From: Joostella atrarenae
Lineage (GTDB): Bacteria > Bacteroidota > Bacteroidia > Flavobacteriales > Flavobacteriaceae
NCBI RefSeq assembly: GCF_021764745.1
Contig: NZ_JAETXX010000002.1
Coordinates: forward strand, 186,001 to 250,000
Direction of reading: 5' to 3'
Length of the DNA stretch: 64,000 nt
The position numbers and the translations under genes are program-made. Positions 1 to 64,000 of the stretch are shown piece by piece; position 1 is the stretch's first letter; every line of letters starts with the position of its first letter. The notes beneath the pieces were generated by a model. The model did not search any database. It was not told the origin of the DNA and saw only the letters and a list, made by a program, of their open reading frames with translations.

Positions 1-1219
1 TTATGGTTTCATTGTTTCTTAATGCTCCTGTATTTACAAATTCTAGGAGTATATTTTTCAATTCTTCAACACCTATTCCTGTTTTTGCAGCAATAAGGAG
101 TGCTTTAGTTTTTACATTAGCTGCAGCGATATCTTTTATTTCAGCAGCAATAAAATCTGTTAGATCCTTAGAAATAGTATCCGTTTTATTGGCGATAATC
201 ACTAATGGTTTTTGTGGGAATCTATTTTTTATCTTTTCGAGTTCTACTCTTATTTGAGAGATGTTTTCTCTATTATTAACAAGCTTAATACTGTCTATTA
301 TATAAATGACTACTTGCGCTTGCTCAATTTTTTCGAAGGTTTTTTTAATCCCGATACTTTCTACAACATCTTTAGTTTCTCTAATCCCAGCGGTATCAAT
401 AAATCTAAAACCAATTCCTCCAATACTTATTTCATCTTCAATTGTATCTCTTGTAGTTCCTGCGATATCACTTACAATAGCTCTTTCTTCATTTAAAAGG
501 GCATTTAAAAGAGTGGATTTACCAACATTTGGCTCTCCTACAATAGCTACTGGAATTCCATTTTTAATAACGTTTCCAACGGCAAAAGAATCGATTAATC
601 TTTTTAATACAAGCTGTATTTTGTTTAGGAGTTCTGTAAACTGGGTCCTATCTGCAAATTCTACATCTTCTTCAGCAAAATCTAACTCTAATTCTATTAA
701 AGAAGCAAAATTTAATAACTCTTCTCGAAGCTTTTTTATTTCACTACTAAAACCACCACGCATTTGTTGCATTGCTATTTGGTGACTGGCTTCATTATCT
801 GAGGCGATTAGATCTGCAACAGCTTCTGCTTGACTAAGGTCTAATTTGCCATTTAAAAAGGCTCTAAGTGTAAATTCTCCTGCATCTGCAACTCGGCATC
901 CATTTCTTAAAAAGAGTTGTAATATTTCTTGCTGAATAAATGGAGATCCATGGCATGATATTTCTATGACATTTTCTCCAGTATATGAGTTTGGTCCTTT
1001 AAAAATAGAAACCAATACTTCGTCTAATACTTTATTACCATCTACTATATGTCCTAAGTGGATGGTATGGGTTTTCTGCTCCGATAGTTTTTTTCCTCGA
1101 ATAGATTTAAATAAAGGTTCTACAATTGTAATTGCATCTTTACCTGAAACTCTTAAAACAGAAATGGCACCAGCTCCAGATGGAGTAGCCAACGCTATAA
1201 TATTATCTTGGATTTTCAT
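1..1219 (-). CDS. mnmE: tRNA modification GTPase MnmE (3' end beyond window)
   Basis: MnmE with MnmG installs the aminomethyl-type modification on U34 of several tRNAs, acting in the cytoplasm. The reading frame starts at the ATG complementary to 1217-1219 (MKIQDNIIALATPSGAGAIS) and stays open for 406 codons to the window edge, so the last part of the protein, including the C-terminal Cys motif, is not visible. The N-terminal folate-binding domain covers about residues 1-120. It is followed by a helical domain and an inserted G domain with P-loop GEPNVGKS (about 228-235), GTTRD (about 254-258), DTAG and NKTD. It is convergent with nothing and diverges from dps. Confidence 0.96.
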   Translation of the reverse strand, partial: MKIQDNIIALATPSGAGAISVLRVSGKDAITIVEPLFKSIRGKKLSEQKTHTIHLGHIVDGNKVLDEVLVSIFKGPNSYTGENVIEISCHGSPFIQQEILQLFLRNGCRVADAGEFTLRAFLNGKLDLSQAEAVADLIASDNEASHQIAMQQMRGGFSSEIKKLREELLNFASLIELELDFAEEDVEFADRTQFTELLNKIQLVLKRLIDSFAVGNVIKNGIPVAIVGEPNVGKSTLLNALLNEERAIVSDIAGTTRDTIEDEISIGGIGFRFIDTAGIRETKDVVESIGIKKTFEKIEQAQVVIYIIDSIKLVNNRENISQIRVELEKIKNRFPQKPLVIIANKTDTISKDLTDFIAAEIKDIAAANVKTKALLIAAKTGIGVEELKNILLEFVNTGALRNNETI

Positions 1220-1375
1220 ACACAGAATTTGCTGCAAAAATACAAATTGTAAATGAAGATAACTTGTAAATAAAAACTTATTAATATGCTTAACAAAGAG
1301 AGTTAAACCTTGTTAAAATATTGTAGTAAGCCTACATTATTTGTACCTTTAGAATATAATCTTAAAATTAAAACT

Positions 1376-1864
1376 ATGATTAATTATTTAAATTTAGATA
1401 AAGATAAAACAGCAGATACAGTTAAAGAACTTAATACGCTTTTAGCGGATTATCATTTATATTACCAAAAGTTAAGAAATTTCCATTGGAATATATTTGG
1501 TAAAAATTTCTTTGATTTACATGAAAAATTTGAGGAACTTTATGATGATGCTAAATTAAAAGTTGATGAGATTGCAGAGCGTATTTTAACGCTAAGACAC
1601 CAACCGGTTAGTAATCTATCTGATTATCTCAAAACTTCTAATGTTAAAGAATCCGATAGTGATAAAACGGATATGGAAATGATAGAAATCTTGTTAGAAG
1701 ACCACGGTATCATTTTAAAACAAATGAGAAAAGTAGTGGAAACTGCTGGAAACGGTGGAGATGAAGGTACTATCGATTTAATTGGAGCATATATTAGAGA
1801 GTTAGAAAAAACTTCATGGATGCTAGATGCTTGGAGATTAAAAACTACAGGCGGATTAAAATAA
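1376..1864 (+). CDS. dps: Dps/ferritin-like DNA-protection protein
   Basis: Dps dodecamers oxidise and store iron and protect DNA during oxidative stress and starvation. The 162-residue product shows the family ferroxidase pattern: Y-Q-K-L-R-N-F-H-W-N near residue 30-40, then H-E-K-F-E-E-L-Y-D-D about 14 residues later. The open frame extends back to 1310, but residues encoded before 1376 do not look like Dps. The ATG at 1376 gives the usual start (MINYLNLDK) and the usual family length. It stands alone, 27 bases before an MscS gene on the same strand. Confidence 0.93.
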   Translation: MINYLNLDKDKTADTVKELNTLLADYHLYYQKLRNFHWNIFGKNFFDLHEKFEELYDDAKLKVDEIAERILTLRHQPVSNLSDYLKTSNVKESDSDKTDMEMIEILLEDHGIILKQMRKVVETAGNGGDEGTIDLIGAYIRELEKTSWMLDAWRLKTTGGLK

Positions 1865-1890
1865 TATTATAATTAATTTCACGTAATTCT

Positions 1891-2784
1891 ATGGAAGAGA
1901 GATTAGAATCTGCGTGGGATAAAATGTTAGAACAGTTAGGCTCATGGCTAGATGCAATAGTTGTGGGTCTTCCTAATGTTATATTGGCAATTGTAGTTTT
2001 TGCCGGTTCTTTTTTTATCTCACGATATGTTAACACATTAATGTTAAGACTCCTTGCAAAATCTTCAATGCAAGGAACTGTAAAAAAGGTTACTGCTAGA
2101 CTTGTTTCTATAACTGTAATATTAGCGGGACTTTTTTTAGCACTTGGAATCCTTAATTTAAATAAAGTTCTTACTTCGCTCCTTGCTGGTGCTGGAGTTG
2201 CTGGTTTAGCTATTGGTTTAGCTTTACAAGGTACTTTAGCCAATACTTTCTCTGGAATCGTACTTTCTTTTGTGAAGTATGTAAAAATGGGCGATTGGAT
2301 AGAAAGTAATGACTACACTGGAGAAGTTATAGATATCGACCTTAGAACGGTAACTATAAGACAGGCCGATAATAATATGGTTTGTATTCCCAATAAAATG
2401 GTGATTGAAAATCCTGTTAAAAACTATTCTGTAACCTCACAATCTCGAGTTATGCTTACTTGTGGTGTTGCGTATAATTCTGACCTTGAATTTGTGGAAG
2501 ATTTAGTAAAGCAGACAATCGCAGATAAGTTCGATGCCGTAAAAAATAAAGATAATGTTATCTTTTTTTATACTGAATTTGGTGATAGCTCTATTAATTT
2601 TGAAACTCGTTTTTGGATAGACTCTACATCTGGATTACAAATTTCTAAAGCTAAAGGGACTGCAATTATTGCTATTAAAAAGGCTTTTGATGCGAATGAT
2701 ATTAATATTCCATTCCCAATCCGTACAATAGATTTTTCAAATAATTTATCGTTAAATAACGAGGGAGAAGAAAAAAATGAATAA
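1891..2784 (+). CDS. Small-conductance mechanosensitive channel, MscS family
   Basis: This is an inner-membrane channel that opens under membrane tension during hypo-osmotic shock. The 297-residue protein has three membrane segments, at about residues 18-45, 65-88 and 92-127. The third is the Gly/Ala-rich pore helix (LLAGAGVAGLAIGLALQG), typical of MscS. The beta domain follows (GDWIESNDYTGEVIDIDLRTV), then a mixed C-terminal domain. The length is close to E. coli MscS (286). It lies 26 bases after dps and could be co-transcribed with it. Confidence 0.94.
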   Translation: MEERLESAWDKMLEQLGSWLDAIVVGLPNVILAIVVFAGSFFISRYVNTLMLRLLAKSSMQGTVKKVTARLVSITVILAGLFLALGILNLNKVLTSLLAGAGVAGLAIGLALQGTLANTFSGIVLSFVKYVKMGDWIESNDYTGEVIDIDLRTVTIRQADNNMVCIPNKMVIENPVKNYSVTSQSRVMLTCGVAYNSDLEFVEDLVKQTIADKFDAVKNKDNVIFFYTEFGDSSINFETRFWIDSTSGLQISKAKGTAIIAIKKAFDANDINIPFPIRTIDFSNNLSLNNEGEEKNE

Positions 2785-2847
2785 TTTCTTGTAACAAAAG
2801 TAATTTAGGCTCGTCTATATAGTATAACCATCAATCATAAAGAAATT

Positions 2848-3189
2848 ATGCAACGAACAGACAGTCAATTATTAGTAGTTACCCATTTAAGTCAGTTATT
2901 AACTTATGTTACCGGATTTGGAGGACTTATAGCTCCGCTAATTCTTTGGTTATGTAATAAAGATAATGTGATCGATATGGATCAAAATGGAAAGAATATC
3001 ATCAACTTCCAATTAAGTATTTTGATATATTCCATTTTAAGCATTCCATTAATTTTATTCTTTGGATTTGGAATCCTAACACTAATTGCAATAGGAATTA
3101 TAGCTTTTATTTTTCCGATTATAAATGCAATAAAAGTAAGTAATGGAGAAGTGGCAAATTATCCACTAAGTCTACAGATTATAAAATAA
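2848..3189 (+). CDS. DUF4870-type small membrane protein
   Basis: A 113-residue protein with two or three hydrophobic segments (about residues 20-40, 55-75, 78-98). Its layout matches DUF4870 proteins: a Q-x-x-V/L-x-x-T-H-L-S-Q-L start, then Y-V-T-G-F-G-G-L-I-A-P-L-I-L-W, then N-F-Q-L-S-I. Function is unknown. It is the last gene before a strong bidirectional terminator. A second protein of similar fold lies at 38235-38567. Family assignment is from pattern recognition only. Confidence 0.8.
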   Translation: MQRTDSQLLVVTHLSQLLTYVTGFGGLIAPLILWLCNKDNVIDMDQNGKNIINFQLSILIYSILSIPLILFFGFGILTLIAIGIIAFIFPIINAIKVSNGEVANYPLSLQIIK

Positions 3190-3221
3190 GAATTGCGTAG
3201 GAGGGAGAACCCGAAAAATAT

Positions 3222-3266
3222 AAAAACCCCGTGCTAAAATTAACACACAATTTAGACGGGGTTTAA
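3222..3266. terminator. Bidirectional intrinsic terminator
   Basis: AAACCCCGT (3224-3232) pairs perfectly with ACGGGGTTT (3256-3264). A-rich and T-rich flanks on each side let it work for the plus-strand gene ending at 3189 and for dnaN ending at 3300 on the minus strand. Confidence 0.8.
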
Positions 3267-3299
3267 TTATATAAAATCATTAGCTCTTGCTATCTTCTT

Positions 3300-4418
3300 T
3301 TAGTTGTTAAGCATTACTGGCATAACAAGCATTGTAACATGTTCTCCTTCATCTAAACCATCAATAGGAGTTAAAATCCCTGCTCTATTTGGCAAGCTCA
3401 TTTCCAAAGATACATTATCTGAAGTTAAATTGTTAAGCATTTCGTTTAGGAATCTAGAATTGAATCCAATTTCCATATCATCTCCTTGATAATCACAAGT
3501 AAGACGTTCTTCTGCTTTATTGCTATAATCAACATCTTCCGCAGAAATATTCAGCTCAGCACCTGCAATTTTTAAACGTATTTGATGTGTTGTTTTATTC
3601 GAAAATATAGAAACCCTTCTTACAGAACCAAAAAATTGAGAACGGTCTATTGTAAGTTTGTTTGGATTCTCTTTAGGAATTACTGCTTCATAGTTAGGGT
3701 ACTTCCCATCGATTAATCTACAAACCAATTCGATATTATCAAAAGTAAATTTTGCATTACTCTCGTTATAATCTATAGTAACGTCACTTTCGTTTCCAGC
3801 TAAAATTCCTTTCAGTAAAGTTAAAGGCTTTTTAGGCATAATGAATTCTGCAACTTGACTTGCCGTAACATCATGACGTTGGTATTTTACTAATTTATGA
3901 GCATCTGTAGCAACAAAAGTTAAATTCTCAGGAGAGAATTGAAAGAATACTCCGCTCATTACTGGACGTAAATCATCATTTCCAGAAGCAAAGATTGTTT
4001 TACTAATAGCTGTTGCTAAAATATCTCCAAGAATAGTTGTAGAACTTGCATCTGCCAATTCTACAGAATTAGGAAATTCCGCTCCATCAGCATATGCTAA
4101 CGCATATTTACCATGATTAGAGCTTATTTCTATAGTGTTATTATCTTCTATTACAAAAGTTAATGGCTGCTCAGGAAAAGTTTTTAACGTGTCTAGCAAT
4201 AATTTTGCAGGCACCGCAACACTTCCTTCAGAATCTGAATCTACTTCTAGCACAGCACTCATCGTTGTCTCCAAATCTGATGCTGATACAGTAAGTTTAT
4301 CTTGGTTTAATTCAAATAAAAAATTATCAAGAATTGGTAGTGTATTGCTATTATTAATAACGCCACCTAAGACTTGAAGTTGTTTTAATAAATATGAACT
4401 TGATACTATAAATTTCAT
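3300..4418 (-). CDS. dnaN: DNA polymerase III beta subunit (sliding clamp)
   Basis: The beta clamp encircles DNA and tethers polymerase III and repair proteins. The 372-residue length and three repeated clamp domains fit the family. The N-terminus MKFIVSSSYLLKQLQVLGGVI, the SDLETTMS stretch, RLIDGKYPNYEAVIP in the middle and the C-terminal hydrophobic tail ending PVMLNN (compare the usual M-P-M-R/L end) are typical. The gene sits next to gldG rather than dnaA, and shares a terminator region with the small membrane protein gene at 2848. Confidence 0.97.
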   Translation of the reverse strand: MKFIVSSSYLLKQLQVLGGVINNSNTLPILDNFLFELNQDKLTVSASDLETTMSAVLEVDSDSEGSVAVPAKLLLDTLKTFPEQPLTFVIEDNNTIEISSNHGKYALAYADGAEFPNSVELADASSTTILGDILATAISKTIFASGNDDLRPVMSGVFFQFSPENLTFVATDAHKLVKYQRHDVTASQVAEFIMPKKPLTLLKGILAGNESDVTIDYNESNAKFTFDNIELVCRLIDGKYPNYEAVIPKENPNKLTIDRSQFFGSVRRVSIFSNKTTHQIRLKIAGAELNISAEDVDYSNKAEERLTCDYQGDDMEIGFNSRFLNEMLNNLTSDNVSLEMSLPNRAGILTPIDGLDEGEHVTMLVMPVMLNN

Positions 4419-4490
4419 TGAATTCTCAGTTTTCTAACACTTACAAAGATATCTTAATTGATTTTTTTAATGAAAATAACTTATTAACAT

Positions 4491-6155
4491 TTATAGGGTG
4501 TATTTTTTCCTTTTAAGAGTTGTATATAACCACCCGAAAACAAGTATTAAAATTACGGGAACCACTATGTTTATTAGCTTCCATAGTGTTTTCTCTTGAT
4601 ACACTTTTTCTTTATTCAGAAAAGATAAAGCAATCTCTTTAGATCGAATGTTTATAAGTCCGCCATCATCTAATAGGTAATTAACGCTATTAATAAGGAA
4701 ATCTTTATTTCCATACACTTGTTTTGTCCATTTGTCAATTCCGTTAATTAATGGCTTCTTATTTGCATAATTGTAATTTATAATATCACCATCTGCAATA
4801 ACAATCATTTTATTTTCTTGAAGCGCTTCTTCTTTATTGTTGGCGCTTTTAAAAGGTTTAACTCTATTTTTAAATGCAGAGGCAAATTTACCTTCTAATA
4901 ATACACCTAATGTTTTATTTCCATCATTAAAAGTAGCAATGTCTTGCTGTGTATCAAATTCATCTAAACTATATCCTTTTGGAACTCCAACTTCTTTAGA
5001 TTGCGGCGAACTCTTTAATAGTATGGTTTTATCAATTCCATTTGGCAATGTATCGATAGTATTTGTAAACTCTAATTTTACAACATTTACGCCTTTTGTA
5101 ATAGGGTGATTATTTCCTGTAGCAACCATAGGAGAATAAAACCAATTGATAGGAATCTCTCCATTCTGATCGGTTACTGTTACTGGCGTAGAAATTAAAT
5201 CTTGAACTAGTTTTTTATTGATTCGCACCCCATAACGGAAAAGCATATCGTCGAGATTTAAATCTTGAGGATAGGCAAAAGATGAGAATGTTTCATTCTG
5301 TAGGCTGTCCAAATCTGCCACCACTTGGTCTACCATCCAAAGAGTCTTTCCGCCATTTACTATATATTGATCTAAGATATATTTTTCAGTTTCAGAAAAG
5401 GGCTCTGTAGGCTTAGCAATAATTGTAGCATCAAAGCGATTTAAATTTTCTAATACCTTTTCAGGATTATTAGCCAAAGAGTCCATATTAAATTCTCCGA
5501 GCTGGTAATAGTTACGTAAATTCATTATAAAATCTACCAGATATTTATCTTGAATTTCTCCATTTCCTTTAAGAATAGCGATTTTCTTTTTATCAGTAAT
5601 CGTTAACTGTTTAAAGGCATCAGCAAAAGCATATTCTAATTGTTGTACCGAATTATTAACGCGTTGCTCACTATTGGCACCCAATTTATTCTGTAAGAGC
5701 GATACTTTTACAGTTTTCTGTCCCATATTAACCAATGCCCAAGGAAAAAGCACTTCTCGAGACATACTATTACCTTCTTCAATAGTAATAGAAGCAGGGG
5801 TGAGGCCCAGTTCTTGTAACGCTTGGATATTCTCTTCTTTAGGATTATTATTATCTAATGGATCGATATAATTTACACGAATCTGGTTATTAACCGTACC
5901 AAATTCTTCTAAAAGTTGCTTGGTTTCCGTTTGTAGTCTTTTAAATTCTGTAGGGAGGTTTCCAGAAAGTAAAACATCAATAATAATAGGTTGTGTAGCA
6001 TTGCTAACGGTAGCTTTAGAAGGATCAGAAAGGGTATAGCGTTTATTTTTTGTAAGATCAAACCTTACATAAAGCTGTGAAGCTATCAAGTTAATTCCAA
6101 TAAGAATTAGAATCAATACAACTATTTTTGTAGCGTTATTTTTGGGAGATTTCAA
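4491..6155 (-). CDS. gldG: Gliding-associated ABC transporter substrate-binding-like protein GldG
   Basis: In Flavobacterium, GldA, GldF and GldG form a putative ABC transporter linked to gliding. The 554-residue product has one N-terminal membrane helix (about 10-28, VVLILILIGINLIASQLYV) followed by FDLTKNKRYTLSDPSK, the typical GldG/ABC-type uncharacterised transport domain start. It has a large periplasmic domain with a ThuA-like glutamine-amidotransferase fold signature (NGGKTLWMVDQV), and a C-terminal helix (about 525-545). It lies five bases downstream of gldF on the same strand, so the two form an operon. gldA is not in the window. Confidence 0.94.
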   Translation of the reverse strand: MKSPKNNATKIVVLILILIGINLIASQLYVRFDLTKNKRYTLSDPSKATVSNATQPIIIDVLLSGNLPTEFKRLQTETKQLLEEFGTVNNQIRVNYIDPLDNNNPKEENIQALQELGLTPASITIEEGNSMSREVLFPWALVNMGQKTVKVSLLQNKLGANSEQRVNNSVQQLEYAFADAFKQLTITDKKKIAILKGNGEIQDKYLVDFIMNLRNYYQLGEFNMDSLANNPEKVLENLNRFDATIIAKPTEPFSETEKYILDQYIVNGGKTLWMVDQVVADLDSLQNETFSSFAYPQDLNLDDMLFRYGVRINKKLVQDLISTPVTVTDQNGEIPINWFYSPMVATGNNHPITKGVNVVKLEFTNTIDTLPNGIDKTILLKSSPQSKEVGVPKGYSLDEFDTQQDIATFNDGNKTLGVLLEGKFASAFKNRVKPFKSANNKEEALQENKMIVIADGDIINYNYANKKPLINGIDKWTKQVYGNKDFLINSVNYLLDDGGLINIRSKEIALSFLNKEKVYQEKTLWKLINIVVPVILILVFGWLYTTLKRKKYTL

Positions 6156-6160
6156 AACAG

Positions 6161-6868
6161 TTACTTCAATTTAAAAATGGTTACTACTAGAAAAAATGTA
6201 GAAATACTTATAAAATAGATAATATCTCTAAGGTCTATTACCCCACGGCTAATACTATCAAAATGATGTTTTAAGCTGAAGTTTTCTAAAAAAGAGAGAT
6301 TTGCCATGTCTGAAAACCCCGAAAACCCATAATAAACAATAAAACAAATAAGCACAGCTCCTATAAAAGCAATAATCTGATTGTCGGTAATAGAAGAAGT
6401 AAAAACCCCTATCGATGTGTATGCAGCAATTAAAAATAGGAGTCCGAAGTAAGAACCTATAATGCTTCCGAGGTCGATATTTCCAATGGGATTGGCAAGT
6501 TGCCATATGGTAACTACATATAATAAAGTGGGGATAAGCGCTATAACTACTAATATAAAAGCACCAAAGAATTTCCCCAATACAATTTTAGATTTGCTAA
6601 TTGGTCTGGTGAGGAGGAGCTCTAAAGTACCTGTCTTTTTTTCTTCTGAAAAGCTTTTCATGGTCACAGCAGGAATCAAGAAAAGTAGGATCCATGGTGC
6701 CAATTCAAAAAACGGATTAAGATCTGCAAATCCACTTTCTAAGATATTAAAATCACCATCAAAAACCCAAAGGAATAGTCCGTTAAGGACTAAAAACAAA
6801 CCGATAACTAAATAGGCTATCGGGGTGGAAAAAAAACTACTGATTTCTCTTTTTATTATTGCAGTCAC
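6161..6868 (-). CDS. gldF: Gliding-associated ABC transporter permease GldF
   Basis: This is the membrane permease of the GldAFG transporter. The 235-residue protein begins MTAIIKREISSFFSTPIAYLV, typical of ABC-2 permeases of this family. It has six predicted hydrophobic helices and the cytoplasmic S-F-S-E-E-K-K-T-G-T-L-E-L-L-L-T-R-P motif (about residues 71-88), which is conserved in ABC-2 permeases. It is the first gene of the pair with gldG. Confidence 0.95.
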   Translation of the reverse strand: MTAIIKREISSFFSTPIAYLVIGLFLVLNGLFLWVFDGDFNILESGFADLNPFFELAPWILLFLIPAVTMKSFSEEKKTGTLELLLTRPISKSKIVLGKFFGAFILVVIALIPTLLYVVTIWQLANPIGNIDLGSIIGSYFGLLFLIAAYTSIGVFTSSITDNQIIAFIGAVLICFIVYYGFSGFSDMANLSFLENFSLKHHFDSISRGVIDLRDIIYFISISTFFLVVTIFKLK

Positions 6869-6957
6869 TTAAGTTGTTTAAATTTTAAAAGTTGTTGAAT
6901 CAAGAAATATAAATATTATAATTATTTAGCATTCTTTAGGTTCAATAACGTATTCAT

Positions 6958-7785
6958 TTATAAAAAATTCACTGTAATAGTATCTCTATAACTTAATCCT
7001 AATAGGGTAGAGGCACCGCCAACAGTATCTAAATTACTTCTGTAAATTGCGAGTTCTATAAGAGAAGAGGAGTTAAAAATAGCTAGTTTCTCTCCATCTT
7101 TATTAAGAATCTCTGGTGCAGTGAAGTTAATAATATCGCTATATTTTTTATTGATCTTAGTAAATTTATGATTGCGAGCCCATAATTCGAACTCGCGACC
7201 TCTTTTATAACGATCAAATAATTGCTTAGGGATATTAGTAATTACATTGCCATAATTATCAATATATATAACGGTTCCGGTAATTTGATTCTCCTCATTG
7301 TTAATAATTGGAGATAAACCTTTTAACATTTTCAGTTCAGAAATAGGCTTCCCAATAACCTCCAATGTTCCTCCACGAGAAATATGTCCCGCTACTTTTA
7401 CAAAAACATCCATCACAGGGAAAACACTCTCAATATGGTCATGGATATTAATCTCCACCATTTTCTCAGGATTAATTTCTTTAGCAAGAAAAGAAAGAAT
7501 TCCGTTATCGGCACCAATAAAATAATGACCGTCTATTTTAACAGCCACATGTTTATTTTTAGGCGTAAGCTCAGAATCTACCCCAATAATATGGATGCTT
7601 CCTTCAGGAAAAGTTTTGTAAGCATTTTTTAAAATATATGCCGCTTCAACAATATTAAAAGGATTTACAAGGTGTGAGATGTCAACAATAGTAGCACTTT
7701 CTATTTCGCTAAGGATATATCCTTTTATGGCCCCTACAAAGTGATCCCGCTCTCCAAAATCTGTAGTCAAAGTAATTATAGCCAT
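6958..7785 (-). CDS. S-adenosyl-L-methionine hydrolase (adenosine-forming), DUF62 family
   Basis: Members of this family use water, or a halide in fluorinase and chlorinase, to split SAM into adenosine and methionine. The 275-residue product carries the family start LTTDFGERDHFVGAIKGYI (about 5-23), the IIGVDSELTPK and HYFIGADNGILS blocks, and a C-terminal barrel domain. Length fits the hydroxide-type enzymes. I see no residues that would indicate a halogenase but cannot test this by alignment. It diverges from phoH with a 190-base spacer. Confidence 0.92.
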   Translation of the reverse strand: MAIITLTTDFGERDHFVGAIKGYILSEIESATIVDISHLVNPFNIVEAAYILKNAYKTFPEGSIHIIGVDSELTPKNKHVAVKIDGHYFIGADNGILSFLAKEINPEKMVEINIHDHIESVFPVMDVFVKVAGHISRGGTLEVIGKPISELKMLKGLSPIINNEENQITGTVIYIDNYGNVITNIPKQLFDRYKRGREFELWARNHKFTKINKKYSDIINFTAPEILNKDGEKLAIFNSSSLIELAIYRSNLDTVGGASTLLGLSYRDTITVNFL

Positions 7786-7975
7786 TTTATAGAAATGTTG
7801 ATGTTTTTTTAATTTAAGAAAGTGTTTTTTTGTTTAAGTTTGTTAGAAATGGTAACAAACTTAGGTTTGGATAAATGTTTAACACAAACCTACTAAAAAG
7901 TAATAGATTTTCCATTTTTATATGTACTTTTTAATGCGAATACTTTTAGATGAATAATCACTTAAAATTAAACAT

Positions 7976-8932
7976 TTGAACGAACTGATCATAGAACTTA
8001 CAGAAATCAATCCAAAAGACTTTTTTGGACCTAGTAATACGAACATAGATTTATTAAAAAAATATTTCCCGAAGCTGAAGCTTGTAGCCCGCGGAAATAA
8101 GATAAAAGCCTATGGCGATGAAGAGATGTTGGAAGAGTTTGACAAGCGATTGGATATGTTGGTTACCCATTTTGGGAAATACAACAAGCTCGATGAAAAT
8201 ACTATAGAGCGTATTCTTACCAGCGATAACGGTCAAGATGAAATGGATGCCAAAATTAATGGCGAAGTACTTTTACACGGTGTAAATGGGCGTTTAATAA
8301 AGGCACAGACTGCAAACCAACAGCGACTCGTAGAGCTGATGCGTAAAAACGATATGGTTTTTGCCATCGGTCCAGCAGGAACAGGAAAAACATATACAGG
8401 AGTTGCGTTGGCTGTAAAAGCATTAAAAGAAAAGCAAGTAAGAAGGATTATTTTAACAAGACCAGCGGTAGAAGCAGGGGAGAACCTAGGTTTTTTACCA
8501 GGAGATTTAAAAGAAAAATTAGATCCGTATATGCAGCCGCTTTATGATGCACTACGAGATATGATTCCCGCAGAAAAATTGGCCAATTACATAGAAACAG
8601 GAGTAATCCAAATTGCACCGATGGCCTTTATGCGTGGAAGAACACTAGATAATGCATTCGTTATTTTAGATGAAGCACAAAATACGAGTCATGCGCAAAT
8701 GAAAATGTTCCTTACCAGAATGGGGAAAAGTGCTAAGTTTATAATTACCGGAGATCCTGGGCAAATAGATTTACCACGTAGAATAACTTCTGGTCTTAAA
8801 GAAGCCATTTTGGTACTTAAAGATGTACAAGGAATTGGTATTTTACATTTAGATGATAAAGATGTAATCCGACATAGATTGGTAAAAGAAATTATTAAGT
8901 CATACAAAAAGATAGAGCATCATACTTCTTAA
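7976..8932 (+). CDS. phoH: PhoH family ATPase
   Basis: PhoH-like cytoplasmic NTPases are linked to RNA metabolism and are widely conserved. The 318-residue product has Walker A GPAGTGKT (132-139), an R-P-A-V-E-A-G-E-N-L-G-F-L-P-G-D block, Walker B FVILDEAQN and TGDPGQIDLP. The start is a TTG at 7976, giving MNELIIELTEINPKDFFG; this N-terminus is what I expect for flavobacterial PhoH, and no ATG lies in frame nearby. A 17-bp-stem terminator follows. It is the last core gene before the accessory island. Confidence 0.95.
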   Translation: MNELIIELTEINPKDFFGPSNTNIDLLKKYFPKLKLVARGNKIKAYGDEEMLEEFDKRLDMLVTHFGKYNKLDENTIERILTSDNGQDEMDAKINGEVLLHGVNGRLIKAQTANQQRLVELMRKNDMVFAIGPAGTGKTYTGVALAVKALKEKQVRRIILTRPAVEAGENLGFLPGDLKEKLDPYMQPLYDALRDMIPAEKLANYIETGVIQIAPMAFMRGRTLDNAFVILDEAQNTSHAQMKMFLTRMGKSAKFIITGDPGQIDLPRRITSGLKEAILVLKDVQGIGILHLDDKDVIRHRLVKEIIKSYKKIEHHTS

Positions 8933-8947
8933 ATATTATTTTTAAGT

Positions 8948-8993
8948 TTTAATACAGATTTGCAAATGCACGAATCTGCAAATCTGTATTAAA
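8948..8993 (+). terminator. Long-stem hairpin after phoH
   Basis: TTTAATACAGATTTGCA (8948-8964) pairs perfectly with 8977-8993 around a 12-base loop. Position suggests the phoH terminator. The words CGAATCTGCAAAT in its loop and right arm also occur in the island repeat (for example 9773-9800 and 28708-28722), so it may instead be a boundary remnant of that repeat family. Confidence 0.65.
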
Positions 8994-9085
8994 TACTTAT
9001 CTGTACTACTCTCACAACCACTGTAGCGCTATTTTACTCCAACCGTTGCTATATATTCTATACCCTATAAATGGGAGTCTCTCCA

Positions 9086-9653
9086 TTGCGGTGTAATTCC
9101 AAAACGTTTAGATTTTTCAGTTAAAATTTTAGGTGTTTTACAGAACAGTTTAGCAGTATTCATTAAAACTTTAGCTTTTCTGCTGATGTATTTAGGGTTA
9201 TTACTAATGCTTTTAGTTACCAAGTAGCAGTATTTAGCTTGTTACCTTAAACTTTTAGGTCTGGAGACCATGCTTTTAGGTTTTTTAATGATAAGCATCA
9301 TTAGTATCATAAAGAGTTTAGGAGCGTTACTACAGTGTTTAGGTCTTTTAAAGATGTTTTTAGCTCCTAAGGCGTAACTTTTAGCTCGACCACCTAAAAC
9401 TTTAGGTGCCGAACCTAAAGTTTTAAGCACTTTAGTTAAAGGTTGAACTACATTTATTAAAGTTTTGGGTTGCTTAAAGTTCCACTTGGGTGTTTTAATG
9501 ATATTTATGAGTAAAAAATAGATGTGTTTAAGCTCCGACCCTAAAACTTTAGGTCTGGAGGCTAAAAAAATTAACCTTTTAAGCTAAAATTTTAGGGAGT
9601 TTACCTAAAGTTTTAATCGATGCGTTTAAAGTTTTATTTAAATGACCGAAAAA
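9086..9653 (-). repeat. Phased 21-bp degenerate tandem repeat (about 26 units) encoding heptapeptides on the minus strand
   Basis: The word TTTAG (or a one-base variant) recurs at 9107, 9128, 9149, 9170, 9191, 9212, 9233, 9254, 9275, 9317, 9338, 9359, 9380, 9401, 9422, 9464, 9527 and 9548, all in strict 21-base phase. After one 22-base unit it continues at 9591, 9612 and 9633. Units end in TAAAAC/T or TAAAGT, so joints look like CTAAAACTTTAGG; the rest of each unit varies. Read on the minus strand, each unit gives seven residues with consensus near T-L-G-S-x-P-K. Frames are open over 9430-9242 and 9812-9579, but stops (unit 9233) and the 22-base unit break them. Either a decayed heptapeptide-repeat gene or a structural array. 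Confidence 0.8.
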
Positions 9654-9758
9654 CATCATTAAAAGACCTAAACGGGACACCTTTTGACCTAAATGGAGGT
9701 TTATTGGTAAGTTGCTAAGTTGCGAATTTGTGAAACTGCCAATTCGCGAATCTGCGAA

Positions 9759-9933
9759 ACTGTAAAACTGCGAATCTGCCAATTCGCTAATCTGCAAATT
9801 TGCAGAAGACATTTCTCTATTCTGTACTCTTTTATCTTTACTCTTTTTTTCTAATTACGGTTTCCCGTAAATATTTTCTTAATTGAATTGTTATATTTGA
9901 AAGAGAAATAAACGTGAGTGCGTTTGTTTGGGA
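9759..9933 (+). repeat. Island repeat copy 1 (5'-truncated attC-like spacer with promoter)
   Basis: First copy of the repeat that separates the cassette genes. It keeps the 16-bp palindrome TCTGCAAATTTGCAGA (9791-9806), the dyad TTACGG-TTTC-CCGTAA (9855-9870), the promoter box TATATTTG (9892-9899) and the AACGTGAGTGCGTTTGTTTG end. It lacks the AACAATG...AAAAGCAC left arm, being fused instead to a patch of roughly 10-12-bp words (GCGAATCTGC, CCAATTCGC) at 9700-9790 next to the 21-bp array. Confidence 0.85.
9892..9899 (+). promoter_or_regulatory. Promoter -7 box TATATTTG in island repeat
   Basis: Matches the Bacteroidota -7 consensus TANNTTTG and points at the gene starting at 9950. The same eight bases are invariant in the copies at 13327, 14062, 15896, 28813, 29545 and 30218. 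No good TTG element lies at the usual distance upstream; the dyad 9855-9870 occupies that zone. Confidence 0.6.
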
Positions 9934-9949
9934 GTTGTAAGTAATATAG

Positions 9950-10978
9950 ATGAACATAGAGAAATTTAAAGAAAAGTATTGGAAAGACCCAGTTTGGAGT
10001 AAAGTATTTGCTGTTGCCATTATTGGAATTGGAGGTTCGCTTTTAACAACAATTTTCATTTGGCTCAAAAGTATTTATGAGGGAATTCCTTTCAAAGAAA
10101 TATTTGAAAGTGTATTAGCTTACTTTAAGTCTAGCTCAAAAATTAACACATTCTTGCTCTGGCTGATAATAACAGTTCTAGCCGTATTTCTATTTAGTTA
10201 CGCGATTTTAATTTATAAAAAAATAAAAAAATCACTCGAAAAACCGGAAAGTGATATTCTAGATGAAGAACCTGAACTTCCAAGAACAGGAATGAAATCA
10301 ACCGCAATTTTTTCTGAGAAACTTGCAGGTGCTTTTACTGGGCAACGAGGGTTCAAATGGTATGAATCCAAAGAAGCAATAATGAGGTTAGAAAAATTCT
10401 TTGAACCACCATTAAAATATGAGCCGATTGGAGAAGGAGCAACATCTACACCAATTTGGTGGTTCAGAGCAGGTAGCTCAATGTATATTGACAAATTTAA
10501 AAAGTTATCTAGGACAAAATTATTGATAGGAATTAGGGAATTTAAAATAAAAAGAATCGGAGTTTTTATAAGTGATTCATATTATAAATCGTTTATCTAC
10601 ATAGAAACTTCGGGCGAAAAACAAACAGGTGTTTCTAAAATAACCAAAGAAGATATAAAAAGACATATTGATACTTTTGGATATTCTTCAGAGGAATATG
10701 CGATTTTTAATAATAAAATAAAACTGACAAGGGAAGAATATGATGACGCCTCAAAAGTTATAAAAGGTAAAGTTGTAGACACTTTTGGCTCTGAATTAAG
10801 AGTTAGATTTTTGAGCGACTATAATTTTCTAGTAACAGCAAATCAATCACCTTTTAATTCTAGAAAATTTGACAAAGAATCACACGAGAGTATGAACAAA
10901 ATATTAAAAGGGGAAATGAAAGCAGATGATTTCATTGAAAGCCTCAAAAAATACGAAAAGAAGGAAATTTATAATTAA
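9950..10978 (+). CDS. Unknown two-helix membrane protein, cassette gene 1
   Basis: I do not recognise this 342-residue protein. It has two hydrophobic helices near the N-terminus (about 20-43 and 64-88) and a short basic stretch (KKIKKSLEK). A soluble domain of about 230 residues follows, with a Trp-rich patch (PIWWFRAG, about 165-172) and a Lys/Glu-rich C-terminal third. It is the only gene between two attC-like sites. The sequence just before it (GTTGTAAGTAAT, 9934-9945) is complementary, with two mismatches in 11, to that after its stop (10985-10995). A membrane-bound effector or sensor is possible; nothing in the sequence proves a function. Confidence 0.75.
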   Translation: MNIEKFKEKYWKDPVWSKVFAVAIIGIGGSLLTTIFIWLKSIYEGIPFKEIFESVLAYFKSSSKINTFLLWLIITVLAVFLFSYAILIYKKIKKSLEKPESDILDEEPELPRTGMKSTAIFSEKLAGAFTGQRGFKWYESKEAIMRLEKFFEPPLKYEPIGEGATSTPIWWFRAGSSMYIDKFKKLSRTKLLIGIREFKIKRIGVFISDSYYKSFIYIETSGEKQTGVSKITKEDIKRHIDTFGYSSEEYAIFNNKIKLTREEYDDASKVIKGKVVDTFGSELRVRFLSDYNFLVTANQSPFNSRKFDKESHESMNKILKGEMKADDFIESLKKYEKKEIYN

Positions 10979-10984
10979 GAATCT

Positions 10985-11123
10985 ATTGCCTACAATGGCT
11001 ATAATTAATTGCTTGTTTTCGCCTACTTCTGAAAATCCTCGCGGATTTTCAGTTTGGCTTGTACTTGCTAAGTTAAGTGCTAACCCACGCAACTATTCAT
11101 AGCCGAAACCGTTGTGAGCAAGC
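10985..11123 (+). repeat. attC-like imperfect palindrome with internal hairpin
   Basis: The ends are inverted: TTGCCTACAATGG-CTAT at 10986-11002 pairs with 11099-11121, whose complement reads TTGCTCACAACGG, four extra bases, then GGCTAT. Ten of 13 outer bases match. A perfect hairpin, CTGAAAATCC-TCGC-GGATTTTCAG (11029-11052), sits inside. The size (about 139 bases), asymmetric bulge and position between two cassette genes resemble an integron attC. It differs in sequence from the other island repeats. Confidence 0.7.
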
Positions 11124-11140
11124 TAAAAAAACCAATCTGA

Positions 11141-13063
11141 ATGAAATTAAACCAATTAAAACTTAAAAATTTTCGTAGTTATTCTCGCGAAACTAACATT
11201 GACATTTCAGATTTAAATGTAATAATAGGAAAAAACGATGTTGGTAAATCTTCAATTTTAGAAGCTTTGGACATTTTTTTCAACGGTAAACCAGACAAGA
11301 ATGATTTATGTGTTGACAATGACAATTCTAAAATAGAAATCACTTGCTTATTTGATGATTTGCCCGAACAACTAATACTTGATGACACAATAGAAACGAG
11401 TTTGAGCGATGAATTTTTATTAAATGAAGATGGGAAACTTGAAATCAAAAAAACTTTTTCAGTTTCAGGAGCAGGTAGTGTTTCAGAAGAATCCGTTATT
11501 ATTTCGCAATATCCAGATAACGAAAATTTAGGAGATTTACTATCTAAAAAAAGAACTACTTTAAAACTTCAATTCGAAGAATTAGGCATAGACCAAGAAG
11601 GAGTTAATAGAACAAAAAGTAGAGAATTAAGAAATGCTATTAGAAACCACTTTTATCCCGATGGAAATATAACAACAAGTAGAACGGAAATAAAAATCGA
11701 TGGAAAACTTGACAATGAGGATAATAAGAAAAAAATATGGACAAATCTAAAAAAGTATTTGCCTATATATTCATTATTTTTTGTTGACAAACCATTAACA
11801 GACCAAGATTCGGATATTCAAGACCCAATGAAGGAAATCATTAAGGAAGTTTTGAAAAGAGACCACATAACACCTTTATTAGAACAATTAAAAGAAGCAG
11901 TACAAACTGCATCTACAAATCTCGCCGATGACACGATTAGCAAATTAAATGAATTAGACTCTGAACTTGCAGAAACATTGAGGTCTAATTTCCCAAAGGA
12001 GCCTACTTGGAACTCGATATTCAAACTAACTTTAGAAGATGACAGAGGAATTCCACTCAACAAGAGAGGAAGTGGAATGCGTCGTTTAGTATTATTAAGT
12101 TTCTTTAGAGCACAAGTTGAAAATAGAAGAACTGCAAATGCACCAAATATAATCTATGCTTTAGAAGAGCCTGAAACATCCCAGCATCCAGATTTTCAGT
12201 TAATGATTGTTAATGCTCTAAAAGAATTAGCTGAAACAGATAATGCACAAGTATTTTTTACAACACATAATTCCAATTTAGCGAAAGAAGTACCAAAAAA
12301 ATCATTGAGATATGTTCATTGGAACGTTGACAGAATTAATGTCGAAAGTGGTTTAAATGCTGATGGAACGGATAATATAGAGATTATTGATAAAATAATT
12401 GAAACGTTAGGTGCTTTACCTGACCCAAAAAATAAAGTAAAGGTTTTAATATTTGTAGAAGGAGAAAATGATATTAACGGTCTGATAAACATTAGTAAAC
12501 TTCTTAACCAAGATGATGATTCAATTATAAATTTAGAGAATAACGAAACTGTAGCGTTCATACCAACTGGTGGCTCTCAATTAAAATTTTATATTGAGAA
12601 AAAATATTTGGATGGACTTCTTCAATCGCAGGTTCATATTTATGATTCTGATATTCCTGACTATGTACAAAGTGTCAAAGCAATGAATGCAGAAGGAAAT
12701 GATTCAAAAATTGGATTTAACACAGTAAAAACGGAATTTGAAAACTATCTACATCACGAAGCTATTAATGAATGTTATTCAGATTTGCATATAAATATCA
12801 ATCTTGACGTAATAACTGATGTAGAAGATGTACCCTTAAAAGTAGCAATGGCAGTACATCAAGCAACAAACGGTACTGATTGGGATGAAATAAATCCTGA
12901 CCCAATTAAGACAGCGGAAAAACAAAAGAAAAAAATATCAAAAGTTAAAAAGCATCTGAATAATGGAGCGGTTGAAAAAATGACAATTGATAGAATTAAA
13001 GAACGTGGCGGATATGATGAACTCAAGAGTTGGTTAGAATGTATAAAGAAATTTACAGCGTAG
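11141..13063 (+). CDS. OLD-family ATP-dependent endonuclease (AAA ATPase plus TOPRIM)
   Basis: OLD proteins couple an ABC/SMC-like ATPase to a TOPRIM nuclease and act in phage conflict. The 640-residue product starts MKLNQLKLKNFRSY and has Walker A GKNDVGKSS (30-38), an RGSGMRRLVLL signature (about 309), Walker B YALEEPETSQHP (about 340) and a TTHNSN switch. Its TOPRIM domain has acid E440 (FVEGENDING) and D502-S-D504. No UvrD-like helicase follows, so it is not a Gabija pair; it looks like a stand-alone (class 1) OLD. It is a single-gene cassette: GTTGTGAGCAAGC before it (11111-11123) is complementary at 11 of 13 bases to 13067-13079 after its stop. Confidence 0.92.
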   Translation: MKLNQLKLKNFRSYSRETNIDISDLNVIIGKNDVGKSSILEALDIFFNGKPDKNDLCVDNDNSKIEITCLFDDLPEQLILDDTIETSLSDEFLLNEDGKLEIKKTFSVSGAGSVSEESVIISQYPDNENLGDLLSKKRTTLKLQFEELGIDQEGVNRTKSRELRNAIRNHFYPDGNITTSRTEIKIDGKLDNEDNKKKIWTNLKKYLPIYSLFFVDKPLTDQDSDIQDPMKEIIKEVLKRDHITPLLEQLKEAVQTASTNLADDTISKLNELDSELAETLRSNFPKEPTWNSIFKLTLEDDRGIPLNKRGSGMRRLVLLSFFRAQVENRRTANAPNIIYALEEPETSQHPDFQLMIVNALKELAETDNAQVFFTTHNSNLAKEVPKKSLRYVHWNVDRINVESGLNADGTDNIEIIDKIIETLGALPDPKNKVKVLIFVEGENDINGLINISKLLNQDDDSIINLENNETVAFIPTGGSQLKFYIEKKYLDGLLQSQVHIYDSDIPDYVQSVKAMNAEGNDSKIGFNTVKTEFENYLHHEAINECYSDLHININLDVITDVEDVPLKVAMAVHQATNGTDWDEINPDPIKTAEKQKKKISKVKKHLNNGAVEKMTIDRIKERGGYDELKSWLECIKKFTA

Positions 13064-13066
13064 AAA

Positions 13067-13368
13067 GCCAGCTCACAACAAAGTACCGTGGTAAAAAGCA
13101 ATTGAAATAGTAAAAGGGTTAGATAAAACATTTTTAGCGAAAAACATTACTGGTAACAATGTATCTAATGAAAAGCACTAGTCCAGTTTTTCAAAGTTAA
13201 TATTTAGCATTGTAAAGTTGTAAAACTGCAAAGTCGCGAATCTGCAAATTAGCAGAAGGTATTTCTTTTATCTTCACTCTTTTTTCTGATTACGGATTCC
13301 CGTAAATAGTTTATTAATTGAATTGTTATATTTGGAGGAGAAATAAACGTGAGTGCGTTTGTTTGATA
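13067..13368 (+). repeat. Decayed attC-like left end plus island repeat copy 2
   Basis: 13067-13154 begins GCCAGCTCACAAC, the partner of the OLD cassette start, and then resembles a worn left arm (GTGGTAAAAAGCAATTG). A fuller copy starts at 13155 (AACAATGTATCTAATGAAAAGCAC) and ends at 13366. It holds the dyad TTACGG-ATTC-CCGTAA and the box TATATTTG (13327-13334). Two left ends in a row suggest that a cassette between them was lost. Confidence 0.8.
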
Positions 13369-13384
13369 GTAAGCAACAATTAAA

Positions 13385-13867
13385 GTGAAACCGATAACAA
13401 TTTTAATAACTGTCATTTTTTCTGTATCAGGATATGGGCAAGAATTTTCCAAATCTGATTTTGTAAAAACGAATTGGTTTGTGAATAATTTAGATGGAGC
13501 ATTTACGAAAAATGATACTCTAAAGTTTATCAAATATTCGAATAAAGCAGGAGACGAAGAATATATCGAATACAAGGAATATGAATTAAAGTATTTTGGA
13601 CACGGATATTTTGTTGAATTGGATTTTAAGCGTGGACGTAAAATGAATTATCGCTTTAGAGTGAATAATTATGCAACAGGTTACGATTTTAAAAAATACA
13701 GATGGGAATTTGATAAAAAAACATCTATAATTTCAATTTTTCAAGATGGAATAATAATGATGAAAATTAAACCGATTAAGAAAAATAAAATACAAATTGA
13801 ATCACGTTTAGCGAAAGACAACGGATTATTGGAAACGACAGAAATAACATTTTTGCGGATAAAATAA
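13385..13867 (+). CDS. Unknown small secreted protein, cassette gene 3
   Basis: A 160-residue product starting at a GTG eight bases past the cassette edge. Residues 1-19 (MKPITILITVIFSVSGYGQ) look like a signal peptide with cleavage after G-Y-G. The mature part is rich in alternating hydrophobic and charged residues (NYRFRVNNYATGYDFKKYRWEF), as in lipocalin-like beta barrels, but I cannot name a family. The start flank (13369-13383) is complementary to the end flank (13864-13878) at 12 of 15 bases, marking it as a mobile single-gene unit. Confidence 0.75.
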   Translation: MKPITILITVIFSVSGYGQEFSKSDFVKTNWFVNNLDGAFTKNDTLKFIKYSNKAGDEEYIEYKEYELKYFGHGYFVELDFKRGRKMNYRFRVNNYATGYDFKKYRWEFDKKTSIISIFQDGIIMMKIKPIKKNKIQIESRLAKDNGLLETTEITFLRIK

Positions 13868-13870
13868 CTG

Positions 13871-14100
13871 TTGCTAACAATGGCTCCTATGAAAAGCACT
13901 AGTACAGTTTTTCAAAGTTAATATTTAGTATTGTAAAGTTGTAAAATTGCAAAGTCGCGAATCTGCAAATTGGCAGAAGGCATTTCTTTTTCTATACTCT
14001 TTAATCTTTTCTTTTTTTTTCTGATTACGGTTTCCCGTAAATATTTTCTTAATTGAATTGTTATATTTGGCTGAGAAATGAGCGTAATTGCGTTTGTTTG
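13871..14100 (+). repeat. Island repeat copy 3 (attC-like, promoter-bearing)
   Basis: Starts GCTAACAATGGCTCC, includes AAAAGCACTAGTACAG, the CTGCAAATTGGCAG palindrome, the dyad TTACGG-TTTC-CCGTAA and TATATTTG (14062-14069), and ends TTGCGTTTGTTTG. Its promoter points into the 3' end of the opposite-strand lysE gene, so here it drives no obvious sense gene. Confidence 0.85.
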
Positions 14101-14110
14101 GGAATTGTAA

Positions 14111-14742
14111 TTAATTTTTAGTTAATGCAATTTTTATTCCCATCAGAATAAATACTAATCCACTTAATTTATTTAACCAAAGTCCAGCACTTGGATTGTT
14201 CTTAAGTTTTTTAGAAAAAGCACTTGCAAAAATGGTTAAAATTAAAAACCAAACAATTCCAATTATCGCATAAGTAAGACCTAGTATAATAAATGGAACA
14301 GGGTTTTCCATTTGAGTAGGGTTGATGAATTGAGGAAAAAATGCCAAGAAGAATAATGCAACTTTTGGATTTAATGTATTAGTCAAAAATCCAGACCAAA
14401 AATCATTTTTCCCCTTTTCTAGAATTTGTTTCCCATCATCTGTTGGCAAAAAAGTCTTCTTGTTTTTAAACTTCAAAAACCCTAAATAAATTAAATAGAG
14501 AGCGCCTATATATTTTATTATTGTAAATGCGTATACTGAATTAGCAATAATGACAGACAATCCCAACGCAGCAAATAGAGTATGTGTTAAAACCCCTGTA
14601 TTTACGCCTAAAGTGGCATAAACACCTGACTTCCGACCTTGAGCTATAGACTTGTTCAGAACAAATATTGTGTCGATTCCTGGCGTCATTATAAAATTAA
14701 CGCCGTTATCATAAAAGCAAATATATTTTCGATTCCCATCAT
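14111..14742 (-). pseudogene. LysE/RhtB-family amino-acid exporter with a frameshift near the N-terminus
   Basis: LysE-type transporters export amino acids across the inner membrane. From the ATG at 14689 the frame gives 192 residues starting MTPGIDTIFVLNKSIAQGRKSG, which lacks the first helix of the family. That helix is present upstream in another frame: from 14739 it reads MGIENIFAFMITALIL and then hits TAA. One extra base in the A-run 14693-14696 (plus strand) would join the two as ...ITALIFIMTPGIDT. So it is either a one-base deletion that inactivates or shortens the gene, or a sequencing error. It diverges from a LysR gene, its likely regulator. Confidence 0.82.
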
Positions 14743-14846
14743 TTCCTTTTTTTTAAATTAAGCTAAAACTTTCAACAAATAAACTACTTGGGATTCAATT
14801 TTAAAATACATATTTTTGATTAATTAATGCAAAAAACGCATTACTC

Positions 14847-15713
14847 ATGACGATACAACAAATTAAATACTTTTTAGAACTTGCTAAAGAACTTCATTTT
14901 TGGAATACGGCAGAGAAGGTTTTTATATCGCAGTCCTCATTGAGCAGACAAATCCAAGCATTGGAAGATGAATTACAAATACAACTTTTTCAAAGGGACA
15001 AAAGAAATGTCAAGCTTACCAACGCAGGTAAATTTCTTCAAGAGCATTGGACAGAGAAAATCAAGGAGTTTGAACAAATAATAAGGCAGGCAAAAAAAAT
15101 TGAAGATGGAAAAGTAGGAACTATTTCAATAACTTATCCAGGTTCTATCGCTTATGAGTTTTTGCCAAAATTCTTGGAGGTTTTAAGCAATAATATGCCT
15201 GATTTAAAAACAGAATTAACAGAACCAACAGACGAAAATCATGAAAAGCTTTTATTGGACTTTAAAACCGATATAGCATTTAGTAGAGATGAAATTAATA
15301 ATGCAAATATTGACACTCAAAAACTTTATTCTGAACCAATATGTTTGGTCGTTCCTAAAAACCATAGGTTAATCAAGAAAGAGATTACTGGATTAGAGAA
15401 TGAAAAGTTCATTATTTCGGGTTTGCATCAAACAACCTTTTTTGCCTCATTATTAAGATCGTGGTTTTCAAAAAAAGGAATAGAACCTAAGACTATAATT
15501 GAATCGGATTTTGGAGGAATGATAATAAACCTCGTTTCAAAAGGACTTGGAATCTCTATTTTACCATTGTCGTTTAAATCGGCACAAGTAGAAAATGTTG
15601 AGTTTATAGAATTAGAAGAAAAAATAGATTTATACATAAATTGGCGAAAAAAGGAACTGAATGACACAATTAAAAAAGTAATTGAACTTGCTGAAAATAT
15701 TGTGGTAAAATAA
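14847..15713 (+). CDS. LysR-family transcriptional regulator
   Basis: The 288-residue protein starts MTIQQIKYFLELAKELHFWNTAEKVFISQSSLSRQIQALEDEL. This is the classic LysR winged helix-turn-helix (about residues 1-60), followed by a periplasmic-binding-like effector domain (about 88-285). It is divergent from the LysE-type exporter with a 104-base gap, the standard arrangement for regulator and target. The pair together fills one cassette-like interval, between repeat copies 3 and 4. Confidence 0.93.
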   Translation: MTIQQIKYFLELAKELHFWNTAEKVFISQSSLSRQIQALEDELQIQLFQRDKRNVKLTNAGKFLQEHWTEKIKEFEQIIRQAKKIEDGKVGTISITYPGSIAYEFLPKFLEVLSNNMPDLKTELTEPTDENHEKLLLDFKTDIAFSRDEINNANIDTQKLYSEPICLVVPKNHRLIKKEITGLENEKFIISGLHQTTFFASLLRSWFSKKGIEPKTIIESDFGGMIINLVSKGLGISILPLSFKSAQVENVEFIELEEKIDLYINWRKKELNDTIKKVIELAENIVVK

Positions 15714-15723
15714 AAACTGTTCT

Positions 15724-15935
15724 AACAACGTACTCTTTATAAAGTACTAACTTATTATTCTATCGTCTAGATTTTTAAATTCATGAATGAACTAATCAGC
15801 AAATTGAATAAGGCATTTCTTTTTTCTATACTCTTTAATCTTTTCTCTTTTTTACTGATTATGGATCCTCGTAAACAGTTTCTTAATTGAATTGCTATAT
15901 TTGAAGGGGAAGTGAGTGAGAGTACTACGTTTTGC
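15724..15935 (+). repeat. Island repeat copy 4 (worn)
   Basis: Starts AACAACGTACTC and keeps the GGCATTTCTTTTTTCTATACTCTTTAATC middle in altered form, GATTATGGATCCTCGTAA in place of the dyad, TTAATTGAATTG and TATATTTG (15896-15903). The left arm and the CTGCAAATTTGCAG palindrome are decayed. It is the last copy before the four-gene operon. Confidence 0.75.
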
Positions 15936-16239
15936 AAATTTAAGAATGAAATTCTAAAACTGAAAAATCGGAATTGCCTTACACTACTTAAAACTCTATC
16001 ATTTAGTATAGACAGAGTAAATTTTTGAACAAACTTATTGAAATTTAAATCTTGATGGAATAGCATCAATTTTGAAGTGAAAAACCTAGAACTTTAATTT
16101 AAATTTCTTGAAAAATTTACCAATGCGAAATTTTTAAAAATACATGGAACAACAGTTCATAACCTCAATTACTCTTTATTTTGTTTATGTTTAGAAAAAT
16201 ATCGTAAATTCACTCCGTGCCTGCGGTTATACTCTTAGT

Positions 16240-16431
16240 CAGCAATAATTAAAAATGAAAATGAGATATAATATCATATTGCTTTTATTAACATTCTTTT
16301 AGTTTGTTGAGAGGAAGAAAATGACTTGAAAGAGTTTAAATGGACAAGAGCTTTCGAAGGATGGTGGAATGGTTGATACTTCCATTAAAGAAAAAGAGAT
16401 CGTAGAAGCTAAAACTAAGAATGATTTATAA
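16240..16431 (+). pseudogene. Remnant of a small secreted-protein cassette
   Basis: AGTCAGCAATAATTAAAAATG at 16239-16257 resembles the start flanks at 13369 and 26936. From the ATG at 16255 the frame gives a signal-peptide-like MKMRYNIILLLLTFF and then a stop. Further on, other frames give short coding-like pieces (KEFKWTRAFEGWWNG; KEKEIVEAKTKNDL, ending at 16431). I read this as a frameshifted small gene. Nothing else is visible between 15936 and 16513 apart from AT-rich DNA. Confidence 0.4.
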
Positions 16432-16513
16432 TTGTATGGAACTCCGTTAAAATAAAGTTTGAAGAGTTCGCAAATGAGATAAAAGTGTTGAATTTTAGTT
16501 TGAATATATAATA

Positions 16514-18340
16514 ATGAAAGATACTAAGGAAAGGTGGTTGAGAGATTTTCGGAGATTTCTTCCTTTAAAAAGTCAGTTTGTCCTCTCTGGAAACACAAAG
16601 GATCTACAACTAACTTCAAATGATTCTAAAGGTTTTGGGTGGCATAAACTTGAAAATGTGATTGATGTAGAATTAAAGAATTACGGATATAGTCAGGTAG
16701 TTTATTACAATCCACTACAAGGATTTGAGATTCCTTTTTTCGAAGGAGAAGTTAAAGAAAAAGAAGCAATGTTCAAAGAGTTGCAGATTCCTTTGAAGAG
16801 AGATGATGGAGTATATAGCAATTTGACAACTTTTGATACTGTTTTACGAAACATTGTCGATTATGGTAAGAAGCCGATTGCACTTATTATTGATTTTGCC
16901 TCTCAGTTTTTAATAAATCCTGAAAATTTGCTCAAGGCAGAACATGATACTTTTACTCAAGCACACGTTTTATCCCAGAAGGCAGAAACGAGACCGTTTG
17001 GATCACCAACAAAACCTTTCTATAGCAGCATAATTTGGGTAGTAGACAAGGAAGGTGATTTGCCAGATTGGATGATCATCAATAACCCCAAGATCCGTCA
17101 TATCCCCATTGGTAAACCTGATCATATTGCACGTAGACGATTGTTAACTCCGTTGGTACAAGGGTTTTTCTATCCCCACCCAGAAAAAGCTGAAAAAGTC
17201 ATCGATGATTTTGTGGAAGAAACTGAAGGATTGTTATTACTCGATTTGGTAGCGATTTTGGAATTGGCTAGATCTGAGGGAATTTCCATTAATCACATTG
17301 CGGATGCAGTGAGACGTTACAAGTTGGGAGTAACAGAAGATCCTTGGATGAAAGTTGACAGAAAGAAAATTGAAGAAGGTGAAGCCTACATCCGAACTCG
17401 TGTAAAAGGTCAGGATCATTCCGTACAGCATTTGATGGACATTGTAAAACGTGCTATCACAGGAGTTGGTTCTTCCAAAAGAAACAATCGTCCTAGAGGT
17501 GTAGTTTTCTTGGCAGGACCAACTGGAGTTGGAAAAACGGAGTTAGCAAAAGCCATGACTAGTTTGCTCTTTGGAGATGAAAGTTCTTATATTAGATTTG
17601 ACATGTCTGAGTTTAGTGCCGAACATGCTTCACAACGATTGATTGGAGCACCTCCTGGTTACGTAGGATATGATGTGGGAGGGGAGTTGACTAACGCTGT
17701 TAGAGAGAAGCCATTTAGTGTAGTCTTATTTGATGAAATTGAAAAAGCACATCCGCGAATCTTAGATAAATTTTTGCAAATTTTAGATGATGGAGTTCTC
17801 ACAAGCGGACGTGGAGATAAAGTCTATTTTTCAGAAACTTTAATCGTGTTCACATCTAACTTAGGAATATATAAACAGTCAGTAACAGGGGAACGCGTTC
17901 CAAATGTTCGCTACGAAAACCCTTACGAAGTAGTTGAAGAAAAGGTGAAGGAAGAAATCGATCGCTATTTCAAATTTGACTTGAATCGCCCCGAGTTATT
18001 AAATAGAATTGGAGAAAACATTATCGTATTTGACTATATACGAAAAGACGTTGGTGAACTCATTTTCGATATGATGATCGACAATCATATTAACGACATT
18101 CAAGAACAATTGGAGATCACTATAAAGTTAGATTTCAATGTAAGAAATCAATTAAAACAATTATCCATTTCCGATTTAACCAATGGAGGACGTGGTGTTC
18201 GTAATATGATCGAATATCATTTTATTACACCCATTTCAAGGGCTTTGTTTTCATTGAACCCATCCAAAGGAGATGTAGTGGAAGCAATTGAAATTTTCAA
18301 CGAAAATCGATCCACTCATATTAAACTCCAATGTACTTAA
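16514..18340 (+). CDS. ClpB/Clp-like AAA+ ATPase with degenerate first AAA domain (candidate defence operon gene A)
   Basis: The 608-residue protein is cytoplasmic. Residues 300-608 form a Clp second-domain AAA+ module: Walker A GPTGVGKT (335-342), pore loop GYVGY (382-386), Walker B VVLFDE (403-408), sensor 1 TSN (447-449), RPELLNRIG (492-500) and a GGRGV sensor-2 region. Residues 1-280 resemble an AAA module without a Walker A (IALIIDF and SSIIWVVD blocks, then a helical lid). There is no Clp N-domain or ClpB coiled-coil middle domain. It is the first gene of a tight operon: the next gene starts five bases after its stop. Arginine codons CGA/CGT are frequent compared with AGA in the flanks, suggesting transfer. 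Confidence 0.9.
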   Translation: MKDTKERWLRDFRRFLPLKSQFVLSGNTKDLQLTSNDSKGFGWHKLENVIDVELKNYGYSQVVYYNPLQGFEIPFFEGEVKEKEAMFKELQIPLKRDDGVYSNLTTFDTVLRNIVDYGKKPIALIIDFASQFLINPENLLKAEHDTFTQAHVLSQKAETRPFGSPTKPFYSSIIWVVDKEGDLPDWMIINNPKIRHIPIGKPDHIARRRLLTPLVQGFFYPHPEKAEKVIDDFVEETEGLLLLDLVAILELARSEGISINHIADAVRRYKLGVTEDPWMKVDRKKIEEGEAYIRTRVKGQDHSVQHLMDIVKRAITGVGSSKRNNRPRGVVFLAGPTGVGKTELAKAMTSLLFGDESSYIRFDMSEFSAEHASQRLIGAPPGYVGYDVGGELTNAVREKPFSVVLFDEIEKAHPRILDKFLQILDDGVLTSGRGDKVYFSETLIVFTSNLGIYKQSVTGERVPNVRYENPYEVVEEKVKEEIDRYFKFDLNRPELLNRIGENIIVFDYIRKDVGELIFDMMIDNHINDIQEQLEITIKLDFNVRNQLKQLSISDLTNGGRGVRNMIEYHFITPISRALFSLNPSKGDVVEAIEIFNENRSTHIKLQCT

Positions 18341-18344
18341 CTCC

Positions 18345-18980
18345 ATGAAAATAGGAATTTCTAGATTGCATTTTCCAGTTACAACTCTTGGTCCTGGAAA
18401 ACGAATTGGAATTTGGCTCCAAGGATGTTCCATTCATTGTGAAGGTTGCATTTCTGTGGATACGTGGCAATTTGGAATAAATTCTGTTTCCTTAGATGAG
18501 GTGAAAGTATTGTTGAGGCGATGGTTGCCTGAGAGCGATGGAATCACTATTTCAGGAGGAGAACCTTTCGATCAAGAAGAAGCATTGTTTGAATTGTTAA
18601 AATTTTTAAGAACATATCAAAAATCGATTTTGATGTACAGTGGATATTCTTTTACAAAGTTGAAAGCGAAAAAAGAAATTAGAGATGGTTGGATTGATGT
18701 ATTAATTTCAGAACCTTATGATTATCAGCAGTCACAAACCAAAATTTTGATGGGAAGCGATAATCAACAAATTCATTTACTTACTAAATTGGGAAAATGT
18801 GATTTTGAAAGCTACTTAGAAAAATCACCTGAGAAAAAATTAGATGTACAGTTTGAAAGTGATTCAGTTTGGATGGCGGGAATTCCTAGAAATGGAATGT
18901 TTGAAATTGCGGAAACTGCCAAAAATAATAATGTTCATCTACAACACACACAAGGAGTCATAAAGCGTAAAAAGTCATGA
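18345..18980 (+). CDS. NrdG-like radical SAM activating enzyme (operon gene B)
   Basis: A 211-residue single-domain radical SAM protein. C28-x3-C32-x2-C35 (GCSIHCEGC) binds the 4Fe-4S cluster, and ISGGEPF (69-75) is the SAM-binding GGE block. Size and layout match activases such as NrdG or PflA, which make a glycyl radical on a partner. No NrdD/PFL-type partner lies near. The open frame extends back to 18288, but that overlaps gene A; the ATG at 18345 gives the normal family start (MKIGISRLHFPVTTLGPGKR). The stop overlaps the next start as ATGA, implying translational coupling. Confidence 0.9.
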   Translation: MKIGISRLHFPVTTLGPGKRIGIWLQGCSIHCEGCISVDTWQFGINSVSLDEVKVLLRRWLPESDGITISGGEPFDQEEALFELLKFLRTYQKSILMYSGYSFTKLKAKKEIRDGWIDVLISEPYDYQQSQTKILMGSDNQQIHLLTKLGKCDFESYLEKSPEKKLDVQFESDSVWMAGIPRNGMFEIAETAKNNNVHLQHTQGVIKRKKS

Positions 18981-21900
18981 AGTATATAAGAGTTTGTCCA
19001 TCCTGTGGGAGTCAACGACCCGTCCGCGAAATGTATTGTAAGAACACAGTAAAGGAGAGTTCTTGTGATTGGTTGTTGATGAATGTCAAGCAAACTCCCA
19101 TTGGTGGTACTATTGAAATTAAAGTAGAAGATGAATCAGTTCAACAGTACTGTGAAAATGGTCATGAAATTGGTTCAGGTGATTTTATGTGCATGGAATG
19201 TGGAGCCGATATTGAGGATACGCCTAATGCAGTTGAGAAAGATATAATTCGGAAAATTGAGGCTTACACGTTGGTGGAAAACATTCAAAATTCCAGCGCT
19301 ATCAAAGAGTGTTTTTTAGTCAAAAACAATCAAGGAAAAATTTACTTCATGACACTCTACCATAAAGATTGTGAACCTGACAAAGCCATATACAGTGTGT
19401 TGCAAAAATCAGATACAGATCATGTAGCGGAGTTGATTCAAATAGGTATTTGGGAAGATCGTTTTTTCGAAGTTACGGAACTAATCACAGGAAGTTCTAT
19501 CGAAAAAACAGCCTATTTAGAAGAAGCGAGGATTGAAAAATTAGTCGATGAGATTGGACGAGCTTTACGAGATTTTTCTGACTCAGGAATCCGCCATCGA
19601 GATTTAAGTCCAAATAATATTTTGATTCGCGACAAAGACAGTTTTGATCTCGTGATCATAGATTTTAGCTCTGCACGTTTGTCCGACTATGACTTAGATA
19701 CAGATACACCGTTAGAACTCACACGATACACAGCTCCCGAAGCTATCATAGGAGGCATAAGCCCTGCTTCAGATTGGTGGAGTTTGGGAATGGTAGTTTT
19801 AGAGCAAGTTACCAAAGGAAGCTTTTTTCAAAACATTAACGACAAAGCCTTTTTGATTCATTTGGTAACTCGAGGTGTACAATTACCAACAGATATCAAC
19901 GAGCGATTTTTATTATTATTAAAAGGGTTGTTGTGCAGAGATCCACTTAAACGATGGAATTGGCAACAAGTCGAAAAATGGCTGAACAGAGAATATGTCG
20001 CTCCACCTGAAGAATTCGAAAGGCCAGTTACTCAGAAAACTGAAAAAAGTATCAAACTTGGCAAGGAGATTCATGTCAATCCAAGTTATTTTGCTTTATC
20101 CGCTGCTGAAGAATCCAATTGGGAGAACGGATTGTCAGTATTCACTTCTGGTGAGTTGTCTAGTTGGATTGATGAAACAATACAAGATAAAAAATTAACT
20201 TCTACTATCAGAAATCTTCGAACTATGGAAGGTATCGATTTGGAGTGGCGATTTTCATTAACCCTGATGCATTTGAACAAATCCTTACCACTTACTTGGC
20301 GAGGTCAAATTATCATTCCCGCTTGGTTGTTAAGCAATCCAGAAATGGCAACACAATTGATTGAAGGAAAGATTCCATCATATTTAGAAGACATAGATCG
20401 TGAAAAATGGCTGGTGAGTCTAAAATCCAGAAAACTAAATATCGCCAGAAAAGCAAAGAATCTAGAAATAAATTTGAATCAAGATCGATTTACACTTAAT
20501 GCCTTGAGTACTTCACGAGTGAGATTGAAATCTGAAATGGATTTATTGCGTCAACTTTATCCTGATGCAAACAATATGAGTTTGTCCAATCTAATGGGCG
20601 ACCTCAGGCTTAGTGAAGAAGACTTAATTCTTATTATTAGTGCCGAACGGAATCAATTTGACGCATTAGAACAATTGGTGAAAGATACACTAGAACTTGC
20701 GAAAAGGAACCAAGTCGAAGTAAGCAATGATTTTTGCAGAGAATTTTTAGTCAAGTCGAGAGTGGAAATTTATGAGTTACTCATCCAACATTTGGAAGGA
20801 TTTTCTAGAAGTAAGAACGAAGCATTGAATCGCTGGGCAGAACAATTTCGAATCGAAAAACGATTACCACTCATCCAATCTATTTTATGTTTGTCGTTGC
20901 CCAAAGAAAAATGGATTACACCACCGAAGCATGAATATGCATCAAGTTTGTTACAGTTTTATGAGAAGAAAATCATCCATGCTTCTTCCCGTGGACCTTT
21001 AGTAAGACTGACCATTTCTACACATTCTGCACGAATTGATATAGCTGAATTTGGAACATCATTCAAGCCGTCAGAAAAGATTTTACTGCGAATTATCAAT
21101 CGTTCATCTAGCACCGAAACGGTAGATCCAATTGCCTTTAGTGAGAATAACTTGTTAGAACGACGTACCCGAAGAATGCTTTTGAAAGCTGACAATTTCA
21201 AACGCGATACTGGGTTGGATTCCTTGTACATGGGCTTCCCGTTCTTAGTTAGTCAAGGAAGATTAAAACATCGACCGCGAATCTTACCGATTTTATTGTG
21301 GCCTGTAAACCTTGTTTTGAATAATCGTGGTGCACCACGATTGAATATTGCATTTGACAAACACAATGGTGAAGTAAGAATTAATCCAGCATTGTCTAGT
21401 GTTTTAGATAGCGATGGTTTCGAAAGAATCAAGAAACTTTGCATTGAAATTCTAGCTAGACAAAGTTTGACTATTCAAGAAGTAATTGATGTATTGGGAT
21501 CATTTATCACACCTAAAAGCATCGAATTGACAACTCATCCTTCGGTTTCCTACATGCGAAAAGAGTCTGGGCAAGAGCTCTATTGCTCCGCAGTCTTTTT
21601 CAATGCCAACTTCACAGGACAAGCCATTAGTGAGAACATGCGAATGTTGCAAAAATTACCGCATTCCAATACCGCAATGGAATCTATGTTAAAGATTAAC
21701 GAGCCTGAAACTATCAAGTTTGAAGAGAAGGTTAAGGAAAGCAATCGATATACAGTCGTTGCGGTCGATCCATCTCAAGAAAAAGCAGTATTACAAAGTC
21801 GATTAAATCCTGGAATCGTCATTGAAGGTCCACCAGGAACAGGTAAAAGTCAGACAATTGTTAACATCATAGCTGATAGTATCGGGCGGCAAGAAAAGGT

Positions 21901-24900
21901 CTTGGTAGTGTCACAAAAACGAGCTGCCATTCAGGTAATTCTAAAGAGGTTGGAAGCTATCGGGTTGGAACAACGGGTAATCACGATTACAGATATTAGT
22001 CGAGACCGACAAGCTACGATTCAGAGTGTGAGAGAGCAGATTCCGAATTTCTTGGAGAAATTACAACACAATAGTTTACTTACAGAAATTGAGATTCAAC
22101 GTAACAGTGTTGCTAAGCAAATCGATCGAATTGAATCGGAATTGAATGTTTTACCTGAAGAGATTCATAGTATGGACGACGTATCTGGGACAACCTATAG
22201 AAACATTCTTTCTGAGTTGATTGAATTGCAATCCAAAGTTTACATCGATGTTCCAGAAGCTCGCGGATTCCTAGAATTCAAAACTGCCGATGATCTCAAT
22301 CGACTTGAAGAACAAATCAAAGGCTTGATCCATTATTGGATGCCTTCAGCGTATGAAAGGAGCTCTTTGGTTAATTTCAAACTTACTCAATTTGACGAAT
22401 CCACGAGAAATGCTGTTCAGGCAGATTTGGAAAAGTTTCATCAAGTAGAAGAAAAACGAGTCGCTTGTTTGGAACAAACTTCCAATATATTTGATGGACT
22501 AGAAGCTCAATATTATGGGGATTGGCTAGATCAACATGGACAAAAAATAGAATGCATTTCGGAAAGTGATGTGTTCAATATTCAGCAATGGTTTGACTTG
22601 TTATACGATGAATACAATAATACTTCCATCGCTCAAGATATTTCTAAAGAACTCGATAAAATCTCTAGACAAGTAGAAGAGTTGATAGCGAGTTCACAAT
22701 ACGAACATTTTTCAGAAAGCTTACAAAAGTTAAGTGATAAAGAGTTAGAGAAACTCAAAAGCAGCTGTGATTATTTCTTGAGCAAGTCCTTTTTTAAATT
22801 TTTGAATCCTTTTGGTTTCGTTTACAAAGATCGACTTAAGAAAATACTGAAACCACAACATTTAAAACCCAACTCAACATCGGTTCATGAGTTAACTGTA
22901 GTTATAGGACAAGAGCAGTCATTTCGCAGTTATCGAAGTCAATTTTTTAGACGATTAGACAAGCTCAAAGTTGTTAAAGAGAAAATTGCTGGAGTCAAAT
23001 TTTTGCGAGTGAAAATTGGAAGCAAAAACAATGAATTACAAGAAGCTATTCAATGGGTAGATCGCATTAAGAGTTGTCCATTAAAAAATGAAGCGAGAAA
23101 GGTATTGAAAACAGGCATCGTTTCAGAATATCAAGAATTTGTGACCAACCTAAAAGATGCCCACGAACGTTATAAATCCAAACAATCATCCCAAGAAAAA
23201 TTAACTTCTTTAAGTGAATGGTTAGAGCCTAAAATTACTGAAGAGTTTGCAGCTGAAATTAGAAAGAATGGCACCAATATTTCCATGTTGCAACAAATGC
23301 TATTGGATATGGAACACTACATTCCTTATCAAAAATTCAGAATGCGTTTGGGTACTGGAAATGATCATAGTAGCTTACTGAGATTGTTCAGTTTGCTTAG
23401 AGAGTATGAAGATAAAATTGCTAACTTTCCCTCTGATGAATGGAGTAGTGTGATTCAAACAACAATCCGAAGAGAGGGATTGTTCGGATGGAAACAACGA
23501 ATCGAAAAAGAATCACCATCCTTGTTGATGAGTGAACGCGAAATTCAACTCAATATTGAATCTTTGGAAAATTTACTCGTAAGAATACGTGATCTCAACC
23601 GACAATTACTCAATTTGAGTATTGACGTGAACAAGTTAGGATCGAAATCCGAATGGAATAATATCACGCGATTACGAGGAAAGAACTACAAAAAATTACG
23701 AGAATTCATCAGATTAGGAACTGATATAGGGTTAATGGATTTACGCCCTGTTTGGTTGATGAGCCCAGAAGTTGTCTCCCAAGCTATTCCATTACAATCA
23801 GGATTATTTGATGTGGTAATTTTTGATGAAGCTTCGCAAATGCTTATCGATCACTCAATTCCTGCACTCTATCGAGCCAAAAGAGTGATTATAAGCGGAG
23901 ACGAAAAGCAAATGCCACCGACTGGATTTTTTGCACAAAAATTGGACGATGATGAAGATGAGCAAGAATTGAGTTTGAGTGAAGATCATTCCGAAGCAGA
24001 ACTGGCACGTTATCAAGACGCTTGGAATCGCAAAGAAGTCAAAGACTGTCCTGATTTACTAACCTTGGCAAAATCAGTATTGCCAGTAACGACCTTAGAG
24101 ATTCACTATCGATCTCAATTCCAATCTTTGATTAAGTTCTCTAACCATGCTTTTTATGGAGGGCAATTACATGTTCCTGCTTTTCATCCGAAGAATGTAA
24201 TTATCAGCAAAAAACCACTGGAAGTTTTGCGTATTAATGGAGTTTACGATGAGCAAACCAACGATGCAGAGGCAGATGCTTTGATAGATTATATTTCAGA
24301 GCACTGGCAGCTTCCTGAATCAGAGCGATTTAGTGCGGGAATTGTGACTTTCAATAAGAAGCAGGCAGAACTCATTGAAGACAAAATTCAAGAACGTGAA
24401 CTGAATGATGAAGTTTTTCGAAAAGTGTTGAATAAAGAACGAAACAAGCAACAAGAAGGAGAAGATATGGGATTCTTTGTGAAAAATGTAGAGAATGTAC
24501 AAGGAGACGAACGTGATATGATTTTGTTTAGCACTACTTTCGGGTTAAATCCGCATGGGGTATTTCGTAGAAATTTTGGAGCCTTAGGTCATCGAGGTGG
24601 AGAACGACGTTTGAATGTTGCTATCACACGTGCGCGCTACAAAGTAGTTATTGCTACCTCGATGCCTATTAAAGATATTTCTGATGTTTTATCCACAGGT
24701 CGACCGCCTTCTAAACCTAGAGATTTCATTCAGTCATATCTGAACTTTTCGGAGATTCATTCCAACGGTCAGATTGACATCGCCACAAACAAAGTGAAAA
24801 GGTTCTCAGCAAATAATTCAATAGAAGACATTCAATTAAAAAACGATGGATTCAAGAATACTGTGAAATCCTATATTGAAAGTTTAGGATACGAGGTCGT

Positions 24901-25162
24901 GGAAAACAACGATTATAATGTGTTTTATTTGGATTTAGCCATCGAAAACAACGGTCGATTTGTTTTGGGAATTGAATGCGATTCACCGAAGAATGTCTTG
25001 TTAAAAAAAGCACGATATCGCGAATTGTGGCGATTACAAGTTTTAAAGAAAACTATCCCAACAATTTATAGAACCACGTCCTATCGATGGTTGAAAGATA
25101 GCAAAACAGAACAAGATCGATTGAAAAAAGCAATAGAACATGCCATAAATACCAACATATGA
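18977..25162 (+). CDS. Zinc ribbon - protein kinase - SF1 helicase - PD-(D/E)XK nuclease fusion (operon gene C)
   Basis: A 2061-residue multidomain protein. Residues 7-80 hold two Cys pairs/ribbons (CPSCG, CMECG). A Ser/Thr-kinase-like domain spans about 90-340: HRDLSPNN (207-214), IDFSSA in place of DFG, TAPE, SDWWSLG; a beta-3 lysine is not obvious. A long middle region includes helices and coiled coil. The UPF1/COG1112-like SF1 helicase has Walker A GPPGTGKS (951-958), DEAS (1617-1620), SGDEKQMPP, HYRSQF, VQGDERD and NVAITRAR. The C-terminus resembles the nuclease domain of MTES_1575 helicases (LDLAI..., D1986; GIECD, E2000). It overlaps genes B and D by four bases each. A kinase-helicase of this sort is known from Mokosh type I; the PLD partner is absent here. 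Confidence 0.9.
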   Translation: MKYIRVCPSCGSQRPVREMYCKNTVKESSCDWLLMNVKQTPIGGTIEIKVEDESVQQYCENGHEIGSGDFMCMECGADIEDTPNAVEKDIIRKIEAYTLVENIQNSSAIKECFLVKNNQGKIYFMTLYHKDCEPDKAIYSVLQKSDTDHVAELIQIGIWEDRFFEVTELITGSSIEKTAYLEEARIEKLVDEIGRALRDFSDSGIRHRDLSPNNILIRDKDSFDLVIIDFSSARLSDYDLDTDTPLELTRYTAPEAIIGGISPASDWWSLGMVVLEQVTKGSFFQNINDKAFLIHLVTRGVQLPTDINERFLLLLKGLLCRDPLKRWNWQQVEKWLNREYVAPPEEFERPVTQKTEKSIKLGKEIHVNPSYFALSAAEESNWENGLSVFTSGELSSWIDETIQDKKLTSTIRNLRTMEGIDLEWRFSLTLMHLNKSLPLTWRGQIIIPAWLLSNPEMATQLIEGKIPSYLEDIDREKWLVSLKSRKLNIARKAKNLEINLNQDRFTLNALSTSRVRLKSEMDLLRQLYPDANNMSLSNLMGDLRLSEEDLILIISAERNQFDALEQLVKDTLELAKRNQVEVSNDFCREFLVKSRVEIYELLIQHLEGFSRSKNEALNRWAEQFRIEKRLPLIQSILCLSLPKEKWITPPKHEYASSLLQFYEKKIIHASSRGPLVRLTISTHSARIDIAEFGTSFKPSEKILLRIINRSSSTETVDPIAFSENNLLERRTRRMLLKADNFKRDTGLDSLYMGFPFLVSQGRLKHRPRILPILLWPVNLVLNNRGAPRLNIAFDKHNGEVRINPALSSVLDSDGFERIKKLCIEILARQSLTIQEVIDVLGSFITPKSIELTTHPSVSYMRKESGQELYCSAVFFNANFTGQAISENMRMLQKLPHSNTAMESMLKINEPETIKFEEKVKESNRYTVVAVDPSQEKAVLQSRLNPGIVIEGPPGTGKSQTIVNIIADSIGRQEKVLVVSQKRAAIQVILKRLEAIGLEQRVITITDISRDRQATIQSVREQIPNFLEKLQHNSLLTEIEIQRNSVAKQIDRIESELNVLPEEIHSMDDVSGTTYRNILSELIELQSKVYIDVPEARGFLEFKTADDLNRLEEQIKGLIHYWMPSAYERSSLVNFKLTQFDESTRNAVQADLEKFHQVEEKRVACLEQTSNIFDGLEAQYYGDWLDQHGQKIECISESDVFNIQQWFDLLYDEYNNTSIAQDISKELDKISRQVEELIASSQYEHFSESLQKLSDKELEKLKSSCDYFLSKSFFKFLNPFGFVYKDRLKKILKPQHLKPNSTSVHELTVVIGQEQSFRSYRSQFFRRLDKLKVVKEKIAGVKFLRVKIGSKNNELQEAIQWVDRIKSCPLKNEARKVLKTGIVSEYQEFVTNLKDAHERYKSKQSSQEKLTSLSEWLEPKITEEFAAEIRKNGTNISMLQQMLLDMEHYIPYQKFRMRLGTGNDHSSLLRLFSLLREYEDKIANFPSDEWSSVIQTTIRREGLFGWKQRIEKESPSLLMSEREIQLNIESLENLLVRIRDLNRQLLNLSIDVNKLGSKSEWNNITRLRGKNYKKLREFIRLGTDIGLMDLRPVWLMSPEVVSQAIPLQSGLFDVVIFDEASQMLIDHSIPALYRAKRVIISGDEKQMPPTGFFAQKLDDDEDEQELSLSEDHSEAELARYQDAWNRKEVKDCPDLLTLAKSVLPVTTLEIHYRSQFQSLIKFSNHAFYGGQLHVPAFHPKNVIISKKPLEVLRINGVYDEQTNDAEADALIDYISEHWQLPESERFSAGIVTFNKKQAELIEDKIQERELNDEVFRKVLNKERNKQQEGEDMGFFVKNVENVQGDERDMILFSTTFGLNPHGVFRRNFGALGHRGGERRLNVAITRARYKVVIATSMPIKDISDVLSTGRPPSKPRDFIQSYLNFSEIHSNGQIDIATNKVKRFSANNSIEDIQLKNDGFKNTVKSYIESLGYEVVENNDYNVFYLDLAIENNGRFVLGIECDSPKNVLLKKARYRELWRLQVLKKTIPTIYRTTSYRWLKDSKTEQDRLKKAIEHAINTNI

Positions 25163-26499
25163 GTGGACCCAAAGTAGTACGGATTGTAACGCCAGAAGAG
25201 CGAGAAATAATCAAAGCCCGATGGTTGACTAGATTGCAACATAACATTGAAAATCTGAAGGAGTATGCCAAGAAAAGTGATGTACTTAATGACGAACTGA
25301 TGCGTGGTTTAGAAGGAACCTTGTCACATTACCAAGCAATTTCGGCAGACGAATACGAAAAGATTGAACGTGAAGTTCCAAATCAAATTAAGTATTTGAA
25401 AGCTGAAAAAGCCAAATTGGTAAAGAAAGTTACCAAAGAGAAAACCTCTACATGGGATCATTATCGAAAACTAAAAAGTACACTTCATGAGTTGCAAAAA
25501 CTAATGCAAGAAAGAAATGTTTCATTTGAAGCCATTGAAGAGCCCAAGTTGCTAACCAAAAAGAGTATATCGCATTTTGGGGAGCAAGTAGATGCTATGT
25601 ACGATCTGTTGAAGGCAGATTTGAATCTACAAGGAAGTTTGACTACAGAGCAAAAGGAAATTCAAAAACGGCTATCAGCTGGGGATTCTTTATTGTTAGT
25701 GGAAGTTTGGAGTAAAGATATTCCCAAAGAATTAAACCGACAGCAGAAGTTTGAACAAACCTTAAGAGATTTATATATAGACGATGTTTCTGAAGATAAG
25801 ATCCAAGAGTTTATACACAAAGTGAATCAACTAAATCAAAGTGATATACACTACATAATACAGCTAGACTCTTTAATTCTAGAAGCTGCAACTTTCCACA
25901 AAGAACAATTGGAACTAAGAACTGCCAAACAAGAATTAAGGGAAGCCTTACAGCTGCTAAAAGGATTAAATCAAGAATTAACAATAATCATAAAATGGGA
26001 ATCGTTAATAACCACTAATAACACTAAAAAGATTCATAGAGTAACTCAAAGAGCTAAACAATTGTACGAAGAAATCTCAGAGACTATCATTGTAGAAACT
26101 CGTCGAGCAGCGATTGAGAAAGCATTAACTAAAGTAGGATACGAAGTTAACGATAACATGGAAACTGCTTGGGTAGACAACGGTCGATTGGTAGTAAAAA
26201 AAGCTAAAAACTCTTTGTATGGAGTGGAGTTTATGAGTCCAAAGAACTTGTCGAGAATTCAGGCACGAGTAGTAGCTGACGAAAATCGATCTCAAGAGAG
26301 AAGTCATAGATTGGACAAACATCAAGAAGAGATTTGGTGCGATGATTTTACCGAGATTCGAGAGATTTTAGAAAAGGAAGACTTATCTATTCGCATTGAA
26401 AAAGCAAATGCGGTTGGAGCTATTCCCATCAAGGAAGTTAAATTAGAGAGCAGGTTTACGAGAAATATCCAATCCGTCAAAAAGAAAAAAACTCTATAA
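25159..26499 (+). CDS. Coiled-coil protein with MSGPKVV N-terminus (operon gene D)
   Basis: A 446-residue, highly charged protein dominated by predicted coiled coil (about 20-120, 170-330), with no membrane segment or signal peptide. It begins MSGPKVVRIVTPEEREII, a short N-terminal peptide I remember from other uncharacterised coiled-coil proteins; this is recollection, not a search. Residues about 330-380 form a possible small alpha/beta unit (ALTKVGYEVNDNMETAWVDNG). It ends in a Lys-rich tail. Its ATG overlaps the stop of the kinase-helicase gene (ATGA), so it is the coupled last gene of the operon and probably a structural or adaptor partner. Confidence 0.85.
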   Translation: MSGPKVVRIVTPEEREIIKARWLTRLQHNIENLKEYAKKSDVLNDELMRGLEGTLSHYQAISADEYEKIEREVPNQIKYLKAEKAKLVKKVTKEKTSTWDHYRKLKSTLHELQKLMQERNVSFEAIEEPKLLTKKSISHFGEQVDAMYDLLKADLNLQGSLTTEQKEIQKRLSAGDSLLLVEVWSKDIPKELNRQQKFEQTLRDLYIDDVSEDKIQEFIHKVNQLNQSDIHYIIQLDSLILEAATFHKEQLELRTAKQELREALQLLKGLNQELTIIIKWESLITTNNTKKIHRVTQRAKQLYEEISETIIVETRRAAIEKALTKVGYEVNDNMETAWVDNGRLVVKKAKNSLYGVEFMSPKNLSRIQARVVADENRSQERSHRLDKHQEEIWCDDFTEIREILEKEDLSIRIEKANAVGAIPIKEVKLESRFTRNIQSVKKKKTL

Positions 26500-26762
26500 A
26501 TAATGTCGAGATAAAAGGTTAAAGAGAAGAAGATGAATATCAATTTGGTTGTTTAGGATTACATTTTGAAAGTTTGAGGTTGGCATATCCGAAAAAATCG
26601 TAAGGCACTTAAAAAAAAGTGTGAAATCAGCGAGTGAATATCCATGTGGAGTAAGTAAAAATAGATTTTTTTAAGATCGAGTTTGCTAAACAAGATTCTA
26701 AGAATTTAAAATAGTGCATAATCTAACTCCAATGGGATACTTTAAAAAAGCTATTATAGCTC

Positions 26763-26872
26763 GGTGTTTAGGGTGTACTTTGCCAGATATGCACCATACA
26801 CAAAACGTTAGTAAACACTTTGTTCTTTAATCTTTTTTCTGATTATGGATCCTCGTAAATAGTTTCTAAATT
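26763..26872 (+). repeat. Imperfect hairpin and worn island repeat copy 5
   Basis: GTGTTTAGGGTGTA (26765-26778) pairs imperfectly with GCACCATACAC (26794-26804). This is followed by a repeat remnant TTCTTTAATC...TTTTTTCTGATTATGGATCCTCGTAAATAGTTTCT at 26823-26869 that lacks the TATATTTG box. The stretch 26500-26762 after gene D holds no gene that I can see. Confidence 0.55.
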
Positions 26873-26960
26873 TAACAAGATATGATAAACTTGAATATTT
26901 ATAAACTACTGATTTCCAAAATAAAATTTTGCGTTAGTCAGAATTAAAACAAACCGCTAC

Positions 26961-28616
26961 ATGACAAAAATTCTAACTACTATTTTACTTATCTCCTCTA
27001 TGATTTCATCTGGACAAGAGTTGAGTACAATAAGAGTTTCTGTTCCTAATAAAACAGACGAAGTTTTTATTGTCGGAAATCAAGAAAGTCTTGGAAATTG
27101 GCAACCGGAAAAAGTCAAAATGAACAAGACATCTGACTATGAAAGAGAAATATCCTTGAATTTAACTTTCCCAGCAGAGTTTAAATTTACACGTGGTAAC
27201 TGGAACAGTGAAGCTATTATTAAAAAGCTTTATGGGCAACCTAACTTCATCTTATCTGAAAGACCAAATAAAGCCAAAAGTTATAAAATTCAAGGATGGA
27301 GTGATAAAATTGATAGCTATTCGACTTTTAACACTTTTTTAATTCAAAGTTTGTATTCAGAAATACTAAATGCTGACCGAAAAATTTACATTGCATTACC
27401 CGAAAATTATTCTAAAAGCACTAATTATCCTGTTATATATATTACTGACGCACAAAACTTAAATAATTTCGAAATTGCTCAACAAACAATTAGACAGCAA
27501 TCAAAATTTAAAAATTTTCCAGAAACCATTATGGTTGGTATTTATCAGTCTGACAGAAATGCAGATTTTGGTCTGAATAAAGTAACACTATACAACGAAA
27601 AGTTTCAAAATTTTATTTTTAACGAGTTAATTCCTTTTATAGATAAAACATACTCAACAAGTGATTATAAAGCAATTATTGGACATTCAAATGGTTCTGA
27701 ATATAACCATTATTTAATGTTTGCTGATAACAATCCATTTAATGCTTTTGTAAATATTAGCGAAGAGATTAATGCATTGTTTCCTTATATGGACCAAAGT
27801 TGGTTTCACAAAAGTAAGGACAAATACCAAAGTTTCTTCGAGCATTATTCAGGTAAACAAATTGACTTATTTATTGCGAGCGGAAAATATGACTTTTGGC
27901 ACAGACTAAAGGCTGGAAAGGTTATAGATAGTCTTTACAAAGCTTACCCAAACACCAAGATTAACTTTAAGCACAAATTATTTTCAGCCGAACATAATAG
28001 CCTTGTCGGTCAATCAATGTTTGATGCTTTGCAGTTTATTTTTAATGACTTCAAGAATTTTGAAACTTTTGAAACAGATTTAAAAAGCACAAAGAGTTTC
28101 AAACAAGCAAAAAGTATTTTTTTAGAGAACTCAAAGCGATATGGAAATTATGAAATGTCCATAGAAGATGAAGATATAATCCAAACGATTGTTTTTAATA
28201 CGAAAAACTTTGAACTTTTTCAACAATGGAATGTTAGCGAGAATGTGAACAATCAACTATACTCAAACTTGATTTTAGGAAGTATTTTAACAGACATTGA
28301 CCCTGAAAAAGCTTCGCAATATTATGAAAAAGCAATAGAGGAAAGAGATAAAGAAATTTCCAATTTCCTACAATCTATTATTTACAACGAAGTACAAGTT
28401 TTAAATCGACCTAAAGAAGCAATTACAAAACTTGACAAAATCCTTGAAATTAACCATGTAAATAAATTAGCAATAAACTATTTTATTTCAAAAACGAGTA
28501 TTGAAAATGGTATAGAACTCTCGAAAGGGAAAAAGGCACTTAATTATTGTGAAATGAATTATGTTGAGAACAGATATTTTACAAAAAATGATTTAAAAAG
28601 ATTAATGCTCAAATAA
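26961..28616 (+). CDS. Secreted esterase with N-terminal CBM20-like domain
   Basis: A 551-residue exported protein with a signal peptide at about 1-18 (MTKILTTILLISSMISSG). Residues 20-105 resemble a starch-binding CBM20 fold (VFIVGNQESLGNWQPEKVKMNK). An alpha/beta hydrolase of the IroE/esterase-D type spans about 110-360: nucleophile S243 in GHSNG, then a likely His in the AEHNSLVG block. The C-terminal 190 residues are helical and TPR-like (ASQYYEKAIEERDKE). Related family members hydrolyse ester-linked siderophores or sugar esters; the substrate is not shown here. It is a single-gene cassette ending in repeat copy 6. Confidence 0.87.
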   Translation: MTKILTTILLISSMISSGQELSTIRVSVPNKTDEVFIVGNQESLGNWQPEKVKMNKTSDYEREISLNLTFPAEFKFTRGNWNSEAIIKKLYGQPNFILSERPNKAKSYKIQGWSDKIDSYSTFNTFLIQSLYSEILNADRKIYIALPENYSKSTNYPVIYITDAQNLNNFEIAQQTIRQQSKFKNFPETIMVGIYQSDRNADFGLNKVTLYNEKFQNFIFNELIPFIDKTYSTSDYKAIIGHSNGSEYNHYLMFADNNPFNAFVNISEEINALFPYMDQSWFHKSKDKYQSFFEHYSGKQIDLFIASGKYDFWHRLKAGKVIDSLYKAYPNTKINFKHKLFSAEHNSLVGQSMFDALQFIFNDFKNFETFETDLKSTKSFKQAKSIFLENSKRYGNYEMSIEDEDIIQTIVFNTKNFELFQQWNVSENVNNQLYSNLILGSILTDIDPEKASQYYEKAIEERDKEISNFLQSIIYNEVQVLNRPKEAITKLDKILEINHVNKLAINYFISKTSIENGIELSKGKKALNYCEMNYVENRYFTKNDLKRLMLK

Positions 28617-28621
28617 TTAGG

Positions 28622-28854
28622 CATAACAATGGCTCCTATGAAAAGCACTAGTCCAGTTTTTTTAAAGTTAATATTTAGTATTGTAAAGTTGTAAAACTGC
28701 AAAGTCGCGAATCTGCAAATTTGCAGAAGGCATTTCTTTTATCTTCACTCTTTAGTCTCTTCTCTTTTTTTCTGATTACGGATTCCTGTAAAAAGTTTCT
28801 TAATTGAATTGCTATATTTGAAGGAGAAATAAACGTGAGTGCGTTTGTCTAGAA
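28622..28854 (+). repeat. Island repeat copy 6 (attC-like, promoter-bearing)
   Basis: Best-preserved copy. Left arm CATAACAATGG...AAAAGCACTAGTCC; right arm GTGAGTGCGTTTG...GAAGTTGT. The complement of the right arm shares ACAA and an AAA(C)GCACT block with the left arm. In between are the palindrome TCTGCAAATTTGCAGA, GATTACGGATTCCTGTAA (dyad with one change) and TATATTTG (28813-28820), which points at the lipoprotein gene starting at 28867. Confidence 0.88.
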
Positions 28855-28866
28855 GTTGTAAAGCAT

Positions 28867-29358
28867 TTGAAAAAAAGACTCCAAATAATATTATTTTTTA
28901 TGATTTGTGTTAGCTGCTCAAATGCTAACAAACAGAAAGGGGTAATAACACAAACCAGGTTCCTTTGTGGATTTTCAAATGATTCTTTGAAAATTAGAAC
29001 TGAATATAAACTGATTAAGGTCTCATCTGACTCAATGATCAAGTATGATTATGTGAGTTACACTGATTCTTCTAAAAATTTTAGTTTAGAATTTAAAAAG
29101 TATAAAAATCAATTATTGATTCATCATACTGGTTATAAAAAAAAGGAACTTAATCGATTTATAAATCAAAGAATCTCAATGGATAATTTTGACGTTTATA
29201 CTTTTATTGAACCTGAAATTGATGGTATGTCGCCTATCCTATTCAATTCAAGTTATGGAATTCTAGCAATTGGGAATCCATTAGGACCAGCGGCAATTTT
29301 TATTGAGAGAAAACAGGATTTTGAATTGAGCACCGAAATTTTAGACAAACTGTATTAA
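28867..29358 (+). CDS. Small lipoprotein of unknown function, cassette gene
   Basis: A 163-residue protein starting at TTG 28867, only 12 bases inside the cassette. Residues 1-17 form a lipoprotein signal (LKKRLQIILFFMICVSC, lipid Cys at 17), so it should be anchored to a membrane. The mature part has no family I recognise; it contains GYKKKELNRF and a Gly/Pro-rich segment (GILAIGNPLGPAAIF). The cassette edges are perfect partners: GTTGTAAAGC (28855-28864) before the gene and GCTTTACAAC (29366-29375) after it. Confidence 0.78.
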   Translation: MKKRLQIILFFMICVSCSNANKQKGVITQTRFLCGFSNDSLKIRTEYKLIKVSSDSMIKYDYVSYTDSSKNFSLEFKKYKNQLLIHHTGYKKKELNRFINQRISMDNFDVYTFIEPEIDGMSPILFNSSYGILAIGNPLGPAAIFIERKQDFELSTEILDKLY

Positions 29359-29365
29359 TAAAAAC

Positions 29366-29586
29366 GCTTTACAACAATGTATCCTATGAAAAGTACTAGT
29401 CCAGTTTTTCAAAGTTAATATTTAGCATTGTAAAGTTGTAAAACTGCAAATTCGCTAATCTGTAAATTTGCAGAAAGCATTTCTTTAATCTCTTCTCTTT
29501 TTTCTGAGTACGGATTTCGGTAAATAATTTCTTAATTGAATTGCTATATTTGAAAGAGAAATGGACGCGAGTGCGTTTATCTAGAG
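29366..29586 (+). repeat. Island repeat copy 7 (attC-like, promoter-bearing)
   Basis: Starts GCTTTACAACAATGTATCC with AAAAGTACTAGTCC. Contains a changed palindrome (CTGTAAATTTGCAG), GAGTACGGATTTCGGTAA and TATATTTG (29545-29552), and ends GAGTGCGTTTATCTAGAG. The following GTTGTGCATT (29587-29596) belongs to the next cassette. Confidence 0.85.
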
Positions 29587-29615
29587 GTTGTGCATTATTT
29601 GACAAAATAAACTGA

Positions 29616-30056
29616 ATGAAAGAATCTGATTTAAAAATTTTACAGAAGTCGCTCAAAATGATAGCGTATTTTCCAGAACGAGTGGACACGGTTAATTCCG
29701 CGAATGAATTTATAAATATTCATAATCGTAATCTAAAAATGCTAACAGACTTGGGAATTGAAAGGAAATCTACATTCATAAAAAAAAGGATTGAGGAATA
29801 TCCAACTATAAATACAACAGAAATTGAATATTATATTACTAAGCAAAAAAAGGAAAGAAGTCTTTTAAGTGTTGTTGGTGGAATCGTAATTGATTTTGTC
29901 TACGATGTTATCAAAAATAAAGGAACAACTTTGCCTCAAATAAAAAGGAAATTAAATGAAAGCAAAAGCCTTAACGAAAAAATACAAAAAGTAATTGAGG
30001 ATCCGATTTATGAGGAATTATATGAAAAAACAATGCACAACAATGTATCCTATTAA
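29616..30056 (+). CDS. Unknown 146-residue helical protein, cassette gene
   Basis: A soluble, Lys/Glu-rich protein with one moderately hydrophobic segment (about 89-103, SVVGGIVIDFVYDVI). No family recognised. Its last residues (TMHNNVSY) are encoded by the start of the next repeat, so cassette joining decides its C-terminus. The cassette edges pair perfectly over 10 bases: GTTGTGCATT (29587-29596) upstream and AATGCACAAC (30032-30041) inside the 3' end of the gene. Confidence 0.72.
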   Translation: MKESDLKILQKSLKMIAYFPERVDTVNSANEFINIHNRNLKMLTDLGIERKSTFIKKRIEEYPTINTTEIEYYITKQKKERSLLSVVGGIVIDFVYDVIKNKGTTLPQIKRKLNESKSLNEKIQKVIEDPIYEELYEKTMHNNVSY

Positions 30057-30259
30057 AAGCACTAGCTCAGTTTTTCAAAGTTAATATTTAGCATTGTAAA
30101 GTTGTAAAACTGCAAAGTCGCGAATCTGCAAATTTGCAGAAGGCATTTCTTTAATCTTTACTCTTTATTCTTTTTTCTGATTATGGATCCTCGTAAATAG
30201 TTTCTTAATTGAATTGTTATATTTGAAGGAGAAATAAGCGTGAGTGCGTTTGTTTTTGA
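30032..30259 (+). repeat. Island repeat copy 8 (attC-like, promoter-bearing)
   Basis: Starts AATGCACAACAATGTATCC and keeps AAAAGCACTAG, TCTGCAAATTTGCAGA (30125-30140), GATTATGGATCCTCGTAA in place of the dyad, TATATTTG (30218-30225) and GTGAGTGCGTTTGTTTTTGA. It is the last copy in the window. The right-hand end of the island (30983-31064) shows only faint traces (GAATTCACAAATTAGCAAAC). Confidence 0.85.
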
Positions 30260-30299
30260 GTTGTTGTATTTTTTAATCAACCATATTAAAATGAATTGA

Positions 30300-30860
30300 A
30301 GTCTAATTGTTTTACTCATAATTTTTTTTGCACTCATAAGCTGTAATAATTCTGAAAAGACTATTGATAAACTAGAGATTGCTAAAAGATATTTCATTGC
30401 GCTTGACGAGTCGAGTAGTTCTAAAATGGAAGATTTATTATCAGATAGTATAACAACAGCTATTCCTAAGTACGAATATGAAATAAAGTATTCTAAAAAT
30501 GATTATGTTAATAATTGGCTAAAATGGGATTCAGTTTTCGAACCATCTTATGAAGTGCTTGAAATGAATTTGGAAAATGGAAATGTAAAAGCTAGAGTTT
30601 CAAAAGCAGACATAAGAATTAACTTTTTAATGCAAAAACCTTTTTTAACAAATGAAATTTTGAGGTTTCAAAGCGGGAAAATAGTATTGGTAGAAACAGA
30701 GTACTTAAACTTTGACAATGAAACTTGGGGAGAAAATAGAAGTGAACTTCTAGAATGGATTACTGAAAACCATCCTGAATTAAAAGGCTTTATCGATGAC
30801 CAAACAGAGGCTGGAGGAGTGAAATTTTTAGAAGCAATTAAACTTTATGAAGATAAGTAA
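30300..30860 (+). CDS. Small lipoprotein of unknown function with a damaged or unusual start
   Basis: An ATG at 30426 would give 144 residues, but the same frame is open back to 30300 and encodes an obvious lipoprotein signal (SLIVLLIIFFALISC, Cys codon 30342-30344) continuing into NNSEKTIDKLEIAKRYFIAL. The only upstream ATG (30291) is followed by AAT TGA, a stop at codon 3. The native start is therefore lost by mutation, or is a rare codon, or the sequence has an error. The mature protein is acidic, with no recognised family. It lies downstream of repeat copy 8, whose TATATTTG box would drive it. Confidence 0.65.
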   Translation, partial: SLIVLLIIFFALISCNNSEKTIDKLEIAKRYFIALDESSSSKMEDLLSDSITTAIPKYEYEIKYSKNDYVNNWLKWDSVFEPSYEVLEMNLENGNVKARVSKADIRINFLMQKPFLTNEILRFQSGKIVLVETEYLNFDNETWGENRSELLEWITENHPELKGFIDDQTEAGGVKFLEAIKLYEDK

Positions 30861-30877
30861 AAAATATTCGTTATTTA

Positions 30878-30982
30878 ATGATAACTAAAGAGTCCAAGGA
30901 TTGGATAGATTTACAAAATGAAGTGAATTTAATCCTAAATGATACCAGACAAAACCCACCAAAAATTAGAAGGATTAAATAG
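30878..30982 (+). CDS. Possible 34-residue ORF or gene fragment
   Basis: An ATG at 30878 opens a short frame (MITKESKDWIDLQNEV..., ending RRIK) to TAG at 30982, directly after the cassette lipoprotein. Composition is coding-like, but no start signal or family supports it. It may be the 3' piece of a lost gene at the island edge. Confidence 0.25.
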   Translation: MITKESKDWIDLQNEVNLILNDTRQNPPKIRRIK

Positions 30983-31064
30983 GGTTTACTATCAAGGTTG
31001 TATTTAATTGTTTGAATATAGACTCTGGTAGTTCTTTAGCATGGTAAATTCGAGAATTCACAAA

Positions 31065-31529
31065 TTAGCAAACAGTATCTTCAAACCTCAATTCCATATA
31101 GGGGAGGAGTCTTTCATTAATCTTACTTTCAATGTATTTAGTGGTTTTAAATCCAGATTTTATATAGAAAGGCTCGGCATTTGGATCTGCTGTTAAAAAC
31201 ACACGGGAGTAGTTTAATGATTTCACTCTTTCTAGAAAATGATTCATAAGTAAATGCCCATATCCTTTACCGATACAACTTTCAGAAATAAAGAAATAAT
31301 CTAATTCTATGTTGTTGTTATCTCTAATTAAATAAGCATAAAAACCAAGAATAGTCCCTTTCTTTATAAGTTTATATACACTATTCTTTTTGAGATAATC
31401 GGAAGTAATGGTTAACTCATCTTTCCATGATTCTATTTGTGCATGAGAATAACCCCAATAAGATTTTGATTGAATAGTTAACTCCGTAAGTTCCTTATTA
31501 TCATCACTTGAAGCAATAATTATTTCCAT
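31065..31529 (-). CDS. GNAT-family N-acetyltransferase
   Basis: A 154-residue protein with the GNAT acetyl-CoA signature E-S-C-I-G-K-G-Y-G-H-L-L-M (about residues 82-94), preceded by the IELDYFFIS strand and followed by VFLTADPNAEPFYIKSGF, the usual C-terminal part. Substrate unknown. It is the first gene after the accessory island and lies 15 bases from the Gfo/Idh gene on the same strand. Confidence 0.9.
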   Translation of the reverse strand: MEIIIASSDDNKELTELTIQSKSYWGYSHAQIESWKDELTITSDYLKKNSVYKLIKKGTILGFYAYLIRDNNNIELDYFFISESCIGKGYGHLLMNHFLERVKSLNYSRVFLTADPNAEPFYIKSGFKTTKYIESKINERLLPYMELRFEDTVC

Positions 31530-31544
31530 TTAAAACATCAAATA

Positions 31545-32534
31545 TTACTCGTAATAATTCAGTCCAATAATCTCTTTTACTTTATCCATGGTCTCCATCA
31601 GTTGGTGACTGAACTTATGTGTCATAATAGGACTTTCAGTTTCTCCGTTTCTTAGTAACTCATTAAAATGTGCTGCTTCATAATTATACCCTTCCGTAGT
31701 AACATCGAAATCTTTTGTAGTTTCTTTGCCTTCAGCATCTGTAAAAGTAACTTTTGTAGGTTTATGGAATTTAGTGTGGAGTTTTATAGTTCCTTTTTCG
31801 CATTTAATAATAGCTTCTGTTGGCGTTTCTTCTAAAAGTGTAGAACGTAGATTTGCTTTTACACCGTTTTCATAAGAGAAAACCATATGGCAAGAAGAAT
31901 CGGCTCCAGTTTCGAAGAAAGTAGCATTTGCTTGAATCTCTTCTGGAACTCCCAATATTGAAAGTGCCGCAAAAATAGGGTATATTCCAATGTCTAATAA
32001 ACTACCGCCTCCCAATTGCTTATCAAATAGGCGAGAGGTGGCATTAAAAGTTGGATGAAACCCGAAGTCGGCATCAAGGCTAATTACCTTTCCGTAGCTT
32101 CCCTTTTTAATAAAATCTAACACAAGTGTATAATGCGGTAAAAAATATGTCCACAAAGCCTCCATAAGAAGCACATCTTCCTTTTTCGCAATTTGTAACA
32201 TTACATCAACATCTGCACTATTTAAGGCGAGTGGTTTTTCGCAAAGCACCGCTTTTTTATTTAGCATACAATCTATAGCATACGTTTTATGGAATGTATG
32301 CGGAGTAGCGATATAAATGGCATCTACATTAGGGTCTGTCATCAATTCCATATAATTACCATAGGCAACAGCAGCTCCATATTTATCTTTAAAATCTGTT
32401 GCTTTCTCCAAAGAACGCGATGCAATTGCATATAACTCTGCATCTTTTAAAGTGAGTAAATCTTTTACAAACTTAGTAGCGATATGTCCAGGAGCAAGAA
32501 TCCCCCATTTTATTTTTTTATTTTGTGATTGCAT
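31545..32534 (-). CDS. Gfo/Idh/MocA-family NAD(P)-dependent oxidoreductase
   Basis: A 329-residue dehydrogenase of sugar or polyol derivatives. The N-terminal Rossmann fold has GILAPGHIATKFVKDL (about 11-26), and the family catalytic-region motif E-K-P-L-A is at about 98-102. The C-terminal substrate domain includes GGGSLLDIGIYP. It overlaps the symporter gene by 17 bases on the same strand, which suggests uptake and oxidation of one compound. Confidence 0.93.
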   Translation of the reverse strand: MQSQNKKIKWGILAPGHIATKFVKDLLTLKDAELYAIASRSLEKATDFKDKYGAAVAYGNYMELMTDPNVDAIYIATPHTFHKTYAIDCMLNKKAVLCEKPLALNSADVDVMLQIAKKEDVLLMEALWTYFLPHYTLVLDFIKKGSYGKVISLDADFGFHPTFNATSRLFDKQLGGGSLLDIGIYPIFAALSILGVPEEIQANATFFETGADSSCHMVFSYENGVKANLRSTLLEETPTEAIIKCEKGTIKLHTKFHKPTKVTFTDAEGKETTKDFDVTTEGYNYEAAHFNELLRNGETESPIMTHKFSHQLMETMDKVKEIIGLNYYE

Positions 32535-34245
32535 TCGTCGTTCTATTTAGTAATTCTAGAATAATAGCAATAATAATTACCATTGCACACCCGATAAAAT
32601 TAAGCCAAAGATAGCCTAGTTTTTCATCTCCAGCATCGTATTGGTGAATGGCAAAGTAATAGATTAGTACAATTGCTATTTGTGTGATTATTGCGCTTAT
32701 AAAAACAGCATTCCCTCGGATAAATTTAATAAAGAAAGCGATTAGGAAAATACCTAATACATTTCCGTAGAAAATAGAACCGATAATATTTACAAGCTGA
32801 ATAAGATTGTCTAATAAAGAGGCAAAATTGGCAAAGAGAATGGCAATAATTCCCCACGCTAACGTAAACCAACGTGTTGCATTTAGGTAATACCTTTCGT
32901 TATGCTCTCGCTTATTATTCCTTTTAAAGAGATCGATAGTTGTAATAGTTCCCAACGCATTAAGCTCTGAAGCGGTCGAAGACATGGCCGCAGAAAATAT
33001 CACTGCGAGTAATAATCCCATAAGTCCTGTTGGAATCTTATTCAGAATAAAATGTATAAAAACGTAATCTTTATCATTTGTTTCTAAGTCGTCATCAACT
33101 TTTTGAATCAGTTCTTTAGCTTCCAAACGACTTTGTACTTCTCTTTTATTAATCTCTTGGATGTGCTTTTTTGCAGAAACAATAAGGTTATAATCTTTCA
33201 CATCTAATACCGAAGAATAGCGTTCTTGAGCCATCTTCTTTTCTCTTTCTAAAGCCAGATGCTGTTTTTCTAACTCTTTATATTCATCTGCATATTCCGA
33301 CTGCTCCACAGCTTCTACAGCAGCAGGATTAAAATTTAGCGGCGAGTGATTGTATTGATAAAAAACAAAGACCATAACTCCTACAAGCAGAATAAAAAAC
33401 TGCATCGGCACTTTAAATAATCCGTTAAAAATAAGCCCTAACTGACTCTCACGGATAGATTTACCAGAAAGGTAACGTTGCACCTGACTTTGGTCTGTAC
33501 CAAAATAGGCGAGTGCTAAAAAGAGACCTCCAGTAATACCACTCCAAAAAGTATATCTACTTTTGGGATTAAAGGAAAAGTCTAGAATATTTAATTTATC
33601 GTTGGCACCAGCTATTTTTAAAGCTTTTCCGAAAGTAATATCTTCTGGGAGGTAGCTCATTACCAAATAAAAAGCAGTGAACATTCCTGTCATTATTACA
33701 AACATTTGCTGCTTTTGGGTAACGCTAACAGCCTTTGTTCCTCCAGAAACAGTGTATATAATTACCAATATTCCGATAACTATGTTCAAGGTTTTTGTTT
33801 CCCATCCTAAAACAGCAGAAAGTATAATAGAAGGGGCGTAGATAGTAATTCCAGCAGCCAATCCACGTTGTATTAAAAAGAGAATTGCAGCTAGCGATCT
33901 TGTTTTTACATCGAATCTATTTTCCAGAAATTCGTATGCTGTATATACTTTTAATCGGTGGTAAATAGGGATAAATACAATACAAATAATAATCATTGCT
34001 AATGGCAATCCAAAATAGAATTGCACAAAGCCCATACCATCATGAAAAGCCTGCCCAGGAGTAGATAAAAATGTAATAGCACTGGCTTGTGTTGCCATTA
34101 CAGACAATCCTACCGTGTACCATTTTGCTTCTTGACCTCCAAGAATAAAGTCGTTTACATTTTGACTTCCTCTAGTTTTCCAATAACCATAGGCTACAAT
34201 AAATAATAACGTTCCAACTAATATAATCCAATCGATTACCTCCAT
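32518..34245 (-). CDS. Sodium:solute symporter (SSS family)
   Basis: A 575-residue membrane transporter with about 13 helices. It has the SSS pattern: an N-terminal GYWKTRGSQNVNDFILGGQEAKW segment, IIYTVSGGTKAVSVTQKQQ, and AMSSTASELNALGTI in the later Na+-site region. A charged, coiled-coil-like loop of about 80 residues (E/K-rich, about 310-390) sits in the cytoplasm and is longer than in many relatives. It is encoded with a Gfo/Idh enzyme and a PIG-L deacetylase, pointing to sugar or amino-sugar uptake. Confidence 0.93.
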   Translation of the reverse strand: MEVIDWIILVGTLLFIVAYGYWKTRGSQNVNDFILGGQEAKWYTVGLSVMATQASAITFLSTPGQAFHDGMGFVQFYFGLPLAMIIICIVFIPIYHRLKVYTAYEFLENRFDVKTRSLAAILFLIQRGLAAGITIYAPSIILSAVLGWETKTLNIVIGILVIIYTVSGGTKAVSVTQKQQMFVIMTGMFTAFYLVMSYLPEDITFGKALKIAGANDKLNILDFSFNPKSRYTFWSGITGGLFLALAYFGTDQSQVQRYLSGKSIRESQLGLIFNGLFKVPMQFFILLVGVMVFVFYQYNHSPLNFNPAAVEAVEQSEYADEYKELEKQHLALEREKKMAQERYSSVLDVKDYNLIVSAKKHIQEINKREVQSRLEAKELIQKVDDDLETNDKDYVFIHFILNKIPTGLMGLLLAVIFSAAMSSTASELNALGTITTIDLFKRNNKREHNERYYLNATRWFTLAWGIIAILFANFASLLDNLIQLVNIIGSIFYGNVLGIFLIAFFIKFIRGNAVFISAIITQIAIVLIYYFAIHQYDAGDEKLGYLWLNFIGCAMVIIIAIILELLNRTTNAITK

Positions 34246-34249
34246 AGAA

Positions 34250-34351
34250 CTATTTGTTTGAAATCATAATTAGATAAAAAACAAAAATGTAAATAGCATT
34301 CATAATTAGTACAATAGAATACTCTCTTTTCCACACAAATTTACTCAGCAT
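34250..34351 (-). CDS. 33-residue single-helix membrane protein
   Basis: ATG complementary to 34349-34351, preceded by AAAGGATAATC. The product begins MLSKFVWKREYSIVLIMNAI, contains one membrane helix (IVLIMNAIYIFVFYLIMI) and ends SNK. It starts two bases after the PIG-L stop and ends four bases before the symporter start, so it fits exactly into the operon. The tight packing and basic-then-hydrophobic layout support a real gene, perhaps a transporter accessory peptide. Confidence 0.65.
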   Translation of the reverse strand: MLSKFVWKREYSIVLIMNAIYIFVFYLIMISNK

Positions 34352-34353
34352 GA

Positions 34354-36885
34354 TTATCCTTTAATGTTAGTATTGGTATTCTCTTTCTTTCCTACAGAAA
34401 GCATATTCGCAAATATTTTATAAGCTCCAGGAACTCCCGCTGGAAGTTCTCTAAAAAAACTTAAACCAGAGTAAATATAATAACCTTTTCCATAAGGTGC
34501 TATTAGTAAGCTTCCATCTTTTTTAGATTCTCCTTTATCATGCATAGAAAGCACCGACGTAAACTCATCTCCCCATGTATTTGGAAAATATAATCCTCGC
34601 TCTTGTACCCAACCTTTAAAATCACTTTGCGAAATTTTATTTGGAGTATTTAATAGCGGATTATTAGGAGCATTTAGCGTTACTTCTGCATTTTCATCGG
34701 TTACACGGTCTCTAGATAATTCTAGCTTATAAGGAGCTAAATTATCGATCCCAATACCGCTTCTACCAGCAGTATTGTACTGTACAATTAGGTTACCGCC
34801 ATTTTTAACGTAATCTAATAATATATGTTGTTTAAATTTTAATGATTCGTGGATGTTATAGGCTCTAATTCCCATAACTACAGCATCGAAATTCTTTAGA
34901 TAAGCAGTATTTATATTTTCTGGTTGAATAACCGTTACTTTATAGCCTATCTGACGTAAACTTGTAGGAACATCATCTCCAGCACCTGCAACATAGGCTA
35001 TATTTTCTCCTGTTTTCTTGATGTTTAAACGTACCACCTTAAAATTAGCAGGCAGTAATACCGATTGTGTAGGAATATGATCGTACGCTATGGTTACCAA
35101 TTCTTGATCGTATTCTTTTCCATCAACTGTTACAATTGGAGTTATGTTTTCTTGATTTTCTTCTGAAGGAGGAGTTACGGTAAAAATTACTGTCTTTGTA
35201 TCTCCTTTTTTAGCAATTGAAAAATCAACTTGCTGCGGACTCACTTTCCATCCGCTGTTATATTTTAAATGAATTTTTCCAGTAACATTGTCCGTTCCAG
35301 ATTTTATGGTAACAGGAATTTCCTTTGTTCTTTCATCTGAAAAAATGATGACTTTATTAGCTACAGAAACACCTACTTTAGGGAGGATTTCGAATGGTTG
35401 ATAAATTTCCCCTTTATCAGGTCTTGAAAATTTATAAACTATATTTTTTTCAAAAGGAATGGTGACTCCTTCCACAGTAATATTAAAAGTTGCCTTTACG
35501 AGTCTTGGTGTTTCTGGTTTCCCCCTTAATTCTTGTGGTGCCTTGTACATTCCTAATGTGCCTTGCTCTTTTAACCAATATGGAGCTGTATAATCACTAT
35601 TTTCAGGAACCTTAATTGTAGCTGTGGTATTTATAAACTCGTTATTTTCGAGTTGTTTGTTTACGCTAGCAACTTCATTTGTAGGTGTGATGGTAATGTT
35701 TTTAAGCGACATATTTACATCTGACCTGTTTAAAACAGCACTTTTTACACTGATTTTCTCTCCAGGAACAGCAGAAGCATTTTCAGCAGTAGCCTCAATA
35801 AAGAGTCCGCTACAAGCTTCTATAATTTTCTTTATTTCTTCTGATTTTACTTCACGCCAATAATCATCTTTTAAATCGGAAATTAAAGTATATGCCTTTA
35901 CTAATTGAGGAATATGTTGCGAAGGGTCTTTAAAATTGAAATTAGCTTCGATATCTAATAAAATTTCAGCAATTTCTTCTCCACCTTCTACACGTCCCCA
36001 AGTGGTATTGATCCCATCAAAAATATTATTAGTATTATCTCTTGGGAAACTCCCTTTTAATAATTCTATATATTCTTTTTCGGAACCACGAGAAGAAATG
36101 CCTCCAAACCCTTGACTTAAATGCTGACTTCTAGCAATAGAAGCAATTTCATTATTACTCATCCCAAGAGCAGGGTAGTAGGTACCAATATCAAAGCTCA
36201 TCATCTTTGATTTATCTGCTGATTCAAATTTATCTAGACTTCCGTAGAACCACCATGAGGTATTAAAAAACATACGCTCTGGTTGCCAAGGTTGTGTATA
36301 TTCTAATTGCTTCGGATAGCTATTTTTATCCGCTGCAAGATCAAAAGCTTCTACACTAAGCATCGCAGAAGATGTATGATGACCATGAGTAGTACCTGGA
36401 CTTCTGTGGTCAAAACGATTGATAATTACATCTGGTTTAAAGTTTCTAATCACCCAAACAACATCTGCTAATACTTCTTCTTTATTCCAAATTTCTAGCG
36501 TTTCATCAGGGTGTTTTGAGTATCCAAAATCATTAGCTCTAGAAAAGAATTGTTTTCCGCCATCAATATTTCTTGCAGCAAGCAACTCTTGTGTTCTAAG
36601 TACTCCAAGAAGCTCTCTTAATTCAGAGCCAATTAAATTCTGTCCGCCATCACCTCTGGTAAGCGATAAATAGGCAGTTCTTGCTTTCACTTCATTCGAC
36701 AAATAAGAAATAAGTCTAGTGTTTTCATCATCGGGATGCGCAGCGATATAGAGTGCTGTACCTAGGAAGTTCAGCTTTTGTACTGCTTGATAAATATCTG
36801 CGGAAGGGTATGTTTTAGGCTTCTGCGCATAGATAGAAAAAGTAAATACTAATCCAATAAAAAGAGAGGATAATATTCTTTGCAT
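34354..36885 (-). CDS. Secreted PIG-L/LmbE-family deacetylase
   Basis: An 843-residue exported protein with a signal peptide at about 1-20 (MQRILSSLFIGLVFTFSIYA). The PIG-L zinc-site motif A-H-P-D-D-E-N lies at about 50-56, followed by TRGDGGQNLIG and HHTSSAM. These enzymes remove N-acetyl groups from sugar conjugates. The rest holds beta-sandwich-like and glutamine-amidotransferase-like regions (GGNLIVQYNTAGRSG near 700). It is the first gene of the operon with the small peptide, symporter and oxidoreductase. Confidence 0.9.
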   Translation of the reverse strand: MQRILSSLFIGLVFTFSIYAQKPKTYPSADIYQAVQKLNFLGTALYIAAHPDDENTRLISYLSNEVKARTAYLSLTRGDGGQNLIGSELRELLGVLRTQELLAARNIDGGKQFFSRANDFGYSKHPDETLEIWNKEEVLADVVWVIRNFKPDVIINRFDHRSPGTTHGHHTSSAMLSVEAFDLAADKNSYPKQLEYTQPWQPERMFFNTSWWFYGSLDKFESADKSKMMSFDIGTYYPALGMSNNEIASIARSQHLSQGFGGISSRGSEKEYIELLKGSFPRDNTNNIFDGINTTWGRVEGGEEIAEILLDIEANFNFKDPSQHIPQLVKAYTLISDLKDDYWREVKSEEIKKIIEACSGLFIEATAENASAVPGEKISVKSAVLNRSDVNMSLKNITITPTNEVASVNKQLENNEFINTTATIKVPENSDYTAPYWLKEQGTLGMYKAPQELRGKPETPRLVKATFNITVEGVTIPFEKNIVYKFSRPDKGEIYQPFEILPKVGVSVANKVIIFSDERTKEIPVTIKSGTDNVTGKIHLKYNSGWKVSPQQVDFSIAKKGDTKTVIFTVTPPSEENQENITPIVTVDGKEYDQELVTIAYDHIPTQSVLLPANFKVVRLNIKKTGENIAYVAGAGDDVPTSLRQIGYKVTVIQPENINTAYLKNFDAVVMGIRAYNIHESLKFKQHILLDYVKNGGNLIVQYNTAGRSGIGIDNLAPYKLELSRDRVTDENAEVTLNAPNNPLLNTPNKISQSDFKGWVQERGLYFPNTWGDEFTSVLSMHDKGESKKDGSLLIAPYGKGYYIYSGLSFFRELPAGVPGAYKIFANMLSVGKKENTNTNIKG

Positions 36886-36908
36886 ACTTTAAGTTTTAGG
36901 TGTTACGT

Positions 36909-36916
36909 CAAATATA
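36909..36916 (-). promoter_or_regulatory. Promoter -7 box TATATTTG for the PIG-L operon
   Basis: CAAATATA on the plus strand is an exact TANNTTTG box on the minus strand, 24 bases before the PIG-L start codon, the expected distance for a short leader. Confidence 0.5.
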
Positions 36917-37069
36917 GAAATAAATGTTGGTTGCCGCCGATTGTTTTTATTTCTTTAACTATGTTTTTGCACGTGTTGGAACGTTTTATTAAATAGAATT
37001 TTTCTTAGATCTAGGTTTTTAATTTTTGACGAAGATATTTTTTTATATAGGCATAAAAAGTTCTAAAAA

Positions 37070-37453
37070 CTAAGCTTCGTATAGTTCTATTGGGAGATTA
37101 TCTGGATCAGCAAAAAATGTAAATCGCTTTTTGGTAGTATCATCAATCCGAATAGGCTCTGTGGCAATATCAAAAGAAGAAAGTTTATCTATTGCAACTT
37201 CAATATCATCTACCTGAAAGGCTAAATGGCGTAAACCTGTAGCTTCTGGACGAGAAACTCTTTCTGGAGGTGTAGGAAAGGAAAATAGCTCTATGATATA
37301 TTCTCCATTTAATGCCAAATCTAGTTTATAAGAATTACGCTCTTTTCGGTATACTTCCTGAATAATTTCTAAGCCTAATATCGCAGTATAAAAATGTTTC
37401 GAAAGCTCATAATCCGAAGAGATAATAGCAATATGATGGACTTTTTTAAGCAT
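37070..37453 (-). CDS. Glyoxalase/VOC-family protein (GloA2-like)
   Basis: A 127-residue vicinal-oxygen-chelate protein: H-H-I-A-I-I-S-S-D-Y (about 6-15), ELFSFP, TGLRHLAFQVDD and a C-terminal D-P-D-N-L-P-I-E-L-Y. The pattern of His and Glu metal ligands resembles lactoylglutathione-lyase-like SMU/YaeR proteins. The actual substrate is unknown. It is a single gene, 108 bases from an esterase on the same strand. Confidence 0.9.
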   Translation of the reverse strand: MLKKVHHIAIISSDYELSKHFYTAILGLEIIQEVYRKERNSYKLDLALNGEYIIELFSFPTPPERVSRPEATGLRHLAFQVDDIEVAIDKLSSFDIATEPIRIDDTTKKRFTFFADPDNLPIELYEA

Positions 37454-37562
37454 GTTTTATAGGTTAGAGGTGCAAAATTTGAAAGTGATTATTAGTTTAG
37501 ATATATTCCATTATCATCAACTGTAAACCCTTACAGAACGCGGCAACTCTTTTTCAATAGTA

Positions 37563-38222
37563 TTAAACTCTTTCTTTAAGCCATCTTTGTAATGAATAGA
37601 AATTCTGTGGCGCTACACCGTGTCCTACAGGAAATTCCTCATAAACATGATTTATGTTAAGCGACTTCAATGCTGGAGCTGTTTTTCGAGCCCAATCTAC
37701 TGGAATTACTTGATCTACACTTCCGTGGGAGCAATAAAAACTTAAATTCGAGAAATCGTTATTTTGATATCCCTCTTTAAGGATCTTTTCATTTAAATAA
37801 CCACTTAAAGCGATTACGTTTTTAACTTTTTCAGGATAAGAAAGAGCTACAGCATAACTTAAAATAGAACCTTGACTAAAACCTAATAAAGTAACATTAT
37901 TAGCATCTAAATGATACGCTTTACAAGACTCTTCAATAAAGTTAACAATCAATTCTCTCGATTCAATAGCTTGTTCATCATCGCTCCATTTTCCATCTTC
38001 AGCATCAAAATGAATAGCATACCAAGCGTGACCGTATGGTATTAAATCTTGTGGAGCCCTAACAGAAATAACGCAAATATCTTCTGGTAATTCTGAAGCA
38101 AAAGAAAATAAATCTTCCTCATTACTTCCATATCCATGTAACATGAATAACACAGGAGTGTTGTCTTTTTGTTCTTTAGCAGCTCTTATAATATGATGTA
38201 GTGAAAGCGTTTGTGTTTGCAA
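37563..38222 (-). CDS. Phospholipase/carboxylesterase-family alpha/beta hydrolase
   Basis: A 219-residue serine esterase with FMLHGYGSNEEDL (oxyanion region, about 25-37), nucleophile in GFSQGS (about 115-120), CSHGSVDQVIPVDWA carrying the Asp, and PVGHGVAP carrying the catalytic His. These match the YpfH/EstB group. It shares a strand and near-contiguous spacing with the membrane-protein, dihydroorotase-like and BatA genes upstream. Confidence 0.92.
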   Translation of the reverse strand: MQTQTLSLHHIIRAAKEQKDNTPVLFMLHGYGSNEEDLFSFASELPEDICVISVRAPQDLIPYGHAWYAIHFDAEDGKWSDDEQAIESRELIVNFIEESCKAYHLDANNVTLLGFSQGSILSYAVALSYPEKVKNVIALSGYLNEKILKEGYQNNDFSNLSFYCSHGSVDQVIPVDWARKTAPALKSLNINHVYEEFPVGHGVAPQNFYSLQRWLKERV

Positions 38223-38234
38223 GTCTATGTGATT

Positions 38235-38567
38235 TTATTGTTTAATGAATGTAAACCATTTCTGAAAATATTTTCCAACTAATGGCACTTCGATATATTT
38301 TTCTTGAAGCATAGTAACAAATGCGTACGTCCAAAGGATAGAAATAAAAATATAGAAAGCAAAAGAAATCATCCAAGAATCAAAATTCCCTATAAAAATT
38401 GCGATAACAATAAACATAAGGCTTAATCCAAACCCCTGACGGATATGAAAACGAGCAAATGGATTCTGCTTTTCTAAATTCATCATAATAGCAATAAGCG
38501 ATCCTACAAGCATTAAATAACCAATAATAGCTGTTGTTTTCCCTTCTCTTTTTGGTTTAATTTCCAT
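38235..38567 (-). CDS. Small membrane protein, DUF4870-like
   Basis: A 110-residue protein with three hydrophobic segments and the RFHIRQGFGLSLMFIVIAIF block common in small DUF4870-like proteins. Function unknown. It lies 12 bases before the esterase gene and 17 after the dihydroorotase-like gene. Confidence 0.8.
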   Translation of the reverse strand: MEIKPKREGKTTAIIGYLMLVGSLIAIMMNLEKQNPFARFHIRQGFGLSLMFIVIAIFIGNFDSWMISFAFYIFISILWTYAFVTMLQEKYIEVPLVGKYFQKWFTFIKQ

Positions 38568-38584
38568 CTTTTTTGTGTGTATTA

Positions 38585-39838
38585 TTAAAGTATTTCTACC
38601 TGTCCGTTTGCAATAATTCCATAGGATTTACCTTTTAATTCTTCCCCTAAAAAAGCGCTGTTTTTAGTTGATGAAATAATGTTTTTAGTGCTAAAAACAT
38701 ATGCTTCTTCTGGATTAAAAAGGCTTAAATTGGCATTGCTGCCTACTTTTATGGTTTCTGTAGGGATTCCGAATCTAGATTTTCCATTGGTAAGAACTTC
38801 AACAGTTTTTTCTAGATCTAATATTTTATGAAGTGCTCCAAAGGCACTTTCTAATCCAATACTTCCGTACATGGCATGGTCGAATTCTACATTTTTTTGC
38901 TCAACATCTAACGGATTATGGTCACTAGTAACAAAATCTATAGTTCCATCCTTTAATCCTTTAATTAAAGCTTCCGTATCTTTTTTAGTACGTAGAGGCG
39001 GTAATAACTTATAATTAGTATCGAATTCCTCTAAAGCATCATCCGTAAGAATAAGATTGTGTATGGCAACGCTGCAACTTACATCTAGCCCCTTATCTTT
39101 TGCTTCTTTTATAAGTGAAACAGATTTTTCAGTAGAAATTGTTGGGATATGAATTTTACCACCTGTATATTCTAAAATAAACAAATCTCTCGCTATTTGT
39201 AGCTCCTCAGCAAGTGCAGGAATTCCTTTTAATCCGAGTTTTGTACCGTTAGCTTCTTCATTTACAATACCTTTCCCTGCGATTTTATTTTCCTGAGGAA
39301 AAGAAAGTACCAATCCATCAAAATTCTGAGCATATTGCAATGCTATTTTTAAAAGATTAGGATTTGAAATTGGTTGCTGATAATCTCCAAAAGCTACAGC
39401 TCCTGCATTCTTCATATCGAAAAGCTCAGCAAGATCTACACTTTCACTTTTTATAGTTAAAGCGCCGATAGGGTATAGGGCAGTAGCTTTTCCAAGCGCT
39501 TTGGCCTTTAAAAATCCAATATCAGCATTGGTATCTGCAATTGGGTTTGCGTTTGGATTTACTGCAATTCCTGTAAAACCACTCAATGCAGCAGTTTTTA
39601 AACCATTTTCTATGGTTTCTCGCTCTTCATAACCTGGCTCTCCAATACTAACACTGCTATCAAACCAACCTTCAGAAACATGGAGATTTTTTAAATCGAT
39701 AACCTTCGTATCTTCCGAAGAAGTTATAGAATCTTCGATTTTTGAAATGATTCCATTTTCAATAAAAATGTCTTTTGTTTGCTGATGAAATTCGCTGTTT
39801 GGAGCTATTATTTTAGCTGATTTTAAAAGGATATTCAT
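38585..39838 (-). CDS. pyrC: Dihydroorotase-like amidohydrolase lacking the HxH metal motif
   Basis: A 417-residue member of the type I dihydroorotase group, which cyclises carbamoyl aspartate in pyrimidine synthesis. The usual start of the barrel, D-x-H-V-H-x-R-E-P-G, is replaced here by FDSSVSIGEPGYEERETI (about 59-76), so two metal-binding His are missing. Other sites remain: HIPTIS, VAIHNLIL and TSDHNPL. Flavobacteria often carry this form. It may be a non-catalytic subunit acting with aspartate carbamoyltransferase, or may use changed metal binding. Its start overlaps the BatA gene stop by four bases. Confidence 0.85.
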   Translation of the reverse strand: MNILLKSAKIIAPNSEFHQQTKDIFIENGIISKIEDSITSSEDTKVIDLKNLHVSEGWFDSSVSIGEPGYEERETIENGLKTAALSGFTGIAVNPNANPIADTNADIGFLKAKALGKATALYPIGALTIKSESVDLAELFDMKNAGAVAFGDYQQPISNPNLLKIALQYAQNFDGLVLSFPQENKIAGKGIVNEEANGTKLGLKGIPALAEELQIARDLFILEYTGGKIHIPTISTEKSVSLIKEAKDKGLDVSCSVAIHNLILTDDALEEFDTNYKLLPPLRTKKDTEALIKGLKDGTIDFVTSDHNPLDVEQKNVEFDHAMYGSIGLESAFGALHKILDLEKTVEVLTNGKSRFGIPTETIKVGSNANLSLFNPEEAYVFSTKNIISSTKNSAFLGEELKGKSYGIIANGQVEIL

Positions 39839-41748
39839 TTAAAATATTTTAAGATGAGCATTTCGATACATAAAAATATTAGTGCAAAAATAACAAACCA
39901 TTTCCAAAGCTCATCGACATTGTTTTTACTTTTTACATTTTTAAATGCATCAGCAACACTGCTAAAGTTATTATTATTTACAATCGTGCTTATATCAAGA
40001 TAGTTTAAGAGACTTTCACTTCTATTATAATTAAAACTAACATCGATTAAAGGTAGATTTCCTTTTGTAATATTATAAATCCCAGCATTAGTCGGCAACT
40101 CTTTGGTAGTAATACTTACCCGATTATTATATGTCTGCTGAAGAGGGATAAAAGATTCATTTTTGTTTGCAATTGTAACAATTTCATCATTTTCCAATTG
40201 TGCTTTGATGTCGAAAGTATTGCTAGTTCCTATCGTAAAATAGAGGTTAGGTAGCGCAAGACTATGCTTTGCCATATTGTAAAATGCAGGAACAATAAGT
40301 GGAGAACTCTGAAAATTACTATTTTCCTTGTTTAGCGGCGCATTAAAAAGATATATGTTATTTGTTTCCGCTAGAAATGAAGTATTATTAGCATACTTTA
40401 TTACGCTCGTAAAATTTCCCGATAAACTATAAGAAGCCTTTGTTGTTGGATATTGAAAATTGTTAACTCGCTCTTCAAAAACATTTGCAAATAGCGGATG
40501 GTCAAAGGAAATATCTGTAATCTGGTTTGCATCTTCTTTATCAAAACTTACCAAAGAAGTATTGTTGAAACTCCCTAAAAATTGATTGTAACTAGGTATT
40601 GAAACATCATTTCCGGGAATAATAACAATGCTAATTCCTCTTTTGGAAGCATCAATTAAAGCAGTTTTTAAAGCATTCGAAATCGTGTTTACTTCATTTA
40701 AAATAATGATGTTTTGCTGCTGAATACTATTAAAATCGGTTGCTTTGCTGTTTGTAGAAGTATAGTTAAACTCATCTTCAGTATAGATTTTCCTTAAGAA
40801 ATTATCATCTGATTCATTTATAGAAAGTACATTGATTTTATCTTCTTTATTGATTGAAAAAAATAGAGTATTGTCATATTGCAATCCATTATCATCAAGA
40901 GAAATAGTGCCTTTTATAGTTTCTTTTGGAATGGAGAAGCTAGCTTTCCCTTGGTTACCTTCAAAAGTGGCAGCCGTTTTTGCAATTAATTGAGTGTCGT
41001 TATGAAGAGCAATTGGAATATTACTGAGCTCGTAATTATTAGAAACTCGGACTTCAAGATTGTAATTTGAAAGATCTTTTTCACTGATAAAAACGCTGTC
41101 TATAGCGATGTTGTTTTTTGTGGCAGGAGAGAGCTTTACCAGATAAGGAGTTGTATTTTCTTCTGGGAATGTTACAGACTTACGTTGTTGGAAATCTGAA
41201 ACGATAATAAAATTATGGATTGCATTTTTATCAGAAAAAAGACTATTCCCTTTTAGTAAGATCTCATTGAAATCGAGCTGTTCAGCGGTGTATGGAGTCG
41301 ATAGCAGCTCATTTTTAATATCAGAAATCTTTATGTTTTTATAGCTTTTAGTATTGGTAAATAAAGAGAATACTTCGTTTTCAGGAATATTTTCAATTAA
41401 TTGATTTACTGCTCTTGGAAGAAGCTCACCTTCGCTACCTTGGAGCTGCATGCTAAAAGAATTATCTAAGTAAATAGTAGTTTCTTCCTTAGTGATTTCG
41501 ATATTTCTATTTGCGAAATAGGGCTGCGCAAAAGCAATAATAATAGAAGCAAATGCCAATAAACGTGCTAATAAAACGAGCCATTTTTTAAGTTGTGAGC
41601 TCTTACGTGTCTTTAAATTAATCTGCTTTAGAAATTCTACGTTAGTAAAAGGGACTTCTTGAAACTTACGTAAATGGAATAAATGAATGATAATAGGAAT
41701 GATAAGTAGAAAAAGAGCCCAAAGAATTTCCGGATGTTTAAACTGCAT
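39835..41748 (-). CDS. BatA-domain membrane protein
   Basis: A 637-residue protein beginning MQFKHPEILWALFLLIIPIIIHLFHLRKF, the BatA N-terminal motif of Bacteroidota, with two N-terminal helices (about 8-22, 58-78) and one C-terminal helix (about 615-632). The middle is periplasmic with a degraded von Willebrand A-like region (IYLDNSFSMQL, about 92-102). BatA-type proteins are linked to envelope and stress functions. It is co-directional and overlapping with the dihydroorotase-like gene. Confidence 0.88.
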   Translation of the reverse strand: MQFKHPEILWALFLLIIPIIIHLFHLRKFQEVPFTNVEFLKQINLKTRKSSQLKKWLVLLARLLAFASIIIAFAQPYFANRNIEITKEETTIYLDNSFSMQLQGSEGELLPRAVNQLIENIPENEVFSLFTNTKSYKNIKISDIKNELLSTPYTAEQLDFNEILLKGNSLFSDKNAIHNFIIVSDFQQRKSVTFPEENTTPYLVKLSPATKNNIAIDSVFISEKDLSNYNLEVRVSNNYELSNIPIALHNDTQLIAKTAATFEGNQGKASFSIPKETIKGTISLDDNGLQYDNTLFFSINKEDKINVLSINESDDNFLRKIYTEDEFNYTSTNSKATDFNSIQQQNIIILNEVNTISNALKTALIDASKRGISIVIIPGNDVSIPSYNQFLGSFNNTSLVSFDKEDANQITDISFDHPLFANVFEERVNNFQYPTTKASYSLSGNFTSVIKYANNTSFLAETNNIYLFNAPLNKENSNFQSSPLIVPAFYNMAKHSLALPNLYFTIGTSNTFDIKAQLENDEIVTIANKNESFIPLQQTYNNRVSITTKELPTNAGIYNITKGNLPLIDVSFNYNRSESLLNYLDISTIVNNNNFSSVADAFKNVKSKNNVDELWKWFVIFALIFLCIEMLILKYFK

Positions 41749-41772
41749 TCCTGATAGTTAATTATATAATTT

Positions 41773-41780
41773 CAAATATA
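41773..41780 (-). promoter_or_regulatory. Promoter -7 box TATATTTG for the BatA operon
   Basis: CAAATATA on the plus strand gives an exact minus-strand TANNTTTG box 25 bases before the BatA start codon. Confidence 0.5.
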
Positions 41781-41830
41781 CGATTAAAGAAGTATTTTAG
41801 GTATAAATTAATTAAGAGTTATAAAAAATA

Positions 41831-41866
41831 AGCCGCTAATACATAAAATAAAATGTATTAGCGGCT
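41831..41866 (-). terminator. Intrinsic terminator after the S10 peptidase gene
   Basis: AGCCGCTAATACAT (41831-41844) pairs perfectly with 41853-41866, eight-base loop. On the minus strand it is followed by a T-rich run (41830-41821). Confidence 0.8.
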
Positions 41867-41915
41867 ATATGTTCTAATTGGTATTACCGAAAATTAATAT
41901 CAGCAATGAATAGTT

Positions 41916-43403
41916 TTAGTATTTAGCAGGCTTTCCTTGATTTGAAGTTGAAAGAATAAAGTTTCTTATGTCGTCGTTAGACGTTTTTAAATCTTCATTT
42001 CTTAAATACATCATGTGTCCGCTTCTATACCCTTTAAACTGGATTCTATCTTTCATTCTTCCAGAAGGATCCATTTGCCACATGCTGTACTTAGTATTAA
42101 AGTAAGTACATGCACCGTCATAATAACCAGCTTGATATAATACATTTAAATAAGGATTTTGTGCCATTGCTTGTCTTAAATTATCACGCGTATTATCTCT
42201 TTCATTATCCCAAGGATGCACATCTCCAAACATTTGGTATGGAATATCAGTTTTAAACTTCAATTCTTCTTGTAAATAGTAATTAATAGCTGGTGTAAAA
42301 GAGTGTAACCAAGAAGTAAGTTCAGCATTATAGTCTGGACTATCTCCTGCAGCCATTTTATCAATTCCTAGGTAACGAGAGTCTAATCTTCCTACAGTAT
42401 ATCCTTCATCTCTTAATAACTCTTTCCAATAAAAGGAGGTAGGAACATCTAAATTATGATCTAGAATAGATTCTTTTGAAAGTCCAGAATACTTAGCCAT
42501 TTTTGTAGCTACTGCTTCCTTTTCAGTATTGGAAATGCTCCCACCTTTTGCTAGCGCAGGAATTAATGTGTTTATCGTATAGTTTTCTACCTCAGGAAGG
42601 ACTTCCAAAAGGTCTTTTTGCTGTAAATCTGAGTCTAAAGCTTTTTGATGCCATGCTGCAGCTGCATAATAAGGTAAATTAAGTGCAGATGAAACAGGTC
42701 CACCCACACGAATTACTTTATAATCTGCTGGAGAAACCATAATCACTCCATTTAAATACATCCATTCTTTATTCTGAAGGGCTAAAGATAAACCGGCAAC
42801 ACGTGTACCTCCATAACTTTCTCCAATGATATATTTTGGAGATTTCCAACGGTTATTTCTTGTAACGAAAGTGGTAATCCATTCTGCTAAATATTTTATG
42901 TCAGCATTAATTCCGAAGAAATTTTTTCTTTCTGGTAATTTACCTTCTTTATCAGCCACCATTCTAGAATAACCAGTATTTACAGGATTTACATAAACGA
43001 TATCTGCAACATCGAGAATAGAATTAGGATTGTCTTTTACGCCGTATGGTTGCACAGGGTATCCTTCATCATCGATGTTTAATATTTTAGGTCCGGTATA
43101 CGCTAAATGCATCCAAACAGAAGCAGAACCAGGGCCACCATTAAAAGAAATAACCAATGGACGTTCTGTATTTTTATCAACGTCAGTACGGTAATAGTAC
43201 GTATGAAAAAGAGTAGCGATAATATTTCCTTTCTTATCCCAAACAGGAAGTGTTCCCGTATTGGTATTATAGGAAACCTTCTTTCCTTTTATAGTAACTT
43301 GGTGTGAGGAAGTAATAATACTATCTACAGGAATCTTTCGATCTTGGGCTTGTAGAATTGTAATAGTAAGGATAAATAATAGTGAGAGTAACTTTTTAAA
43401 CAT
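41916..43403 (-). CDS. Secreted S10-family serine carboxypeptidase-like peptidase
   Basis: A 495-residue exported peptidase with a signal peptide at about 1-19 (MFKKLLSLLFILTITILQA). It has S10 hallmarks: oxyanion NGGPGSAS (about 89-96), nucleophile Ser in GESYGG (about 193-198), catalytic Asp in GYYDGACT, and His in YRSGHMMYL near the C-terminus. These act in the periplasm or outside the cell on C-terminal residues of peptides. It is a single-gene unit with its own terminator. Confidence 0.94.
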   Translation of the reverse strand: MFKKLLSLLFILTITILQAQDRKIPVDSIITSSHQVTIKGKKVSYNTNTGTLPVWDKKGNIIATLFHTYYYRTDVDKNTERPLVISFNGGPGSASVWMHLAYTGPKILNIDDEGYPVQPYGVKDNPNSILDVADIVYVNPVNTGYSRMVADKEGKLPERKNFFGINADIKYLAEWITTFVTRNNRWKSPKYIIGESYGGTRVAGLSLALQNKEWMYLNGVIMVSPADYKVIRVGGPVSSALNLPYYAAAAWHQKALDSDLQQKDLLEVLPEVENYTINTLIPALAKGGSISNTEKEAVATKMAKYSGLSKESILDHNLDVPTSFYWKELLRDEGYTVGRLDSRYLGIDKMAAGDSPDYNAELTSWLHSFTPAINYYLQEELKFKTDIPYQMFGDVHPWDNERDNTRDNLRQAMAQNPYLNVLYQAGYYDGACTYFNTKYSMWQMDPSGRMKDRIQFKGYRSGHMMYLRNEDLKTSNDDIRNFILSTSNQGKPAKY

Positions 43404-43481
43404 TTAGGTAAGGTTTTTAATTTTAAAAGGCACTAAAATAAGACAAAAAAATAGTTTTTTTAACGGATTGTAGTAGTTTAA

Positions 43482-44246
43482 CTAAAACTTCTCGAAAACT
43501 CCTAATCCAAATAGGGCAAAGTCGTATTTAACAGGATCACTGGCGTCTAATTTCCGTAAACTAGTATCTAATTCTGCCAATGCTTTTGCGTCATTTTGCT
43601 TTCTTTTAAGGAGGTTCAATTTTCTAGCTACATTTCCAGAATGTACATCTAACGGACAAGAAAGTAGGGAAGGAGAAATAGTCTTCCAAATTCCAAAATC
43701 TACACCACAGTCGTCGTTACGTACCATCCAGCGCAAGAACATATTTATACGTTTAGCAGAAGACCCTTTCAAAGGATTAGATACATGCTTTTGTGTTCTT
43801 GTGAGGTGCTCAATTTCAAAAAAGGTACTTTTAAATGCAGTGATTGCTGGTTGTATGGAAGTTTTACTTGCATTCTCTTGAAAGAGAATTTCCATGCCGC
43901 CATAGTTTTTATAGATATGCTGTAAACTTTTTATAAACTGAATGAAGTCGTGTCCATTGAAAGTTCTATGAACAAAGCTGAGGAGTGGTTCTAAGTCTTT
44001 CTCGGAATGATTCATGACAAAATCATAAGGGCTATTTCCCATTAAATCCATCATTGAGTTAGCATTTTTAATAATGCTTTTACGATTTCCCCAAGCAATA
44101 GTAGCTGCGAGAAAACCTGAAATTTCTATGTCTTCTTTTTGCTGAAATAAATGAGGAATCTGAATAGGATCGCTATCTATAAAATCGGGATTGTTATAAA
44201 ACTCGACTTTTTCATCTAGAAATTCTTTTAATTCTGATTGCTTCAA
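43482..44246 (-). CDS. TIGR02757 (DUF2400) family protein
   Basis: A 254-residue cytoplasmic protein with LKEFLDEKVEFYNNPDFIDSDPIQIPHLF at the start, then AATIAWGNRKSII, FLRWMVRNDDCGVDFGIW and a C-terminal PVKYDFALFGLGVF. These are typical of the TIGR02757 family, whose C-terminus looks like a helix-hairpin-helix DNA-glycosylase relative. Exact function is unknown. Confidence 0.88.
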   Translation of the reverse strand: MKQSELKEFLDEKVEFYNNPDFIDSDPIQIPHLFQQKEDIEISGFLAATIAWGNRKSIIKNANSMMDLMGNSPYDFVMNHSEKDLEPLLSFVHRTFNGHDFIQFIKSLQHIYKNYGGMEILFQENASKTSIQPAITAFKSTFFEIEHLTRTQKHVSNPLKGSSAKRINMFLRWMVRNDDCGVDFGIWKTISPSLLSCPLDVHSGNVARKLNLLKRKQNDAKALAELDTSLRKLDASDPVKYDFALFGLGVFEKF

Positions 44247-44315
44247 AGGGATTTTATTTTTTAACTATTGTATTTCAAAATAATTTAGCGGGGATCTAAA
44301 GCTTTATCATTATTG

Positions 44316-44978
44316 TTAACTAACAATATCCCCATCGACCATTGTGAGTTTTCTATCTGCCATATCTGCTAACTCTTCGTTATGGGTAACAATAACAAAT
44401 GTTTGGCCAAATTGTTCACGGAGCTCAAAGAATAGATTATGAAGTCGGTCGGCACTTTCTGAGTCTAAATTCCCACTAGGCTCATCAGCAAAAACAATTG
44501 AAGGGTTGTTTATTAAAGCTCTAGCGACTGCTACTCGCTGTTGTTCTCCTCCAGATAATTCATTGGGTTTATGATCTATTCTATGGGATAACCCTAAGAA
44601 ATCCAACAACTCTTTAGCTCTCTTTTCTGCAGCAGCTTTAGGTGTTTTTTTTATAAAAGCTGGAATACAAACGTTCTCTAATGCTGTAAATTCTGGTAAC
44701 AACTGATGAAACTGAAAGATAAACCCGATATGTTCATTTCTAAATTTCGCTAAATCTTTATCATTTAGTTTGCTAACTTCTGTATCATTAATATGAAGTT
44801 TTAGCTCTTTATTTTTATCAGGCTTATCTAGGGTTCCTAAAATCTGTAGTAAGGTAGTTTTCCCTGCACCAGAAGCACCAACAATAGAGATAACTTCCCC
44901 TTTATTTATTTCAACATCAACTCCTTTTAATACTTCAAGAGAACCGAATGTTTTGCGAATGTTTGTAGCTTTTATCAT
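44316..44978 (-). CDS. ABC transporter ATP-binding protein, LolD/MacB-like
   Basis: A 220-residue ATPase with Walker A GASGAGKT (34-41), signature LSGGEQQR (about 141-148), Walker [10 protein letters not shown] and H-loop VTHNEE. The size and [17 protein letters not shown]-loop region place it with LolD-type ATPases that energise lipoprotein release or small export complexes. No permease gene is adjacent, so the partner must be elsewhere. Confidence 0.92.
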
Positions 44979-45115
44979 AAAAGATTGTAAAGTGCTAAGT
45001 TACTTATTCAGCAATTAAAACAAAAGCATATGCTAATTCTATTTTTGAGGTATAAATTCTGCTCTATGTACTTATTTTTTCTGTTAATAGCGAAGAGAAT
45101 GATAAATTTTAAGTA

Positions 45116-45123
45116 TATTTTTG
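45116..45123 (+). promoter_or_regulatory. Probable promoter -7 box for folE (TATTTTTG)
   Basis: An exact TANNTTTG match 26 bases before the folE start codon. No clear -33 TTG element was seen. Confidence 0.4.
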
Positions 45124-45148
45124 AATTGAAATCAAATTTATAGACAGA

Positions 45149-45745
45149 ATGAGTTACCATAATTTTGAAGAATATAATATAAAAGTAACCGATAAGATTC
45201 GAAACCAATATAGTAATATAATTAACGAAGTTGGAGAAGATGCTGCTAGGGAAGGTCTTGTGAAAACTCCAGAGCGAGCTGCAAAAGCTATGCAGTTTTT
45301 AACACAAGGTTATCAGCAAGATGCTGCAGAAATATTAAAGGGAGCTATGTTTAAAGAGAATTACAGTGAAATGGTAATCGTTAAAAATATAGAATTATAC
45401 TCGTTATGTGAGCACCATATGTTACCTTTTTTCGGGAAGGCACATATTGCATATATTCCAAACGGACATATTGTAGGATTGAGTAAATTACCACGTGTAG
45501 TAGATGTATTTGCTAGAAGACTGCAAGTGCAAGAGCGACTTACGCACAATATTTTGGAGTGTATTAATAACACTTTAAAGCCTCAAGGTGTGGCCGTTGT
45601 TATAGAAGCTTCACATATGTGTATGATGATGCGAGGTGTTCAAAAGCAAAACTCTGTTACAACAACTTCTGGTTTTAGAGGTCAGTTTGAAAAAATAGAG
45701 ACTAGAAATGAATTCCTAAAGTTAATTAGTTCTGATTTAGGATAA
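45149..45745 (+). CDS. folE: GTP cyclohydrolase I
   Basis: Converts GTP to dihydroneopterin triphosphate, the first step to folate and pterins. The 198-residue product has zinc ligands in [12 protein letters not shown] (Cys and His) and in [11 protein letters not shown] (second Cys), plus [10 protein letters not shown] and the C-terminal FRGQFE. Length is normal. The neighbour 45 bases downstream is a small membrane protein of unknown role. Confidence 0.97.
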
Positions 45746-45789
45746 TATTTTGGCATCCTTCTTGTTTTATAGTTATTAAAAACTACTTT

Positions 45790-46092
45790 ATGATTCAAAC
45801 AAATGATAGTAAATACAAGAAACTATTTTTAGGGTTGCTTTTTGATGCCTTAGGAATGGTCTCTTATGCTATTCCGGGAATTGGAGAGTTTTCTGATATC
45901 ATCTGGGCACCAATTTCTGGCTGGTTAATGACGCGCATGTACAAAGGAAGAATAGGGCAAGGAGCTGGTGCAATCTCTTTTATCGAAGAGTTGATTCCAG
46001 GAATGGATATTATTCCCACATTTACCTTGACATGGATTTATACGTATGTTATAAAGAAAGAAAAAGCTTCTGAAACAATTACGATTTCATAG
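45790..46092 (+). CDS. Conserved small membrane protein of unknown function
   Basis: A 100-residue protein with hydrophobic stretches (about 14-34 and 74-90) and a Gly-rich loop (MYKGRIGQGAGAISFIEELIPGMDIIPT). I do not know a function. It follows folE on the same strand and is closed by the terminator at 46144. Confidence 0.75.
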   Translation: MIQTNDSKYKKLFLGLLFDALGMVSYAIPGIGEFSDIIWAPISGWLMTRMYKGRIGQGAGAISFIEELIPGMDIIPTFTLTWIYTYVIKKEKASETITIS

Positions 46093-46142
46093 GCTGAACA
46101 TATTATTTAAGATTTTAAAAGGCTAATAAAATAGTAATACAT

Positions 46143-46176
46143 AAAAAACCCTCGAGAAGAATTCTCGAGGGTTTTT
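46143..46176. terminator. Bidirectional intrinsic terminator
   Basis: AAAAACCCTCGAGAA pairs with TTCTCGAGGGTTTTT around a three-base loop. It lies between two convergent genes (ending at 46092 and 46202) and has A and T tracts on both sides. Confidence 0.88.
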
Positions 46177-46201
46177 GGTTTTATATAATTATTGGAACTA
46201 A

Positions 46202-48511
46202 TTAAAAAGGAACGGAAACCCCAATATTTATGTTTCTTCCGATGTTATAAATTCCATCCGTTTTCAATCTTGATAAATGAGAAACATACTCTTTATCAAA
46301 CACATTGTTAGCAGATAGTTTAATATCAAATGGTTGGTTACCAGCATTAATAGTAGCTCCAAGACCTAAGTTTACTAAAGAATAGCCACCTGTGCGTGTT
46401 TCAAAATCACCTACATTATTTTTATCAAATATATTCTGAAGTGTAACAAAAGCATACTTTTTCGATACGTGCTCTCCTTCAAATTCTACTCTAAAAGTAT
46501 TTGAAAGTTTGTTTGCAGGAATAAGTGGAAGATATAGATCTGAGTCATCTAATTTACCAGTAACCGTTTCAAAACTACCTTCAAAATGTAACCAATCTAA
46601 TGGATGTGGATGTAAATGAAAACCAACTTCACCACCATATAAATTACTATCGTCTTGAACGTATTGATATACTGGGTCTTCATCAATAAAATCGCCTGTA
46701 GGTTGCAAATAAATATAATCGCTAACGCTATTATAAAAACCATTTACAAAGAATTCAATATGTTCATTTCCATATTCTAAAGAAAGATCAGTTTGAAAAT
46801 TTTGTTCATTTTCTAGGTTTTCATTTCCTATTTCATATCTGTTAGCGCCACTATGCCCGCCATTAGATGTAAGTTCTGCTAAATTAGGAGCTCTAAATCC
46901 TGTTGCAAGATTTATACGTGCTATAATTCTCTTAGCAATTGTAGCTCTGTATCCTGCAGAAACATTGAAACTATTAAAATTTCTATCTAAAGCTGCTATA
47001 TAAGATTCGCTATTTGGTTCGCCTGTTTCTTTAGCTTCAATATCTCTAGTGTCATATCGTAAACCGAATTGGATATCGCTATTTTCCATATGATAATGAG
47101 TTGTAACCATAGCACCAAAATCTACAGTTGTAGCATCTGGAATCAGCACTTCTTCCCCCGAGTTTTCATTGGTTTGATGCATTCCTTGAACTCCAAAAAT
47201 TGTTTCGAATCCACCTAATTTTGGCATATGGTATTGGATGTTATAACTCAATGTATGGAGTTTCATATTTAATGCAGCTTCTTCACCATGCTCATGTTCA
47301 TCATGTTCGTGCTCTTCATCGTCATGATGATCTTCATCTTCATGCTCTTCGTGATCATCATGATCTTCTTCTTCTCCGTGGTGATGTTCGTCTTCAAACT
47401 CTTTACGGTTGTTGGCAACATACCCCAAAGTAATATCAAGGCTACTTTTATCAAAAAAGAGAGTGTTTTTAGAGCTTATAATATAATTATCAATTTCTTG
47501 GTACGGAAGTAAAGGGTCACGATCTCTATTTTGTTCTCCAATTTCTTCTGGAATTCCTAAGTTTGACCTATTAAAATTATATCGTAATTCTGTTTTGAAA
47601 TTAGTGTCTTGGTATCCAAAACCAGATTTTAAGTCGTATTCATTAAATCTGGAGTTGGTAGTATAAGTACCATTTCCATCTTCATAATCTGCATGAGAAC
47701 CATAGGCACCGCGCACTAAAAATTTAACTTTATCACCTGAAGTTTTAAAACCACCATTAGCAGTAAACCCTTCGGTGTTTGTAAAGTAATTCATATTTAC
47801 ATCGCCTTCAGTACTATTTTGTGCCGCAAATTTCTCAGGATTTAAATATAAAACACCTCCAAGGGCATCAGAACCATAGAGTAAGGAAGCAGGGCCTTTT
47901 ATAACCTCTACACTTTCTATACCAGCATCGTTAACACCAAGACCGTGTTCACCACCAAACTGCTGGTTTTCTAATCGAACTCCTTGTGTGTAAACCAAAA
48001 CCCTATTTGAACTTAGTCCACGGATTACAGGTTTTCCAATTCCAACACCAGTACTAACACTTTCCACTCCACTTATTTCTGTGATTCCATCGGAGAGCGT
48101 CATTGCACCTTTCGTTTTTAATTCTTCGATGCTTTGACGTTCTACTTTCATTACATTCTCACTTTGCAACTTATGGAATGGAGTAGAAACGATAACTTCT
48201 TCCATCTCTATTGCAGAAGGTGTTATTTGTATATCAAGGCGTGTGTTTTCTTTGATATAAATGTCTTTTGAAAAAGTTTTAAAGCCAACATTAGAGACCA
48301 CTATTTTATAAGTTCCTTGCGGAAGATCTTCTAGTAGATAAGTCCCGTTTTCCGTTGTACTTGTACCTTTTTCTAATTGAGGGAAATATATAGTTGCAAA
48401 AGGGATAACTTCATTTGAATTTGTATCGGTTACAGTTCCGTTGATACTGTTTTGTGCGCTTATAATGGACGTTATACTCACTAAGAGTATAAGCAAGATG
48501 CTATTTTTCAT
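46202..48511 (-). CDS. TonB-dependent outer-membrane receptor with His-rich loop (probable zinc uptake)
   Basis: A 769-residue protein with a signal peptide (about 1-19), a carboxypeptidase-regulatory-like domain (about 22-100), a plug (TPFHKLQSENVMKVERQ, IRGLSSNRVLVYTQGVR, GPASLLYGSDALGG) and a beta barrel ending in a terminal aromatic (VSVPF). One loop (about 360-400) is nearly all His, Asp and Glu (for example DDHEEHEDEDHHDDEEHEHDEH), as in zinc receptors of the ZnuD type. The two small genes after it upstream on the same strand support metal uptake. Confidence 0.93.
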   Translation of the reverse strand: MKNSILLILLVSITSIISAQNSINGTVTDTNSNEVIPFATIYFPQLEKGTSTTENGTYLLEDLPQGTYKIVVSNVGFKTFSKDIYIKENTRLDIQITPSAIEMEEVIVSTPFHKLQSENVMKVERQSIEELKTKGAMTLSDGITEISGVESVSTGVGIGKPVIRGLSSNRVLVYTQGVRLENQQFGGEHGLGVNDAGIESVEVIKGPASLLYGSDALGGVLYLNPEKFAAQNSTEGDVNMNYFTNTEGFTANGGFKTSGDKVKFLVRGAYGSHADYEDGNGTYTTNSRFNEYDLKSGFGYQDTNFKTELRYNFNRSNLGIPEEIGEQNRDRDPLLPYQEIDNYIISSKNTLFFDKSSLDITLGYVANNRKEFEDEHHHGEEEDHDDHEEHEDEDHHDDEEHEHDEHEHGEEAALNMKLHTLSYNIQYHMPKLGGFETIFGVQGMHQTNENSGEEVLIPDATTVDFGAMVTTHYHMENSDIQFGLRYDTRDIEAKETGEPNSESYIAALDRNFNSFNVSAGYRATIAKRIIARINLATGFRAPNLAELTSNGGHSGANRYEIGNENLENEQNFQTDLSLEYGNEHIEFFVNGFYNSVSDYIYLQPTGDFIDEDPVYQYVQDDSNLYGGEVGFHLHPHPLDWLHFEGSFETVTGKLDDSDLYLPLIPANKLSNTFRVEFEGEHVSKKYAFVTLQNIFDKNNVGDFETRTGGYSLVNLGLGATINAGNQPFDIKLSANNVFDKEYVSHLSRLKTDGIYNIGRNINIGVSVPF

Positions 48512-48688
48512 AAATATAATTTATTCTATAGTAGCTCCTTTTTTTACTGAATATTCTTCAGCAGAAAAAGAAACTATTCGCTATTTTTTAAAGTAAGTTT
48601 AAATTGAATGTAATTACTACCCAGTACTAGTGTATGCTTAAAAGCAACGCAATGGCATATGAAAATAAGGTAGTTAGCTGAAAATAAA

Positions 48689-49015
48689 TTATACGATAGG
48701 AGGACCCCGAAGCGAGAAGTGTAAAGCTTGATATTCGCTTAAGAAATTATAGTAATTGAAATTTTGTACCGAAGGAAGGGTAATAATATTAAATGTAACT
48801 TCTTCAGGAGTAAAATTTATCTGATATGTGTGATGAAATTTAAAAAGTTGACACTCAAAATCGGATTCATGGAAGTGTGTTTTTAAATGTTCGTTACATT
48901 CAACATGACCATCTTCAATAAAAAAATGAGAAAACTTTAGCGCAGAAGGAATCAGTATTGCTGAAATAAGCAAAAATGAAAAGAAGCCAATAAGAAGATT
49001 CTTTATGGATACCAC
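48689..49015 (-). CDS. Small membrane-anchored His/Cys-rich protein
   Basis: A 108-residue protein with one N-terminal helix (about 8-26), then an exported stretch rich in His, Cys and Glu (HFFIEDGHVECNEHLKTHFH, then C-Q-L-F-K-F-H-H). This looks suited to metal binding. It is in line with the His-loop TonB receptor (178 bases downstream) and starts one base after the stop of the next small gene, so I infer a metal-handling unit. Confidence 0.75.
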   Translation of the reverse strand: MVSIKNLLIGFFSFLLISAILIPSALKFSHFFIEDGHVECNEHLKTHFHESDFECQLFKFHHTYQINFTPEEVTFNIITLPSVQNFNYYNFLSEYQALHFSLRGPPIV

Positions 49016-49016
49016 A

Positions 49017-49319
49017 CTACTTAATTTTTATTCCCATTCTGTTGAGCATCTTTTTTTCAAATTCCCAGAAAAATTTAAATTGCCCAAATAGCCAGCCAAA
49101 GAAAACCAATAACACCTGATAAATAGGGAAGATTAACAAAATTCTAACAATCCAATATAAAACAGGATGTAGAGAATCTGGATGTAAACCAATATATTCC
49201 GTAATAGGTCCTGCAATCTTTGCTGCTGTAGATCCAGTGATCGCAAACACAATAAAGATTATAGTTAATTGAAAGTTCGAATTTATTCCCCAGCGTTTTT
49301 TTAGTTTTTCCATCTGCAC
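49017..49319 (-). CDS. Small two-helix membrane protein (DUF6787-like)
   Basis: A 100-residue protein starting MQMEKLKKRWGINSNFQL; the second Met (49313) may be the true start. Two hydrophobic segments (about 20-38, 52-78) flank GPITEYIGLHPDSLHP, and it ends in a basic tail. The pattern is familiar from small Bacteroidota proteins that I would assign to DUF6787, without certainty. It is the first gene of the putative metal-uptake group. Confidence 0.72.
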   Translation of the reverse strand: MQMEKLKKRWGINSNFQLTIIFIVFAITGSTAAKIAGPITEYIGLHPDSLHPVLYWIVRILLIFPIYQVLLVFFGWLFGQFKFFWEFEKKMLNRMGIKIK

Positions 49320-49329
49320 GTATTATTTA

Positions 49330-49337
49330 CAAATATA
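49330..49337 (-). promoter_or_regulatory. Promoter -7 box TATATTTG for the metal-uptake group
   Basis: CAAATATA on the plus strand is a perfect minus-strand box, 11-17 bases before the two candidate start codons of the gene ending at 49319. Confidence 0.5.
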
Positions 49338-49429
49338 AATTAAATTTTTAGGTTGCGTAAATTGTTGAGGGTTACTTTCTCGACAGGGTATTTAAAATGG
49401 TTAAACATAAAATGTACCTTTAAAATTTT

Positions 49430-49437
49430 TATATTTG
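49430..49437 (+). promoter_or_regulatory. Promoter -7 box TATATTTG for the sulfite-oxidase-like operon
   Basis: A perfect box 22 bases before the ATG at 49460. The intergenic space of 140 bases is shared with the divergent promoter at 49330. Confidence 0.55.
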
Positions 49438-49459
49438 TTTTACTTAACGATCCAATACT

Positions 49460-50680
49460 ATGCAAAGACGAGATTTTATCAATAAAACAATCCTAGCTTC
49501 TGCAACTTTGGCAGCAGGAACTTCTATTGTTTACGGAAAGTATTTACCAAAGGACTATACGCCATTAATTTTACAAGATCCAGATCCATTTACTAAGTTT
49601 GGTAAGGATAAGGATATGATTGTTTTAAATGATAAACCTTGGAATATAGAATCTAAGGCACATTTATTAAATGATAAAATCACTCCTAATAAAGCCATGT
49701 TTATTCGTAATAATGGCTTGCTTCCAGAAAATATAGATGTAGATAATTGGACACTTACTATTGATGGAGAGTCTGTTAAAGCATCAAAAACATATAGTTT
49801 AAGCGAATTAAAAAGTAAGTTTAAGCATTATACATACCAACTAACATTAGAATGTGGTGGTAATGGGCGTAAAGAATTTAATCCGCCTGCAAAGGGAAAT
49901 CAATGGGGACTTGGAGCTGTACATTGTGCAGAATGGACTGGTGTACGTTTAAGAGATGTTTTAGAGGACGTAGGTATAAATAGCGATGCTGTGTATATTG
50001 GATATCATGCAGCAGATATTCACCTAAGTAGAAGTCCAGATAAAGAGCCTATTTCTCGTGGGTGTCCAATGGATAAAGCACTTCAAGATGAAACGCTTAT
50101 AGCTTTTAAAATGAATGGCGAAGACATACCAATTGCTCACGGATATCCATTGCGTTTGATTGCTGGTGGATGGCCAGCATCGGTATCTGGAAAATGGCTT
50201 CAAACAATTAGTATTCGTAATATAGTCCATGATGGTCCAAAAATGACAGGCCAAGCCTATCGTGTACCATGTAAACCTGTTGCTCCTGGAGAAAAGGTAA
50301 AAGATGAAGATATGTGTATTATTGAATCTATGCCTGTAAAATCTCTAATTACCTATCCTAAGACCGGTGCAACTCTTAAGTTAGGAGAAAAGCTTTCTTT
50401 TAATGGGCATGCTTGGGCAGGAGATTTGGAAGTTAAGAAGATGGAATACTCTATAGATTTTGGAGCTACATGGCATGAATGTAAGTTGGAGGCTCCAAAG
50501 AATAAATTAGCTTGGCAACATTTTTCTGGCTCTACAGACTTTCCTGAAGTTGGGTATTATGAAGTGTGGGCTAGAGCAACGGATAGTAATGGCAAAGCAC
50601 AACCTATGGTGCTTCCAGGGTGGAATCCAAAGGGATATTTAAATAATGCATGTCATAGAATTGCGATTAAGGTAAGCTAA
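49460..50680 (+). CDS. Sulfite-oxidase-family molybdopterin enzyme (SorA/SoxC-like)
   Basis: A 406-residue periplasmic oxidoreductase. The N-terminus MQRRDFINKTILASATLAAG is a Tat-type signal with an RR pair. The molybdenum-ligand Cys is C132 in LTLECGGNGR. GYPLRLIAGGWPASVSGKWL and the C-terminal immunoglobulin-like dimerisation domain (SFNGHAWAGD, WARATDSNGKAQP) match the family. Substrate is likely sulfite or a related sulfur compound. The cytochrome c gene that follows after one base is its probable electron acceptor. Confidence 0.94.
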   Translation: MQRRDFINKTILASATLAAGTSIVYGKYLPKDYTPLILQDPDPFTKFGKDKDMIVLNDKPWNIESKAHLLNDKITPNKAMFIRNNGLLPENIDVDNWTLTIDGESVKASKTYSLSELKSKFKHYTYQLTLECGGNGRKEFNPPAKGNQWGLGAVHCAEWTGVRLRDVLEDVGINSDAVYIGYHAADIHLSRSPDKEPISRGCPMDKALQDETLIAFKMNGEDIPIAHGYPLRLIAGGWPASVSGKWLQTISIRNIVHDGPKMTGQAYRVPCKPVAPGEKVKDEDMCIIESMPVKSLITYPKTGATLKLGEKLSFNGHAWAGDLEVKKMEYSIDFGATWHECKLEAPKNKLAWQHFSGSTDFPEVGYYEVWARATDSNGKAQPMVLPGWNPKGYLNNACHRIAIKVS

Positions 50681-50681
50681 G

Positions 50682-51179
50682 ATGGATAAAAAAGAGCATT
50701 TTTTAAAAGCAGTAAATGTATTTTCTCAGAGCCTAGCTTTATTTTGCGCCTGTATATTTATTTTAGGAGGTTTTTTATTGTATTTGACATTTAATCCTGA
50801 TTCTGAATTATTCAAAAAATCTTTTGAAGTTGCAGAGGAGCAAAGTGCAGAAGTTGTAAAGGATAAAGTTCCTGAAGAAGCAGAAGTAACTGGAATTAAA
50901 GATGGAATCCATGTGGAAACTGGATTTGTAGAAGGGAAAGGGCTTCAAGCTGTGATAAATAATTGTACCAATTGCCATTCTTCAAAATTGGTTACTCAAA
51001 ACCATATGACTAAAGAAGGTTGGCTTACTACTATACGTTGGATGCAAGAAACTCAAAATCTTTGGGATCTTGGAGATCAAGAAGAAATTATTTTAGATTA
51101 TTTAGCAACTAATTATGCTCCAAAGAATAAAGGGAGACGTGAAAATTTGGTTGTTGATGAATGGTATGAGTTGAATTAA
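50682..51179 (+). CDS. Membrane-anchored monohaem cytochrome c (SorB-like)
   Basis: A 165-residue protein with one N-terminal helix (about 14-34), a charged linker, and a haem site C95-T-N-C98-H99. The likely axial Met lies in WMQE near residue 123 or the earlier QNHMTKEGW. It starts one base after the molybdopterin enzyme stop, so it should receive its electrons and pass them to the respiratory chain. Confidence 0.9.
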   Translation: MDKKEHFLKAVNVFSQSLALFCACIFILGGFLLYLTFNPDSELFKKSFEVAEEQSAEVVKDKVPEEAEVTGIKDGIHVETGFVEGKGLQAVINNCTNCHSSKLVTQNHMTKEGWLTTIRWMQETQNLWDLGDQEEIILDYLATNYAPKNKGRRENLVVDEWYELN

Positions 51180-51189
51180 CCAAAATATT

Positions 51190-51666
51190 TTAGTTCAATC
51201 TAGGGTAGAAAGGTCCTAAACGTTGATTGTATTTGCGTTGAAAGTATAAGAAGTAATTGTAAAGTTTATAATTAACTTTATAACCGTAATCTATATTTGG
51301 ACTGTAATCTATCTGCATTTCATATAAATTTGGGTCATACAACATAGGATTCATTGCCCGCTGATTCCAGTTTATAACATAGATATTATTTCTATTCTCT
51401 AAATATTCTTGAGAGTAATATCCTTCAGGATGCGCTATACTATTTAGCCAACTATAATATCCTGGATCGATAATTATTATTTCATATTCTGTTTTGTCAT
51501 CTGCTATCCTAACGGTGTCTTGTGTGCCTTTTGCATTAAAAGCGTTTTTTTCTTCTTCAGAAATGTTTAAGTCCATTTCCTCTTGATCATAAGAACTTGT
51601 TTTTTGTGTTGAAGAGCAAGACAAAAATAATAGGAGTAAGGTAGTTAATGTGATTATATATTTCAT
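51190..51666 (-). CDS. Lipoprotein of unknown function
   Basis: The open frame starts at 51708, but the ATG at 51664-51666 gives a clear lipoprotein signal (MKYIITLTTLLLLFLSC, lipid Cys at 17), so I prefer it (158 residues). The mature part is rich in Tyr and Asn (NPMLYDPNLYEMQIDYSPNI) and matches DUF6146-like small proteins of this family as I remember them, though I am not certain. It is convergent with the cytochrome c gene. Confidence 0.75.
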   Translation of the reverse strand: MKYIITLTTLLLLFLSCSSTQKTSSYDQEEMDLNISEEEKNAFNAKGTQDTVRIADDKTEYEIIIIDPGYYSWLNSIAHPEGYYSQEYLENRNNIYVINWNQRAMNPMLYDPNLYEMQIDYSPNIDYGYKVNYKLYNYFLYFQRKYNQRLGPFYPRLN

Positions 51667-51748
51667 AATATCAATAGCTTTAGGTTTACTGCTTAAAAAT
51701 GAGATCATAATTTAATAATTACTCATTATGTTACTTATAAGATATAAA

Positions 51749-51777
51749 AAAATCCCCAATATATATTATGGGGATTT
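51749..51777 (-). terminator. Intrinsic terminator after the DUF937 gene
   Basis: AAATCCCCA pairs with TGGGGATTT across a ten-base loop, and on the minus strand a T-run follows the stem. Confidence 0.7.
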
Positions 51778-51822
51778 CTGTCTTTAATATTGAATTATTA
51801 TGTTCTATATTTAATTTTTGGT

Positions 51823-52455
51823 TTAGCTATTTAAAAAGTTACCTAATAAACCTCCTAGGCCTCCTTTTTTCTTATTAGAACCTACAACCATGTCGGCAAC
51901 ATCGTCTAAAACACTTCCGTCACCGTCACTATCTATTAAAGAAGTAATTAAACTTTGGTTGTCTTGAGACTGACCTCCAAGCATACTTCCTAGTAGACTA
52001 CTCATATCATTAGAACCACTTACATTATTTTGTTTGGTTTCTTTTCCAAGATATCCCAATATTAATGGAGCAGCCATTTTTAGGATCTGACTAACAGTAC
52101 CTGCGTCTATTCCTGTTTTACTACTAAGAGTATTTTCAACTGAAGCCTCTTTTCCTCCGAGAAGGTGACCGAGAATTCCAGCTCCATCACTTATTACAGA
52201 ATCATCTACGCCACCATCAAAGAATCCTCCTAAGTTATCAAGAATACTTCCGTCATGTTTAGTATTTATAGCATTCATAAGTCCTTCTGCTCCTTCGGGA
52301 GTAGATGCGTTCTTTTTCATGGCTCCAGTAAGAAGGGGTAAAGCCATACTCAATAAGTTTGAAGTTTGACTTTCTGAAGTTCCAGATTGACTACTAATTC
52401 CTCCAATTATTTGACGACCCATTTCGCTATCTAATAAACTTGCTAATCCTGACAT
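51823..52455 (-). CDS. DUF937-domain protein
   Basis: A 210-residue protein rich in Gly, Ser and Leu, with a YidB/DUF937 pattern: MSGLASLLDSEMGRQIIGGISSQ, LLSMALPLLTGAMKKNA, GILGHLLGG and KMAAPLILGYLGKETK. It ends with an Asp-rich segment (DSDGDGSVLDDVADM) and GLGGLLGNFL. Function is unknown. It is 99 bases from serA on the same strand, with a hairpin between. Confidence 0.85.
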   Translation of the reverse strand: MSGLASLLDSEMGRQIIGGISSQSGTSESQTSNLLSMALPLLTGAMKKNASTPEGAEGLMNAINTKHDGSILDNLGGFFDGGVDDSVISDGAGILGHLLGGKEASVENTLSSKTGIDAGTVSQILKMAAPLILGYLGKETKQNNVSGSNDMSSLLGSMLGGQSQDNQSLITSLIDSDGDGSVLDDVADMVVGSNKKKGGLGGLLGNFLNS

Positions 52456-52500
52456 TTTTTATATTTGTTTTAAAGTTATAATTTCTTACAAGTTACAAAA

Positions 52501-52528
52501 AAAAGTTCTTCATTTCTGAAGAACTTTT
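52501..52528 (-). terminator. Intrinsic terminator after serA
   Basis: AAAAGTTCTTC (52501-52511) pairs with GAAGAACTTTT (52518-52528), with T-rich DNA on the minus-strand 3' side. Confidence 0.75.
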
Positions 52529-52554
52529 TTAAATGTATAGAAAATATAATCTTA

Positions 52555-53505
52555 TTACTTAAGCAATGCTGCAATTTGATCAGCTAATTCTACACCGATT
52601 CTATCTTGTGCTTCACTAGTTGCTGCACCAATATGCGGTGTAAGAGAAACGTTTGGATGCATAAGTACTTTTATTGCTGGAGTTGGTTCGTTTTCGAAAA
52701 CATCGATTCCAGCAAATGCTACTTTTTTACTATCCAAAGCGTTTATAAGTGCTACTTCATCAATAACACCACCACGGGCAGCATTAACAATACCAACACC
52801 ATCTTTCAATAATTCGAATTCTTTCTTACCAAGAACGTATTCTTTTTGTGCAGGAACGTGTAGCGTTATAAAGTCAGCTTGTTTAAGAAGCTCTTCTTTA
52901 GATATAGTTTTGATTTTGAAGTCTACTTTCTGACCATCAAAGAAATTAAGTCCAATAGTTACTTCATCCATAAAAGGATCAAAAACAACTACTTTCATAC
53001 CTACACCTAAGGCTATTTTGGCAGTTTCCTGACCAATTCTCCCGATTCCGATAATTCCTAGTGTTTTACCTCTTAATTCTACTCCAGAAGCATATGCTTT
53101 TTTAAGTTGACCAAATTTACTTTCTCCTTCTAAAGGCATATTTCTGTTAGAGTCATATAAAAAACGAACTCCACCGTATAAATGAGCAAAAACTAACTCT
53201 GCAACAGAAGCAGAAGATGCAGCAGGAGTATTGATAACATGCAGTCCTTTTTCTTTTGCATAGGCAACATCGATATTATCCATACCAACACCACCACGAC
53301 CAATAAGTTTTAGGGATGGACACGCATCAATTAATTCTTTACGTACTTTAGTGGCACTACGTACTAAAATAGCATCTATTTGGTTCTCGTTTATATAACT
53401 TTCAAGTTGTTCTTGAGCAACTTTTGTAGTGATGATATCAAAACCTTTGCTTTTTAAAGCGTCAATTCCACTTTGAGAAATACCATCGTTTGCTAATACT
53501 TTCAT
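52555..53505 (-). CDS. serA: D-3-phosphoglycerate dehydrogenase (short form)
   Basis: First enzyme of serine synthesis: 3-phosphoglycerate to 3-phosphohydroxypyruvate. The 316-residue product has GRGGVGMDNID, the NAD-binding GIIGIGRIGQETA (about 150-162), NAARGGVIDE and TPHIGAATSEAQ with the catalytic His. No C-terminal ACT domain is present, as in the short class. serC lies 64 bases upstream, so the pair forms a serine operon. Confidence 0.95.
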   Translation of the reverse strand: MKVLANDGISQSGIDALKSKGFDIITTKVAQEQLESYINENQIDAILVRSATKVRKELIDACPSLKLIGRGGVGMDNIDVAYAKEKGLHVINTPAASSASVAELVFAHLYGGVRFLYDSNRNMPLEGESKFGQLKKAYASGVELRGKTLGIIGIGRIGQETAKIALGVGMKVVVFDPFMDEVTIGLNFFDGQKVDFKIKTISKEELLKQADFITLHVPAQKEYVLGKKEFELLKDGVGIVNAARGGVIDEVALINALDSKKVAFAGIDVFENEPTPAIKVLMHPNVSLTPHIGAATSEAQDRIGVELADQIAALLK

Positions 53506-53569
53506 CTTATTTTATTTTTCAATTTGTGATAGATTCTAATCTATTATTCAATAGAAACCTATCTACTTT

Positions 53570-54634
53570 TTATACTTTTTTCTCTAATGCTTGCATAGTA
53601 TCTACAAGTACTTGTACGCTTTCAATAGGAAGCGCATTGTACATAGAAGCTCTATATCCACCAACGCTACGGTGTCCGTTTATACCATTAAGACCAGCTT
53701 CTTTTGCTAATGCATCAAAAGTTTCTTTATGTGCTTCGTCAACCAAATTAAAAGTAGCATTCATTGTAGAACGATCTTCTTCTTTAGCAAAACCTTTAAA
53801 CAACGGATTACGATCAATCTCGCCGTAGATTAATGCTGCCTTCGCATTATTACGCTTTTCGATTTCAGCAACACCACCTAAATCTTTTAACCATTGTAGC
53901 GTCAACATAGATACATAAACAGCAAAAACAGGAGGTGTGTTAAACATACTATCTTTTTCTGCATGTACACGGTAATCTAACATAGAAGGAATAGCTCTTT
54001 CTACATTTCCTAAAACAGACTCCTTAACAACAACCAATGTAGTTCCTGCTGGACCCATATTTTTCTGTGCACCCGCATAAATAATGTCGAATTTAGAAAA
54101 ATCTAATACACGAGAGAAGATATCTGAGCTCATATCGCAAACCAATGGAGCTTTTACTTCTGGGAATTCTTTTATTTGCGTTCCAAAAATAGTATTGTTG
54201 GATGTACAATGGAAATAATCAATATCCGAAGGAATCTCATATCCTTTTGGAATATAATTAAAGTTAGCGTCTTTTGAAGAAGCAACTTCTACAACTTCTC
54301 CGAACAATTTAGCTTCTTTTATTGCTTTAGAAGACCATGTTCCTGTGTTTAAGTATGCTGCTTTTTTATTTAATAGGTTGTAAGCTACGTTTAAAAATTG
54401 TGAGCTTGCTCCACCTTGTAAAAATAACGCTTTGTAGCCTTTATTTTGAAGTCCTAAATGCTCTAACGCTAATTCTTGCGCTTGATCCATTACAGCAATA
54501 AAATCTTTGCTACGATGAGAAATTTCTATTAGTGATAAATCTAAACCGTTAAAGTTAACAACGGCTTCTGAAGCTTTTTTTAATACCTCTTGAGGTAAAA
54601 TGCAGGGACCTGCACTAAAATTATGCTTTTTCAT
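53570..54634 (-). CDS. serC: Phosphoserine aminotransferase
   Basis: PLP enzyme making phosphoserine from phosphohydroxypyruvate and glutamate. The frame is open to 54736, but MKKHNFSAGPCILPQEVL at 54634 is the standard family start (354 residues). Motifs: SHRSKDF, QGGASSQF, AGAQKNMGPAG (PLP Lys), NTPPVFAVY and the C-terminal GGYRASMYNALP. It is the first gene of the serC-serA unit. Confidence 0.96.
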   Translation of the reverse strand: MKKHNFSAGPCILPQEVLKKASEAVVNFNGLDLSLIEISHRSKDFIAVMDQAQELALEHLGLQNKGYKALFLQGGASSQFLNVAYNLLNKKAAYLNTGTWSSKAIKEAKLFGEVVEVASSKDANFNYIPKGYEIPSDIDYFHCTSNNTIFGTQIKEFPEVKAPLVCDMSSDIFSRVLDFSKFDIIYAGAQKNMGPAGTTLVVVKESVLGNVERAIPSMLDYRVHAEKDSMFNTPPVFAVYVSMLTLQWLKDLGGVAEIEKRNNAKAALIYGEIDRNPLFKGFAKEEDRSTMNATFNLVDEAHKETFDALAKEAGLNGINGHRSVGGYRASMYNALPIESVQVLVDTMQALEKKV

Positions 54635-54899
54635 AAAAATAGTTAGTTGTGTTTTATGTTTACAAATTTCCAAATTTCTTATAGAAATACTGTTATCAAA
54701 AGTATAATAATTTTGTTGAAATGCTAACAAAAACAAAGGAGTTGTTAAATACTCATTGTTGTATTTGTTAAATACTTACCAAGTTGACACGTGTTTAGAA
54801 ATAAACATATATTTATTTTGCTTTTAGATATGGAAAAAAAGCAAAATATTAAGAAGATTATATATTGATAATATTATTTAGATCACTACAAATAGGGAG

Positions 54900-55961
54900 T
54901 TAAAGCTTTAATAAAAACTTAATCGTATCTACTCCATCTGCATAATCCCAAAGTTGAGGATACTGTGTTTGTCCAAAATCAACTTCATTATCAAAAAGTC
55001 CGTCGGCAACTATACATTGAATTTTTTCTTCTTCAGCATTTAGCTTTTTCTTTAAAGCATCTGTAGTTTCATATTTTTCATAAAATACGGTAGCAATAGG
55101 AGAAGCATAATTTTCGTCTTCCTTCAGCATTAAAAAACCATTATCTAAAAGCTTATAGAGGCTCATTAGGTAAACAGCTTTGTTATAATCGTAATTGTTT
55201 GCATATTTATGTTCGTGGATAATATCTCCATAGCTAAAAATAGCATTGAAAAAATCATCAAAATTATAATCTTGAGGAACATAAAGTTTAGAAACACTTC
55301 TGCAACCAAGTCCATAATAGGTAAAAATATCTTTTCCGAGTGATTTTAATTGTTCTGGAGATTCATTTCCAGTTAGAACAGCAACAGAATTTCTATTTTT
55401 ACGGATTATATTAGGTTTGCTTCCAAAGTAATATTCAAAATAACGAGCAGTGTTATCGCTTCCTGTCGCTATTACAGCATCAAAACCTTCCATTTTTTCA
55501 TCAGTAAAGGTTATTTTCCCTTTAAAACTAGGTTCTATATGTTCTAGATATTTTGATAAATAGGGGAGTAGATGCTTATCATTTTTAGACTGTTTTATTA
55601 ACACATGGTGTCCTGTAATTAATACAGATATAAAATCATGAAAACCCACTAATGGAATATTACCAGCCATTATAATAGCTACTTTTTTTGGAGACACTTC
55701 ATCTATAAGATAACCTGAAAGCCATTTTTTTATGTTAGAAGTAGTCAAAGCATCAGCCCAACTTTGTAGTGAAAACTGTAGATTCTCTTTTGTAAACCAA
55801 TTATTATGTTCTTGTGCTAGTTTCATTTGATGTTTAAATCCGTCGATAAATTCGGATTCTATCTCATTAGCTTTAACTTCATTCTCTTCATTAGAGGTAA
55901 ATTGAGCTATAAAAGCACCAAGTTTAACAAAAGCAGTAATTCTGTTGTGAATGTCACTCAT
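54900..55961 (-). CDS. Acyl-CoA reductase, LuxC-like
   Basis: A 353-residue protein with a LuxC/aldehyde-dehydrogenase-like fold: VAIIMAGNIPLVGFHDFISVLITGH (about 93-117), IKQSKNDK, FDAVIATGSDNTARYF, and YYGLGCRSVSKLYVP carrying a probable catalytic Cys. LuxC-type enzymes reduce acyl groups to aldehydes with NADPH. There is no lux operon here. It diverges from a ferredoxin gene 183 bases away, a pairing I have seen in other flavobacteria. Confidence 0.87.
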   Translation of the reverse strand: MSDIHNRITAFVKLGAFIAQFTSNEENEVKANEIESEFIDGFKHQMKLAQEHNNWFTKENLQFSLQSWADALTTSNIKKWLSGYLIDEVSPKKVAIIMAGNIPLVGFHDFISVLITGHHVLIKQSKNDKHLLPYLSKYLEHIEPSFKGKITFTDEKMEGFDAVIATGSDNTARYFEYYFGSKPNIIRKNRNSVAVLTGNESPEQLKSLGKDIFTYYGLGCRSVSKLYVPQDYNFDDFFNAIFSYGDIIHEHKYANNYDYNKAVYLMSLYKLLDNGFLMLKEDENYASPIATVFYEKYETTDALKKKLNAEEEKIQCIVADGLFDNEVDFGQTQYPQLWDYADGVDTIKFLLKL

Positions 55962-56144
55962 TATATTTGGTTAAGATTTTGTTTGTCTTTATTTTTGACA
56001 TGGCAAATTTACACAATAGAACTGAGGAGTAGTTTTATTCTTTCTAAATTTATTTAAAATGAAAGGAAAAATATATAAATACGACCTCATAGAAAGTGCT
56101 TAACTTTGCAACTAGTGCAATTTTAATAATGAAAAAGAAGAGTT

Positions 56145-56498
56145 ATGGCTATTATAATTACTGATGAATGTATTAATTGTGGCGCTTGTGAGCCAGAATG
56201 TCCAAATACAGCAATATATGAAGGAGCAGACGATTGGAGATATAGTGATGGTACTTCGCTTAATGGAGATGTAGTTCTTCCTGATGGAAAAGCTGTGAAT
56301 GCAGATGATGCTCAAGATCCAGTAAGTGACGAAATATATTATATCGTTCCAGATAAATGTACTGAGTGTAAAGGTTTCCATGAGGAACCTCAATGTGCTG
56401 CGGTATGTCCTGTTGATTGTTGTGTACCAGATGACGATCATGTAGAAAGCGAAGAAGTATTATTAGGGAAGCAAAAATTTATGCATCCAGAAGACTAA
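56145..56498 (+). CDS. 4Fe-4S dicluster ferredoxin
   Basis: A 117-residue electron carrier with cluster 1 Cys at 9, 12, 15 and 19 ([12 protein letters not shown]) and cluster 2 in [22 protein letters not shown]. The long insertion in the second motif (K-G-F-H-E-E-P-Q) marks the YfhL/FdxA-like group. It diverges from the LuxC-like reductase and ends before a strong bidirectional terminator. Confidence 0.94.
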
Positions 56499-56522
56499 CA
56501 AAACGGTTAGTTTAAACAATAA

Positions 56523-56556
56523 AAAAAGGGATTCAATAAAATTGAATCCCTTTCTG
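56523..56556. terminator. Bidirectional intrinsic terminator
   Basis: AAAGGGATTCAAT pairs with ATTGAATCCCTTT between convergent genes ending at 56498 and 56576; A and T tracts lie on both sides. Confidence 0.85.
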
Positions 56557-56575
56557 TTTATAAATAGGTTCTTAA

Positions 56576-57094
56576 TTATTGTTTTGTATAAACACGCTTA
56601 ATAATTTTATTTTCGTCTTTATTAAAGTATTCAATTACAAAATCTCCATTCTTGTCAAAATATCCAACACCGTTTCCGTTGTTTGTAGTTACTTTATATT
56701 GATCATCTGCCGTGTTAGAAATAACAGCTGTTAGATTTTCATCATCAGAATTTATTGTAAATCCATCTGTTTCTGGAGAAAATTCACAAGTAGTGCCATT
56801 ACACATATAAGTACTTACCGAATCTAATGTAACATCTCCACTAACTACAGTTTCCTTTTTTGTAACCTTCATTGGAGATGCGGCTCTACTTTGATCAATT
56901 TTATTTTGATCTTCTTCACTTAATTCAATATTCTGTTCTTGTCTAACTTGAACTTGTTCTTTTAGCTCTTGTTCTCCTTTATTAGTTTTTACTTTAGTGG
57001 TCTTAGTAATTGTTTCTTCTAATACTTCTTTATTTTGAGCAAAAGCAAATGTAGTTGTCAAAATAAACGCTGATAACATTATTAATTTTTTCAT
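56576..57094 (-). CDS. Secreted protein of unknown function
   Basis: A 172-residue protein with a signal peptide (about 1-19, MKKLIMLSAFILTTTFAFA). The mature part is charged (KTNKGEQELKEQVQVRQEQN) and then beta-rich, with one disulfide-capable pair (MCNGTTCEF) and a C-terminal YFDKNGDFVIEYFNKDENK. No family recognised. It is located between the ferredoxin and dnaK. Confidence 0.78.
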   Translation of the reverse strand: MKKLIMLSAFILTTTFAFAQNKEVLEETITKTTKVKTNKGEQELKEQVQVRQEQNIELSEEDQNKIDQSRAASPMKVTKKETVVSGDVTLDSVSTYMCNGTTCEFSPETDGFTINSDDENLTAVISNTADDQYKVTTNNGNGVGYFDKNGDFVIEYFNKDENKIIKRVYTKQ

Positions 57095-57208
57095 GTCTTT
57101 TTTTGTTTTGATTATACATTAATATACGTCTTAATGCTTGCTCAGGATGTTAACAGACTACTAAGAAGTAATAAGAAACTGTTAATGATTCAGTTTTTTC
57201 GTTCATAT

Positions 57209-57223
57209 ATGACACTTTGTCAT
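57209..57223. promoter_or_regulatory. Dyad ATGACA-CTT-TGTCAT upstream of dnaK
   Basis: A perfect six-base inverted repeat with a three-base spacer, about 80 bases before the dnaK start, in the divergent space between dnaK and a secreted-protein gene. It is not the CIRCE element of HrcA. It may be an operator or part of a stress promoter. Confidence 0.4.
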
Positions 57224-57303
57224 TTTTATTTTCATGGCATAATGATTGACTTTTACAAAGCGAATAAAAAAATTGATTTTTCAAACACTATAAAAACATA
57301 AAC

Positions 57304-59220
57304 ATGAGTAAAATTATTGGAATTGACTTAGGTACTACCAACTCTTGTGTTTCCGTAATGGAAGGGAACGAGCCAGTTGTAATACCTAATGCTGAAGGAA
57401 AAAGAACAACCCCTTCTGTAATTGCTTTTGTTGAAGGCGGTGAAATTAAAGTAGGGGATCCTGCCAAGCGTCAAGCAGTAACAAACCCAAATAAAACGAT
57501 TTATTCTATTAAGCGTTTTATGGGGAATAAATTTTCTGAGTCTGAAAAAGAAGCAGGAAGAGTACCATATAAAGTAGTAAAAGGCGATAACGATACACCA
57601 AGAGTAGATATTGATGGTCGTTTATATACACCTCAAGAATTATCAGCTATGATTCTTCAGAAAATGAAGAAAACTGCTGAAGATTATTTAGGACAAGATG
57701 TAACTAGAGCGGTAATTACTGTTCCTGCTTACTTCAACGATTCTCAGCGTCAAGCTACAAAAGAAGCTGGTGAGATTTCTGGATTAAAAGTAGAAAGAAT
57801 TATCAATGAGCCTACTGCAGCAGCATTAGCATATGGATTAGATAAAAAAGGAGAAGATCAAAAAATCGTTGTTTTTGACTTTGGAGGAGGAACACATGAT
57901 GTTTCTATCTTAGAGTTAGGAGATGGAGTTTTTGAAGTATTGGCTACAGATGGAGATACACATTTAGGTGGTGATGATGTTGATGAAAAAATAATCGACT
58001 GGTTAGCTGATGAGTTTAAAGCAGATGAAGACATCGATTTAAGAAAAGATTCTATCGCTCTTCAACGTTTAAAAGAAGCTGCAGAGAAAGCTAAGATTGA
58101 ATTATCTTCTGCAAATCAAACAGAAATCAACTTACCATATGTTACCGCTACAGCAAGTGGACCTAAGCACTTGGTAAAAACACTTTCTAAATCTAAATTT
58201 GAGCAATTAATTGCAGATTTAGTAGAGCGTACAATCAAGCCTTGTGAAAAAGCATTGAAAGGTGCAGGTCTTTCTAAGAGCGATATTGACGAAGTAATTT
58301 TAGTTGGAGGATCTACAAGAATCCCTGCAGTACAAGAAGCTGTTGAGAAATTCTTTGGTAAGAAACCATCTAAAGGAGTTAACCCAGACGAGGTAGTTGC
58401 TGTTGGAGCTGCAATTCAAGGTGGAGTACTTACAGGAGATGTAAAAGATGTATTATTATTAGACGTTACACCACTTTCTTTAGGTATTGAAACTATGGGT
58501 GGCGTAATGACAAAATTAATTGAAGCGAATACAACGATTCCTTCTAAGAAGTCACAAGTATTTTCTACAGCTGCAGATAATCAGCCTTCAGTAGAAATCC
58601 ATGTTCTTCAAGGGGAAAGACCAATGGCTGTTGATAATAAGACAATCGGACGTTTTCACTTAGATGGAATTCCACCAGCACAGAGAGGTGTTCCACAAAT
58701 TGAAGTTACTTTTGATATTGATGCAAACGGGATTATAAACGTTTCAGCAAAAGATAAAGGAACTAATAAAGAGCAGAACATTCGTATTGAAGCTTCTTCA
58801 GGATTAACAGATGAGGAAATCCAAAAAATGAAGCAAGAAGCAGAGGCAAATGCTGATGCTGATAATAAAGCCAAAGAAAAAGTAGATAAGCTTAATGAAG
58901 CTGATGGAATGATTTTCCAGACAGAAAAGCAATTGAAAGAATTTGGTGAGAAGTTACCTGCTGAAAAGAAACAGCCTATTGAAGATGCTTTAGAAGAATT
59001 GAAAAAAGCATACGAAACTAAAGAAGTTGAAACAATTCAACCAGCTTTAGATAAAATCAATGAGGCTTGGAAAGTTGCTTCTGAAGAGATGTATAAAGCG
59101 CAAGCTGAAGCTCAACAAGGAGGAGCACCTGGAGGTGATGCACAAGATAGTGCAAATGCTGAAGGTCAAGCAAAAGAAGGTGATGATGTACAAGATGTAG
59201 ATTTCGAAGAAGTTAAATAA
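57304..59220 (+). CDS. dnaK: Molecular chaperone DnaK (Hsp70)
   Basis: An ATP-driven chaperone. The 638-residue product begins [21 protein letters not shown] and has [38 protein letters not shown] and [10 protein letters not shown] in the nucleotide-binding domain. The substrate domain has the [14 protein letters not shown] linker. The C-terminal tail is disordered, Gly/Ala-rich, and ends [11 protein letters not shown], close to the usual EEVK end. It is monocistronic, with no grpE or dnaJ adjacent, and is followed by a strong terminator. Confidence 0.98.
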
Positions 59221-59239
59221 TTCGGAATATCACTATAAC

Positions 59240-59278
59240 CAAAAAAGCCCCAAGATTTAAATCTTGGGGCTTTTTTAT
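59240..59278 (+). terminator. Intrinsic terminator after dnaK
   Basis: AAAAGCCCCAAGATTT pairs with AAATCTTGGGGCTTTT and ends in a T-run; also usable by the minus-strand small ORF at 59289. Confidence 0.88.
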
Positions 59279-59288
59279 TGGTAAAATT

Positions 59289-59384
59289 TTACTTTGAGAC
59301 TGTTTTGTAGATTTCGATAAATAAAAATATAATAAAACCTAAAATTGCAGAGTAATAACCAATCATGATTAACAAATCATCCAT
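59289..59384 (-). CDS. 31-residue single-helix membrane peptide
   Basis: ATG complementary to 59382-59384. The sequence begins MDDLLIMIGYYSAILGFIIF, contains one membrane helix and ends IYKTVSK. It has the same plan as the ORF at 59491 (acidic start, I-G, one helix, basic tail). It lies between the dnaK terminator and recQ in a stretch with no other gene. Two similar frames in tandem make a real gene more likely than chance. Confidence 0.5.
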   Translation of the reverse strand: MDDLLIMIGYYSAILGFIIFLFIEIYKTVSK

Positions 59385-59490
59385 AACTCAGTACATTTAT
59401 ATTCTAAAACGAAATTATGTAAAGCATATTATGTAATTGTTAATTATAATACACTAATTTATTGTATTGTAGTAACGTGTTATTGTGTAA

Positions 59491-59607
59491 TTATAGATTT
59501 TTATTATGCTTCAAAATATAAACACCAATTTCTTTAATTAGTAAAATTATAATTCCTAAAACAGCTGCTAACTTACCTATCTGTATTAATAAAATGTCAG
59601 ATTCCAT
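59491..59607 (-). CDS. 38-residue single-helix membrane peptide
   Basis: ATG complementary to 59605-59607. It begins MESDILLIQIGKLAAVLGII, continues LLIKEIGVYILK and ends HNKNL. It has one membrane helix and is similar in plan to the neighbour at 59289, sharing G-x4-LG-I-I, the helix and E-I. Role unknown. The two lie 106 bases apart and are perhaps paralogues. Confidence 0.5.
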   Translation of the reverse strand: MESDILLIQIGKLAAVLGIIILLIKEIGVYILKHNKNL

Positions 59608-59697
59608 ATCTATTCTTTGTTTTAACATTGCAATTATATGATGATAGATACGTGGAAAGGTTGCCTCTTAGATTTGGTTTTAAATTAACTTTAACAA

Positions 59698-61809
59698 TTA
59701 TACTTTTTCTTTATTTTCTAAGATGTTGAGACATAGTCGGATAGTCCAATAGTCGATTGCCTCTTCAAAATATTCAAAGTATGTTTTTAACTGAGCTGGG
59801 TCGTCTAAAGTAACTTTTGCTTTTTTTACAGCCTCTAGGTCGCTTGCGTTTACGAAATCCATTAAGTCTACATCTTTCCCGTCATCATTTAGTTTTACCA
59901 AATGAGAATATATAGTTGTAAGACTGAGTTTTCTTTTTTCAGCAATCTCAGCTACAGATAGACCTTCTTTATATAAAGAGTATGTTTCTAAATGAGTTTT
60001 TCCTTTTTTAGCTCCTTTTTTTGAAGCTTTATCTTTGTTAAAAGCAATAATTTTTTTTATGAATTGATATCCATAATTTTCCATTTTTCTCCTTCCAACA
60101 CCATTTATTCTCATAAAATCATCATCAGTAACAGGACGTTCTATTTCGATTTCTTTTAAGGTAGCGTCATTAAAGATTAAATATGCAGGGATGTCTTCTT
60201 CTCTAGAGATTTCTAAACGTAATTGTCTTAAACGCTCAAAGAGACTGTCTTTTACTTTTTTCTGCTTTGTAGCAGCAGTCTTCTCTGGAGTTATATTTTC
60301 TTGTGGTTTTGTAAGTGCTACTTTTTTATGATTAAATAACACTTCTTTAGCTTGTTGCGTAAGCTTTAAAACATTTTTCTGATGAAATGCTATTTCTAAG
60401 TACCCTAAATTTATCATCTGCACCAAATAATACTGCCAATCTTTCCAAGACACATCAGTAGCAATACCATAGGTTTTCAGGTTTTGATATCCATTTTCTA
60501 TTACATGTTGATTATGAGATCCTCTTAAAACATCGATAATTACACCAATATTTTCTTGCTCTTTTAATCGCGCTACACAAGACAGTGCTTTCTGTGCTAA
60601 AATAGTTCCATCAAAAAACTGAGGAGGGTTTTTACAGACATCACAATTCCCACAATCCTTTTCTATATATTCTCCAAAATAGCTAAGGAGTATTTTTCTT
60701 CTACAGGATAGCGCATCCGCATATTGCTTCATGCGCTCCAGTTTTGCTAATTGAACCTCACTATTACCTGCGCCATCAGCAAATTTTTGTAGTTGTACAA
60801 CATCGGCATAACTATGAAATAATATTGTATTAGATGGCAATCCATCTCTTCCTGCTCGCCCAATTTCTTGATAATAGCCTTCAATATTTTTTGGTAAGTT
60901 ATAATGGATTACCCAACGTACATTAGATTTATCTATTCCCATTCCAAAAGCAATTGTAGCACATACAATTTGGATTCTATCATTGATAAAATCCTCCTGA
61001 ATCTTAGATCGATCTTCATGGTTTTTTCCTGCGTGGTATGCTTCAGCATTAAATCCAGCTTGTTGTAATTTTTCTGAAATAGATTCCGTTGTTTTTCTAC
61101 TTAAACAGTAGATAATACCACTTTCTTCAGGGCGTTTCTTCAGAAATTGAATAATTTGTTTTATTCGTTCATTTCCTGGACGTACTTCAAGACTTAGATT
61201 TTTTCGATCAAAAGAAGCAACAAATTTCTTAGCATTCGGAATATTTAGCTGTGTAGCAATATCCTCTCTTGTTGCTTTATCTGCAGTTGCAGTAAGTGCA
61301 ATGAGTGGTGTTTTAGGAAATCTATTTTTAAGATATCCTAATTGTGTGTATGCAGGTCGGAAATCATGACCCCAAGAGGAAATACAATGCGCTTCATCTA
61401 CAGCAATTAAACTAATCTCGACTGTGCTAAAAATGTTTTCGAGATAAGAAAGGCTTTCAGGAGCAACATAAAGAAGCTTTACTTTTCCACTTTCAATATC
61501 TTTAAAAATTGTTTGCTGTTCTTCTGCAGTCTGACTACTGTTAAGAAAGCAAGCAGGAATACCATTTACATTAAGTCCGTCAACCTGATCTTTCATTAAG
61601 GCTATAAGCGGAGAAATAACAACGGTAAGTCCCTCTTGTAATAATGCAGGTAACTGATAACAAATAGATTTACCGCCACCGGTAGGCATAATAACCAAGC
61701 AGTCATCTCCATTGAGAACAGTATCTATAATCTCCTTTTGAAGGGGTCTAAACGTATCGTAACCAAAATATTCTTTTAGTGTACTAAAAATGGTAGTTTC
61801 TTTAATCAT
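59698..61809 (-). CDS. recQ: RecQ-family ATP-dependent DNA helicase
   Basis: A 3'-5' helicase in recombination and repair. The ATG at 61807-61809 (MIKETTIFSTLKEYFGYDTFRPLQ) is preferred over the frame start at 61833, giving 703 residues. Motifs: Walker A PTGGGKS (42-48), VDEAHCISSWGHDFRP, ATADKATR, QEIGRAGRDG, the zinc site CRRKILLSYFGEYIEKDC...C..C, an HRDC-like region (GVGRRKMENYG), and a C-terminal helix-turn-helix (VAEIAEKRKLSLTTIYSHL). Confidence 0.96.
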   Translation of the reverse strand: MIKETTIFSTLKEYFGYDTFRPLQKEIIDTVLNGDDCLVIMPTGGGKSICYQLPALLQEGLTVVISPLIALMKDQVDGLNVNGIPACFLNSSQTAEEQQTIFKDIESGKVKLLYVAPESLSYLENIFSTVEISLIAVDEAHCISSWGHDFRPAYTQLGYLKNRFPKTPLIALTATADKATREDIATQLNIPNAKKFVASFDRKNLSLEVRPGNERIKQIIQFLKKRPEESGIIYCLSRKTTESISEKLQQAGFNAEAYHAGKNHEDRSKIQEDFINDRIQIVCATIAFGMGIDKSNVRWVIHYNLPKNIEGYYQEIGRAGRDGLPSNTILFHSYADVVQLQKFADGAGNSEVQLAKLERMKQYADALSCRRKILLSYFGEYIEKDCGNCDVCKNPPQFFDGTILAQKALSCVARLKEQENIGVIIDVLRGSHNQHVIENGYQNLKTYGIATDVSWKDWQYYLVQMINLGYLEIAFHQKNVLKLTQQAKEVLFNHKKVALTKPQENITPEKTAATKQKKVKDSLFERLRQLRLEISREEDIPAYLIFNDATLKEIEIERPVTDDDFMRINGVGRRKMENYGYQFIKKIIAFNKDKASKKGAKKGKTHLETYSLYKEGLSVAEIAEKRKLSLTTIYSHLVKLNDDGKDVDLMDFVNASDLEAVKKAKVTLDDPAQLKTYFEYFEEAIDYWTIRLCLNILENKEKV

Positions 61810-61860
61810 GATTTGCAAAGTAACAGAATACAAATCACTGTTGAAATTTAATTGTATTTT

Positions 61861-62415
61861 TTATTTATGAAATCGGCTCCATTCTTCTTTTAATATCCCG
61901 TAGCAGCAGGTATTTCTTTTAAAACCATCAGATAAGTATATATTTTTTCTAAGCGTCCCCTCTAATCGGGCTCCAAGTTTCTCTACAGCTCTTCGCGACT
62001 TTAAATTTCTTTCATCGATTCTAAATTCTACTTTTTCAAAACCCATTTTATAAAATGCATAATCGAGCATTAGGTATTTCATGGCAGTGTTTAGTCCGGT
62101 TCCTTGAAACTCATTACCAATCCAAGTAGCACCAATATGTAACACTTTATTATCCCAATCAATGTTCATATAGCGAGTAGTGCCAGCATATCTTTCTGAT
62201 CTTTTATCAAAAACTATAAATGGAATTGCATTATTTTCTTCCGCATTTTTAAGTGCAGTTTTTACATATGCTGTAAGTGTTTGTAGTGTAGAAATATTTG
62301 AGGGTGAATACTGTACTAAATTTTTTTCAGATGAAATCGCGTATAGATTCTTGAAATTATCAAGGCTAAGCGGCATCAATTTTACAATTTCATTTTCTAA
62401 GGTCGGGATATTCAT
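61861..62415 (-). CDS. GNAT-family acetyltransferase, RimJ/RimL-like
   Basis: The frame opens at 62442, but the ATG at 62413-62415 (MNIPTLENEIVKLMPLSLDNF) gives the normal family start, 184 residues. The acetyl-CoA region is IGATWIGNEFQGTGLNTAMKYLML, followed by KVEFRIDERNLKSRRAVEKLGARLEGTLRKN, characteristic of RimJ/RimL-type enzymes that acetylate protein N-termini or small molecules. It diverges from the thioesterase gene by only 37 bases. Confidence 0.92.
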   Translation of the reverse strand: MNIPTLENEIVKLMPLSLDNFKNLYAISSEKNLVQYSPSNISTLQTLTAYVKTALKNAEENNAIPFIVFDKRSERYAGTTRYMNIDWDNKVLHIGATWIGNEFQGTGLNTAMKYLMLDYAFYKMGFEKVEFRIDERNLKSRRAVEKLGARLEGTLRKNIYLSDGFKRNTCCYGILKEEWSRFHK

Positions 62416-62452
62416 CGTTGTTGTTGTATTTTTACACCTCAAATGTAGAGAT

Positions 62453-62878
62453 ATGAATCCTGATAAAGAAAAAATATTATCAATTATCCACGAGCGATGT
62501 AAAAATACGCTTATGGAAACCTTGAATATAGAATATACGGAGATTGGAGATGATTATTTAATAGCTAAAATGCCTGTTACTCCGAGAGTGCATCAGCCAG
62601 ATGGAGTTCTTCATGGAGGAGCAATGGTCGCTTTAGCAGAAAGTGTTGGAAGTGCAGCTTCTTATATATTTTTAAATACGGAAGATTTTTTTATCCGTGG
62701 TATTGAAATTTCTGCTAATCATTTAAAAAGTATAAAAGAAGGAGATGTTTTTGCAAAAGCTACTTTTATTCACAAAGGAAAAACAACTCAATTATGGGAA
62801 ATTAAAATTACAGATGTAGAAGGTAATTTAATATCCTTATCTAAGTTAACAACAATTGCGTTACCAAAATCTAAATAA
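62453..62878 (+). CDS. Hotdog-fold thioesterase (PaaI/MenI type)
   Basis: A 141-residue hotdog protein; the ATG at 62453 (MNPDKEKILSIIHERC) is in the longer open frame and gives normal length. HQPDGVLHGGAMVALAESVGS (about 43-63) is the active-site region of PaaI/YbgC/MenI thioesterases. It is four bases before an isochorismate-synthase-like gene, so hydrolysis of DHNA-CoA in menaquinone synthesis is the most likely role. Confidence 0.9.
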   Translation: MNPDKEKILSIIHERCKNTLMETLNIEYTEIGDDYLIAKMPVTPRVHQPDGVLHGGAMVALAESVGSAASYIFLNTEDFFIRGIEISANHLKSIKEGDVFAKATFIHKGKTTQLWEIKITDVEGNLISLSKLTTIALPKSK

Positions 62879-62882
62879 GTAG

Positions 62883-63956
62883 ATGGAGTGCTCTTCAGAA
62901 TCTTTTTTTAGTGAAGTATTGAATCACTATAAAGAGAGAAAACCATTTGTAATATACCGTAAACCTGAGGCTAGTAAAATTAGTGGTTTATTGCAAATGA
63001 ACGATATAGTTTTTTACAGCAAAGAATATAAAGAATCGGGCTTTATTTTTTCTCCTTTTGATTCTAGAAAAGAAGGTGTTTTAATCCCATTTAATAACTC
63101 AAAGAGGTTAGAATGTTCAGCAGAAATTAGTTCAGATAAAGTACAGTCGGCATCTATTTTTGAAGATGATTTAGCTCAAAACAAGCATATAAAACTTGTA
63201 GAAAAAGGAATAAAAAAAATTAAAACGTCTAGTCTAGAAAAAGTTGTACTTTCTAGAACAAAAGAGGTAGCTGTAGAAGATTTAGATTTTATTACTATCT
63301 ATAAAAAATTAACTGATAAATATCCACAGGCATTCTGTTATGTTTGGTTTCATCCTAAAATTGGATTCTGGATGGGAGCAACGCCAGAAACATTGCTTAC
63401 CATTTATAATGAATCTTTTAAAACCATGGCATTAGCAGGAACTCAAAAGTTTGAAGGGACTACAGATGTAATATGGGGAGAAAAAGAAATTATAGAACAA
63501 GAATTGGTGACTAAGTCTATATTAGTAAGTTTAAATGAGATCGCTTCAACTGTTTCTGTATCTGATGTTAAAACTGTAAAAGCTGGGTCTTTACTTCATT
63601 TAAGAACAGATATTAAAGGTGAAATAGCTAATACTTCTTCCGTAGCAAAATTTATAGAAAGCTTGCATCCAACACCTGCCGTATGTGGACTCCCGAAGAT
63701 AATGGCAAAAGATTTCATATTAGAAAACGAAAACTACGATCGTGAGTTTTATACAGGATTTTTAGGGGAATTAAATAAAGAAGTAGAAGAGGACACCCGC
63801 ACTGAATTGTATGTTAATTTACGATGCATGCAATATAAAGAGGATAGTTTATTATTGTATGTGGGTGGAGGAATTACAAATGCTTCAAATGCTGAATTAG
63901 AATGGCAGGAAACGGAAAATAAAACGCAAACTATGTTAGATGTACTTCTTAAATAA
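62883..63956 (+). CDS. menF: Isochorismate synthase (chorismate-binding enzyme)
   Basis: Converts chorismate to isochorismate, the entry to menaquinone. The 357-residue product has KVVLSRTKEV, FWMGATPETLL, ALAGTQKFEG, LHLRTDIKG, HPTPAVCGLPK and DREFYTGFLGE, the usual chorismate-binding signatures including the Lys/Glu active-site region. It is coupled to the thioesterase gene by a four-base gap. The last 44 bases of the window after it contain nothing I can identify. Confidence 0.94.
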   Translation: MECSSESFFSEVLNHYKERKPFVIYRKPEASKISGLLQMNDIVFYSKEYKESGFIFSPFDSRKEGVLIPFNNSKRLECSAEISSDKVQSASIFEDDLAQNKHIKLVEKGIKKIKTSSLEKVVLSRTKEVAVEDLDFITIYKKLTDKYPQAFCYVWFHPKIGFWMGATPETLLTIYNESFKTMALAGTQKFEGTTDVIWGEKEIIEQELVTKSILVSLNEIASTVSVSDVKTVKAGSLLHLRTDIKGEIANTSSVAKFIESLHPTPAVCGLPKIMAKDFILENENYDREFYTGFLGELNKEVEEDTRTELYVNLRCMQYKEDSLLLYVGGGITNASNAELEWQETENKTQTMLDVLLK

Positions 63957-64000
63957 ACATACTTTTAACGAGAAAGCACTCTTATTTATTTAATTTTGTA

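What the first reader, a model, noticed from the sequence alone, without database searches (positions are those of the whole stretch)
16514..26499. Four-gene operon: ClpB-like AAA+, radical SAM, kinase-helicase-nuclease fusion, MSGPKVV coiled coil
Seen: genes A-D are packed with a 4-base gap then two ATGA overlaps, on one strand, with CGA/CGT-rich arginine use unlike the flanks, inside a cassette island beside an OLD nuclease. Known: kinase plus COG1112-type helicase in one protein occurs in Mokosh type I defence, and MTES_1575-like nuclease domains end many such helicases. Inference: a multi-component anti-phage or self/non-self system in which a Clp-type remodeller and a radical SAM enzyme join the helicase-nuclease. 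The Mokosh PLD partner is absent, and this set does not match a system I can name.
Basis: partly seen in the sequence, partly recalled or inferred. Interest (0 to 1): 0.92.

Follow-up and report, generated by a model that had tools for sequence, protein, structure and literature searches.

The report
Radical-SAM, unfoldase and helicase-nuclease operon
A compact set of four bacterial genes travels together between distantly related bacteria and looks like a DNA-destroying defence machine controlled by a protein-unfolding motor, a radical enzyme and a rod-shaped adaptor, a combination not found under any system name in the libraries and papers searched here.

Summary
The four-gene operon is real: A 16514-18340, B 18345-18980, C 18977-25162, D 25159-26499. 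All 9 close radical-SAM loci found in other Flavobacteriaceae carry A-B-C-D in this order. On plasmids, all 8 records with a near-full C also hold A, B and D. A is a ClpB-D2-like AAA+ with a degenerate first AAA; B an NrdG-like radical SAM; C zinc ribbons, kinase fold, SF1 helicase and PD-(D/E)XK nuclease; D an MSGPKVV coiled coil. Correction: C's kinase has Thr for the beta-3 Lys in all 12 copies aligned, so it is probably a pseudokinase. Relatives of A, B and D recur with other partners: kinase, FHA, PP2C in Firmicutes; helicase plus PIN in gammaproteobacteria. The operon lies in a 22.6-kb stretch that is 0.7-2.0 kb in 5 of 6 congeners. Best reading: a mobile anti-DNA, probably anti-phage, helicase-nuclease gated by A, B and D. 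Defence is inferred; flanks are not clearly enriched in defence genes. B's substrate is unknown; 6 of 10 operon genomes showed neither glycyl-radical family.

The parts
16514..18340 (+). Gene A: AAA+ unfoldase, 608 aa, ClpB/ClpC D2-like
   Evidence: AAA_2 E=1.1e-48; best NCBIfam match ClpB, residues 257-590, 255 bits, cut-off 1232; Walker A, Walker B, pore loop GAPPGYxGY, TSN and LNRPE intact in 10 of 10 copies checked
16514..17323 (+). A N-terminal domain, read as a degenerate first AAA (GNxxD in place of the P-loop)
   Evidence: alignment of 11 A proteins from five groups; weak ATPase_2 match below cut-off; low-confidence AF2 model (pLDDT 59) aligned along its length with ClpC/ClpB tandem AAA chains, but at TM about 0.25 and rmsd about 20, so only a hint; inference
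17492..18013 (+). A active AAA+ domain
   Evidence: Pfam AAA_2, residues 327-500
18345..18980 (+). Gene B: NrdG/PFL-activase-like radical SAM protein, 211 aa
   Evidence: Fer4_12 E=6e-24; NrdG E=4.5e-23 but below the equivalog cut-off
18426..18449 (+). B CX3CX2C cluster motif (C28, C32, C35)
   Evidence: 11 of 11 copies checked
18977..25162 (+). Gene C: zinc ribbons, pseudokinase, SF1 helicase, PD-(D/E)XK nuclease, 2061 aa
18977..19216 (+). C N-terminal zinc-ribbon-like Cys clusters
   Evidence: Cys/His pattern shared by flavobacterial and Rhizobium/Caballeronia copies; assigned by eye
19265..19987 (+). C protein-kinase fold, probably a pseudokinase
   Evidence: Pkinase E=2.6e-24; beta-3 Lys position is Thr in 9 of 9 flavobacterial and 3 of 3 proteobacterial copies; HRD kept in 11 of 11; DFG Asp kept in 9 of 9 flavobacterial, lost in 3 of 3 proteobacterial copies; Lys present in 7 of 7 stand-alone kinases of related clusters
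21143..21406 (+). C DUF4011-like stretch
   Evidence: Pfam E=1.2e-7, above cut-off
21767..24655 (+). C SF1 helicase (AAA_11/AAA_12)
   Evidence: Pfam; motifs I, II, III, V in 11 of 11; motif VI as A[IV]TRAR in the 7 aligned copies
24851..25135 (+). C nuclease domain, REase_MTES_1575
   Evidence: 59.5 bits against cut-off 38.2; D...GIECD kept in all 7 aligned copies
25159..26499 (+). Gene D: coiled-coil protein with an invariant MSGPKVV start, 446 aa
   Evidence: MSGPKVV in 11 of 11 four-gene sets checked and in two plasmid loci with a shortened C
25159..25179 (+). D MSGPKVV N-terminus
25192..26133 (+). D helical rod
   Evidence: AF2, ten-residue means 73-94 in residues 11-150 and 191-310, lower between
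26089..26403 (+). D C-terminal domain (RR..AI..L..GYE ... WCDDF)
   Evidence: profile-profile link to the same region of proteins in two Firmicutes-side clusters, P 2.5e-6; AF2 low confidence here
8933..31544 (.). Inserted stretch between the PhoH and Gfo/Idh genes
   Evidence: 22.6 kb here; 0.7-2.0 kb in 5 of 6 congeneric genomes, the sixth has the two genes on different contigs

Best explanation
A four-component, horizontally transferred restriction-type conflict system. C is the effector: an SF1 helicase that moves on DNA and a C-terminal PD-(D/E)XK nuclease that cuts it. A, B and D gate C. D is a rod-shaped adaptor that holds C, using C's zinc ribbons and pseudokinase as the docking platform; A, a ring unfoldase with an intact substrate-threading pore but no protease gene beside it, pulls on D (or on C through D) to arm or release the nuclease; B, a 4Fe-4S radical SAM enzyme, puts a radical-made mark on D or A that decides when this happens. 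Shown here: gene content and order, co-inheritance, intact motifs in A, B and the helicase and nuclease of C, the lost kinase lysine, the inserted stretch. Inferred: DNA as target, anti-phage or anti-plasmid role, every protein contact, B's substrate, and the order of events.
For: Full set in 9 of 9 close flavobacterial loci and in 8 of 8 plasmid records where C covers at least 80 percent (looked at gene by gene in 3: L017, L018, L021). Pairwise distances of A, B, C and D correlate at 0.88-0.99 among 7 flavobacterial sets, reached by 0 to 2 of 999 permutations. C residues 724-2058 match candidate or named anti-phage helicase-nucleases: PDC-S37 485 bits, ProA 500 bits; Hhe 286 bits in two stretches. 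The stretch is missing by spacing in 5 of 6 congeners, and D was not found in any of the 6; other copies are on plasmids, some predicted conjugative. A, B and a coiled coil recur with other nucleic-acid proteins: SF1 helicase plus PIN protein in Acinetobacter and Photobacterium, helicase-nuclease plus kinases, FHA and PP2C in Aristaeella. Neither PF01228 nor PF13597 was found in 6 of 10 operon genomes, this one included, which argues that B serves the operon and not a glycyl radical enzyme of the host.
Against: No functional data. Flanks are mostly ordinary genes and not clearly enriched in defence genes. In the 8 Firmicutes-side loci no ORF matched the helicase or nuclease references used (they were not scanned with Pfam), so the A-B core is not tied to such an effector everywhere. 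4 of 10 operon genomes do have a glycyl radical family. Contact of B with D is a guess. AF2 models of A and D were weak. C came in two or three pieces in 4 of the 8 plasmid records, so some copies may be damaged.
Confidence: 0.55

Rival explanations
1. A DNA repair or stress-response complex of the host: C processes damaged or stalled DNA, A and B respond to oxidative or redox state, and D scaffolds them; mobility is incidental.
For: Radical SAM clusters are sensitive to oxygen and redox state (recalled); mostly ordinary flanks; Firmicutes-side relatives with kinase, FHA and PP2C look like a signalling module.
Against: Patchy presence: D in 2 of 99 relatives, the window genome included, and in 1 of 395 genomes of the phylum sample, the window genome itself; stretch missing in congeners; C resembles anti-phage helicase-nucleases best.
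Confidence: 0.2
2. An abortive toxin-type system: C is a nuclease held inactive by D; A strips D away on infection and C then damages the host genome.
For: A has an intact threading pore; D is a rod-shaped partner with an invariant N-terminus that could be the handle for A.
Against: No protease gene in the operon; nothing shows that C is toxic; B has no clear role in this scheme.
Confidence: 0.15
3. Phosphorylation-controlled defence as in TerY-P: the kinase domain of C phosphorylates system parts.
For: Kinase fold with HRD and, in flavobacteria, the DFG Asp kept; related clusters carry kinase, FHA and PP2C.
Against: Beta-3 Lys is Thr in 12 of 12 aligned C proteins, while 7 of 7 stand-alone kinases keep it; no FHA or PP2C gene in the operon.
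Confidence: 0.1

Closest known systems
PDC-S37 (PADLOC candidate) and anti-phage protein ProA (NF058533)
   Same: Best matches of C: residues 725-2058 and 724-2058, 485 and 500 bits
   Different: Below the ProA cut-off of 1500; residues 1-723 of C (zinc ribbons, kinase fold, unknown middle) lie outside both matches; PADLOC matched no model to B or D
Hhe (DUF4011 anti-phage protein)
   Same: DUF4011 and helicase region of C matched
   Different: 286 bits against a cut-off of 2000; single-gene system (recalled)
Mokosh type I (MkoA/MkoB)
   Same: Kinase fold and helicase in one protein (Mokosh composition recalled)
   Different: Best MkoA stretches lie in the helicase region of C; no PLD partner; kinase lysine lost; A, B, D extra
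TerY-P phosphorylation triads
   Same: Related Firmicutes-side and Aristaeella clusters join kinase, PP2C and zinc-ribbon/FHA proteins, in Aristaeella with a DUF4011 helicase
   Different: No vWA (TerY) protein recognised, and the kinase in C is probably dead; composition of TerY-P from PMC11090510, passages
FtsH ternary conflict systems (Kaur et al. 2020, PMC7159879)
   Same: Tandem AAA+ with an inactive first domain, and a radical SAM enzyme in some
   Different: Those use FtsH-type AAA+, MoxR and vWA proteins and a Memo/AMMECR1-type radical SAM (section 21 whole, section 24 a passage); here ClpB-D2-type AAA+, NrdG-type radical SAM, no MoxR or vWA
Ycf46-like AAA, DUF1257, DUF2997 and 4Fe-4S protein cassettes (label Ycf46 recalled)
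   Same: AAA+ and a 4Fe-4S single-cluster protein in one short cluster (Paenibacillus L032, Rhodococcus L031, Paenarthrobacter L077)
   Different: The AAA is of another type (AAA plus AAA_lid_3 in the L012 relative); DUF2997 resemblance was found for a mixed group of seven D-like proteins from gammaproteobacteria, a cyanobacterium and Firmicutes (P 6e-6), not for flavobacterial and rhizobial D (P 0.4)

Membership tests
Mokosh type I | MkoA kinase-helicase protein | tested here: inconclusive
   Best stretches of two MkoA models are residues 1610-1897 and 914-1171 of C
Mokosh type I | PLD nuclease partner (definition recalled) | tested here: not met
   No PLD match in A, B or D
ProA (NF058533) | Score over the equivalog cut-off of 1500 bits | tested here: not met
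   500 bits
Hhe | Score over the equivalog cut-off of 2000 bits | tested here: not met
   286 bits
PDC-S37 | Match to the candidate model | tested here: inconclusive
   485 bits over 100-1343 of 1550; no cut-off printed
ClpB disaggregase | Equivalog cut-off of 1232 bits; two active AAA+ domains | tested here: not met
   255 bits, D2 region only; no P-loop motif in the first domain
NrdG / glycyl-radical activases | CX3CX2C cluster motif | tested here: met
   11 of 11 copies checked
NrdG / glycyl-radical activases | NrdG equivalog cut-off of 126 bits | tested here: not met
   82 bits
NrdG / glycyl-radical activases | A glycyl radical enzyme to activate in the same genome | tested here: not met
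   None in this genome (99.99 percent complete); PF01228 in 3 and PF13597 in 1 other of 10 operon genomes; completeness of the other nine not told
Active protein kinase | Beta-3 (VAIK) lysine | tested here: not met
   Thr in 12 of 12 aligned C proteins; position set by alignment
Active protein kinase | HRD and DFG aspartates | tested here: inconclusive
   HRD in 11 of 11; DFG Asp in 9 of 9 flavobacterial, absent in 3 of 3 proteobacterial copies
TerY-P triad | vWA, PP2C and kinase genes together | tested here: not met
   No vWA or PP2C among the Pfam matches shown for A-D (for C the best 25 of 27 shown) or for nine other island proteins
FtsH ternary system | MoxR and vWA components | tested here: not met
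   No vWA among the matches shown; bpMoxR on A only at E=0.12, below cut-off
PD-(D/E)XK MTES_1575 nuclease | Score over the Pfam cut-off and acidic residues kept | tested here: met
   59.5 bits, cut-off 38.2; D and E kept in 7 of 7
Any anti-phage system | Protection against phage | not testable with these tools
   Needs a phage challenge

The most novel reading that the evidence does not exclude
A, B and D are a cross-phylum control module (tandem AAA+ unfoldase with a dead first ring, NrdG-type radical SAM enzyme, MSGPK-type coiled coil) in which the radical enzyme installs a radical-made modification, perhaps a glycyl radical, on the coiled coil, and the unfoldase uses it as a switch for exchangeable partners: helicase-nuclease in flavobacteria and rhizobia, helicase plus PIN in gammaproteobacteria, kinase/FHA/PP2C signalling in Firmicutes. 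This would be a new class of immune control, radical-gated, without a counterpart among the named systems looked at here.
Probability: 0.3. Interest if true: 0.92.

Novelty: new variant of a known kind. Interest (0 to 1): 0.72.

Why it matters
Helicase-nuclease defence proteins are common, but how they are kept off host DNA is often unknown. Here the same effector type is locked to an unfoldase, a radical SAM enzyme and a rod protein in Bacteroidota and Proteobacteria, and relatives of these three appear with other partners elsewhere. That gives a testable set of parts for a new control logic and offers a function for orphan NrdG-like radical SAM proteins in genomes where no glycyl radical enzyme was found.

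Tried and rejected
Paper searches for a published description (listings and beginnings of abstracts seen): ProA/DUF4011, ProA/ProB, radical SAM with anti-phage, AAA+, kinase, TerY/PP2C/radical SAM, radical SAM/TerY-P/NrdG, Ycf46/DUF1257 (90), ProA/antiphage, radical SAM/ClpB/PP2C, Mokosh/radical SAM. No listed title or abstract beginning described this gene set. Text read: PMC7159879 section 21 whole and other passages; passages of PMC10853773, PMC11090510 and PMC10250203. The library holds open-licence papers only; the source paper of 'ProA' was not found.

Phage records: 51 matched A, none over 80 percent of it; the 20 rows listed cover only the ClpB-like second domain. Viral contigs, searched through short peptide patterns: one A relative (L029), none for D or for the rhizobial B.

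The A N-domain profile hits 79 of 395 Bacteroidota genomes, the window's own included, but in the 6 loci that I read of the other 78 it is an AAA protein with no neighbour matching B or D by BLAST; so that domain alone is no marker of the system.

DUF1257/DUF2997 kinship of D: not shown for flavobacterial and rhizobial D (P 0.021 and 0.4); a lead only, through a mixed group of seven gammaproteobacterial, cyanobacterial and Firmicutes-side D-like proteins (DUF2997 P 6e-6, DUF1257 P 0.012) and a Pfam match of E 0.05, below cut-off, in one of them. D groups: of 21 pairs compared, 7 are below P 1e-4 (flavo-rhizo, flavo-firm2, rhizo-firm1, rhizo-firm2, firm1-firm2, firm1-cyano, gamma-cyano); flavo-gamma (0.08), flavo-cyano (0.73) and flavo-L054 (0.32) do not link directly; the lowest of five column shuffles per pair was 0.035. 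D against solved structures: only two weak coiled-coil matches, E 0.04 and 0.09.

Flank scan: 126 flanking ORFs listed from 12 loci; 69 from the 9 flavobacterial loci scanned, one incomplete ORF and 56 proteobacterial ones left out. 20 of the 69 were then scanned singly to place the matches. Control: 62 ORFs from 7 regions of operon genomes, 56 scanned, 6 edge ORFs left out. 6 against 2-3 matched ORFs is no clear enrichment. A8 and A9 are unrelated proteins put together only to allow a batch scan.

Motif table used 11 of 13 full sets; L005 and L007, close to L004, were left out.

Full report
What is there. The operon reads as reported: A 16514-18340, B 18345-18980, C 18977-25162, D 25159-26499, all on the + strand, with a 4-base gap and two 4-base overlaps. 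GC is 0.369 against about 0.30 in the 5 kb on either side, and CGA makes 36 percent of arginine codons against 12 percent in the 40 other ORFs of 150 aa or more; CGT is not enriched.

Where it lies. The window's assembly is held as G000; the named close relatives are Flavobacteriaceae. The PhoH gene (7976-8932) and the Gfo/Idh gene (31545-32534; both names from reading the sequence) are 22.6 kb apart here, but 0.7 to 2.0 kb apart in 5 of 6 other genomes of the genus; in the sixth they are on different contigs. None of the 6 has D. So the operon lies in an inserted stretch, which also holds an AAA_15/AriA-like ATPase at 11141-13063, LysE and LysR genes and an esterase.

What the proteins are. 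A: Clp-type D2 AAA+ with intact Walker A and B, threading pore loop and arginine-finger region; its first 270 residues alternate strands and helices in a low-confidence model and have a GNxxD motif where a P-loop would be, read as a degenerate AAA. B: NrdG/PFL-activase-like radical SAM with CX3CX2C and GGEPF in 11 of 11 copies checked; the only solved relatives found by sequence are two pyruvate formate-lyase activase sequences, E 2e-4 and 5e-4, over residues 13-81. C: Cys-rich ribbons, a kinase fold, a DUF4011-like stretch, SF1 helicase, MTES_1575 nuclease. D: rod of helices with an invariant MSGPKVV start and a small C-terminal domain.

The kinase. In C the residue aligned with the beta-3 lysine is Thr in 9 of 9 flavobacterial proteins and 3 of 3 proteobacterial ones. 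HRD is kept; the DFG Asp is kept in the flavobacterial and lost in the 3 proteobacterial proteins. In 7 of 7 stand-alone kinases of related clusters the lysine and both aspartates are present.

Co-occurrence. The search with B gave 13 loci; 9 (65-84 percent identity) all carry A, C and D in the same order; the other 4 (30-40 percent) showed no C or D, and in 3 of them (L011-L013) B stands beside a different AAA protein. On plasmids D is in 11 records, C over at least 80 percent of its length in 8, A at E below 1e-80 in 12. The 8 with C are also among those with A and D, and B was found in all 8 (with the Aristaeella B as query); in 4 of these 8 the C match came in two or three pieces, so some may be damaged. 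Four of the eight are Rhizobium leguminosarum and not independent samples. Of the other three D records, Microvirga and Roseomonas have C cut short beside transposase genes, and the third, an R. leguminosarum record with a partial D match, was not opened. Distances of the four proteins correlate (0.88-0.99 in 7 flavobacterial sets) and dN/dS is 0.04-0.16 where computable. The D profile was found in 1 of 395 genomes of the phylum sample (the window's own) and the D protein in 2 of 99 relatives: a rare, patchy trait.

Relatives of the core. Aristaeella lactis carries a DUF4011 helicase, kinase, MSGPK coiled coil, FHA, B, A, PP2C, a DUF6273 protein and a second kinase in a row. Acinetobacter WCHA55 and Photobacterium toruni carry SF1 helicase, PIN protein, coiled coil, A and B (Pfam run on the Photobacterium pair). 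Geminocystis NIES-3708 has B, several unknown genes, a coiled coil and A in one stretch. In a sample of 299 genomes of the phylum of a Firmicutes MAG, 8 have A. In those 8 loci B is beside A in 6 (L048, L049, L050, L052, L053, L055); one contig ends inside A (L051); in one no B was found (L054). Coiled-coil proteins lie in the same cluster as A in 7 (L048, L050-L055; partly by position and reading, partly by profile), the eighth contig being 5.7 kb long; a kinase in 6, an FHA-type protein in 4, PP2C in 3. No ORF there matched the helicase and nuclease references that I used; the ORFs were not scanned with Pfam. The D C-terminal regions are linked by profile comparison in a chain, 7 of 21 pairs below 1e-4, not all against all.

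Function. Facts that point to defence: C's match to anti-phage helicase-nuclease models, mobility, the inserted stretch, and helicase or PIN partners in relatives. Facts that do not: ordinary flanks in most loci. Of 69 flanking ORFs 6 matched a PADLOC family at 1e-10: KwaA near L005 (strong), an RT at the contig end of L001 (which may be of an intron or another element), a WYL regulator beside L006, a beta-galactosidase-like match in L008 and two radical SAM proteins scored as pVip, one of them L005:1050-2444. The 56 control ORFs gave SspA, DndA and mad3, in 2 or 3 ORFs. That is no clear enrichment.

What B does. Of the 10 operon genomes, PF01228 is in 3 and PF13597 in 1 other; 6 showed neither, the window genome included (completeness is told only for the window genome among these). 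So B is unlikely to serve a housekeeping glycyl radical enzyme there, and a substrate within the operon is the economical guess. D is my first candidate because its start is invariant over phyla and it is the only component without a known catalytic fold; A is the second.

Comparison with known systems. Nothing here passes a membership test of a named system (see the table). The closest ideas in print that I read are the FtsH ternary systems with a radical SAM enzyme of another type (PMC7159879, section 21 whole and passages) and TerY-P modules tied to helicase systems (PMC11090510, passages). [quoted passage not shown] aeruginosa defence hotspot cDHS1; whether that pair is related was not tested.

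Verdict. A real, conserved four-gene unit, unnamed in the libraries and paper searches used; most likely a gated DNA-attacking defence system; the mechanism of the gate is unproven.

Noticed in passing
window 11141-13063: AAA_15 ATPase, best PADLOC match AriA, inside the same inserted stretch; could be a separate defence gene.
   Followed up: partly
L031 4252-7989; L032 8067-10934; L077 3956-7624; L079 245-7036; L080 1910-6734: Plasmid clusters of a Ycf46-like AAA and DUF2997 (DUF1257 in L032, L079, L080) with a 4Fe-4S cluster protein nearby: a recurring AAA plus radical SAM pairing of unknown function.
   Followed up: partly
L025 4725-14444 and L026 6692-16399: Helicase, PIN protein, coiled coil, A and B cassette on Acinetobacter WCHA55 plasmid pNDM1_010055 and on a Photobacterium toruni plasmid; apparently a sister system with another effector.
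   Followed up: partly
L022 9668-27234: Nine-gene Aristaeella lactis cluster with helicase-nuclease, two kinases, FHA, PP2C, MSGPK coiled coil, A and B on a 44-kb record.
   Followed up: partly
L052 15062-19437: ORFs that look by eye like type III CRISPR RAMP proteins close to the A-B-FHA-PP2C cluster of an unnamed Firmicutes-side genome; not tested.
   Followed up: no
L019 10576-13899; L020 359-2319: C genes cut short next to transposase genes in Microvirga and Roseomonas plasmids, D present and open.
   Followed up: no
L093-L098: AAA protein with the same N-domain in Bacteroidota (78 of 395 sampled genomes besides the window's), with no B or D beside it in the 6 loci read.
   Followed up: partly
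L029 9971-11857: A relative, 61 percent identical to the rhizobial A, at the end of an IMG/VR contig.
   Followed up: no
L006 18295-19311: WYL-domain regulator directly after D in Maribacter, on the opposite strand.
   Followed up: partly
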